A DNA stretch of 64,000 bases, from contig OY540810.1 in the NCBI GenBank assembly GCA_961205875.1, positions 682,001-746,000 on the forward strand. Reading direction: 5' to 3'. This document shows positions 1 through 64,000 of this stretch, one piece after another. The notes under the pieces are model-generated. The model made no database searches, was not told the origin of the DNA, and saw only the letters and a program-made list of their open reading frames with translations. Source of the DNA: Sialis fuliginosa (lineage: Eukaryota; Arthropoda; Insecta; Megaloptera; Sialidae). The translations under genes and the position numbers were made by a program. Positions within the stretch are counted from its first letter, which is position 1, and each line of letters begins with the position of its first letter.

Positions 1-12610
<12,610 letters not shown>

Positions 12611-12983
12611 ATTTCTTAAATAACTATTTTATTCACAGGAAATAAGATATATCATAAGATAAAATACTGAATCAGTAGCTTAAAACAAAGATATTGGCAG
12701 TTAAATATTACTTTGTGAAGCAATATGCCATTTTATATAAAAAATATCTAAAATTATTTGACAATTAGCACCGCACTTAATGCTGTAGTCTACTCGCGAT
12801 TACACTTGTGTGACAAAATTGTAGAATAATGCCGAAAAGAATTGGACCGAATATCTAGCGAAAAATTTGTTACATCATAGATACAACACTCGTAGTATGT
12901 ATAGTAGCGTTTACTTCTAATCTGTGTGAGAATTCAAGCGGTAAATATGACATAAGTAAGTGAAACAATCATTTTTTATTTAT
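12611..12983 (-). promoter_or_regulatory. PP1-beta upstream region / probable 5'UTR and promoter
   Basis: The 373 bp between the EcKinase stop and the PP1-beta ATG. It has few long homopolymer tracts, no recognised repeat and a scatter of CG dinucleotides (around 12780-12860). Because the upstream gene ends here on the same strand, the PP1-beta start site and 5'UTR must lie here unless an untranslated exon sits further away. No TATA box stands out. Confidence 0.5.
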
Positions 12984-14189
12984 TTATTTTAAATATCCAT
13001 TAAATATAAAATGTTCAATAACAAATTTAATTCTATTTAATACATTTTCGCCAACATCGACATCAATTAATTCATTGAATGTGAATTCATGTAAATCACT
13101 CACATCATTGTTAGCTACATATACAATTTTTTGCATATAAATTAAGTGAGAAAACTCAAGAATAGCTGATGATCTTAAATGATTTAAAAAAACATCAAAT
13201 GTGATAGTACGTATATCAAATTTTAATTCTTTTAAATTCTGTATTAAATTTTCGTAATAAAATTTAATAAAATAATCAAAACGAACTTTAATTAATTGTT
13301 CTTCAACGCTGGATAATAGAAAAAATAAAAGATCTTGAATTGGGGAGCCTAATCGAGTAATTTGGAAATCAATAAATTTCACATTTAAATCGTTATTTAT
13401 CATAATGTTATTAACCCATAAATCATTATGAACCATCGTTCCAAATGGTTCTACGATAGGCGGCATACAATCAAACATTAACAAAGATTTTTCATAATTA
13501 TCAAAAACTTTCTCTAAATTTTCTTCATCGACAATTTTCTTAATTTGACTTTTAACACTTTCCTTCCATTTTATCTTAAATTCGTTATCTAAATTCACTT
13601 TAACATTGATTAAAGACGGCATAACAGATTCATTAAATTCTTCTTTATGATTTTGTCGAAATGACATAGGAACTGCATGAAAATAAGCCAAAGTTTTTAA
13701 GATCTGTTCTATTTCTTTTACGTTAAACCCTGTAATACGATCTTTCACAAAATACCCTTCCGTTTTCAAGTTCTGAAATAACATAACTCCATCTTTATCA
13801 ACAATATCGTCGTTTTGTAAACTGTATCGTGTTCCGTAACATTTAGGGAAAATATCACAATAATTCTTATCAATAGTGCCACTTTTATCTTGAAACTTCT
13901 TCATCAAAGGAGCTACGTGAGTGTAAACTTGTGCTTCTTTTTTAAACGAAACTGGAATATCAAATACCTTCCATAATAATTCAGTTGGTGGTGGAAGTTT
14001 TGCAATTAACGATACGTGTTCTTCTTTTCCGTCTTCTGAAGTTATTATGTTTATTAGGTACATAATACTTCCGTAGTTTTCACCAGCTTGGTTTAGATTT
14101 TTGTAATTCTTTACTAAAATTTCTTTATCGGATTTAATGTGCTTCTTTACGAAATCTAGTACGTTTTTAAGATTGTTGAATTGCTCCAT
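12984..14189 (-). CDS. EcKinase-like (CHK domain) putative kinase, single exon
   Basis: A 401-residue intronless protein of the ecdysteroid-kinase-like family (EcKinase/CHK, formerly DUF227 or 'juvenile hormone-inducible'). Seen in the sequence: a glycine-loop-like AGENYGSIMY at 35-44, an ATP-site lysine in LIAKLPP (K64), a helix Glu in KKEAQVY (E85), a catalytic loop HNDLWVNN at 254-261 (H254, D256, N261) and a metal-binding IDFQ (D274). All key kinase-fold positions are present, so it looks active, and the length is typical. The family phosphorylates small molecules such as ecdysteroids or detoxification products; the substrate here is unknown. It lies between PP1-beta (374 bp downstream) and DHX57 (about 1.1 kb upstream) on the same strand. 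Start at ATG 14189 because the frame upstream is non-coding. AATAAATAAA overlaps and follows the stop codon and may serve as the poly(A) signal. Confidence 0.92.
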   Translation of the reverse strand: MEQFNNLKNVLDFVKKHIKSDKEILVKNYKNLNQAGENYGSIMYLINIITSEDGKEEHVSLIAKLPPPTELLWKVFDIPVSFKKEAQVYTHVAPLMKKFQDKSGTIDKNYCDIFPKCYGTRYSLQNDDIVDKDGVMLFQNLKTEGYFVKDRITGFNVKEIEQILKTLAYFHAVPMSFRQNHKEEFNESVMPSLINVKVNLDNEFKIKWKESVKSQIKKIVDEENLEKVFDNYEKSLLMFDCMPPIVEPFGTMVHNDLWVNNIMINNDLNVKFIDFQITRLGSPIQDLLFFLLSSVEEQLIKVRFDYFIKFYYENLIQNLKELKFDIRTITFDVFLNHLRSSAILEFSHLIYMQKIVYVANNDVSDLHEFTFNELIDVDVGENVLNRIKFVIEHFIFNGYLK

Positions 14190-15229
14190 TTTTTTATAGT
14201 TATTATTAAAAATGATAAAGCGAAAGTTAGTTTGAGAATTGTGCGACTTTATTTTAAAGAATAGATGTTTTCTTACCTTTGAATTTATATAAAAGTAAAC
14301 CTGACTTGCAATACTTGAATATATACATACGTGATGATAAAAAATATCATAAATTAAATGTTATATCATGTAAGTAAATAGAAGAAAATTTGCTTCAAAA
14401 ACCAGGGGTTTATAAATTATGTCAAATGGGCCTATGAGTTTAGTTTTACGCTGAAAAATTCAGTGGAAATAAAATATTATCCCTTTTTTTATATAGTTTA
14501 GTGTTCAAGGGTTAAAAGTATTAGCAAATCTCAACATTCTTCATTTTATTACAAGTTTTATATTAACTTCACTTGTTAGTATGTTAGGTTAGGTTATGTC
14601 AAATATTGCAATCGAATTTTTCGACTATTTTTCAGTGGAATAAAATTATTGCTCCTTTTTTTACATAGTGTAGTGTTCAAGGGTTAAAATAGAAGCAAAT
14701 CTTAAAGTTCTTGACTTTATTACAAGCTTTATATTAACATTTTTTAAATTAAATTAGGTTAGGTCAAATATTGCAATCGAAATTTCGACTATTTCTAATT
14801 AAGCTAGAGTTTTGAAATTTTACACACGTGTATAAGTCCAATGACAATACAATATAGTATACCTAATAATATTTTAAATTCAAAATGGCGGATTACCTTT
14901 TACTTCACAACCTCCTTGACAAGGGTATCAAATTAAAGGGTTTGACGAGTAGAATATGATAAACTATGTGACATCATTCTAAACCCAAAATGGTGGACCT
15001 AAATAATAAAAGCTTGTTTATAAAAAGTACTTTTTACATATTCTTGATAATGAAAAGGTTGAGAAACACTGCTTTGTTCTATTCTTGAAAAATTTATAAA
15101 GAATAATTAAATCCAAATGCAAATATACGATATAATAATTATTTATTCAAGACAACAAATATTAATTTTAATATATTTATTTAAATAATATACTTCATTT
15201 ATAAAATCACATTTGTAATAAAAATATAC
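14190..15229. other. Intergenic, EcKinase upstream to DHX57 3' flank
   Basis: Non-coding. Contains an imperfect direct duplication (about 14447-14620 and 14632-14805) built on 'attcagtggaaataaaat', 'gtgttcaagggttaaaa', 'aggttaggt' and 'caaatattgcaatcgaa' blocks, probably an old repeat. The EcKinase promoter must be at the left of this stretch; no clear core element is visible. Confidence 0.45.
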
Positions 15230-15235
15230 TTTATT
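15230..15235 (-). terminator. AATAAA poly(A) signal of DHX57
   Basis: AATAAA on the minus strand, 39 bp after the DHX57 stop codon, within an otherwise non-coding AT-rich stretch. Position and match are as expected, but AATAAA also occurs by chance in such DNA. Confidence 0.5.
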
Positions 15236-15273
15236 TTATATCAACAATAAATTAATAATTATTATAAAATAAG

Positions 15274-15420
15274 TTAATAGTTATTTGACATAATATCGAC
15301 AATAGTTGATATAATTTTCCGGCCAGTATCGTGGTGTAATAAATTTAATAACGGGTCCTTTATTTTTTCTTCTAATAGTTTGATAAGTTCTAATCGTATT
15401 GTCTTTATCATTTCCGCAAT
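15274..15420 (-). CDS. DHX57: DHX57 exon 11 (stop codon)
   Basis: Acceptor TTATTTACAG before 15420. It reads IAEMIKTIRLELIKLLEEKI and ends IISTIVDIMSNNY with TAA at 15276-15274. The ending IISTIV resembles the human DHX57 tail. A poly(A) signal follows 39 bp downstream. Confidence 0.92.
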   Translation of the reverse strand: MAEMIKTIRLELIKLLEEKIKDPLLNLLHHDTGRKIISTIVDIMSNNY

Positions 15421-18400
15421 CTGTAAATAATAAATAAGCTTATTAATTAACCTAATTTATTTTTTGGGTGGGCATTTTAAAAATTTGATGTAACGTGCAG
15501 AGATCAATTAGCGCGTTAGCGTAAATTTAAAAATCAGTATATCTCAACACTCAAAGCAGCTACCTCGCGGATTTTGGTCTCAAATTATAGATCTTGATTA
15601 GATCTACGAGGTACAAGTGAAAATAAAAACATTTAACCAGTTTTAATGAGTGAAAAACTTCAAAAAAAAAAATTTGTATTTCTTTGATTTTGCTTGTAAA
15701 TATTAACTAATCAAATTGAAAAAAAATAACAGTATATTAGAATATATTCTCTACGCAGTAACTTTTTTAATTTTTTGATTAAAGTTTTTTAAATTGAATA
15801 AAAAAAAAAAAAAATTATTTTCGTATTTATATCGCTTGTAAATATTAATTAATTAATTTTTTTTATCATCAGAAATAACTAGTCTGAGTTTTATTTAACC
15901 CCATTGCTACATATTCGCGTCAATCCCTCGATTGTGCTTTCCGACACATTTTTTGTAATGGTTTTTACTTACTTCATGAGTTTCTGTTTGGAACATAATC
16001 CAGCCGTCTTCTAGAGACAAGCACGAGATGTCAGAGTGTCGTTCGATTACTAAATCACAGCCGGAAAACAAGGCTAGCGGTAATAAAGGGACCATGCATG
16101 TATGCCGTACAAAAATACGACTTGTTTTGATTTTTTCTTGGTAAACTAGAAACGGACTGGCATAATTTGTCACTGTAGAATTTATCGATGTCGGATGAAG
16201 ATGTATCTAAAAGGTTTTTAGTTTTAGAAGATTAATCTTAACCTAGTATTATAAGTAAAATGACATCTCAAAATATTTATTTTTTCAAGATATCTCAAGA
16301 ACGACACATGTTACGTGAAAATTTAATAGAATCTTTTTTGTAGAGCATTAAATTTCCTATAATACAGGTCTACAACGTTTGTTGTAAAATATTCCCTTAC
16401 GAAGATTTATCTCAATTTGCTTTAAAAAATCGTTTTTTTTTAAAATTAATATTTACATTGACATAAAAATCTAGCATGAGGAAGCTCTGTGCATTTACTT
16501 GGAAGATGTTTTTTTTTACTTACGTAACCATCTTGTTTAGTTTTAAACTTCAATTCCTCGGGTTTTGGTTGTCTTGGAATTGCACCCGTCGAACTCATTA
16601 AGAATAACTTTTCTGGCGTTAACACTTTAACTACATTTGGATATAAAGCCGCACACAATATCGCTGCAAGTAATCGATTGTTTTCTCCGTTACTATTCAT
16701 CTAAAAAGAAATATCTAAAATACAATCCGTCACGTTAATAATAATAATAATAAAAGTAAATAACTTACCTCGGGCCCTGTAAAAGCGAGGACCTTATCTT
16801 GTCCATTTCTTCGATGCACTCTTAAATCTGCTGGTACAAACCCAATACTGACAAGTAACTCTAATAGCTGATGTTTAATATCTGCCAACGTTAATAAAGT
16901 CTTCCCTGATAAATAATTCTCATGCGCAAAATTAAATGCAGCCGTTGTACTTTTACTCAAAACCTCTTGAAATTTCTAAACAGACAAAATATAATTAAAT
17001 ACATAACCGATATTTGCACAAATAGAAAAATACCCTATAAGCTTTTAGATCGGTAAGTTGGTCACTGTTTGCAACTGAAAAATCTCTTCTCTTCTTATCA
17101 GCTTGTTTCTTCTGAGAGAACGGAGCTATGAAAGGCGACTTGTAACTTAAATTAGCTGCCATTGTAAGAGACGCATCGACACAACAGAATATAGCACCAA
17201 ATAGCATCAGTTTGCCTATCCGTACGTCGACTGGTAACGCTGCTAAATGATGTCCGAGAGGAGTCAAGTTTATTTCATGATCAAGAGCTCCCACATCTTG
17301 CAATCTTATAATAGCAGAGTCGATACTTTCAGTTGTAGGTGGCTCCAAACATCTTTCTAAAATTCATGTAATAAATAACATAAAACTGTACAGTAAGAGA
17401 CAATTTTAATTTAGTTGCATTTATTTCCAAGACAACGTGAATTAATTAATTATTTAAAATAAAACTTTGAGGGTGTATTTCACCCCTTTTGCTACATCTA
17501 AAATTATTAATGTGTCCTTGAACTTGATGAGATACACCTCGCAAAGTTTTCTAGTTTAAATACCAAAAAGGTTCACTGACTTTTACTTTTAACAACCAGA
17601 GAATATATATACCAAATTTCAAGGTTCTACAATGAGTGGAAATGATCCAAATCCTAATAGGACGATATACATACCTAAAACTCCATGTAGTGTTTCATTT
17701 TCAAAGTTTGGCAACACTTTAATCTTCAACAACAACTGCTCCAATGGAATTCTGTGGAGTTCCGGTACTGGCTGTGAGAGAAAATGGTACCTGTATCTAT
17801 TACTTGTGAACAAATGAACACAAACACCAGGCATTACACGACCGGCTCTTCCTTTACGCTGCATCGCGTTGGCTTTAGACACCCACACGGTTTCTAGACT
17901 CTCCATATTCCTGTTGCTATCGAAGCGTTTCTCTTTCATCTTGCCGCAGTCAATTACGAAAACGCAATCGTCAATTGTTATAGACGTTTCAGCAATGTTT
18001 GTAGAAAGGACAATCTTTCGGACACCTCTCGGCGATTTTCTGTAGAAGATATAATAAATTACTATAGTCTTGAAATAATTAGCGACATTAACGTACTTAA
18101 ACACAAGACTTTGTTCTTCACTTGACAAAGATGAATGTAAAGGCACCAATACGTATCTACCGTTTCTTGGACTGAATTCATGATGATCTAACAACATTTC
18201 ATGTAGAGATGTAATATCTGAAATACCCGGTAAGAACACAAGAATAGAACCTTCTTGTGGATAGCCGTGCTTGTCTGAAACTATCCACATCAGTACTGAT
18301 TCTATTAAATCCAAGTCAACCTTTTCTGGATCCATTAAATATAAGTTCTTACATGTGCGCTTGCTAAAATCTAATTAAATAAATAATTAGTATATTTTGA

Positions 18401-21400
18401 GGTTAGTTATTTTCCATATTGTTCATAGAGATAATATAGCATAGAGAAAGTAAGCCATAGCATTTTGTGTGGACACCAATCATAAATAATAAGAAAAAGC
18501 GGCATTTTACAACAAAAAGTTGTCCACAGAATGTCAAATTGTAAATATGAACCGCCATCTTGGAAACATGCATTGTTTGACAAAGATAGATAGAGGTCCA
18601 CAATCTTTTCTTTCTCTTTCTATTGACAGTTATTATTTTCAGCTGCCTCACTTTCTCTATGTTATATTATCTCTATGATATTATTACCTCTATATCTAGA
18701 TATCAACTGGGAAATTGTCAACTGTTCATCTTTTAATGCATCTCTAGGCATGTCATTGAATTTTTTAATCAAACCGGTTTCTAAATCTTCATCTAAGTTA
18801 TATCCAGTGACTTTCACTTTACGGCTATACTGAGAGTTCTCTTCTATTACGTAGTCTGATAGGTCTAAAATCTCTTCTAAGAAAATCTGTTCTACTGGAT
18901 ATGTTTTCCCAGGGATTTCTAGCATTGGCATGTTTCCGTAGTAGTTTGAAAACAGACTTGCGTTCATTGTTGCGCTCATGAGTATTATTTTTAAGTCAGG
19001 CCGCAGTGGTAGTAAGTCACGTAGAATGAGAATTAAAAAGTCACTGAAATTAATAAATACAAATAGTTCTCTCTAAACTCTAAAATAGGCTGACCATTTT
19101 TTTACGAGGGGGGGGGGGGGGGTGACAGTATAATGAAAGACCTTTTTTTTCAGTCACAGCAAGTTTAATAAAGTAAAAAAAATGAGTGTGTGTACTTATG
19201 TACGCGTGTTAAAAGTTATACTTATACTTTGGCGTTATTGAAAAACAACTACGAAAAATTAACCTCAAATATTTAAAAAACATATTTGGAACAAAATATG
19301 CATGAAACATAATGAGTACTTATCAAAACTTTTATTGATTTAATAAACAATAAAAATTATTACTAAAATAATTTTAAATACATCTCTAGTGAATTTTCAA
19401 GTTCAAATAATATTAAGTTAGCAATGAAAATACATTTAAATTATGATTGTTGCATTTGTAACGTGATTTTACTAACAATAAGTAACTGAACAGTTGTAAA
19501 AATGTAAAGTAAAAAACTAGACAAGTATTCAAAATGCAAGACCTCTAAAATATCCAATCAATAATATTACCTTCTAATTTTAAAGCAAAATAAAAAGTAA
19601 CAGAGAGAGGTTAGAAAACAAATAAATGTCTCCTGTGATTTCAAAATCATAAAGGATAAAATATGAACTTACCTTTCTTCGCTTCTTTCATGAACCTCAT
19701 CTACAATAACATGCGTCACAGACTGAAGCTGAGGATCACTTTGTAACCTTCTCAACAATATACCTGTCGTACAAAACGTAAGTCTAGTCATCGCCGAAGA
19801 TTTCGTCTCTAATCTTATCTGATAACCGACAACATCGCCTATTTTCTCTGCACGTTCTTCTGACACTCTTTCAGCCACTCCAATCGCTGAAAGCCTTCTT
19901 GGTTGCGTGCATATTATCTCTGTATGACTGTTACTACGTCTGTTTTTTAACCAGTCGTCTAATAAATACTGCGGGACTTGGGTACTTTTCCCACACCCCG
20001 TCTCACCGCTAATCACGACAACTTGCGATTCATTAACTGCTTTAAGTATGTCTTTCATTTTATTCCACGACGGTAACTTTTGCCGGATTTCGATGAATCT
20101 TTTATACTTTGAATCGTTTTGTTTTTCTATGAATTTTTCAGCGATTGTTTTATCGTCTCTTAATAGTTTTTCTAACGATATAAGCGATCTGTTGTCTCTA
20201 TTCGTTTTTCCTTTTGTGTAGTGCGAAGGGAGGTTTCTACGCACGGTTGGTTTATTTTTGGCTTCAGGAGGAAAGAGCATTTCTGATTCATCGATGAAAT
20301 TGATTTTCGTCGTTTTTAAATAATTCACCATTTCCGATTCATTGTTTAACAATTCACAAATCGAATATATCGAAACTATTCCTTGTTCGGCTAAACTATT
20401 AGCCTCTTGTATAAGTCTTTTGCAAATATGCAATCTTAATAGTTTTGGCATGCAATTAAAATTCGTTCGGAGTAAAATAATCGGAGCTTCGAACGGATAC
20501 GTGGTTTCTTTCGGAAAACGAATTTCTAACGTAAACGAATAATCTTCGATGAAATCTTTAGTCGGCTTCTTTTCGACTATATGAAGAAATCGACATTTAT
20601 CCCCGAATTTACAATGTCCTTTTATATAATTCCTACATTTCGGTCTATTAGGATTCTCTACCTTTTTTTCTAATACTGGGTTATTCTTAGTTGTATAAAT
20701 TTGTACTAGGTAATCGAGTTTAAACGTTAAACTCCAGATTAAATTCGATATATTCTCTTGAAATATATTTCCGTAGATTGATTCCATTGCGTGTTTTTCA
20801 TCTTTCCGTTGTTCTAAAAGTTCTTCAATCGAGTGGTCGTCGCAGATATCTTTTTTTTCCTCAATGTTATAATATTTATCGTAAAGTAACAGTAAAGATT
20901 TTTCCAAGTCTCCGTTATTATAATTTAATGCTTCTATACAATGGCTGTTATGAAATCCATAACCTTCTAGTTTAATTATTGCATAAGATCTAAATTTATC
21001 TTCGTCTGTTTTTTTTAGGTCGGTACTATTTAATGAATTATCACAACCCCCCCTTACAACTAAATTACCACTACCTATCCAATATGAACTATTAAGATTT
21101 GATTTTTTTTGTTTATATGCTGTTGCGTCAGTCAACGTAAAATCCTAGAAAAAATTCAGCGTTTTAAATATGATAAGACAATATTGAATTAGATCATACC
21201 GGTCCATGGATATACTTCAACGTTTTCATTATTTTTTCCTGAGAATTATCATCAAGATAGATTGTTTGTAATTCAGCCTTTACCATTGCTGGTCTTTCTA
21301 CTTTATTAACAATGCTAAAATAAATTAAAATATTGTTATAACCTTGCAACAGGATGTGCACAAACAAAATTACCCAATTTTAGGATTGGCTATTGCTTTT

Positions 21401-21441
21401 AAAAATAAATCGTTAGCAGAAATTGCAGATTCTTCATCCAT
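15274..21441 (-). CDS. DHX57: DHX57-type ATP-dependent DEAH-box RNA helicase, complete, 11 coding exons
   Basis: Exons (minus strand): 21441-21374, 21314-21200, 21144-19673, 19043-18688, 18370-18097, 18039-17675, 17356-17034, 16975-16769, 16700-16524, 16206-15973, 15420-15274. They total 3738 bp, or 1245 residues plus stop; every junction is GT-AG and the phases agree. Visible domains: UBA-like helix bundle near 118-152; RWD-like region about 165-335 interrupted by a CCCH zinc finger (C231, C239, C245, H249); helicase motif I GETGCGKST at 441-449; motif II DEVH at 543-546; motif III SAT early in exon 4; motif VI QRKGRAGR in exon 6; then winged-helix/HA2 and OB-fold regions ending SNNY. It is slightly shorter than the vertebrate protein (about 1386 residues). 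It is expected to unwind RNA using ATP; a specific pathway cannot be inferred. Several introns carry transposon copies. Confident to family level. Confidence 0.95.
15588..15955. repeat. R5 repeat inside DHX57 intron 10 (empty-site copy)
   Basis: Matches 34711-36215 in blocks: TCTTGATTAGATCTACGAG, CCAGTTTTAATGAGTGA, the TTAGAATATAT block, ACTAGTCTGAGTTTTATTTA and TGCTACATATTCGCG. It is uninterrupted where the other copy carries a hAT insertion. It lies right next to the exon 10 donor. Confidence 0.75.
15973..16206 (-). CDS. DHX57: DHX57 exon 10: OB-fold
   Basis: Encodes IHLHPTSINSTVTNYASP, LVYQEKIKTSRIFVRHTC and LEDGWIMFQTETHE, closely matching the DHX57 C-terminal OB-fold. Acceptor CCTTTTAG before 16206; donor GTAAGT at 15972. 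Confidence 0.93.
16259..16512 (-). mobile_element. R1 repeat in DHX57 intron 9
   Basis: Reverse-strand R1 segments: ACGTAACATGTGTCGTTC, AACGTTGTAGACC, GGGAATATTTTACAACAAAC, and its head CCAAGTAAATGCACAG. Internally deleted relative to 30405-31145. It occupies most of the 317-bp intron and starts about 11 bp from the exon 9 donor. Confidence 0.75.
16524..16700 (-). CDS. DHX57: DHX57 exon 9: OB-fold region
   Basis: Encodes MNSNGENNRLLAAILCAALY, the OB-fold entry found in all DEAH/RHA helicases, through KTKQDGY. Donor GTAAGT at 16523. The R1 repeat copy in intron 9 begins about 11 bp beyond this donor. Confidence 0.93.
16769..16975 (-). CDS. DHX57: DHX57 exon 8
   Basis: A 207-bp phase-0 exon encoding the end of the ratchet domain, with LLELLVSIGFVPADLRVHRR and DKVLAFTGPE. 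Acceptor TGTTTAG before 16975, donor GTAAGT at 16768. An ATT trinucleotide run lies in the following short intron. Confidence 0.92.
17034..17356 (-). CDS. DHX57: DHX57 exon 7: HA2/ratchet region
   Basis: Begins in phase 1 (GAA completed across the junction) and reads ERCLEPPTTESIDSAI, then LTPLGHHLAALPVDVRIGKL, a typical HA2 signature, and ends LTDLKAYR. Donor GTATTT at 17033. Confidence 0.93.
17675..18039 (-). CDS. DHX57: DHX57 exon 6: helicase motifs V and VI
   Basis: Encodes KIVLSTNIAETSITIDDCVF (motif V) and QRKGRAGRVMPG (motif VI with both arginine fingers), then the start of the winged-helix region (PLEQLLLKIKVL). Acceptor TTCTACAG, donor GTATGT at 17674. The preceding 57-bp intron stays open in frame, so a longer frame runs across it, but the intron residues are foreign to the family. 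Confidence 0.94.
18097..18370 (-). CDS. DHX57: DHX57 exon 5: start of second RecA domain
   Basis: Acceptor chosen at AATTAG before 18370, because it restores the phase (Asp codon across the junction) and matches the spacing of the human protein. The nearer TTTTAG at 18372-18365 would shift the frame. It encodes MDPEKVDLDLIESVLMWIV, GSILVFLPG (motif IV region) and PLHSSLSSEEQ. Donor GTACGT at 18096, followed by a 57-bp intron. Confidence 0.9.
18424..18677. mobile_element. MITE in DHX57 intron 4, 28-bp TIRs
   Basis: Ends begin CATAGAGATAATATAGCATA and continue for 28 bp with 27 matches between the two arms. 254 bp, noncoding. Its right end lies 10 bp from the exon 4 donor at 18687. Its internal 'GATAGATAGAGG' and TCTCTTTCT blocks recall the element at 55905-56644. 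Confidence 0.8.
18688..19043 (-). CDS. DHX57: DHX57 exon 4: helicase motif III
   Basis: Acceptor ATTTCAG before 19043. The exon continues EESDFLILILRDLLPLRP into ILMSATMNASLF (motif III SAT) and an insertion-rich linker ending LISRYR. Donor GTAATA at 18687. A miniature transposon ends only 10 bp beyond this donor, inside intron 4. Confidence 0.93.
19673..21144 (-). CDS. DHX57: DHX57 exon 3: UBA-like, RWD/CCCH, helicase motifs I-II
   Basis: The largest exon (1472 bp, residues 62-551). It carries the UBA-like segment, the CCCH finger CRNYIKGHCKFGDKCRFLH, the RWD fold around it, the P-loop GETGCGKST, motif Ia TQPRRLSA, and DEVHERSEE just before the GTAAGT donor at 19672. Acceptor TTTTTTCTAG before 21144. 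Confidence 0.95.
21200..21314 (-). CDS. DHX57: DHX57 exon 2
   Basis: A 115-bp exon between a TTATTTTAG acceptor and a GTATGA donor, encoding a lysine-rich helical stretch ending KTLKYIHGP. The introns on both sides are only 55-59 bp, the typical minimal insect size. In-phase joining to exon 3 (DFTLTDATAYK) supports it. Confidence 0.85.
21374..21441 (-). CDS. DHX57: DHX57 exon 1 (start codon)
   Basis: ATG at 21441 begins MDEESAISANDLFLKAIANP; the donor is GTAATT at 21373. The exon ends in phase 2, and its GG joins the C at 21314 to give Gly. It is short and in no long open frame, but it restores a proper start upstream of the exon-3 frame, which itself has no in-frame ATG at its beginning. 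Confidence 0.82.
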
Positions 21442-22087
21442 TTTCTATATTTTTTTATTATTACACCGTAAGAGACGTAGGAGATATGAACACATGAGGT
21501 TTAAGTTAGGTTATATTATCTGTCAAATAGAAATGACAAATAGAGATCGTTCTCTCATGAAAGCGCTTGCAAATAAATGTAGCAGCAAGCGTTACATGAT
21601 AAAATCGATAAGTACGATTCCCATGATATCTATATAAAAAATTCAAATTCATTCAAAATTAATTGTTGTAATTTTATTCTTTCACCCTCAAATTAAGTAT
21701 AAGATTCTATTTTTTTTAAATAAATATTAGATATATAATTTTGTATACAAAAACTATATAAATATGGTCCTGCAAACATCAGAATTTTTTTTTTTTAGAT
21801 TTTACGATAAAAACGATAATTTTTAATAATGATTCTTGGAAAAAAAATCCATTTTAAAATTGATTTATATCAGTCAAGTAAAAAAACTAGAAATTCCAAT
21901 GCATTTTATCTTTTTAAGATAACCATAAAATATCCTATTGTATAGAAATGCATACCACACATATTTTTTATCATTTAAGAAGAACCATTTAGCTAATCTT
22001 CAGGCATTCGCAGTAAAATATATCGAATTTCCGAATTCCTAAAATAACTGCGTACTTTTCTCAAAACAGATTATTTAATACCTTCTC
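21442..22087. promoter_or_regulatory. DHX57 upstream region
   Basis: The 5' flank of the helicase gene. The first 200 bp hold CGTAAGAGACGTAGGAG and other CpGs plus AGGTTATATTATCTGTC; the rest is AT-rich. No TATA box or initiator can be singled out. No open frame on the plus strand looks coding, so there is no support for a divergent gene. Confidence 0.4.
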
Positions 22088-22206
22088 TCATTGGCGTAGC
22101 AACTAGAAAATTAAAGGGGTTTAATATTTATCATTATTAATTTGTGTGGGTATGTGGGGGGGCTAGATAATATTGTTTAATCATTTTGTGACCCCCCCCC
22201 CATTGC
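22088..22206. mobile_element. Degraded hAT-like MITE
   Basis: Begins CATTGGCGTAGCAACTAG and carries GGGGGGGCTAG and CCCCCCCCCC tracts before CATTGCTGAG, like the G-rich CAGTGGCG elements elsewhere in the window. Ends have decayed; call is tentative. Confidence 0.4.
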
Positions 22207-22328
22207 TGAGAATAATCTATAATGAGTAACAATTAAAAGATAATTTTCAATTTTTTTATAACAATAACATCAAAAAGTCAAGTGACAGTTATAATTAAAA
22301 TTTGAATTATTCAAAAGAGCGTTTCTAC

Positions 22329-22860
22329 TTCCTCGCAATATCGAAGATACGAGAAGCTTTGTGATCGTTTAAGAATGAGACAAAAAAATTGACTTCCGAT
22401 TTCAAAATTTTAAATTGATCTTTCCGTTTTAGGTTAGGTCTATCTGTCTGTCGGTCGAGTATATCCTTGTCACACGCATAACTCGTGAACCACTGAACCG
22501 ATATTAATGAAACTTGGTTGGTTGGTTGGTTGGGTCTGGCTTGAGGACTATATCATTTCAAAATCATCAAAATCGTGTGTAAGGGGGAGGGGTGACATCC
22601 CAAAATATTTTTTTTCAAGATATCTCAAGAACGACACATGTTACGTAAAAATTGTATAGAATCTTTTTTGTAGAGCATTAAATTTCCTATAATATACGTT
22701 TGTTGTAAAATATTCCCTTACAAAGATTTATCTCAATTTGCTTTATTGTAATTTTTTACTTTGACATATTAAATGTCATTTTGACGTTTACATAAATTTA
22801 GATTTAGATTGAAATCGTCAAAAAATTAAAAATATATGAAAAAATAATCAGGTGTATATA
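22329..22860 (-). mobile_element. R1 interspersed repeat
   Basis: Reverse copy: CTTCCTCGCAATATCGAAGA at 22329, the GTCTGTC tract, TGAGGACTATATCATTTC, AGAACGACACATGTTACG and TCCTATAATATACG, with the head region partly present (TTTAGATTTAGATTGAAA). Carries a local GGTT expansion near 22516-22531. Confidence 0.8.
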
Positions 22861-23763
22861 TTTTTTAGTAAAATTGGTTTATCTGAACTTTGTTTTGTAC
22901 ATTGCAACTAGTTTTCCAACTGAAGTTTATTGTATAAATTAGCAATAATTTAAAACGAAAAATTAACAAGTTTAAAAATAACTCGATGCATAAATGAAAT
23001 CACCCTACAATGTTCAACAAAAAATATAGTGTATAACCTTAGTTCAAAAATTTGCAAGGTTCTGTATGCTAAGAAATTATCATGTCTTCTGACAATTATC
23101 ATAACAACAATGGAAAACCAACAAGTGTATTAAAACGAGATGGAGATAGATTAACACACGTGTAATTATAAGTACATCTCTCTTGCAAAATACAGGTGTA
23201 TAACAAAAGCGATACGATGCATAGAGAGTCAAATGTAACTTGCTTCAGTAAACAACTGACTGTTGCAGTGCTAACATCTACCGTCGATAGTTCGTACTAA
23301 TTTTTTGCATTGTTGAATTTGAAAATTGAAACAATCGAGTACCGATTTTTATTTTGATTCATTGTTGACACAAAATAAGTATATCAAATAGACATATATT
23401 ATAAAATAGAATAAAAGTTGTGTTTTATTTTTAATTTTTGTAAGAAAAAGTGCATTTATATTATTAAAATTATTGGATCGTTTTTTAAAATCGGTTGCAG
23501 TGATTCACCGTTAATTGAAACCAGTTTTTGGCGACTACTGGCTACTTTGGGGTTCTTTAAAAAAGCATATTTGGAATTCTTGGCATTCCAATATAATAGG
23601 AGATAGCCTACATAAAGGTAATTATGGTTTTTATATTTTTTTTTAATACTTAAAAATAATTTGGTTTTTATTATTAGTTGTATACAGTTGACATATCTAA
23701 CGGTAAAACGTTGATTAAAAATCAGGAACGGGAAAGGTATTGTGAAATAATTAGCTATGTATA

Positions 23764-24723
23764 TACAGGTTGATTTATTCGGCGATACGAATATTTTCAA
23801 GGAAGGTAGAATGAATCATTTGCAAGTGATTTAAGCAAATATACCTATATACAAAGTGCAACAGTTTTTTTTATATCGGCCATTTTAGTAAATTTTTAAT
23901 CGCAAAAGTTCAAAAGTTAAACAGCCTATATTTTTTAAACATGATTTTTATATTACTTAAATATTTATCAGATCGAAATAAAATTTATAATAAAAAATGG
24001 CTGCAGTTTAAAATTTAAAAACTTATAAAACTTTGATAAAATTATTTTATAAAATCTAGTACACTTACAGATGTTCAGATAGTTTTAAAAACTGCTCTTT
24101 TTTATACCCTTTCGAAAAACTTACCATAATACCTACATGAATTGGCTATTTTTGTTAAAAAAACATACATTTATCTCAGAATAAGTAAAATTTTTACATT
24201 TTTCCAAATAAATAAGTCATTAAGAACGTGATGCTTTTCAAAGATTTTTTTATACACATCTAAGGAAGATCCTGTCCATTGAGTATAAAAAAATATTTGA
24301 AAAGAATCACGTTTTTAATGACTCATTTATTTGGAAAAATGTAAAATTTTTACTTATTCTGGGATAAATGTAAGTTTATTTAACAAAAATAGCCAATTCA
24401 TGTAGGTTTTATGGTAGGTTTTTCGAAAGGGTATAAAATACAACAGATTTTAAAACCATCTGAACATCTGTAAGTGTATTAGATTTTATAAAATAATTTT
24501 ATCAAAGTTTTTAAATGTTAAACTGCAGCCATTTTTTATTTTTGCTATTCATAAATTTTATTTTAATCTGATAGTGTAGCATAGATATTTAAGTAATATA
24601 AAAATCATGTTTAAAAAAATATAGGCTCTTTAACTTTTGAACTTTTGTGATTAAAAATTTACTAAAATGGCCGATATAAAAAAAACTGCAAAATATTCGT
24701 ATCGCCGAAAAAAACATTCTGTA
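23764..24723. mobile_element. Foldback (full-length inverted-repeat) element, TA TSD
   Basis: 960 bp; left end TACAGGTTGATTTATTCGGC and right end with ATTCGTATCGCCG...CTGTA, flanked by TA. The two halves mirror each other nearly throughout (for example CCTACATGAATTGGCTATTT against its complement), meeting near 24243. Likely Tc1/mariner-derived by TSD and TACAG end; noncoding. Confidence 0.82.
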
Positions 24724-25289
24724 TATATATACATAATATAGAAAATTTGCATATATGTATATATATATATTTACATTTTCATACAACTATATGTATTATC
24801 TCGAAATTACTAATTTAAAATAATTATTATTAGTTTTAGTACAAAAGTAATTATTTTATTTAAATTACATTAAAAGTTATGTACCTACAACTTTCGTTCG
24901 GTACCATTAATGAAAACATAAAAAATGTGCAAAATAAGAATTTTCTAAAGGTTATCTACATATATCATAAATTGAATTGTATTAAAGTTGAAGTTTTTTT
25001 TAAATTAAAAATTAAAATATTTCGCAGTGACATTTGAAATATAATATATGTTACAATCAATATTCATGGAAGAAACAACTCAAATGCATTTAGTTTTGTA
25101 TTAATAATTTATTCTATAAATAAATTATTTCCATTTATTTGTATTCAAGCATTTATAAAATATATTATCTGAAATAATCAATATTTAATTTTATATTAAT
25201 GTCTTAAAAATATAATGGAATTATTATATATATTAAAATATTGTAAAAAAGGCCTCCGTTTTTTTTTTAATCCATATTAACGGTGTAGA
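24724..25289. other. AT-rich intergenic
   Basis: TA dinucleotide tract near 24721-24775, then AT-rich sequence with no recognised gene or repeat boundary. Confidence 0.5.
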
Positions 25290-25755
25290 AAAATTACGTG
25301 TAAGCTAGGGAGGGGGGGGGGGGGTAAAATTACAAAACAATAAATATTTTTTTTTAAATTATTTACCTTCATAAATAAAAAATAATAATTTGCAAAATTT
25401 CTAAAATGTTCCAGCGGGAAATAGTCGTGGTTGGTGTGGGGTGGGGTGGGATGGGGTAAAATTACAAAATGATACAATTAATTTTTATTTAATTATTTAC
25501 CATCAAAAATAAAAAATAATAATTTGCAAAATTTATAAAATTTTCCGGCGAGAAATAGTCTACGTGCAAACCGTGGAGATTGGAGGGAGGGGGGGGGGGT
25601 TAAATTACAAAATAAGTAATAAAATTAATTTTTATTTAATTATTTACTTAAAAAACTATATTTAAACTGCAAAATCTGTAAGTCTATATTTAATAAAATT
25701 TGAATTGTTATCAATATTAAATAAAGAGCGGGGAGGGGGAGGGAGGGGGGTAAAC
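25290..25755. repeat. G-tract minisatellite, about 3.5 units of ~145 bp
   Basis: Repeating unit: a G run, then TAAAATTACAAAA, an ATTTTTATTTAATTATTTAC block, TAATTTGCAAAATTT and (C)CGGCGAGAAATAGTC. G runs sit at about 25311-25324, 25435-25457, 25583-25600 and 25730-25750. The second has GTGGGGTGGGGTGGG, which fits a G-quadruplex pattern. Units are diverged. Confidence 0.75.
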
Positions 25756-26009
25756 TCTCATCTCAAAAAATTCAAAATCTTTTCGACAATAATTCTGTAT
25801 CCAGGTAACGTTTGGATTATTATATTAAAACTTAATTAAATTAACGTAAAAAATAATAAATTTATATTACATTGAATTTTTTATTGATCTTTAATTTTGA
25901 GTAGAATCGTCCGCGAAGACCTTAAAAGCGCGAGGTTCTTTATAAGCAAAGTCCTATAAAACCACTACAATTTCTTATATAAAAAAATTAGCTGTAACTC
26001 GCAACTTCT

Positions 26010-26360
26010 TCTATTTTTTTATCGAATCATATCGAAATACAATGATACAAAGTAGGCTATGTTCTTTCTCAAAATCCAAGCTATATCACTGCCAAATTTC
26101 ATCAAGATCGGTTCAGCGGTTTAGCCGTGAAAATGTAAAACAGACAGACAGATCAGTGGTGTAGTAAGAAATTTTTTTTGGGGGGGGATAAATACATATA
26201 AGTAAACATTTTTTGAAGGTATTTTGAACTGAAGTTTTCCCAAAACATACGTTTTTTTAAGAACACTGAATATTTCGGGGGGGGGGGGGGGGTTGACCCC
26301 CCCGTTCAGATAGACAGTTACTTTTGCATTTGTTGTAATATTAGTATGGATAGATAAAAT
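26010..26360 (+). mobile_element. Non-LTR retroposon 3' tail, interrupted by a hAT-like end
   Basis: CCAAATTTCATCAAGATCGG + TTCAGCGGTTTAGCCGTGAA followed by CAGACAGACAG and, after about 160 bp, AGTTACTTTTGCATTTGTTG and TAATATTAGTATGG. These are familiar insect LINE-tail motifs. A CAGTGGTGTAGTAAG hAT-type end with G runs is inserted at 26155. A second tail copy is at 61180-61345. Confidence 0.65.
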
Positions 26361-26648
26361 CATGACTTTGAAATTGAACAGTTAGAAGTACCTATAAGAA
26401 ACTCCATTTATTGATTTTATAATTAAAATATAAAATCAGATACTTGAATAAATTGTAAAAAAAGTAATTTATAATACATAAAATGTCTTCAATTAAACTC
26501 TTCTTATAAAAATGGATCAGTTTCTGAAAGACTAATTTACAAAATCAATTTTCTGTATAAAGTATTAATTCTACAGTACATCGCTTTTCAATTTGCGAAT
26601 TTTTACGAGAACTCCAAATTAAAAACCGAACCTTGGATATCGTATTAA

Positions 26649-27425
26649 CCCATTAACGCCCACCACCTCATTTTATAATTCGTGTTGCTTTCTATGGATA
26701 TTAATTCACAATATTTCCTTTTAAAAATCAGATGCTAGTAGTGCAACAAACAAAATCTGTTAACGTTATTATTTTTGCATAGTTGGACTTTGAACCCATA
26801 TATTTTCAATCTGTTATATAAATACGTAATATTTTCAGTATCAAATGATTGTGCAGTTATTACTGACTAGTTTAAATTCAATAGGACGCCAATTTTCTTT
26901 GTATATTTGCATTATGATAGGAAATTCTAAAAAATGTCAAGTACAGTGCACTTGCCCCATTTTCGGGTAGTTAAAAACGCTTTGAAGCACTATGGGGCAA
27001 GAGCAGAATTGTGAATACGCCTAGTATAAAATGCTTTTTACCGCATCAAGATACGTTGTTTAGTTTTGGAGTAGTGAACTTTTTAAACAAGTTGGTATTA
27101 ACATATTACATATTAGCTATTACAATTTCACTCGTATTATAATAAAAAGAACCCGTTAATGCACTTACCCCACTGTACCTTATATGAATATTTAAGTTAT
27201 TCCATATGATTTAAACAAAATTCGTTCTTTGGATAAAATATATTAGCCTCTATTCATATACAAATAATTGGCAGCAATTAATACACGTTTAATACTCATA
27301 AAACTAATAACGTTAACAGATTTTGTTTGTTGCACTACTAGCATCTGATTTTTAAGGAAATATTGTGAATTCATATCCATAGAAAGCAACACGAATTATA
27401 AAATGAGGTGCTGGGCGTTAATGGG
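26649..27425. mobile_element. piggyBac-like palindromic MITE, TTAA TSD
   Basis: Flanked by TTAA (26645-26648 and 27426-27429). Ends CCCATTAACGCCCA and the inverse ending GGGCGTTAATGGG. Arms of more than 110 bp are near-identical inverted repeats (CCATAGAAAGCAACACGAAT and complement). TTAA plus CCC ends is the piggyBac pattern. No transposase frame. Confidence 0.82.
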
Positions 27426-27600
27426 TTAAACAGCCAAGTAGACTCAGGTTCATGTAAAATGTATAATCAGTGAGATTTGCTATAGATACACATGTTCGAA
27501 ATTACATCCAATAGGGATTTATTATTAAATATTTCAGTGGTGTTCGTCTTCAATTTGTATTTATTTCTACCATATATTGATTTGAAAATCAATTACTCAA

Positions 27601-27712
27601 GGTTAGTCTCAACAATTCCTTGACCAATCAGCAGCCGCGCGGGAATTGACGTCACCTGGGGGATGTATTCAAATGCTATAAATTAATGTATAATAGAATA
27701 TCAATTACACAA
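27601..27712. mobile_element. CCAAT/CRE-bearing MITE, half copy
   Basis: Shares CCTTGACCAATCAGC, GCGGGAATTGACGT, GGGATGTATTC and ATAGAATATCAATTACA with 46930-47140 and 62446-62866. Broken at its right by an R1 copy. Confidence 0.7.
27647..27654. promoter_or_regulatory. Consensus CRE (TGACGTCA) next to CCAAT box, in a mobile element
   Basis: Perfect palindromic TGACGTCA, 18 bp after GACCAATCAGC (CCAAT). The same pair is at 47096-47103 and 62808-62815; 62495-62502 has TGACGTTA. Motif match only; no evidence of use. Confidence 0.45.
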
Positions 27713-28372
27713 AATATTTTACAATAAACGTTGTAGACTTATATTATAAGACATTGAATGCTCAACAAAAATATTCTATAAAATTTTCACGTAATGTGTC
27801 TTTCTTAAATTATCTTGAAAAAATAAATATTTTGGGATGTAACCCCTCCCTCTTACACACGATTTTGAAATTGGACCGTTCTCAAGCTAGACTCAACCAA
27901 ATTTCATTAATATCGGTTCAGTGGTTCATGAAAAATAGTTTTTCAACTATTGCGAAAAATGCATTTATTGTAATTTTTATTACATATCTCCACCGTTTTC
28001 AGAAAATTGGTTTGATTGAACACAATTTGAAATCAACTATTTGCAACTACCTTTCCAACTATTTTTTACTGCTTCGTTTGCACTAATTATTATTAAATCG
28101 TAAAAAAACTATTTTCCGAAAAAAAATTCAACTAGTAACTATTTCATTGAAAATAACAACTATTTTTCGAATCTCTATTCATGAGTTATGTGTGCGTCAA
28201 GGATTCACTCGACAGACAGACAGACACGGAGCGAAAAGTGTTTGTCTTGACGTGAAACGGAAAGATCAAATTTAAAATTTAATAATCGGAGAACAATTTT
28301 TTTGTCTCATTTTAAAACGATCACAAAGCTTCTCGTATCTTCGATACTAGTATTGCGAGGAAGCAATACACG
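27713..28372 (+). mobile_element. R1 repeat with internal insertion
   Basis: R1 landmarks from ATTTTACAATAAACGTTGTA to TCTTCGATACTAG. About 250 bp of foreign, internally repetitive sequence (AACTATTTTTC-like blocks) lies at about 27930-28185, splitting GTGGTTCATGA, which recurs as 'TTCATGAGTTATG' at its end. That suggests an insertion with a short duplication. Confidence 0.7.
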
Positions 28373-28590
28373 AAGATATTTACTCTCTCATTTTAACTGA
28401 AAGTATGAATCATAGAGATATAAATACAAATTAGCAAAAAACTAAATAAACATTATATTACATATAATTCTGAATATTAATGTGCATAAATTTACATTTT
28501 TAACATTCACCGCATTCTTATACAAAAGTCATCTATACAAATAAAATGTTGGTTAAAACAGTTGTATAATAATATATATGTACATTCTAT

Positions 28591-29060
28591 ATAAGGTACC
28601 AGTCTTGGATATGACCCCAGTAATGGCTATTTTTTAATTAAATGTACTGAATTAGAAATATGTGTTGATATTTGATTACTACCATTTCTGAATATTAATC
28701 TATATACATTTAACTGACTTACAGCGCGATTTGATGACAATCGGCCAATAGGTGTCAAAATGGTGGATATTTAAACTAATTATTAGTATAATTTATTTAT
28801 TAATTATTATATTATCATAGCAACTGCAACACATTGTTTCAAATTTAACTCTTTTATATCTTTTGTGTCGTAGTACTTATCATTAGCAAGTGTCCTCATT
28901 ACTGGTTTTACTTTATCCATTACTGGAGAAAAAACATGAACAAAATGAAAGGCTATAATTTAAAAAATAAACTATATTTGCGGACTTTGGTAATTAAATT
29001 GATTAAATAAAGAGTTAGTTGTTTTATTTGTAACATGAGTTCATGAGAATTACAAAAAAA
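28591..29060 (+). mobile_element. R2 palindromic MITE, right end missing
   Basis: Starts ATAAGGTACCAGTCTTGGAT. Contains TTGATTACTACCATTTCTGA, AATGGTGGA, the TTATATTATCATAGCAACTG core and TAACATGAGTTCATGAGAAT. The right end is replaced by a G/C-rich hAT-like end (GGTGCGCCACTGG). Confidence 0.75.
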
Positions 29061-29607
29061 AAAACACACCTAAAAAACCCCTAACGTCCCTTGGGTGCGC
29101 CACTGGCTGCAAATAATTTTGTTTCTGAATATAATTTATCATTTGATAATCTGGTTTTTAACATACGTTTTGGATTTTCCTTTCTAGCCAAGAAATATAT
29201 GAATTCATTGAACTATTTTGTAAAAATGCATAAACCCATTTTTATTTTGGAATTTTTGTAAATATTTTTCAGGGAAAAACTGCCAAGATTTATCCAAATT
29301 CTTATTTCCTGGTATTTTAAAATTTGGTTATTCAAAAATTATGATTGGGTTTATTTTTTATTTTATTATTTTCCATATTAGCAGAATTTTTATGAGATTT
29401 TTGTTTGTTTTAATACAAATATAGTAGAACCTCGAAATAATATAAATAGTAACTAAAAAATTTTATTGAAAATATTTTTCCCCTATACAGCGTTAATTTT
29501 TTTATAAAACTTAAAAAATGAGTCGCACCCAGAAAAAAAATAACACTATCGATTTCCATCCCGGGTGTTCCCCCCTTATTTAGAAGAATTTTGCAATTGA
29601 ACCATGG

Positions 29608-29905
29608 ATAACTCCTGTAGAGCATTAAATTTCCTATAATATGGATCTACAACGTTTGTTGTAAAATATTCCCTTACAAAGATTTTTAAATGTAATTTTG
29701 ACATTTGCATAAATTTAGATTTAGATTGAAATTGTCAAAAAATAAAAAATATATGAAAAAATATTCAGGTGCGTGTTAAGAAAAATTTCGAACTAAGATT
29801 TTTTAGTAAAATTTGTATAAAAATTAACCAATGCCAGGCAATTTATCTTTTGGTGAATTTAGCACGAGGAAGCACTGTGCATTTACTTGTCAGATGTTTT
29901 ATTTA
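29608..29905 (-). mobile_element. R1 repeat, internally deleted
   Basis: Reverse-strand: TGTAGAGCATTAAATTTCC, AACGTTTGTTGTAAAATATT, TTTAGATTTAGATTGAAAT and the head TTTAGCACGAGGAAGCACTG + TGCATTTACTTG. Its 3' half is absent. Confidence 0.75.
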
Positions 29906-30404
29906 TTTGTTTATTTACCTGATACAAATAGACAGAGCAAATGTTTAAATCCTTGAAGAAATTTAAGTAGTCAATGTAAATGATTCATAATTGAGTTTAT
30001 TAAGTCACTTATTTCACATCAATGAAAGTCACAGTGTTTATAGTAATGTTGTGAAATAAACAACAAATGCATTACCTCTACCGTCTTATCAGTGAAACTG
30101 TTGTAATTAACCTAATGTTTAATTGTTCTTTTAATTATTCTGTAAACGAATACACCTCATAGTTTAGATATTTAGAAATATGTGCCTATCTCCATACAAA
30201 AATTAAATTGATATGGCTACCTATACGAGAAGCTTTGTATGCTATTTTGCAATAAACCGTTAAATATTGAATAAAATAATGCAGTAAAGAATTATGTAGA
30301 ATCAAAATATCTAAAATATATTTTTCAAAAACAATAATTCAGTAGTCCACGCGAGTGAAGCCGCGGTTCGAGAATAATATGTAAGAAGAAATAAATTAAA
30401 TTAA

Positions 30405-31145
30405 AGTAAAAACATCTGCCAAGTAAATGCACAGTGCTTCCTCGTGCTATATTCACCAAAGGTAGTTAATTATTCAACAATTTAAATAAAAACCGATTGT
30501 GTTTTTATAAATTGCCTGGAATTGGTTAACCATTTAATTTTTATACAATTTTACTAAAAAAAATGAGTTCGAAATTTTTCTTAAAACGCACCTAATTATT
30601 TTTTCATATATTTTTAATTTTTTGACAATTTCAATCTAAATCTAAATGCAAATGTCAAAATGACATTTAATATATCCAAGCAATATCAATTTAGAAAAAC
30701 AAAACACGAATTTAAAAAATAAATTGAGATAAATCTTTGTAAGGGAATATTTTACAACAAACGTTGTAGACCCATATTATAGTAAATTTAATGCTCTACA
30801 AAAAATATTCTTTAAAATTTTCACGTAACATGTGTCGTTCTTGTCACCCCTCCCCCTTACATACGATTTTGATGATTTTGAAATGATACCGTCCTCAAGC
30901 CAGACCCAACCATCCGACCAAGTTTCAATAATATCGGTTCAGTGGTTCATGAGTTATGCATGTGACAAGGATTCAGGGGACAGACGGACGGACACACAGA
31001 CAGACAGACACGGAACGAAAAGTGTTTGCGTTGACGTGAAACGGATAAATCAATTTAAAATTTTGAAATCGGAGAATATTTTTTTTGTCTCAATCTGAAA
31101 CGATCACAAAGCTTCTCGTATCTTCGATATTGCGAGGAAGCAAAA
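30405..31145 (+). mobile_element. R1 repeat, most complete copy
   Basis: Runs from AACATCTGCCAAGTAAATGC, through GCTTCCTCGTGCTATATTC and AAACCGATTGTG, then the central AACGTTGTAGACC, CGTCCTCAAGCCAGACCC, CAGACAGACAG and AAACGGATAAATCAATTT, to TTCGATATTGCGAGGAAGC. Short inverted ends GCTTCCTCG / CGAGGAAGC lie near the two borders. No intact frame; class unknown. Confidence 0.82.
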
Positions 31146-32399
31146 TATGACAATATCCATTTTACAAACAAGATTATAAAGTAACGTATTAATTACCTGC
31201 AAGATATGTTATGTACATTCTTGCATCTCGGAAATATACAGTTACGAAACTCATCATGTTTATTGAAAAATATAATTACCGATTATGTACATATTTTTTT
31301 ATTGTACATTTTATTGCATTGTCATACGATCTGCATTATACAGGGTGGTCCGGTTTGGGGGATACAGATATATTAAGAGCTGATTCCTTGGCTCAATCTG
31401 AGTAAAAAATTGTACGGGAAGGTGGGGTCTATCTTCAACACCCTCTGAGCTACAGGTGTTTAAAAACTTCCTTCAGAGTAGTATTTACAAACAAAGATTA
31501 TCTCATAACTTCCAAAGTAACGTAACTAGAGTAACCACAATAAGTCAGTTTCATAGGATATTAACTAACGTATTTTTCAGTATTAGCGTTATTGCTAATC
31601 GTATTTCCAGTTTAGAGTTATTGCTCATCAAAGTCAAAAAATATATTTCTTTTTTTGAAAATTTTTATGAAAATGACTTTTTTTTTCAAAAGTACCTATA
31701 ATATGTACTATTTTTTATCATTATTTTGGTGTGTCATAATATTACCTACAAATTCACTATACAAAGTTTGGACCTGTGTTTTACAGTTTTCCAGTTATAA
31801 ATTTAGCTAAATAATCCTATTTTACTATTAAATGAAACAGTCATAATTTTTTTCTGTTTATAATTACATAATTAGTTATAAAATTTTATAAATAACCATT
31901 AACAATAAAATTATTATTATATACATTCCTGGGTATTCTATGATTATTTATTATATAAATGAAAGAAAACGTAATTCATCTTGTAGGTAAAAATAAATTA
32001 ATTTTTTTTGTCCCCCCAATTTTCACGCACTGGTGATAGTTACGACCCTGGTTAAGCTCTAGCTAATATACATATTAATATGAATAATATGCAATAAGTT
32101 ATTTATTTAATCAAAACATAATTTTTGTTACATTCCATCATATAATTCCACTCGAAAAAAAAGTTTTAAGTTATTAAATATTAAATATACATACTATACA
32201 TTTTATAATAATGAATATAGTCACGGTTGTGATGCTACAAAGTGAGAGAGACAGAGTCTGTAGTGCGAGGTACCCAGTATTGACATTTGCAAGTGAAAAA
32301 TTCTTTCTTTCCGGTTACTTCTTATGAAACATTTACCTCAAATGTTTAAAGCATCATTATTCTACGTATCGAATCTATTGTTTAAATTAATTCAATTTT
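31146..32399. other. Intergenic with solo TACAGGGTGG end and shared block
   Basis: ATACAGGGTGGTCCGGTTTG near 31339 looks like one end of a DNA element without its partner. From about 31640 to 31900 the sequence (AAAGTACCTATAATATGT, TGTGTCATAATATTACCTAC) recurs at about 45560-45850. No gene seen. Confidence 0.5.
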
Positions 32400-32745
32400 T
32401 TATAATACGCGCCTGATTATTTTCGTATATTTTTAGTTTTTTAACAATTTAAATTATTCTGCTATGGAAACGTCAAAATTACATTTAAAACGTCACAATG
32501 ACATTTAAAAAAACATATAAAATAAGTTAATATCAATTTGAAAAACAAATGACGATTTTTTAAGCAAATGGAGATAAATCTCCGTAAGGGAATATTTTAC
32601 TACAAAAATATAGCTACCTTTTTTGTAGAAAATTTAATGCTCTACAAAAAAGATTCTATAAAATTTTCGCGTAACATGTGTCGTTCTTGAGATATTTTGA
32701 AAAAAAAACACAATTTTGATGATTTTTATATGGCACGTCCTCTAT
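32400..32745 (+). mobile_element. R1 repeat fragment
   Basis: GTAAGGGAATATTTTAC, ATTTAATGCTCTACAAAAAA, GTAACATGTGTCGTTCTTGA, with R1-type upstream sequence (CAATGACATTTAAA). Ends in the ACGTCCTC region; terminus missing. Confidence 0.7.
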
Positions 32746-33234
32746 AAGGGCTAATTGGGGTAGACATTATGTAAACATTTATATATGGCACCAAAGAATA
32801 TAAAACTAGATGTTTATTCTTTACCTAATGATCGTTTTCTATTCTATTATATTTTATAGACGAAGTGTCGCTCTATTTTACATTTTACATGTATAGTAAA
32901 TAATAATTATAGACACTACTAGTTTGTAAAAAACTTTCACATTAATCAAAATCTATAAATATCTTCAGTACAGTTATACTACAAGTATTAAAAATCACAA
33001 TACATGTTGGATCGTAGAAATAATTACGTTATAAAAAAGTGCAATTAGCTATTTTTATATATACAATTCAAGTTTTTTTTTATTTCACATTTTATTAAAA
33101 ACGAGATGGATTGATCTTGAAATAATATCAGTGTCGTCAAGAAAAGATATTATTAATTTTATAGATTCAAATCTGACGCGATGAATCTAGGTTTAATGGT
33201 TTAGATAAATTTCGTCTCGTCTTGTCTTATAAAA

Positions 33235-33550
33235 ACTTTGATCATAAAAATTTAATTTTATATATTCAAATTTTTGATTTTGAAAACAAATATCTCGTTG
33301 CTGAACGGTTAAAATCAAATGGTTCTAGTACATTTTTTGTGGTATTTTAGGAGACCTATCTAAAAATACCCCACTTAATGGGGTACGAGAAAAAAAATCT
33401 TATCTCGAATTTTAATTTTATATTCAAACTTTTGATTTTGAAAGCAAATATCTCGTAATTGAAGGGTTAAAATCACATGTTCCTGGTACATTTTTTGTTG
33501 TATTTTAGGAGACCTATTTAAAAACACCTAACTCAATGGGGTAAGTGAAA
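33235..33550 (+). repeat. Imperfect tandem duplication, ~170-bp unit
   Basis: Two copies sharing TTTTGATTTTGAAA, CAAATATCTCGT, GGTTAAAATCA, ACATTTTTTGT, TATTTTAGGAGACCTAT and CAATGGGGTA-type blocks. Upstream part of a retroposon-like stretch that ends in a CAGACAGACAGCC tract near 33690-33705. A related sequence (GTGTTTTTAGATAGGTCTAC) is at 52810. Confidence 0.6.
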
Positions 33551-34231
33551 AAATTGAGTCTATGGGAGGGGGTTCAAATATTTTTTGTAAAACACATTTC
33601 CCTTTTTGGGTCATCAATGGACATCCGTATATAAAATGTCATCTTAATAGGTGTATAAATGATAGAATGGGAGGGCTGTGACTGTGACATACAGACAGAC
33701 AGCCAACGGACAGAGCGAAAAATTTTTTTTTGTTAATTTTAACAAAACACCTTATATAATTTATGTTATATTTAAAATTTTATTTGGTTAAAAAGTTTTT
33801 TTAAAATAATATGAAGAAAAAAAACTATTTCAGTCTACAAAATATATTTGTCTGAGGGTAAATAAAGCCAAGACTGATTTTCTTGACTTAACATACAATT
33901 TTTCAAAATAAGTGACATAACAAATACATTTTTTGTGACATTTTGTATGAAAATTACCGATGATGAGCTAGAATGAATTTAGCAAAAAAATATCAATCAC
34001 AATTTGCGATAATGTATGCATACAATGTCTCCCAGACAATGAATGACAACAATGCGTACAGAATGGAGGATGAAAGTTAAATATCTTTTTATATAAGGTA
34101 AGTAAACCAATGCAGAAATAACAGTGGCTCATAAAATGTTTTTATCGATACGAAGATATAATTTTTGTAAACTTTAAAATACAAAAATAAAACCGATTTA
34201 AAAAAACCCTAAAAACACTGAAAAGAATATA

Positions 34232-34710
34232 ATAAGGTAAAGGCACCAGTTATGGCCGCTATAAGAGCAAGTTTTCGTTTTTTGTAATTCTCATGAACTC
34301 ATGTTACTAATAAAACAAGTAACTTTTTATTTAATCAATTTAATTACAAAAGTCTGTAAATATAGTTTGTTTTTTAAAATTATAGTCTTTTATTTTGTTC
34401 ATGTTTTTTCTCCAGTAATGGCAAAGGTAAAATCAGTAATGAGCACGCAGTGATGGACACTTGCTTATGATAAGTACTACGATACAAAAGATATAAAAGA
34501 AATAATCGTCAAATTTAAAACAATATAAAGAAGTTGATATGATAATATAATAACTAATAAATAAATTATACTAATAATTAGTTAAAATGTCCACCATTTT
34601 GACAGCTATTGGCCTCATGTGATGAAATCACGCTGTAAGACAGTTAAATGTATATAGATTAATATTCAGAAACGGTATAGTAATCAAATATCAACAAATA
34701 TTTCTTAATT
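34232..34710 (-). mobile_element. R2 palindromic MITE, one end lost
   Basis: Starts ATAAGGTAAAGGCACCAGTT. Contains GCCGCTATAAGAGCAAG, AGTGATGGACACTTGC, the GATAATATAATAACTAATAA core and TCCACCATTTTGACAGCTAT. Truncated near 34710 at the R5 repeat. Confidence 0.75.
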
Positions 34711-36215
34711 AAAGATCTCGATTAGATCTACAAGTAAAAATTAACACATTTAGCCAGTTTTAATGAGTGATAAATTTAATATTATACAAAAACAACAATA
34801 AAAAATTAAATTTTGTATATCCACGATTATGAATATTAATTAAATGAATTTAAAAAAATAACAGGATATTAGAATATATATTCTACGATCTAACGTTTTT
34901 AATTTTATGATTAAAGTTTCTTAAATTGAATAAAAAAAATAAAAATTATATTTCGTGTTTCCACAATTTTGTTTGTAAATATTAATTATTTATTTTTATG
35001 TTCGTACAAATCATAACAAATAACTATATTATACAATACTAGTCTGGTTTTTATTTAATCAGTGGCGAGGCGTGAAATTTTTAATAAGGGAAGCATATTT
35101 TGTCAAACCTCCCCCTCCTATTAACAAAAAAAACTAGTTATGAAACACCTTAAGTTCAAGCTTTTACTTTTTTAAATAAATTCTTATATATTTATATAGT
35201 AACTAAATGATTCTACGTCTTATTTTCTTGTGTTTTAGTCGATATTTGTATGACGAGTTGAAGTTCACTGCAGGAAATTTCACTAAAAATTTTTGTATTT
35301 TTGATTTCGTTAAAAGTATGTTTATTGTATAGAAAATGACGTGAAAAGTTGACTGTTTCAAACCGCAGGTCTGTATCTCAAACCGTTCTCGAGATATAGG
35401 CTCTCAAAGTTTCAGTTTTTTCAAAATTTTGAAGAAAAATGGCCCTAACTTTTGAACGCGTGGTCGGAATTGATTTTAGTTGACGGATTTGGAATCAGCG
35501 TGTCAAAATCTATATAATGACATGTATAATACTTTAAAATCTGACAAAAAAATTTTGGTCAAAAATCGACATTTTTTTAAGGTATACCCCTTTGAATTTT
35601 TTCGATTTTTCGCGAAAAATTTTTTTTCGAGTTTTAAGGTATTATAAGTGTCATTATATAGATTTTGACACGCTGATTCCAAATCCGTCAACTAAAATGA
35701 ATTCCGACCACACGTTCAAAAGTTATGGCCATTTTTCTCTAAAAATTTGAAAAAACTGAAACTTTGAGAGGCTATATCTCGAGAACGGTTTGAGATACAG
35801 ACCTGCGGTTTGAAACAGTCAACTTTTCACGTCATTTTCTATACAATAAACATACTTTTAACGAAATCAAAAATTCGAAATTTTTTAGTGAAATTTCCTG
35901 CAGTAAACTTCAACTCGTCATACAAATATCGACTAAAATACAAGAAAATAAGACGTAGAGGTATTATAGTTTTATAACTGAGCGTGTAAATTAATATTAA
36001 ATGCTATCTTTGATTAAAATGTTTGAGTTGCGCATAAAGATGAATATTCTAATGTATTTAAATTATTTATTAACTGAAAATACAGATTTGTATTAATTTA
36101 CCAATAAAGTAAGAGAAGCACTGCTTCCCTTGCTTCCATGGACGCTTCGCCACTGTATTTAACCTCACTGCTACGTATTCACGTTATTCCCTTGACTGTG
36201 CACTCCGACACAGTC
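34711..36215. repeat. R5 repeat, split by a hAT foldback element
   Basis: R5 left part 34711-35059 and right part 36156-36215 are contiguous in the copy at 15588-15955. Together the two copies show precisely where the hAT element entered. Confidence 0.75.
35060..36155. mobile_element. Complete hAT-type foldback element with 8-bp TSD
   Basis: 1096 bp; ends CAGTGGCGAGGCGTG and GCTTCGCCACTG, flanked by TATTTAAT (35052-35059) and TATTTAAC (36156-36163). The interior is a long inverted repeat with arms meeting near 35600 (CAGACCTGCGGTTTGAAAC, AACGGTTTGAGATACAG and complements). Noncoding; depends on a transposase elsewhere. Confidence 0.88.
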
Positions 36216-36904
36216 AGACCCCCTCTTTCCTTAAAACAAATTAGTAATAATTAAAACTACTACTAAATACTTTATACCTCCTTTAACGATTCATAAAACA
36301 ATTCACGGAAAAGGATAAAGCTTCCCCCCCTCGTTTTAATTAAATCAAATGATGAAAGCTATTTAACGACAGCCTCCCCCCCCTTGTTTTTTTTTAAATA
36401 CGTATAGTCAACGATTCAGAGTAGTAATAATTCTTGCAACGCGCCGAAGAGATTATAGTTAAAAAAAAATTGTAATTAAACAATGTCTTAAATTTTAATA
36501 TCATCCGGGTAAAGGTGAAATTTCTCTTTTGCATGTATTTTTTTGTCTGTAAAATCCAGTTTCACGGACTTTTGTTTCCATATTATTATTTTTGATGTTT
36601 AATTAGTTCGTAAAACTTCGCAGACGCTCTTAGCGTTTCCTTTACACCAGCGTTTCTCAACCTTTTAGTATTTGCGACCCAATTTTCAATCACAATTCTC
36701 ATCCCCCCCCCGCATACAATAATTTTATTAAACCTAAACTTTGCTTTGCAAGACAGACCCAAGGGAGTCACTAATAATTATTAATCTTGTTTTTAATTTA
36801 ATATTGATAAGTTAATTATTAAATACATTGTGCAGAATGTACTGATACAATCCTATTTATAATAATGTGTATTATATCAGTGTAAATGTAAACGTGTATT
36901 ATTT

Positions 36905-37607
36905 TGCTTCCTCGCAATATCGAAGATACGAGAAGCTTTGTGATCGTTTCAGATTGAGATAAATAAATGTTCTCTGATTTCAAAATTTTAAATTGATTTA
37001 TCCGTTTCACGTCAACGCAAACACTTTTCGTTCCGTGTCTGTCTGTCTGTCCATGTGTCCGTACGTCTGTCCCCTGAATCCTTGTCACACGCATAACTCA
37101 TGAACCACTGAACCGATATTATTGGTTGGGTTTGGCTTGAGGACGGTCCCATTTCAAAATCATCAAAATCGTATGTAAGGGGGAGGGGTGACACCCCAAA
37201 ATATTTATAGAATGTATTATAGAATATTTTTTGTAGAGCATTAAATTTCCTATATAATGGGTCTACAACGTTTGTTGTAAAATATTCCCTTACAAAGATT
37301 TATCTCAATTTATTTTTAAAATTCGTGTTTTGTTTTTTTGCTTTGATATTTTAAATGTCATTTTGACATTTGCATAAATTTAGATTTAGATTGAAATTGT
37401 CAAACAATTAAAAATATATGAAAAAAATTCAGGTGTGTTTTATGAAAAATTTCGAACTAATATTTTTTTAGTTTTGTATAAAAATTAAATGGTTAACCAA
37501 TTCCAGGCAATTTATCTAAACACTATCGGTTATTATTTAAATTGTTGAATAATCAACTACCTTTGGTGAATTTAGCACGAGGAAGCACTGTGCATTTACT
37601 TGGCAAG
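36905..37607 (-). mobile_element. R1 repeat, near-complete reverse copy
   Basis: GCTTCCTCGCAATATCGAAG at 36905 through CGTGTCTGTCTGTCTG, TGAGGACGGTCCCATTTC, AACGTTTGTTGTAAAATATT and GGTTAACCAATTCCAGGC to ACGAGGAAGCACTGTGCATT and TTACTTGGCA. Good reference copy together with 30405-31145. Confidence 0.82.
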
Positions 37608-38235
37608 TCAAGAATGCATTTTATTGCATTTCTTTCAGTAAATTAAATAAATTGTTTAATAATATTTTCTCTCGATATGCTCGCGCCACTCTTTTAGTTA
37701 AATCACGTCCCCCTAGGGGGGGTGGGTGGGTGGGTGCACCCCACAGATTGAGAACCTCTGGCGTGTATTGTATGTATACATTATATTCAAGCTTACAAAA
37801 CACATTTGATTAGAGCTGTAATATGTGCCATTCATTTCGGTTAAGTTTGAATGGGTGTTGACAGATAACTGAGTCTTCCTGGGCAGTGATTAGCTTCCTC
37901 TTTGAACAATGTCCCCCTTGCTCAATAAACTGTCAAGCTAATGGATCAGCACTGTAACAACCAATTATTATCATCACAAGAACTACCTACGCGAGCTATG
38001 TAACATACAATATCAACATAACATACATACATATACCGGTTGAGTAAATATAAACGTACTTTTCTATTAAACCAGTAGCGCATCCAGAAAAATTCAGGGG
38101 GGGGGGGTAAAAAATTATTTTATCTGCTAATTCAGTACATTTAATTTAAAAATAACCATTACTAGGGTCATATCCAAGACTGGTGCCACTACTTTAAATA
38201 TCAATTTAAAGTTAAAATATCTGCCTTGAGAACAA
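37608..38235. other. Intergenic with two element fragments
   Basis: 37620-37765 is a reverse piece of a 'TTCTCAACCTGTGGGGCGCG' type repeat also at 45119-45240. 38072-38112 is a lone hAT-like end (CAGTAGCGCATCC). 38119-38195 is the end of an R2 element (CCAAGACTGGTGCCA). GTGATTAGCTTCCTCT at about 37893 recurs inverted at about 39211. Confidence 0.5.
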
Positions 38236-38609
38236 CGGGACTTTCTTATACCTAACCTAACAGTGAATTGTATACGTGATTCTTTGTTTATTAAAACATT
38301 TCTAACAAAATAAAACAAAATGAATAATATAGGTAATATTATTCTCTCCATTATATAACAATAGTGATTTTTTTTAACGTAATAACTGAAAACGGATGTT
38401 TACTCTTGTAAATTTTTGGATTTTTGAATTATTTTTGAAATAAGAAAAAAATGTTTTAGATAAAAAATGTCGAGTATGTTATTATCTATAATTTATTCCC
38501 CATACATTTTTTTCCAACATTTATGATTTAGCCAGAAAGAATTTTTTTATGTAATTATTTAGATTCACCTACACAGTTCACTCTCAGTATTACGTATAAG
38601 AAAGTCCCG
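38236..38609. mobile_element. MITE with CGGGACTTTCTTATAC ends
   Basis: 374 bp between CGGGACTTTCTTATACCTAA and TATTACGTATAAGAAAGTCC. Inverted copy at 47986-48369 shares the interior (ATGGAGAGAATAATA, TAATTTATTCCCCATACATT). Single ends also occur near 9282, 47934, 55318 and 57105. Confidence 0.75.
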
Positions 38610-38697
38610 TGTTACCTACGGCAAATACACACACTGTTTCATTATCTTTCATATATTTTATCCTTTAAATCACATTAAAATGCGTGAGTATCAAAAA

Positions 38698-39055
38698 AAC
38701 ATCTGCCAAGTAAATGCACAGTGTTTCCTCGTGATAAATTCACCAAAGGTATATAGCTAATTATATTCAACAATTTAAATAAAAACCGATAGTGTTTATA
38801 TAAATTGCCTGGAATTGGTTAACCATTTAATTTTTATACAATATTACTAAAAAATATTAGTTGGTTAGGAGCCTCTTAATCTGCCAAGTAAATGCACAGT
38901 GCTTCCTCGTGATAAATTCACCAAAGGTATATAGTTAATTACTGAACAATTTAAATAAAAACCGATAGTGTTTATATAAATTGCCTGGAATTGGTTAACC
39001 ATTTAATTTTTATACAATTTTACTAAAAAATATTTGGTGGATTAGGAGCCCCTTT
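38698..39055 (+). repeat. R1 head, two tandem copies
   Basis: Two ~180-bp direct copies, each starting ATCTGCCAAGTAAATGCACA, through ACCGATAGTGTTTATATAAA and TTGCCTGGAATTGGTTAACC, to TAGGAGCC. The R1 body does not follow, so the head can multiply on its own. Confidence 0.8.
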
Positions 39056-40170
39056 TGGCTCTTTTGCATATATCTATAACATAAACCAAGTTGTCATAAT
39101 AATTAATCAATTGTTACTCTATTGAACCACTAACATGGCAGTTATTGCACACAACTAGAGTGTGAGAGGGGGGGAAAGGGAGAGGGGGGGGGGTTGGAGT
39201 ACAGATAGAGGAAGCTAATCACAGTCCAATGACCAGGATAGGTCAACGTCTCCACAGGGAACACTGTTGTCTGTGTCACCATACATAAATGTAGCTATAA
39301 TTAATTACCCAATGATTGACACGTTAATTATTATATTAGAAATGATACGCGTGTGTCATCGATACCTGAATAGTATGTAAAAGCAGTGGTTGAAAACGAC
39401 ACCAGTGCATGTCAAAATGTTTGATTCGTATACACCCAAAAAAAAAAAATATATATATTTACCTATTAAAATTAGGGTGATTCTTAGTTAGCGTTGGGGC
39501 GAATTTTGACTGGGCCGCCCCCCAAATAATTCAGAAAAAGTTTCAGCCCTCTATCTTAAAAATCGGCCATTACCAGAGGGGGTGATTTTTCTATTTAAAA
39601 TACACGTGTTTTTTTCGATTTTTCAAAGACCTGCGTACTAGAGTGTCTTAAACTTTTATGAATGCATTTCTGGTACTCATATTCCATATCTAGATAGATA
39701 TTGAACTTGTGATTCAACGTTGACAGCTTTATGGGTCTTCAGGTTATTTCATCAAAAAAAAAATAATGTTTTCTATAATTTCTGGATAATTTTGACAGAA
39801 AAAATCTTGAAATATAACATTTTGATTCTGTCAATATTATACAGAATATAACAAATAAAGAAATGCATTAAATTATTTGAATTATGACAGTCGATTCGAA
39901 GGCCATTGGCGCATTCTGATACATAAATCTTAATAAAATTAACCCGATTTGCCATTTCTGTTTGGAAGGCTAGAGTTGGGAATTTCTTAGAATTTATTAT
40001 TTAAATATTTATTTAAGTATTTATATAATACATTTCTTGCTTCATGAAAAATACTTGCCAGTGGCGTATCGAGGGTATTCAAAGGGGTAGGAAGATAATT
40101 TATTTACGCCCTATGTTCCTATACGAATTAATTTGAAATAATTTACACAACTGAGTTTACTTCCTTAAAT
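39056..40170. other. Intergenic, no gene seen
   Basis: Includes a G/A-rich purine tract (about 39160-39194), a stretch with AAAACGACACC and many CpGs around 39330-39400, and a lone hAT end CAGTGGCGTATCGAGG at 40061. No coding frame. Confidence 0.5.
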
Positions 40171-40710
40171 TGTAGGGTCGAGTGGGGTAAATATGAAACA
40201 CAAAAAATAGGGTAAAAGTGAAACAAGCTTGCAACTAAATTTGTTTATAGGAGAATTATAAAAAAGGTTTGTTAAAGCTTATTGAAAATATGAATCGCCC
40301 AATAAGTGATGTGTCATTGCACCCCTTCTACACCCTGTTAGTCAACATACACATGTCTGTTAGTTAATTCTTTGCACATAACTTTCTGTATAGCTCAGAT
40401 ATTAATTAAAGTTACAATTTCACATTGATATGCCACAAAGAAAATTTAATAAATCAAAGTTTCTTTTAATTTTTCGAGAAATATTTTCCATTAGAGGCCT
40501 GTTTCACTTTTTCCCAAATTAGAGGTTAAAAATGAAACACTGTTTTTTGATTTTTAAAGTCCGTGTTGTATCGTACAGTTCAAATGACAAAATGGTTATT
40601 CATAAGCGCATCTAGTAGACTAAATTAAACTATGAATTTTTGTATCGTTAACTGTCAAAAAACATTAAAGATTTATATTTTATTTCACTATTACCCCAGT
40701 TTACCCTACA
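40171..40710. mobile_element. 540-bp TIR element (TGTAGGGT...TGGGGTAA ends)
   Basis: Left TGTAGGGTCGAGTGGGGTAA and right TTACCCCAGTTTACCCTACA are inverted over most of 20 bp, with AGTGAAAC / TTTCACT blocks inside. A possible TTAAAT duplication on both sides. Noncoding, unclassified. Confidence 0.65.
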
Positions 40711-41251
40711 TTTAAATAAGTATCCAACACTGGAGTTAAATCCAGTACATTATAAATTGTATAAAGTAAATGATAAGTTTAGTTTCATAGTGAACAACCT
40801 TACACTAGAATGCCATTAATATATTTAATTATACATATACATAATTAGTATATTCTTGAACTTGCATCTAAAATGACATTGAATCTCGATATAAAATTTA
40901 TGCGATATATAAAATATTATTTATGTTCATCAACTCGATTGAAGTAATATAATTTATAAATAAATATTATGAATATTAAAAAGCGTTTAAACATATGAAA
41001 GTAAAAGTGATTTTTTTATTTCATACATTTATTGAAAGTGAAATTGTACATATTATCACCAATTAAAATATATTATGTATGAATGCACTTCTTGAATTCA
41101 GATATGAAATTGATCGGTTAACAGGAAGGGGGGGGGGGGGGGGAGTTATTTAAATAGTGTATGTATTTTATTATTTTATTTTATGTAAAATTTGCTAGCT
41201 TGCAAACACTTTCAAATGGGGTATCAAATTTAAAACAAACAAAAAATGTTA

Positions 41252-41742
41252 TAAGGTACTGGCACCAGTCTTGGATATTACCCCAGTAATGGCTATTTTT
41301 AAATTAAATGTACTGAATTAGAAATATTTGTTGATATTTGATTACTACCATTTTTGAATATTAATCTATATACATTTAACAGTCTTATAGCGTGATTTGA
41401 TCACATGAGGCCAATAGATGTCAAAATGGTGGACATTTAAACTAATTATTAGTATAATTTATTTATTAATTATTATATTATCATAGCAACTGCTTTACAT
41501 TGTTTCAAATTTGTCGATTCTTTCTTTTATATCTTTTGTGTCGTAGTACTTATCATTAGCAAGTGTCCATCACTGCGTGCTCATAATTGGTTTTACTTTA
41601 TCTATTACTACAGAAAAAAAAACTATATTTGCGGACTTTGGTAATTAAATTGATTAAATAAAGAGTTACTTGTTTTATTAATAACAAAAAGAAACCAAAA
41701 ACAGTATACTTTATAGCGGCCATAACTGGTGCCATTACCTTA
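41252..41742 (+). mobile_element. R2 palindromic MITE, complete
   Basis: TAAGGTACTGGCACCAGTCT to AACTGGTGCCATTACCTTA. Complete reference copy, with ACAGTCTTATAGCGTGATTT, AATGGTGGACATTT, the TTATATTATCATAGCAACTG core, GTCCATCACTGCGTGCTC and TTTATAGCGGCC in order. Confidence 0.85.
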
Positions 41743-41769
41743 TAACTTTTTAATTTTAACGCTTCAGTC

Positions 41770-42200
41770 ACGATATATTTACTTTTAAATATGGTTATCA
41801 GAACGTCCCCCCCCCCCTAAACTATCAATTTAAAAAATCTGAAAAAATTCCAGAATGTAGCTTTTAATTAGTACTTTCAATGAAAATTATAACGAACACT
41901 GTAGTAAAAATAGTTTATGAAAAATTTTGAAATAACTCTTTTTTTATAAATCGTAGTGACTACGGAAACCTATCATATGCGTGCCCAACACGCACTTGAC
42001 TGTTTTATTTATATAAACATGCAAGTTTGATCACAAAGCTTCTCGTATCTTCGATATTGCGAGGAAGTAAAAAACGAACAAATTGTAGCAAAAATAGTTT
42101 TTGAAAGAACTCTTTTTTATAAATCTTCATAAAAATGACTACGGAACTCTATCATGTGTGTGCCCAACACGCACTTGGCTGTTTTATTTACTAACGGACA
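41770..42200 (+). mobile_element. Retroposon 3' tails, two tandem fragments
   Basis: Two stretches share AATAACTCTTTTTTATAAAT-like sequence, ACTACGGAA, CTATCAT and GTGCCCAACACGCACTTG + GCTGTTTTATTTA, the recognisable tail of an insect non-LTR retroposon. An R1 3' terminus (42027-42068) sits between them. Another copy at 52505-53075. Confidence 0.6.
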
Positions 42201-42222
42201 GACAGAGAGACGTTGTGCTTTA

Positions 42223-42613
42223 TACAGTGTATTCCAAGTTGATTAAGACATAAGAAATTTAACATGGGGACAATTAGAAATGTTGTAGTAACCTTTGGTC
42301 AAATTTAACGATGTGTGATTGGTGCATTTTGAAATGCCGCCTCGAAACTAACTGATAAATTTTAAATTAATCAACAGTATTTTGTTTAACATTAATGAAA
42401 TTAAAGTAAGCATCCTAGATAAAATTATAATAATATTTTTTGGCAGATATAAATTTGAAAACAAAACACTAATTACTATTTTTTTAAATTTTTTAGCGGC
42501 ATTTCAAAATGCACCAATCACACATGGTTAAATTCGATCAAAGGCTACTACAACACTTCTAATTGTCCCCATGTTAAATTTCCTATGTCTTAATCAACTT
42601 GGAATACACTGTA
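42223..42613. mobile_element. Palindromic TA-flanked MITE (TACAGTGTATTCC ends)
   Basis: 391 bp; ends TACAGTGTATTCCAAGTTGA and complement, flanked by TA. Arms extend through ACATGGGGACAATTAGAA and GCATTTTGAAATGC. Intact, and shows the empty site for the nested insertion in its relative at 53088-54340. Confidence 0.83.
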
Positions 42614-42990
42614 TATATTAATTACTTATAATGATTTCGTGACAAATTAATTTATAACAGTTACAAGCGTAATTGGATATGTCCTTAATCAATTCACGAG
42701 AACTACCTTCTTATACATACAAAGATTGCAATTACACCAAGTAAGAAATGTGCTGACAAGTTTTGAACCCATGCCATCTAGTAACAAAACACTAATTCTG
42801 CAAACTCATTATAAGCGATTTTTTTATATTACTAGGCTGGCAGTAAAAATGCAATTAGTTCAAAACAACTTGCGATTTTCTCTGATGCACGGTATCAAAA
42901 ATGATTAGTTTTCAAAAACTGGCAAAAGAAAACACCCTTTTGAAAATTTTTTATAAGCGATTTTTATTTTTTTATAATACATTAACAAAA

Positions 42991-43492
42991 CCACCAGTTA
43001 TGGCCGCTATAAGAGCAAGGTTTACTGTTTTTGTGATTGACGGGCTTATTTTTTGTAATTTCCATCAACTCATGTTACTTATAAAACAAGTAACTCTTTA
43101 TTTAATCAATTTAATTACCAAAGTCCGCAAATATAGTTTGTTTTTTTAAATTATAGAATTTTATTTTGTTTATGTTTTTTCTCCAGTAATGGATAAAGAC
43201 ACTTGTTAATGACTACAAAAGGTATACAAGAAAAAATCGTCAAATTTGAAACAATGTAAAGCAGTTGCTATGATAATATAATAATTAATAAATAAATTAT
43301 ACTAATAATTAGTTAAAATGTCCACCATTTTGACACCTATTGGCCAATTGTCATCAAATCACGTTGTAAGACAGTTAAATGTATAATATTCAGTAGTAAT
43401 CAAATATCAACAAATATTTCTAATTCAGTACATTAATATTAAAAAGAGTCATTACTGGGGTCATATCCAAGACTGGTGCCAGTACCTTATAA
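42991..43492 (-). mobile_element. R2 palindromic MITE
   Basis: CCACCAGTTATGGCCGCTAT to AAGACTGGTGCCAGTACC. Left terminus slightly eroded. Same order of blocks as 41252-41742 in reverse. The short frames here are chance. Confidence 0.8.
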
Positions 43493-44227
43493 TCATTTTT
43501 CTATTATGCACTGTATCAAAAATAAAAAAATTTAAAAAATTGGCAATAGAAAAGACCCTTTTCTGGTTTAGTAATGCTCTTCAAAAATAGACGAACAAGT
43601 GCTAGTAGGACTAGCGCCCTGAGTGTTCCGTACAAACTATATAATGTCATTTATTATTATTAACATAAATTTTTTACAAGACATTTTTTAAACATCCTTC
43701 AAAAAACGAAGTGTGCATTTTACGGTCAAGCCATGTTATTTTTAAAAATTTTCCCTGTAATGAACAAAACTCCAGGCATCATATTATTTCTTTTACGTAA
43801 TTCTACATTGTTTGAAACAATTTTTTTATCAAATCACTGTAACAATTAAATTTGTGTCAATTTGAGCGTACAAATTAATATTACATTTGTGACAACAACA
43901 GATTTCTAACCGGAAGTGAAGACATTGTGCGACGGAAATGCAACTATATGTATATATTTTCTCTTTTGCACTGTTTTCGTTAATGCTTACTTGGTTTTCG
44001 AATTTGAGGAAGTTATAATGTATAATTAAGTAAAAAGAATAATAATTATCAACCCGTGCAATGGGATTTTAGAAAAACAGTAATTTCTGTTATTATAATT
44101 AGCTGTGCATTAATTTTTTTTTCTTTTATAGCTCTATATAATAATTGCTATATTTATAACTGACAAGCCTATGTGATATTTGTTTGAATGGATTGTTAAG
44201 GCCATTATTAAACATTGATCTTGACAT

Positions 44228-44458
44228 CAGTAGCATACCGTTTGGAGGGGGGGGGGTAAAGGGGGCGTTCGCCCCAGGCGGCACGTTGATAGGTGCGGCA
44301 AAATTGTCGATTAAAATTTGAGGTAGCAACGAAAACAAAAGTCATCAAAAATTAAGAGTAGGCGCAAAAAAATAAATCAATAATATTTCGCATATAGTGT
44401 AGGGGGAAGGGGCGGCAAATTTGCTCAGGGGGCAGCACAAACCTACGGTACACCACTG
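44228..44458. mobile_element. hAT-like MITE, G/C-rich
   Basis: CAGTAGCATACCGTTTGG and CCTACGGTACACCACTG as inverted ends. Inside, GGGGGGGG, GGGGGCGTTCGCCCC and GGGGGCAGC. A matching 8-bp duplication is not evident, so partial decay is likely. Confidence 0.6.
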
Positions 44459-44499
44459 CTTCTAAAATTTTCGTTTATTTTATTAATAGATTATTTTTT

Positions 44500-44860
44500 T
44501 AACCGATTTCAAAAATCGCGAAAAATCGAAAAAATTAAAAAAAAATTCTGTCAGATTTTAAAGTATTATATATGTCATTGTATAGATTTTGACACGCTGA
44601 TTTCAAATCCGTCGACTAAACTCAAATCCAATTTTCGTTCAAAAGTTAGGGCCATTTTTCTCCAAAATTTTCAAAAACCGTAAACTTTGAAAGGCCATAT
44701 CTCGAGAACGGTTTGAGATACAGAACTGTTGCTTGAAAATTTCAACTTTTCACGTCATTTTCTATACAATAAGCATATACTTTTAACAAAATCTAAAACT
44801 CAAAAATCTTAATCAAATTTCATGGTTCTAATTTCACTTTTCATATAAATTTCATTATAT
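44500..44860. mobile_element. Fragment of hAT foldback interior
   Basis: Shares AGATTTTGACACGCTGAT, TCAAATCCGTCGACTAAA, TATCTCGAGAACGGTTTGAG and TTTTCACGTCATTTTCTATA with one arm of 35060-36155. Only one arm is present. Confidence 0.7.
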
Positions 44861-46010
44861 TTTATATTTATTTATATTTATATTTCTTTCCACCTACAAA
44901 TAAAATCATCTATTCTTTTGAACACTTATCAATTCGTTCTAAATTCATGCATACTTGTTATTAAATATAAACATGCCTATTGCCTACATAGTTTATTTTT
45001 ATGAACCAAAATTATACCTATAAAAATATCTAGATAATGAACAGCATCCTGAAGAGTCGCGAATCGCGGCCAATTTCTACTACGGGCTACGAAAATGCAC
45101 TTCCGTAGCTAACACCTACAACAGCAGTTCTCAACCTGTGGGGCGCGTGATAAAACTTAATGGGGGGGCGCGAGCATATCGAGAAAAAATATTATTAAAA
45201 AATGTATTTAATTTACTGAAAGAAAAACAATAAAATACATTCTGACATAATTAATTAATTACATTTACACTGATATAATACACTTTATTATAAATAGGAT
45301 TGTATCAGTACTTACTGTACAATGTATTTAATAATTAACTTATCAACATTAAATTCAAAACAAGATTAATAATTATTAGTGTCTTGCAGACCAAAGTTTT
45401 TCGAAATAAAATACAATTAAATTTTATAGAAGCTTTTTAGTGAAAATTATTGTATATTGGGGGGGGGGGGGGGGTTGATAAGAATAGGCATGATGCCAGT
45501 AACAAAGTATCACTGAAATTATGATTTTAAATGATGAAATAGGTTAAAAAGATTCTAAAAAATGTATTTATTTTTTTGAAAATTTTTAAGAAAATGACAT
45601 TTTTGTCCAAAAGTACCTATAATATGTGGTATTTTTTATCATTATTTTGGTGTGTCATAATGTTACTTACAAATTCACTGTATTAAGTTTGGACCTGGGT
45701 CTTACAGTTTTCCAGTTATAAATTTATCTAAATAATCCCCAAAGTGACTATTTTGCTACCTACCCTATTAAATGAAACAGTCATACAATTGTTTTGTTTA
45801 TAATTACATAATTTTATTGTTAATGGTAATTTACATAATTTTAAAACAGTATTATTTGAATACTTTTTGATTGAATAGCCATTACAATTGATACAAAATT
45901 ACATAATTTAATAAAATCAATACAATAATATGTAATTTCTCTCAAGATTGAAAACGAAAGCATGTTCAAAATTAATGATAACATTAATATTAATTTATAT
46001 GTAGTATATA
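44861..46010. other. Intergenic with repeat pieces
   Basis: A 'CAGTTCTCAACCTGTGGGGC' hAT-like end at 45124 with GGGGGGGCGCGAGC after it; a long G run near 45460-45474; a block shared with 31640-31900 at about 45560-45850. No gene. Confidence 0.5.
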
Positions 46011-46401
46011 TGTACAGTCGCCTGCATTAATGGTCTTGCAGTTTGTATTCATTTTCGTTTATCATAAACTTAGTAGGCTCCTCCCATTTGTGCAATTATA
46101 ATATTTAAATCATTTCTCCATGTATCAAACAAAGACAGATATTTTGAAATTCATTTGCTAGATAAAGAACTACTCTTCGTTTATAATACATAGGTACTCA
46201 TATATATTTGTGCAATTCAATTATTATGTAATCTATTGAAAATTGTATACGTAAATTTTGTGGCAATAAATATTTGATATTCCGAATTTTATTAAAGTTG
46301 ATAGAAAAATATAACCGATGATGTTTGTCTTTAAATTTGGAATCTGTTGTAAGCGATTCTAGCCTTTAGGGTGCCAGACTAGTTCTGCAGCCGACTGTAC
46401 A
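46011..46401. mobile_element. 391-bp TA-flanked MITE, second copy
   Basis: TGTACAGTCGCCTGCATTAA to GCAGCCGACTGTACA; same length as 7773-8163 but inverted. Interior blocks such as TTAGTAGGCTCCTCCCATTT and AAAGAACTACTCTTCGTTTA agree closely. Confidence 0.82.
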
Positions 46402-46929
46402 TATGTACAGTATTATCGTCCCTAGTTATAGAGATCCTTCATAGGCAATCAACCGGGTACCGTTTATTTATTTACTACCGGGTAGACTCGCAGGACAAAT
46501 GGAAGCCAAGGTCGAGATGCAAAATTTGTTTTATATACACTGGTGATTATATAAATCATAACAAACGTATGCACACACACACAAACAATATTAATATACA
46601 AATGACATAGATATGTACAGTGTGGTTCAGAAGAAATAAGTCTGATTTACAAAAAACATTTTTTTGATTTGACCAAAAAAATTTCTCAAGTTCTGTAGAG
46701 CCTCTTCAAAAAAAGATATTATCCTTAAGGATAGTAAAATTTTCAACATATGATTCGAAAACTAGAACATTCAACTGTTTTTTTAAAAACTTTTCTCTGC
46801 CTATTTTTCGCGGAGATAGAGCCAGTCAAAAATACCTAAAAATATTGAAAAAATTTTGTGATCCTTTAATTTTGGAGTTTAGTGTATAAAACATAGAATG
46901 CTCTGATAATTACAGAAAAAAAATAGACA

Positions 46930-47140
46930 AAATTGTCTGTGATACCTTTTTCATGATTTTGCAATGTCGAATTTGTACTTCTTTGATTGTATATGTTGTT
47001 AAAATATCAAAAAATACCAAGACAAGAATAAATAAAGGATTTCTTGTAATTGATATTATATTATACATTTACAACATTTGAATACATCTTTGTGGTGACG
47101 TCAATTCCCGCGCCAACGCTGATTGGTCAAGGATCTATAC
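46930..47140. mobile_element. CCAAT/CRE MITE, half copy
   Basis: GACAAGAATAAATAAAGGA, ATTGATATTATATTATACAT, TGACGTCAATTCCCGCGCC and GCTGATTGGTCAAGGA, as in the right half of 62446-62866 (reverse of its left). Confidence 0.7.
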
Positions 47141-47439
47141 ATAACTCTCGACTTCGAATAAACGCGACTTCCTCGATTCAAAACGATTCAGAAGGCTTCG
47201 AATAAACGAGTCCCGACTGTATTTAAAACACAGGATTGCGTATATGCTATAATTTTTTCTATTACGAAATTTATAACGCAGACATTTGTAAATTAAAATA
47301 TTTAGCTACTTTTGTAAGTAACTATGAAACCGATCAATTTATTAGCGACTTTTTTTTGCACCAAACTGTACATTTATATTATTATTTTGATACATACTAA
47401 TGTTTTGTTATATTTATTGAAGCATTTTAGTTTTTTACT

Positions 47440-47700
47440 TTCTTATACCATGTATATGAAATATACATTAGTATAAGTAAGTATAGTGAAGCCGATTTTT
47501 TTCGAACTCCGGATTTTGACGGAATTATTTATTTTGACCTTCCCTGAATCCATTCTGACTATTTTCGCCATGATGTCTGTGTGTCCGTCTGTCTGTCTGT
47601 CTGTAAGCGCTGTAACTCAAATACGACAAATCGTAGAAGGCTGATATTTTATATTTAAGATTAATTTTTGGCTGGGAAGAAAACGTCCTATTTTTGAAAA
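47440..47700 (+). mobile_element. Retroposon-like fragment with GTCTGTCTGTC tract
   Basis: GAACTCCGGATTTTGACGGA, CCCTGAATCCATTCTGACTA, TTTCGCCATGATGTCTGTG, then GTAAGCGCTGTAACTCAAAT. Reverse copy at 55360-55510. Resembles retroposon 3' regions; class not proven. Confidence 0.55.
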
Positions 47701-47985
47701 CGATCTTTCAACCGGATACGGATGTTTACCTACGTCGATTTTTTAATTTTTCGAATTACTCTGAAACAGTGCAAAATAGAGGAAAATGGTGAAGTTAAAA
47801 AATGTAGGTAATATCTATATCTATAATTTATGTTCTATTCATTTTTTTGTAAAAACGAATTTAAAAAAAAAAAAATATAATTCAAATGGTTCATAACAGA
47901 GGAGAAATATCTGCCATGAGTGTCATGGGACTTTCTTATACGTATTACAGAGATTGAACAGTGTGTGTATTTGCCGTAGGTAACA

Positions 47986-48369
47986 TGGGACTTTCTTATA
48001 CGTAATACTGAGAGTGAACTGTGTAGGTGAATCTAAATAATTACATAAAAAAATTCTTTCTGGTTAAATCATAAATGTTAGAAAAAAATGTATGGGGAAT
48101 AAATTATAGATAATAACATACTCGACATTTTTTATCTAAACATTTTTTTCTTATTTCAAAAATAATTCAAAAATCCAAAAATTTACAAAAGTAAACATCC
48201 GTTTTCAGTTATTACGTTAAAAAAAAATCACTTGTTATATAATGGAGAGAATAATATTATTACCTATATTATTCATTTTATTCTATCTTGTTAGTTTGTC
48301 TGAAATATTTTAATAAAATAAGAATCACGTTTACTTTTCACTGTTAGGATTACGTATAAGAAAGTCCCG
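47986..48369. mobile_element. MITE with GGGACTTTCTTATAC ends, second copy
   Basis: TGGGACTTTCTTATACGTAA to ACGTATAAGAAAGTCCCG; 384 bp, inverted relative to 38236-38609. A further single end lies directly to its left (about 47928-47984). Confidence 0.75.
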
Positions 48370-48740
48370 TGGTTCCCAAGGCAGATATTTTTTTACATAT
48401 TTTTAAGTAAGTAAATAACTTGAATTATGATTTAATTAATAAAACTGTAAGTAACTATCGTTTATGAAACCGATCAATTTAAGTTGGTGAGTTTTTTTTG
48501 CACCAAACTGTACGTAGATATTATTATTATGATACATAATAGTGTAGACGACATATTTATAGAAGCATTTTAGTCCAATTATTCTGATTCAGAGATTAAG
48601 AATTATTGCTTTTGGATTAGGACCGTTTAGACAGTTTAGACTTAAGAGGGTTACGTGTTTGTCTTAGCTGTTATTACACTTGGAATGTTACTTAATCTGT
48701 TTTTGAATATTAAATTGTTTCAAACATTTAACTAATTTTT

Positions 48741-48990
48741 GCTTCTTCGCAATATCGAAGATACGAGAAGCTTTGTGATCGTTTTTGATTAAGACAAAAA
48801 AATACTCTCCGTTTCACGTCAAGACAAACACTTTTCGTTCCGTGTCTGTCTGTCTGTCCGTCTGTCCCCTGAATCCTTGTAACACGTATAACTCATGAAC
48901 CACTGAACCGATATTATTGAAACTTGGTCGGATGGTTGGGTCTGGCTTGAGGACGGTCCCATTTCAAAATCATCAAAAAGGGGAGGGGTG
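48741..48990 (-). mobile_element. R1 repeat, 3' end only
   Basis: CTTCGCAATATCGAAGATAC, CGTGTCTGTCTGTCTG, ATGGTTGGGTCTGGCTTGAG, GGGGAGGGGTGAT. Stops abruptly near 48990. Confidence 0.75.
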
Positions 48991-49048
48991 ATGTACGTAG
49001 TTTTGCTTGCAGGTGAATATAAGAAAACAACATCAATAATTTCGAATC

Positions 49049-49205
49049 TTGGCTTCTGGGTGGAAGCCACGTGAATTTGGTCCTACAGTAGACATCTTCT
49101 GGGCTTTTCTAAAAGTTCTGAAGATGTCCACTGCAATGTGTGACGAAACGTTGGCCGATAATGTGGCCAAATCGACGCGGGTTACACCCAGAAGCCTAGA
49201 TCTAT
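49049..49205. repeat. Diverged relative of the 3163-3345 hairpin
   Basis: Inverted arms CTTGGCTTCTGGGTGGAAGC and GTTACACCCAGAAGCCTAG around CTGAAGATGTCCACTGCAAT and GTGTGACGAAACGTTGGCC. The left arm is shortened. It shows that the inverted arrangement is a family property. Confidence 0.75.
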
Positions 49206-49562
49206 AATATACGCTCTTTAATCGGTAACAAATGTTGCTTTTATAAATACATTTTATAAAATACATTTGTAATCAATGCAAAAAATTTCAGTACGATTAA
49301 AAAACTATTTTTTTCGGTTACTTCATTTTTCACAAGCTTTCTAGATCTTTTTAGATTTGTTGTTACTTTTTCTTAAAATTGCAAAAAGTATATATATTGA
49401 GAATAATTAATTGAAGCTCTGATAAAATTAATGATAGGTGTTAAAACTTAAAATAAATGCGTCAGAGACATTCTTTTTTAAAACAATCATTAATAAAGAT
49501 AAACTAAAATACAATAAAAACAATTGATCAATAAATAAAACATTAAAAAAACATCTGCCAAG

Positions 49563-50160
49563 TAAAGGTCTTCGGGCATTAGATAGTCTTAAAGATAATA
49601 GTGTAAGCTATATTTAAAAAAAACTGGAGTCTCCTCGATCGCGCCAAGCTGACATATTAACTATTCAACTTATTTGTTAAATTTTCAATTTAAATTTCTT
49701 AATAATAGCCCAAGGCGGTTACGAAGGTCTTCGGGCATTAGATAGTCTTAAAGATAATGATGTAAGCTATATTTAAAAAAAAAACTGGAGTCTCCTCGAT
49801 CGCGCCAAGCTGACATATTATCTATTCAACTAATTTGTTAAATTTTCAATTTAAATTTCTTAATAATAGCCGAAGGCGGTTACGAAGGTCTTCGGACATT
49901 AGATAGTCTTAAAGATAATAGTGTAAGCTATATTTAAAAAAAAAACTGGAGTCTCCTCGATCGCGCCAAGCTGACATATTAACTATTCAACTTATTTGTT
50001 AAATTTTCAATTTAAATTTCTTAATAACAGCCGAAAGAGGTTACGAAGGTCTTCGGGCATTAGATAGTCTTAAAGATAATAGTGTAAGCTATATTAAAAA
50101 AAAAAACTGGAGTCTCTTCGATCGCGCCAATCTGACATATTAACTATTCAACTTATTTGT
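49563..50160 (+). repeat. Satellite-like array, four ~160-bp units
   Basis: Units begin near 49565, 49725, 49885 and 50046 with AAGGTCTTCGGGCATTAGAT (one GGACATT). They continue TAGTCTTAAAGATAATAGTG and CTCCTCGATCGCGCCAAGCT. The four differ at few positions. An R1 head piece (AACATCTGCCAAGTAAA) adjoins the left edge. Confidence 0.92.
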
Positions 50161-50506
50161 CACGGCTAAGTAAACATCATTTTTGTTTGATTAATATCTG
50201 CACTGTTTATAAATTATTTTGTGGTTTTAAATTATCAATTTGCTCAGTTTTGTGTTACCAAAACTAAAACCGAGAAACGTTAGCGATGTAACAAGGATTT
50301 ATGAGTGTTTACATAGGCGTGACGTCACAAATGCAAGCGTTTTGGCGTCAAATTCAAAATTAATTTTAAAAAGAGTCAATTTTTGTGATTAAACCTTTAT
50401 TTTCTACAGAAATAAGTATTTTTTTGGAAATAGGAGGAGACAAGTAAATTAGGCTTCATGCCTATTGCCCGTCTAACTCCTACCGTAACTTCACTTTCAT
50501 TCTATA

Positions 50507-51310
50507 TACAGGGTGGGGCATTTAAGAACCATCGCATATTTGAAAAAAATGTTTCAACCAAAAAATGTTTGGTTGTAAGGGGATAATCGAATAGTAATAT
50601 TTATTTGCTATTTTAACGTGGCCTATAGTTTTTATTTAGTAATCTTATTTTACATGAAAAAATACGAATCTTTCATTGGAAACTTTTTTTTGAACAACCC
50701 AAGCTTTCCAAGGTATCTAACAAAATAATTCGAGATTTTGAATTTTCAAGAATTTTTTACTCAGAAACCATAAACTTTAGAAAAAAAGTACAAGATACAA
50801 AAAATGTTTATTTTGGTCTAATAAAATTATTTTAGATTTTTTTTAACATTTCGGAATTTTTTTGTGTTTTTGCTAAAATAAAATAAATAAAAAAAGTTTT
50901 TTAAAGTTTTAAATTTTTTTTAAATAATTCTCCATGCTTTATTAGACCAAAATAAATATTTTCTGTATCCTGTACTTTTTTTCTAAAGTTTGTGGTTTCT
51001 GAGTAAAAAATTCTTGAAAGTTCAAAATCTCGAATTATTTTGTTAGATACCTTGGAAAGCTTGGGTTGTTCAAAAAAAAGTTTCGTGTTTTTTCACGTAG
51101 AATTAGATTACTAAATAAAAATTCTAGGTTCCTATTTAAAAAAATGATGTGGACCTTCAAATATCCTTGAAGGCCACGTTAAAATAGCAAATAAATATTA
51201 CTATTCGATTACCCCCTTACAACCAAACATTTTTTGGTTGAAACATTTTTTTCAAATGTGCGATGGTTCTGAGATAATCAACTGTAACACTTTAAATGCC
51301 CCACCCTGTA
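50507..51310. mobile_element. Foldback element with TACAGGGTGGGGC ends, TA TSD
   Basis: 804 bp; ends TACAGGGTGGGGCATTTAA and complement. Arms mirror nearly to the centre near 50910 (CAACCAAAAAATGTTTGGTTG, ACCTTGGAAAGCTTGGGTTG and complement). Flanked by TA. Noncoding; probably mariner-like by ends. Confidence 0.85.
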
Positions 51311-51312
51311 TA

Positions 51313-51600
51313 TGATACAAAACCGCATATCAATGTTTACTCACTAAACACAACATGTTTGTGTACATTCGTTGTGAACCCCCGACCCCCAAACGGACAT
51401 GGGGTGGGTAATGTTTTGTCAATAAATTCATTGTAACGGGGGATATCACGAAATATACCTGCGCGACTTTTTGCAACAAACAAAGACTCGTAACTGTATT
51501 GGAAAACTTGATGCTATTAATTCTGCGCCATTAGTGATTAAACGGTTCTGTTAATTGATATAGTTTGCGGTCCAACGATTGCGCGTTTTGCGGTTCGATT
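51313..51600. other. CpG-containing unique stretch
   Basis: Between two MITEs. Less AT-rich, with CCCCGTTACAATG on the minus strand, CCTGCGCGACTTTTTGC and GATTGCGCGTTTTGCGGTTCG. Matches no repeat elsewhere in the window and has no coding frame. Could be a conserved noncoding or promoter-type segment; unproven. Confidence 0.35.
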
Positions 51601-51601
51601 T

Positions 51602-52116
51602 ATAAGGTAGTGGCACCAGTAATGGAAAATTTACAATTAAATATACTGAATTTGAAATATGTGTTGATATTTGATTACTGCAATTTCTGAATATTAATCT
51701 GTATTATACATTTAACTGTCTTACAGCGTGATTTGATCACATGAGGCCAATAGTTGTCAAAATGGTGGATATTTCAACTAATTATTAGTATAATTTATTT
51801 ATTAATTATTATATTATCATAGCAACTGCTTTACATTGTTTCAAATTTGACGATTCTTTCTTTTATATTTTTTGTGTCGTAGTACTTATCATTTTGTAAT
51901 CATTAGCAAGTGTCCATTACTGGAGAAAAAACATGAACAAAATAAAAGGCTATAATTTAAAAAACAAACTATATGGTAATTAAATTGATTAAATAAAGAG
52001 TTACTTGTTTTATTAGTAACATGAGTTTATAAGAATTACAAAAAAATAAGCCCATTAATAAAAAAAAAACACGAAAACTTGCTCTTATAGCGGCCATATC
52101 TGGTGCCTTTACCTTA
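51602..52116 (+). mobile_element. R2 palindromic MITE, complete
   Basis: ATAAGGTAGTGGCACCAGTA to TATCTGGTGCCTTTACCTTA. Full set of R2 blocks; slight internal deletion of the GAGCACGCAGTGATGG segment. Confidence 0.82.
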
Positions 52117-52242
52117 TATCGAATTGTGTGATTTTATGTGTTTGTTATATTATATAGTTAAAAGTGATTTTTTAAATGGAAAGAAATAATAAGTATTTTT
52201 TATTTGAATATAAGGTAATAAAATTTATTTAATCTATTAAAT

Positions 52243-52416
52243 CAGTGGTTCTTAAACTAGGGTCCGGTGAACTTTTGCCGGGGGTCCGTCAAACATGTTT
52301 GGAATAAATTAAAGTATTTTTACATTTCTATTTACCAATAATTAATTAGGGGTCTCCTGAAAAATAATTGTTCCAAAGGGAGTCTCTAGTAGACCATATA
52401 AGTTTAAGAACTGCTG
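52243..52416. mobile_element. Small hAT MITE with 8-bp TSD
   Basis: CAGTGGTTCTTAAACTAGGG and AGTTTAAGAACTGCTG, flanked by TATTAAAT (52235-52242) and TACTAAAT (52417-52424). 174 bp. The CAGTGGTTCT ends are classic for hAT MITEs. Confidence 0.8.
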
Positions 52417-52504
52417 TACTAAATTATGAATATTTGTTGGTATTTGAATGTTGTGAATATGGTTTCGATACGTCCAGTGGTTTAGGATTGATGAGATCAC
52501 ATAC

Positions 52505-53075
52505 ATACATAAGGTTCCGTAGAAAACTAGGAATCCTTATAGTTTCGCTCTGTCCGTCTATAATAATTGTATTTCTATTAAGACGGATGTAGATGTATGA
52601 TCCAAAAACAGAAATGATATTTATTTTATTATTATTATTTATCAGAGCCCCCCCGCTCTATTTTCTAAACTATCGATATAACAAATCTGAAAAAATTCTA
52701 TATTGTAGCTTTTAATTAGAACTTTCAGTGAAAATTACAACGAACACTGTCAAACAATTTTTCGACCACATTTTTTTCACTTTACCCCCCATTGAGTGAA
52801 GTGTTTTTAGATAGGTCTACTAAAATGCAACAAAAAATGTTTTAGGACCTTCTGATTTTAACCCTTCAGTCATGAAGTGGTTATCAGAAAAAAAATCTGA
52901 GAAATTTCCAGAATGTAGTTTTTAATTAGTACTAATGAAAATTATAACGAACACTGTAGCAAAAATAGTAAATGAAAAATTTTAAAATAACTCTTTTTTA
53001 TAAATCGTAGTGAGAATGACTACGGAACCCTATCATGTGCGTGCCCAACACACACTTGGCGGTTTTATTTTATAT
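52505..53075 (+). mobile_element. Retroposon 3' region
   Basis: AAGGTTCCGTAGAAAACTAG, TTCGCTCTGTCCGTCT, then GACTACGGAACCCTATCATG and GTGCCCAACACACACTTGGC. Same tail as at 41770-42200. No reverse transcriptase frame remains. Confidence 0.6.
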
Positions 53076-53427
53076 ATAACATTATAAAATGTATTCCAAG
53101 TTAATTAAGACATAAGAAATTTAACATGGGGACAATTAGAAATGTTGTAGTAACCTTTGGTCAAATTTAACGATGTGTGATTGGTGCATTTTGAAATGCC
53201 GCCTCGAAACTTACTGATAAATTTTAAATAAATCAATAGTATTTTGTTTTCAACTTTAATGAAATTAAAATAAACATCCTAGATAAAATTATAATAATAT
53301 TTTTGACAGATATAAAGAAAACAAAATACTAATGACTATTTTATTAAATTTTGTGGCGGCATTTCATCGTTAAATTTGGTTACTACAACATTTTTAATTG
53401 TCCCCATGTTAAATTTCCTATGTCTTA

Positions 53428-54316
53428 GGGGGGGTGGGGGGTAAGGTTTTAAAATGCATTTTTTTTAAATTTTTTTCTGAATGTACAACATGTCGAGAGT
53501 ATTGTGTCAAAATTTCAAGTAAATCGGAATAAAACTAACGAAGATACAGCGTTTCAAGCGACCGACCCTCATGCTCGATTTTTATATGGACAAACTGCAC
53601 GTACAAGTAAAGAGGGTAGAACCCAACTTAGGCAAAAGCAAAAAGATGCATTGGACATCCTGAATGACAGTGTTTCACTGTATGAAGCTGGCATTGATGA
53701 TTCTGTGTAATTATAAAAAATTATACCCTTTTATTGATGCTTAATTTTGGATGTTCGAGTATAATAAACTTTAAATCGATTTTCTCGCAAATGTCGTTTT
53801 TGAAGTTTGTGAACATTATAACTCAAAATCTACTTGACCGATCCTTTTGAAATTTTAAACACTATTTCTACACATAAATCAACAGGTAATCAGAGAGAGT
53901 TTTTTTTTTTACCATTTTTTTCCATTTTATAATAAAAAATTCACCGAAATTTTTAGCGAAAATCACGTTTTTCACTTTCAAATGCTGCCAAAAATAATTA
54001 AATCGAAAAAAAAAAAACTCTCTCTGACTACCTAGGGAAACAAATCACCTTTCAAGCACATTTCGATTTTTTTGTTTTACATGATCCGGTAACGAGTTAT
54101 GGTGTTCACCGCATAACAACTTTTTTTCGAGGCGCCTCCAGAGATTTGCTGTCATGGACTTATTTTTTGATATTTTTAATTGAAAATTTTTCCAAAGATA
54201 CTTTAGATGTCATACTATAAAATAAATAAACCAACATTATTCATATCTTCAAAAAAAATCATGAAAATATGCCTTTTTTTCGCCTTTAAAACCTTACCCC
54301 CCCCCCCCCCCCCCCC
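53428..54316. mobile_element. Nested poly-G/poly-C tipped element, TTA TSD
   Basis: Left GGGGGGGTGGGGGGTAAGG then TTTTAAA; right TTTAAAACCTTACCCCC with a long C run. Flanked by TTA (53425-53427, 54317-54319); the relative at 42223 has a single TTA at the empty site. The interior has inverted blocks (AAAACTCTCTCTGACTACCT against CAGAGAGAGTTTTTTTTTTT). PIF/Harbinger-like by TSD. Confidence 0.8.
53504..53710 (+). pseudogene. Coding-like fragment carried by the nested element
   Basis: A 68-codon open frame whose second half (about residues 22-68) has richer composition and non-AT-driven codons: HARFLYGQTARTSKEG, then RQKQKDALDILNDSVSLYEA and GIDDSV before TAA. It looks like the C-terminal end of a real protein, possibly the last exon of an ancestral transposase or a captured host exon. 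Upstream GCGTTTCAAG could be an acceptor remnant. I do not recognise the family and infer no function. Confidence 0.4.
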
Positions 54317-54756
54317 TTAATCAACTTGGAATATACTGTATAAGATTAGAAAATCGATGAAAAGTATTAAATTAATTATATTTGCACGGTGGCAAAAATA
54401 TTAACTGCCTTGTTTAATATATCTGTATTCAAATCATTTATTTTTGATAAAGTCAAAGGTCGAATCTGCATCTTTTAGTAATCCAGTGACTGAATAATAA
54501 TTTGTCGTCTTTTTGTCTGTACGTGATAATTTTGTTTGTCCTTACAACGTAAATTATCCTTAGCCTTGAATGTGTGTGTGTGTGTCTGTGCGTGGCACGC
54601 GCGAGGCATTGTGGGTGTTGGTGATCCGGTCGCAGATTTGAGACGTATTTTAGACACTACGTCGAACTTAAACTGGATTAACGCATTTATGTACCTACTT
54701 AAGTACAGTTATATGTATAGAAATGTAGAATATAAAGTTTTTATAACCTATTTTTT

Positions 54757-55035
54757 GTAGAGTATTAAATTTCCTATAATATGGGTCTACAACGTTTGTT
54801 GTAAAATATTCCCATACAAAGATTTATCTCAATTTGCTTTAAAAAATCGTCGTTTTTTAAAAAAAAATAATATTTACTTTGACATATTTCGAACTAATAT
54901 TTTTTAGTAAAATTGTATAAAAATTAAATGGTTAACCAATTCCAGGTAATTTATCTGAACACTTATTAATTAAAACTGTTGAATAATTAACTACCTTTGG
55001 TGAATTTAGCACGAGGAAGCACTGTGCATTTACTG
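54757..55035 (-). mobile_element. R1 repeat, head and middle
   Basis: TTTGTAGAGTATTAAATTTC, AACGTTTGTTGTAAAATATT, TGGTTAACCAATTCCAGG and CACGAGGAAGCACTGTGCAT. The 3' half is missing, as in 29608-29905. Confidence 0.75.
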
Positions 55036-55299
55036 TTAGTAATGTCATAAACCTTCGAAATCAATTATTCTAGTCTCTAGAACAAAACAAAAGTATTTTT
55101 TTGTTGACAACTGGGAAACAATAAAAAGGCATAACCTTGTTCTACTTCAGTTTGACAACCACTGGAATATTTATTATGATTTAAGTGAACGAACTAACTG
55201 ACCACACTCGAAGGCTTAAGGTCTCTATACACCACTTAATTTGACATCCAATTTGCAGGGGCAATCTACAGGGTCCCTGTATAGGCATATAATTAAAAA

Positions 55300-55510
55300 T
55301 ATCTGCCTTGGGAACCACGGGACTTTCTTATACGTAATCCTAACAGTGAATTGTATAGGTATTTGAGTTACAGCGCTTACAGACAGACAGACACACAGAC
55401 GTTATGGCGAAAATAGTCAGAATGGATTCAGGGAAGGTCAAAATAGATAATTCCGACAAAATCCGGAGTTCGAAAAAACTATACTATATGTATATTTCAT
55501 ATACATGATA
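55300..55510 (-). mobile_element. Retroposon-like fragment, reverse copy
   Basis: CGGGACTTTCTTATACGTAA, then GAGTTACAGCGCTTACAGAC, CAGACACACAGACG, GTCAGAATGGATTCAGGGA and AAATCCGGAGTTCGAAAAA; reverse of 47440-47700 joined to a GGGACTTTC end. Confidence 0.55.
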
Positions 55511-55904
55511 TAAGAAAGTAAAAACACTACTTTACCCCCACTCTACCTCCATACAAATCGGCCCTGCAGATTTGATGGTGTGTAGAGGCCTTTACACTTC
55601 ATATTTCACTACTTAATATTACAAACATGACACTTGTACAAAAAATAATTCGGCGGTGACAATTTCAGATAAAATTATGTCAAGTTCAATTTAAACGTGT
55701 GTTTTTGTAATTATTTCTTTATCGCCATAATCATTCATCCTTTTGGTTGTCTTCCGCGAAGCTATTTCGAGGTTGGTATCACTTGTTTACAAGTTATCTT
55801 GAGCGTGATGCGAATTTTGGTTTTGCGAAGGCCGGATCTTTAAAATTAAGTATTTTTTGAAATTGATTTTTACTTTCCATGTAGAGAATAAAATATAGTG
55901 ATCC

Positions 55905-56644
55905 CATAGACATAGAGAATGGACAGTGCATTCTGTATTAACACAATGGTGTAACATCTATTCAAAAAGTGAGAGAGAGATGCAGTGTAGTTTGGAATAT
56001 ATCTATCTCTTTTTCTAAGAATCTGATTGGTAGTATTTCTGTCAGATATATTTTTGTATATCTATCTTGTGATTTTTGTGCAATAAGTTTTTTATTAGAA
56101 AAGTAAATAAACATACCATAATGGTTCATATTTCATCGAGGAAATAAAAAAAAAACATCAATTGATCTGATAGAAATTTGCAAAATTATGAACGGATATT
56201 CCGGGAAAATAATATTTTTTCTACCAAAAATATTAAATATATATTAATAAAAAATAGTTTTAAATCAATTCCCATGTGGTTGCTTACTACAAAATTATGA
56301 GGTGGATTGCTACACTTACAAACAAGATTTACTTAACAAAATTTTAAATATTTTTTTCGATATTAGGTTATATTACGAAGCTACGAAAAAGGAAGTACAA
56401 GATATTAAAATTGGGTTAAAAAATTCGAAACTTATCAATAATTAAAATTTTTTTATAACGTTAATTATTTTTTGTTTTTTAACCTCATACATCTATGAAT
56501 ATTTTTAATGTTCGGGGCCAAGAATTAAATAATTACACTCCTGTTTAGAAAAAGGACAAGTATATTCCAAACCTGTTTCTATCTCTTTCTTTTGACACGG
56601 CTCTGTTTTCGAGTCAGATGTGTGGTCCATTCTCTATGTCTATG
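55905..56644. mobile_element. 740-bp TIR element (CATAGACATAGAGAATGGAC)
   Basis: The 20-bp end CATAGACATAGAGAATGGAC is repeated exactly in inverse at 56625-56644. Interior AT-rich and noncoding. Distantly like the 18424-18677 MITE in its ends and TCTATCTCTTTT blocks. Confidence 0.75.
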
Positions 56645-57145
56645 AATAAAACCACTGTTTGACACCATATTATCATATCATGTCTTCATAACAGAAGAGT
56701 AGGTTAAGTTAAAAGTGCATTATCACCTCCCACACTATTACCAACACAATAAAGATAAAAAGAATCCCCCCAAGGTTACTATGTACAATCGTATACGTTA
56801 TTTATTATTACACATCACAAATTAGCCCAAATTCGACAGTAATGTAATGTTACAGATTAATGTAGGCACCATATTTGAGGATGTATATATTTACAGTTAT
56901 TTCTTAAATCGGCAAGGAAATGTCAGCCAAGGACAAGCTTTTCTACATCTTCCAAGTGCAATTAAATCTATTTTTTTATTATAACATCCTTATCTGGATA
57001 ATTTTTTGGATACGTATAATTACTAAATTTAAACAGTTTTTGACTGTTCATAAAAAAGAACTTCCGTTGCTGTTCTTTGGAAAAAATATCTGCTATGGGA
57101 GTCATGGGACTTTCTTATACGTAATACTGACAGTGAACAGTGTTA

Positions 57146-57945
57146 TGTAACACCTTAAATTCAAGCTTTTACTTTTTTAAATTCTTATATAAATATTTAT
57201 ATAGTGACTAAATGATTCTACGTCTTATTTTCTTGTATTTTAGTCGAAATTTGTAAGACGAGTTGAAGTTCACTGCAGGAAATTTCACTAAAAAATTAAA
57301 AAAAATTTATTTCGTTAAAAGTATGTTTATTGTATAGAAAATGACGTGAAAAGTTGACTGTTTCAAACCGCAGATCTGTATCTCGAACCGTTCTCGAGAT
57401 ATAGCCTCTCAAAGTTTTAGTTTTGTCAAATTTTTGGAGAAAAAAGGCCATAATTTTTGAACGCGTGGTCGGAATTGATTTTAGTTGACGGATTTGGAAT
57501 CAGCGTGTCAAAATCTATATAATGACATGTAAAATACCTTAAAACTCGAAAAAAAAAAATTCACGAAAAATCGAAAAAATTCAAAGGGGTATACCTTAAA
57601 AAAATGTCGATTTTTCGCGAAATTTTTTTCCCCGAATTTTAAAGTATTATACATGTCATTATATAGATTTTGACACGCTGATTCCAAATCCGTCAACTAA
57701 AATCAATTCCGACCACGCGTTCAAAAGTTATGGCCATTTTTCTTCAAAATTTTGAAAAAACTGAAACTTTGAGAGGCTATATCTCGAGAACGGTTTGAGA
57801 TACAGACCTGCGGTTTGAAACAAACAACTTTTCACGTCATTTTCTATACAATAAACATACTTTTAACGAAATCAAAAATTCAAAATTTTTTAGTGAAATT
57901 TCTTGCAGTGAACTTCAACTCGTCATACAAATATTGCATTTTACT
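57146..57945. mobile_element. hAT foldback interior, second copy without ends
   Basis: Matches 35160-35945: TTCAAGCTTTTACTTTTTTA, AAGTTGACTGTTTCAAACCG, TTTGGAATCAGCGTGTCAAA and complements, with arms meeting near 57570. The CAGTGGCG ends are absent. Confidence 0.8.
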
Positions 57946-58326
57946 ACTTTAAAATCCGATAAATTATTTCATTTAATTAATTTATACAGAGTTATAAAAC
58001 TATAGGTGCATTTTTATACTAACATACATATTTTACGATTAATTATTTGAGGTAAATATTGCGATATTAATATTAATATATACTGTATTAAGTTAGGCTT
58101 AAAGTTATTAAACTTTGTACTTGCTAAGTAAACTTAAACTTCTTGTTTTAATTGTTTCGACTTTGTGAGAGGGACAATAGATCAACCTCTCTATTGTCAA
58201 CAAAATAGTTTAGTATAAACTATAAACTATTTTAAATATTGTCTGTTGCTAAGTTCACATAGCCCCATCATCGTCCCCTTTCGAAATCCTACAAATTTCA
58301 TCTGACTTTTTACCTAATTTATATGA

Positions 58327-61172
58327 ATAAGGTAAAAGTACCAGTTATGGCCGCTATAAGAGCAAGTTTTCGGTTTTTTTTGGTTTAATGAGCTTGTTTT
58401 TTGTAATTCTCATGAACTCATGTTACTAATAAAATAAGTAACTCTTTATTTAATCAATTTAATTACCAAAGTCCGCAAATATAGTTTTTTTTTTAAATTA
58501 CAGCCTTTTATTTTTTTATGTTTTTTTTTCTAGTAATGGATAAAGTAAAACTAGTAATGAGCACGCAGTGATGGACACTTGCTAATGATAAGTACTACGA
58601 CACAAAAGAATCGTCAAATTTGAAACAATGTAAAGCAGTTGCTATGATAATACACTCACGGAAAAAATTAAAGGACCACTTTTATTTTTCGAAAAAATTG
58701 CTCATTTTCAAAGTAATGCCGATAGGTCAAATATGATCCATTTTTTACTTATAGGATATGAAAATTGTAGGAAATTTTATCATCTTTTCGAATTTAGGGG
58801 TACATTTGTTTTATTAAACTTATTATTGTGACCAAATCGCGGTTTAATAAAAAATAAAAAAATTGATTTTTTTTTGCAATTTTGAAAGATACCCACGGGG
58901 ATGTTAAATTTTTTTTCTAAAATTTCTAGATAACCATTTTGTAGGAAATTTGTTCAGCTTTAAAACGCTTTTTCAAATTTGTTTTATAATTTTTTGGTGT
59001 TACGATATTCGAGTTTGAATGAAAAAAGTACTAAAAAGTTTTAAACGACCATAAAGGGCCTAATATTAGTCGCACAGAAAAGAAAAAAAAAGAATATTAA
59101 AGCTTAAATAATCACCTATTGTCTAGTAGCATTTATAAAATGTTTAATTTTAACCTAACCCTTCAAATACGAAAAACAAAACAGTGTTCGAATTTAAATA
59201 ATCCTGTAAAAATAACCTTTTTTTAATCATAGACCTAATGTTTAAAATGTATCCAGAAATTAAGTTCTATCAAAGAATATGAAAATTAGACTTATTACCT
59301 TCTATGTGAACAAAGGTTCCAGTAAAAATCTTTTAATTTGGCTGAGAAATTGCATCTTGTATTTATTGTATACGTTTAGGATTTGACCGTACTTTTTATA
59401 ACAATTTTTTCTTTGGGATTTTTTTTTCGAATAACAATCAATTTTTGAGAAAAATTGTAAGAAGGAAAAAGTTTTTCTTTCTTGTTAAAGAATATTCATA
59501 ATTTTTTTCAGATGTTTTATATTAATATTATGGGATTAAATTTATTTTTAATAGGGTACTTTTTCATTCAAACTTGAATATCTTGGCATCAAAAAATGTG
59601 ACAATCATTTTTTAAAAAGCATTTTGAAGTTGAGAAAATTTACTAAATGATGAATGTCATGGATTTTTGAAAAAAAATAATCATACATCCCCGTGTGAAA
59701 TTTCTATAACTGCAAATAAATAATTAATTTTTTTTAGTCAACTACGTGTGGACCAAAAAAATTCAGTTACTTTGAACAAATAAGCGGTGAAAATTCAATG
59801 AAAATTAATTTAACTGTTGAAATCAAGAGTCTTTAATATGTTGTTGAACGTTTTTTCATGACCACTCGCAGTTGACAGAAATTAAAAATTGAAATTTTTT
59901 GCTATTATGGAAGTTTCACACGGGGATGTATGATTATTTTTTTTACAAACTTCCATGATGTTCATCATTTAGTAAATTTTCTCAGCTTCAAAATGCTTTT
60001 TAAAAAATGATTGTCACATTTTTTGATGCCAAGATATTCAAGTTTGAATGAAAAAGTACCCTATTAAAAATAAATGTAATCCCATAATATTGATATAAAA
60101 CATCTGAAAAAAATTATGAATATTCTTTAACAAGAAAGAAAAACTTTTTCCTTCTTACAATTTTTCTCAAAAATTGATTGTTATTCGAAAAAAAAATCCC
60201 AAAGAAAAAATTGTTATAAAAAGTACGGTCAAATCCTAAACGTATACAATAAATACAAGATGCAATTTCTCAGCCAAATTAAAAGATTTTTACTGGAACC
60301 TTTGTTCACATAGAAGGTAATAAGTCTAATTTTCATATTCTTTGATAGAACTTAATTTCTGGATACATTTTAAACATTAGATCTATGATTAAAAAAAGGT
60401 TATTTTTACAGGATTATTTAAATTCAAACACTGTTTTGTTTTTCGTATTTGAAGGGTTAGGTTAAAATTAAACATTTTATAAATGCTACTAGACAATAGG
60501 TGATTATTTAAGCTTTAATATTCTTTTTTTTTCTTTTCTGTGCGACTAACATTAGGCCCTTTATGGTCGTTTAAAACTTTTTAGTACTTTTTTCATTCAA
60601 ACTCGAATATCGTAACACCAAAAAATTATAAAACAAATTTGAAAAAGCGTTTTAAAGCTGAACAAATTTCCTACAAAATGGTTATCTAGAAATTTTAGAA
60701 AAAAAATTTAACATCCCCGTGGGTATCTTTCAAAATTGCAAAAAAAAATCAATTTTTTTATTTTTTATTAAACCGTGATTTGGTCACAATAATAAGTTTA
60801 ATAAAACAAATATACCCCTAAATTCGAAAAGATGATAAAATTTCCTACAATTTTCATATCCTATAAGTAAAAAATGGATCATATTTGACCTATCGGCATT
60901 ACTTTGAAAATGAGCAATTTTTTCGAAAAATAAAAGTGGTCCTTTAATTTTTTCCGTGAGTGTATAATAATTATTAAATAAATTAGTTTAAATGTCCACC
61001 ATTTTGACACCTATTGGCCTTATGTCATCAAATCACGCTGTAAGACAGTTAAATGTATATACATAGATTAATATTCAGAAATAGTACTAATCAAATATCA
61101 ACAAATATTTCTAATTCAGTACATTTAATTAAAAATTTACAATTACTGGGGTCCTTGCCAACACTACCTTAT
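58327..61172. mobile_element. R2 palindromic MITE containing a nested 2.3-kb foldback
   Basis: ATAAGGTAAAAGTACCAGTT at left, CAACACTACCTTATTA at right. R2 sequence is continuous across 58652/60963 apart from the duplicated TA, matching the core GATAATATAATAATTAAT of other copies. Confidence 0.8.
58653..60962. mobile_element. 2310-bp Tc1/mariner-like foldback with double symmetry, TA TSD
   Basis: Ends CACTCACGGAAAAAATTAAA and complement, flanked by TA at 58651-58652 and 60963-60964. Arms of about 1.06 kb are nearly exact inverted repeats around a ~195-bp spacer at 59711-59905. Each arm is also an imperfect hairpin: CACGGGGATGT, TTGTTCAGCTTTAAAACGCT and GATATTCGAGTTTGAATGAA in its outer half answer ACATCCCCGTG, TTGAAGTTGAGAAAATT and CATTCAAACTTGAATATC in its inner half. 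No transposase. Confidence 0.88.
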
Positions 61173-61179
61173 TAATTCT

Positions 61180-61345
61180 GTCTAGGATGCCATTTTTATG
61201 GGAATACAAAGTAGCCTATGTCTTTCTTCAGTATGCAAGCTATCTACCTGCCAAATTTTATCAAGATCGGTTCAGCAGTTTATTTGTGAAAGGGTAACAA
61301 AAGAGAGTTACTTTCGCTTGGTAAAATAAATTTATTAGATATTAT
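61180..61345 (+). mobile_element. Non-LTR retroposon 3' tail
   Basis: AGTAGCCTATGTCTTTCTTC, CAAATTTTATCAAGATCGG, TTCAGCAGTTTATTTGTGAA, GAGTTACTTTCGC. Same tail as 26010-26360. Confidence 0.65.
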
Positions 61346-61932
61346 ATTGCAATTTTTTTTCTTAGTTTGACAATCTCTGGATTAGATTGCTTATTACTCG
61401 TATATACATATATTGACCCATAATTAATTCTTGTACGTCATATATGTATAGGTACATTCTTTTATTCCTATGCATATAGTATATGTAATATTTGATTGCA
61501 GTTTTTAAGAATCCCGATATAATTTATTGATTCTTTATCTCGCGATCAAGCTGTCAAAATAAATAAGTGAACTTGGCGACTGCGAGTTAATTAAGAAAGT
61601 GCGTGTTGTTGTCTTATGCAAAACTGCATCAGCAGCGCTGTGAATGTGAAAGTGCTGGTGCAAACAGGGTTAAGAAAATAAATAAATAATTATTTTTATT
61701 AACCTAAATATTATTTTACACATTAAGACCATGTTCTAAAAGAAATGGAATGTTATCGTCTAAAAAGTGAACGTTGCGAGTATTATCTCACTAATTTTGA
61801 TAAGATTTGGTACATTTGTAGTTCGATTGAACCTAAAGGACATTTATTATTTGTACGTGCCTAAACTGCCATTGAAGGAGTGAAAACCAACCTCAAAATT
61901 TTAATTTTAAATAGTAATTAATACGTCGCTAA
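61346..61932. other. Intergenic, no repeat match
   Basis: Contains AGCTGTCAAAATAAATAAG and TGCATCAGCAGCGCTGTGAA near 61624-61643, a more balanced stretch without a coding frame. No gene can be supported. Confidence 0.4.
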
Positions 61933-62255
61933 TGTCCGGTATCATAAAGGACCTAACAAATTTGTTAGCTAGCAAGCACTTTCAACTGAGATATCAAACT
62001 TGTATGACAGTTCTTTTGGAGTTTGTTGAAGACTTTGACAAGTTGTAGTAAGTAAATACCAACGGTATTAAAACAGTGGTGAAGTTATGAAAATTATTTT
62101 GTACGGTGAAAGATGCCAACTGTGTTACAATTAGTTGAAGTGTCACTGCTCTAAATTCCATAGCTAATCCATAGATACTAGTACAGTATTAATACCCCAT
62201 TTGAATGTAATTGCTAGCTAGCAAATTTTGTTAGGTCCTTTTATAATACCGGACA
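61933..62255. mobile_element. PIF/Harbinger-like MITE, TAA TSD
   Basis: TGTCCGGTATCATAAAGGAC to its complement, flanked by TAA at 61930-61932 and 62256-62258. Closest relative is 4148-4482. Both outer ends intact. Confidence 0.85.
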
Positions 62256-62445
62256 TAATTCAAATAAATTCAAATTGTCAAATTAATTATTCTACGAATG
62301 TGTATTATGTTTTTGACATGTTATTTCTGACAAATTCCATTGAAATTTTTCGTATATTAAAAGTTATTAATAAATATATTAAAGAACAAGTCATGTATGG
62401 TTCTTTATGCCAATATTTAAGTTTTGAATCAAGGTATATATAAAG

Positions 62446-62866
62446 AAAAGGTAATCTCATCAGCTCCTTGACCAATCAGCGTTGACGCGGGAATTGACGT
62501 TACTTGGGGAATGTATTCACATGCTATAAATGTATAATAGAATATCAATTACAAGAAATCCTTTATTTATTCTTGTCTTCGTATTTTTTGATATTTTAAC
62601 AAGATATACAATCAAATAAGTACAAATTCGCATTGCAAAATTATAAAAAAGCTATCGCAGACAATTTAGTCTATTCGGGAAGCGTTATTTTTATTATTCT
62701 TAAGTTGGCAATACGTTCTGTGATTCTGACAACAAGAATAAATAAATGAATTTTTGTGTAATTGATATTCTATTATACATTTATAACATTTGAATACATC
62801 CCCTAAGTGACGTCAATTCCTGTACGGCCGCTGATTGGTCAAGGAGCTAATGAGACTACCTTGTCT
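62446..62866. mobile_element. CCAAT/CRE palindromic MITE, complete
   Basis: Ends AGGTAATCTCATCAGCTCCT and AGGAGCTAATGAGACTACCT are inverted repeats. Both arms carry TTGACCAATCAGCG / GCTGATTGGTCAAGG and a TGACGT(C/T)A site. About 420 bp, noncoding. Confidence 0.8.
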
Positions 62867-63148
62867 TTATATACCTTGAATTTGCATAGAATAATCTACA
62901 GCCCTGGCTGACGTGAGACGGTGAGTTTTCTTACATAACCGAAGTCGCTTCAGTTTGTCGCGATTCTGAGAAATATTCGACTTTCGAATTGCAGGATGCA
63001 GTGACTTATTGTATTGTAATACACAGATCAAACACAACTTCAACACCTCGCGAACTCATATGCATATAATAACATATATGCAACCTAACAGGGCCGTATT
63101 CAGTAAAAATTTACATAAAAAAATAATATATAATTTTTTTATTTATTT
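62867..63148. other. Short non-repetitive, CpG-containing stretch
   Basis: GGCTGACGTGAGACGGTGAG, AGTCGCTTCAGTTTGTCGCG and CATATGCATATAATAACATA. It could hold a noncoding first exon of a gene to the right (ACG|GTGAGT resembles a donor at 62920), but nothing confirms it. Confidence 0.3.
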
Positions 63149-63428
63149 TATACAAGTCTTGAGGCTTCCGCGGTGATCTTGCTATGGATCTTGGCTTCTG
63201 GGTGTAAGCCGCGTCGATTTGGTCGTGTTTACTTAGTTTGAGGGGTGGGAGGAGGAGGAATATAATTTTTTTATACAATATGTGAAAAAAATAAGAATTT
63301 TTATTTTTTATTAGTATTTATTTTATACATACAAGTCTTGAGGCTTCCGCGGTGATCTTGGCTTCTGGGTGTAAGCCGCGTCGTGTTATCGGCCAACGTT
63401 TCGTCACACATTGCAATGGACATCAAGG
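63149..63428. repeat. Two fragments of the 3163-3345 hairpin family
   Basis: TACAAGTCTTGAGGCTTCCG with GCGGTGATCTTG, then CTTGGCTTCTGGGTGTAAGC, at 63149-63228 and 63332-63428. The second adds CGGCCAACGTTTCGTCACAC. Between and after them lies a duplicated 'ATATAATTTTTTTATACAAT' stretch with G runs. Confidence 0.7.
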
Positions 63429-64000
63429 TCCAATATATAATTTTGATCAAAATTAATTTCTTTTTAAAATTAAGCTGCCTTCCAAAAAATCTTTTTAAAT
63501 GAAAATTACTCAGTTTGAAGGGGGGGGGGGGATATAATTTTTTTATACAATATGTAAAAAAATAAGAAAATTTTGAAGCGATTTTTAATTTTTTTTTACT
63601 GAAAGCGAGTTTTGTAATAAAAAAAAATGAAGAAATTTTTTAACAGTTATATTCACTAATGTATGGACCTTACCCCCCTCTCCTCTTCATTTTCTTACAC
63701 AATTTTCAATGATCTTATGATAGTCATAAAAAAACATAAATTTATTTTAATGCAAAATTATATGTCAATGTATTATATTATTTACAATAATATTCAGAAA
63801 AGATATGAATGCATTAAACTGGAAATTTAATTTTGTAAATTGAGCCACAAGTTCAAATAGCACGTCATATCCTGTCGTATCATAACAACCTTTTCCTGAT
63901 TATTCCTTACGTTGCAGTAAAACATGTTTGTCCTTGCGTTTGAGTATAATCTATTACAAGGACTTGCAATATATATATAGATATATATAATAATACAATA
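63429..64000. other. Right-edge AT-rich sequence
   Basis: Contains a G run near 63521-63531, then AT-rich DNA and a TA tract at the edge. No gene, RNA or complete element seen. Confidence 0.5.

What the first reader, a model, noticed from the sequence alone, without database searches (positions are those of the whole stretch)
58653..60962. Foldback transposon with hierarchical (four-fold) symmetry
A 2310-bp TA-flanked element has near-exact arms of about 1.06 kb, and each arm is itself an imperfect hairpin whose halves share the CACGGGGATGT, AGCTT(T/C)AAAA and GAATGAAAAA-type blocks. This suggests two successive inverted duplications of a smaller ancestor: an old one that has diverged, and a recent one that is almost identical. 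A transcript would fold into a very long dsRNA, a potential siRNA or piRNA source.
Basis: partly seen in the sequence, partly recalled or inferred. Interest (0 to 1): 0.75.

Follow-up and report, generated by a model that had tools for sequence, protein, structure and literature searches.

The report
Tc1-derived foldback transposon with self-matching arms
A repeated, non-coding jumping DNA element in an animal (probably insect) genome is a giant palindrome made from one end of a Tc1-type transposon, and its two arms appear to be kept alike by copying from each other rather than by having been duplicated recently.

Summary
The element is real: 2,310 bp at 58653-60962, between duplicated TA, with near-identical arms of about 1.05 kb. 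Each arm holds a second, older inverted symmetry well above shuffled controls. It belongs to a high-copy family: 442 exact terminal ends genome-wide; 39 copies average 98.0% identity.

It is a non-autonomous foldback of Tc1/mariner type. Four decayed elements join the outer 709-784 bp of the arm to the C-terminus of a Tc1-like transposase. No intact coding partner was found.

The proposed history changes. The central halves are diverged inverted copies of each other, and a relative with a centre about 10% diverged has the same arrangement, so the palindrome is old. The arms evolve in concert: 211 two-armed variants against 1.8 expected, and 23 of 29 differences in one copy. They concentrate in mid-arm (80 of 210 variants, against 8 of 82 near the ends). 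Arm-to-arm gene conversion fits best. Long dsRNA is physically plausible but untested. Foldbacks and palindromic Tc1 relatives are a known kind; this is a well-documented variant.

The parts
58653..60962 (.). whole foldback element, 2,310 bp
58651..58652 (.). left TA of the target-site duplication
60963..60964 (.). right TA of the target-site duplication
58653..58677 (+). terminal motif CACTCACGGAAAAAATTAAAGGACC
60938..60962 (-). terminal motif, inverted
58653..59698 (+). left arm (family positions 1-1046; consensus arms identical to 1048)
59917..60962 (-). right arm
58653..59436 (+). outer part of left arm shared with the 3' end of a coding Tc1-like element (family positions 1-784)
60179..60962 (-). 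the same in the right arm (mirror coordinates)
58802..59057 (+). quarter 1: outer copy of the old inner symmetry
59522..59802 (-). quarter 2: inner copy, inverted and diverged
59813..60093 (+). quarter 3: inner copy in the right half
60558..60813 (-). quarter 4: outer copy in the right arm (mirror coordinates)
59699..59916 (.). centre: two diverged inverted halves, not homogenised
58894..58904 (+). CACGGGGATGT block 1 (others: 59685-59695 minus, 59919-59929 plus, 60711-60721 minus)
   Evidence: placed by eye
58327..58652 (.). host repeat interrupted by the element, left part (right part 60963-61165)

Best explanation
It is a non-autonomous, cut-and-paste foldback (palindromic) transposon of the Tc1/mariner superfamily. 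Its arms consist of the 3' end of a Tc1-like element, up to about 150-200 bp before the transposase C-terminus, followed by an inverted, diverged second copy of part of that end. The inner copy is perhaps the other long terminal repeat left by an internal deletion (inferred). A transposase supplied in trans would act on the identical termini and insert the element at TA (inferred from termini, TA duplication and recent copies). The palindrome is old. Its arms are kept alike by arm-to-arm copying, most likely gene conversion during repair of excision breaks or in a snapped-back hairpin. Shown: TA duplication, family, kinship to a coding Tc1-like element, old centre, concerted variants. Inferred: which repair pathway, which transposase, and the origin of the inner quarters.
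For: TA directly on both sides in 38 of 39 fetched loci and four empty-site paralogues. 442 exact ends genome-wide. Identical or near-identical copies at sites without shared flanks. Coding relatives: L085 has both termini, arm positions 1-709 in pieces (by eye to ~770) and a 154-aa piece matching DDE_3 at E 1.7e-12. An independent search with that peptide gave 5 other places at 80% identity or more; 3 of the 5 were fetched, and 3 of 3 carry the arm (1-709; 1-782 in pieces; 1-784; 80-96% identity) next to the transposase C-terminus. Concerted arms: 211 two-armed variant incidences against 1.8 expected; 164 against 1.4 with 29 collapsed lineages; 23 of 29 differences two-armed in L066 and 25 of 35 in L050. 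Mid-arm 80/210 variants against ends 8/82, Fisher 8.6e-7. Old centre; L053 has the same centre at 195 of 216. L064 repeats part of its left flank beside a truncated arm, as an interrupted gap repair would leave it.
Against: No intact partner transposase was found: the longest open frame among the six places of 80% identity or more, the query itself included, is 155 aa (150 of 331 candidates scored). None of 15 downstream flanks of other Tc1-like genes shows this terminus. A copy's own partner arm is the closest right arm in only 16 of 39 copies, so homogenisation is incomplete; 489 of 701 variant incidences are one-armed and 1 is discordant. L069 has more one-armed (41) than two-armed (20) differences, L053 47 against 41. 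The sharp step from identical arms to a diverged centre also needs one wholesale recopying event. None of the four coding relatives showed the inner quarter beyond its likeness to quarter 1, so its origin is not shown.
Confidence: 0.8

Rival explanations
1. One reading: two successive inverted duplications, the second very recent, with arms alike simply because they are young.
For: Consensus arms are identical up to position 1,048 with a sharp boundary; the inner symmetry is clearly older.
Against: The centre between the arms is itself a diverged inverted repeat. L053, with 21 of 216 centre sites changed, already has the palindrome. Two-armed variants exceed independence 211 to 1.8.
Confidence: 0.1
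2. Repeated rebirth: new palindromes form again and again by copying one whole arm (template switch or inverted gap repair), and each rebirth founds a subfamily.
For: In L066 and L050 most differences from the consensus are two-armed (23 of 29, 25 of 35). The sharp boundary at 1,048 looks like one such event.
Against: Among the 39 copies two-armed variants are rare near both arm ends (4 of 34 and 4 of 48) and common in mid-arm (80 of 210); whole-arm copying predicts no such pattern. The same centre is kept throughout the copies compared.
Confidence: 0.2
3. The hairpin itself is selected: transcripts form long dsRNA that feeds host small-RNA silencing, and base-pairing keeps the arms alike.
For: A transcript would form one hairpin with 1,014 mirror pairs.
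Against: Any palindrome would; matched changes here are identical variants in both arms, as copying gives, and no transcription evidence was available. Selection would have to act on hundreds of copies.
Confidence: 0.05
4. Assembly artefact: the second arm is a mirror error.
For: Palindromes are hard to assemble (general knowledge).
Against: 38 further copies with the same structure and with 2 to 29 arm mismatches each, TA on both sides in 38 of 39 fetched loci, and a distinct centre with empty-site paralogues.
Confidence: 0.01

Closest known systems
Palindromic Tc1-related repeat of C. elegans (Dreyfus and Emmons 1991, seen only as a citation in PMC3212995; the name Tc6 is recalled)
   Same: Palindromic repeat related to a Tc1-type transposon (title as cited; that it is non-coding is recalled)
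   Different: Paper not held, so not compared; a four-fold symmetry and arm-to-arm conversion are not recalled for it
Galileo (P superfamily) in Drosophila, PMC3573991 and PMC4168063 (passages seen)
   Same: Long terminal repeats 98-100% alike within a copy; the authors suggest repair of one repeat from the other as a way in which such repeats extend
   Different: P superfamily with 7- or 8-bp target duplications and internally repetitive ends; this element duplicates TA and has Tc1-like coding kin
Tetris foldback of D. virilis, PMC4079207 (passages seen)
   Same: Foldback, non-coding, autonomous copies not found; [quoted passage not shown]
   Different: 8-10 bp target duplications, assigned to Mutator by its authors; its arms carry 220-bp repeats
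Long-TIR and MITE-forming Tc1/mariner elements of insects, PMC5490172 and PMC3212995 (passages seen)
   Same: TA duplication and long terminal repeats (20-600 bp quoted for Tc1-like elements); high-copy deleted derivatives; six palindromic MITE-like clusters in Anopheles gambiae
   Different: The passages describe internal deletions or unclassified palindromes, not two nested palindromes with concerted arms

Membership tests
Tc1/mariner superfamily | TA target-site duplication | tested here: met
   TA directly on both sides in 38 of 39 fetched loci, L020 excepted; four empty-site paralogues with a single TA
Tc1/mariner superfamily | DD34E-type transposase in an element with the same ends | tested here: met
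   DDE_3 remnant in L085 and three relatives joined to this arm. The 34-residue D-to-E spacing was counted by eye in the L085 frame; the N-terminal half is missing, so only the second D and the E are seen
Tc1/mariner superfamily | intact autonomous partner in the same genome (usual, not strictly defining) | tested here: inconclusive
   Not found: one search scored 150 of 331 candidates; longest open frame among places of 80% identity or more is 155 aa; search lists are capped
Foldback elements | very long inverted arms making up most of the element | tested here: met
Foldback elements | tandem sub-repeats in the arms (classical Drosophila FB; recalled) | tested here: not met
   No tandem array at 58653-60962 at score 120 or more; the sub-repeats are inverted. 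It is called a foldback for its shape only
MITE | high copy number, no coding capacity, uniform length | tested here: met
   no ORF of 130 aa or more in the element
MITE | short length (under about 600-800 bp; recalled) | tested here: not met
   2,310 bp; a 202-bp derivative, L052, exists
C. elegans palindromic Tc1-related repeat | sequence homology | not testable with these tools
   paper not held

The most novel reading that the evidence does not exclude
The palindrome works as its own backup copy: each arm is the repair template for the other, so transposition-linked repair corrects mutations in the middle of the arms and lets a non-coding element stay mobile longer. In this genome Tc1-like elements turn into such end-outward palindromes by a general route: seven inverted transposase C-terminal pairs and six inverted N-terminal pairs, probably of one family, were read from capped lists, and the two fetched are palindromes.
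Probability: 0.25. Interest if true: 0.65.

Novelty: new variant of a known kind. Interest (0 to 1): 0.42.

Why it matters
It shows that near-identical arms of a foldback transposon need not mean a recent origin, which is the natural first reading. A family with more than two hundred copies of ends of one palindrome makes arm-to-arm conversion measurable by position along the arm. It also ties a foldback family to a Tc1-like parent by shared sequence in four elements, and points to further palindromes from other Tc1-like elements in the same genome.

Tried and rejected
A search for an autonomous partner through odd spacings or lone ends of the terminal motif (20 loci) gave insertions, deletions and fragments; none carried a transposase belonging to this family. 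The Tc1-like gene in L064 is a separate element with its own ends. The 3' flanks of 15 Tc1-like genes did not show this terminus (best match 9 mismatches in 25 letters). The terminal pattern had no match in IMG/VR. Rfam: no match in the window at gathering thresholds. The CACGGGGATGT block with a changed preceding base (32 places against 4 for the backwards control) led to L085; of two further hits fetched, L087 showed no kinship and L086 is a fragment; the other 29 were not looked at. A first L053 comparison was distorted because a duplicated piece was joined in (134 right-only changes); it was redone and the first numbers dropped. L061 gave only 16 comparable arm sites. L047, a double copy on C7, was left out of the 39. 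The 39 copies are those that score best against the window copy (40 of 782 candidates scored), so older members are under-sampled. Paper searches (listings) showed no description of this double structure; the library lacks most subscription journals. Variant counts cannot tell gap repair from hairpin mismatch repair.

Full report
What is there. The window copy runs from 58653 to 60962 between duplicated TA dinucleotides. Its arms are 99% complementary over 1,025 bp of element and continue at 87% for about 40 bp. A genome search placed the window at G000:C2:682001-746000 of a 392-Mb, 20-contig genome and scored 40 of 782 candidates; 39 places match over the full or nearly full length at 96-100%, and one place on C7 holds two partial copies. 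The 39 copies (the window copy plus 38) average 98.0% pairwise identity, range 96.6-100%. A pattern of the terminal motif with TA has 227 forward and 215 reverse exact matches and none for the backwards control. Of the 100 ends listed there, 68 form 34 pairs at 2.25-2.32 kb spacing (counted by eye). No flanks of 500 bp match between different copies over 150 bp or more among the 38 fetched, so these are separate insertions. The window copy interrupts another dispersed repeat, four paralogues of which show the empty site with a single TA.

The inner symmetry. Aligning the outer part of the left arm to the reverse complement of the inner part gives score 882, against 617 +/- 30 and at most 718 in 500 dinucleotide shuffles. 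The strong part is positions ~150-405 against ~870-1150, about 80% of aligned columns alike. Splitting the centre, the left half of the loop against the right half scores 248 (1,000 composition shuffles: 110 +/- 14, maximum 161); the right half against the outer quarter scores 216 (maximum 171); the left half against the outer quarter scores only 184, which 1 of 1,000 shuffles reached. So the four quarters are kin, and the palindrome continues, diverged, nearly to its axis. In the consensus the arms are identical to position 1,048; the halves of the centre beyond it agree in 81% of 90 aligned columns, with many gaps.

Where the arms come from. The pattern KCACGGGGATGT, chosen to miss the usual copies, has 32 matches, one of them 1.5 kb from a DDE_3 hit. 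That stretch (L085) is bounded by two copies of the terminal motif with 2 mismatches each, next to TA. It carries arm positions 1-150, 206-590 and 605-709 at 88-93%, extended by eye to about 770, and a 154-aa frame that matches DDE_3 at E 1.7e-12. A genome search with this peptide (150 of 331 candidates scored) gave five other places at 80% identity or more, all short fragments. All three carry the arm next to the transposase C-terminus: L088 arm 1-709 at 85%, L089 arm 1-46, 70-632 and 672-782 at 80-96%, L090 arm 1-784 at 83%. In L089 and L090 the arm ends about 160 and 150 bp from the transposase C-terminus. None shows the inner quarter beyond the likeness it owes to quarter 1. The longest open frame in these relatives is 155 aa, so the mobilising transposase is not identified. 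Fifteen flanks of other Tc1-like genes do not end in this motif.

The arms evolve together. Relative to the family consensus, the 39 copies hold 206 left-only, 283 right-only, 211 same-in-both and 1 different-in-both variant incidences over 1,020 arm sites. Independence would give about 1.8 same-in-both. With ten near-identical copies dropped (29 lineages), 164 are seen against 1.4 expected, and 35 of 185 lineage-private variants are in both arms. Counting each of 292 variants once, 80 of 210 in mid-arm are two-armed in some copy, against 4 of 34 in the outer 150 bp and 4 of 48 in the inner 146 bp (Fisher 8.6e-7 for middle against ends; 2.9e-7 with 29 lineages). Copies outside that set: L066 has 23 two-armed and 6 one-armed differences, L050 25 and 10, L069 20 and 41 plus 1 discordant; L053, the most diverged near-complete copy compared, 41 and 47 plus 1 discordant, with the same centre at 195 of 216. 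Mean divergence is 1.25% between the arms of one copy and 2.10% between left and right arms of different copies, but the own partner is the closest right arm in only 16 of 39. Copying between arms is thus frequent but patchy.

Reading. The outer palindrome existed before the L053 lineage and the main family parted, yet the arms of L066 are still about 99.4% alike (6 of 1,044 sites differ). Recent duplication alone does not explain this; arm-to-arm copying does. Concentration in the middle of the arms fits conversion tracts better than rebirth of whole arms, although one early wholesale recopying is needed for the perfect consensus arms. L064 gives a hint of the repair route: one older arm, truncated, followed by about 22 bp repeated from its left flank and an otherwise empty site, as interrupted gap repair would leave.

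Other Tc1-like palindromes. Reading the lists by eye, I found seven pairs of inverted C-terminal pieces with the 3' ends outward (start-to-start spacings) and six pairs of inverted N-terminal pieces with the 5' ends outward, all six at one spacing and so probably one family. Two were fetched and are palindromes of 94.6% and 96.6%. The lists are capped, and I did not test them by script for pairs in the opposite orientation.

RNA. A transcript of the whole element would fold as one hairpin with 1,014 mirror pairs, as any such palindrome would. Nothing here tests expression.

Literature. Foldbacks are said to arise from several superfamilies (PMC4079207, passages). Galileo repeats are 98-100% alike within a copy, and repair from the other repeat has been suggested (PMC3573991, passages). 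Palindromic elements are reported in A. gambiae and cited for C. elegans (PMC3212995, passages). Listings of searches showed no account of this family or of the double structure. Verdict: a real, Tc1-derived variant of a known kind, with unusually clear evidence of concerted arms.

Noticed in passing
58327-58652 and 60963-61165; kin at 28595-29063, 34231-34710, 41252-41687, 42992-43507, 51602-52117: The element sits inside another dispersed repeat; L064 holds an older copy of the same family at the same TA of another copy of that host repeat.
   Followed up: partly
35212-35959, 57249-57932, 24027-24511, 3154-3354: Other near-perfect palindromes with 3-21 nt between arms in the same window; ends printed, families not identified.
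   Followed up: no
41241-43500, 50520-51275, 28680-34677: Further long inverted-repeat pairs; the first and last include kin of the host repeat of this element.
   Followed up: no
49565-50160: 161-bp tandem array (3.7 copies), also present as a longer array in L056 next to a truncated copy of this family.
   Followed up: no
L091 (G000:C1:33318300-33320350) and L092 (G000:C8:16811500-16813050): Palindromes of other Tc1-like families containing inverted halves of the transposase gene, ends outward.
   Followed up: partly
L064 1134-1250: A truncated arm followed by about 22 bp repeated from the left flank and an otherwise empty site, like interrupted gap repair.
   Followed up: partly
17619-18335 and 19669-21135 (minus); 12984-14189 (minus): Open frames that look like pieces of a DEAH-box RNA helicase gene and an ecdysteroid-kinase-like gene (names recalled from the translations, no family search run), in line with an insect.
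   Followed up: no
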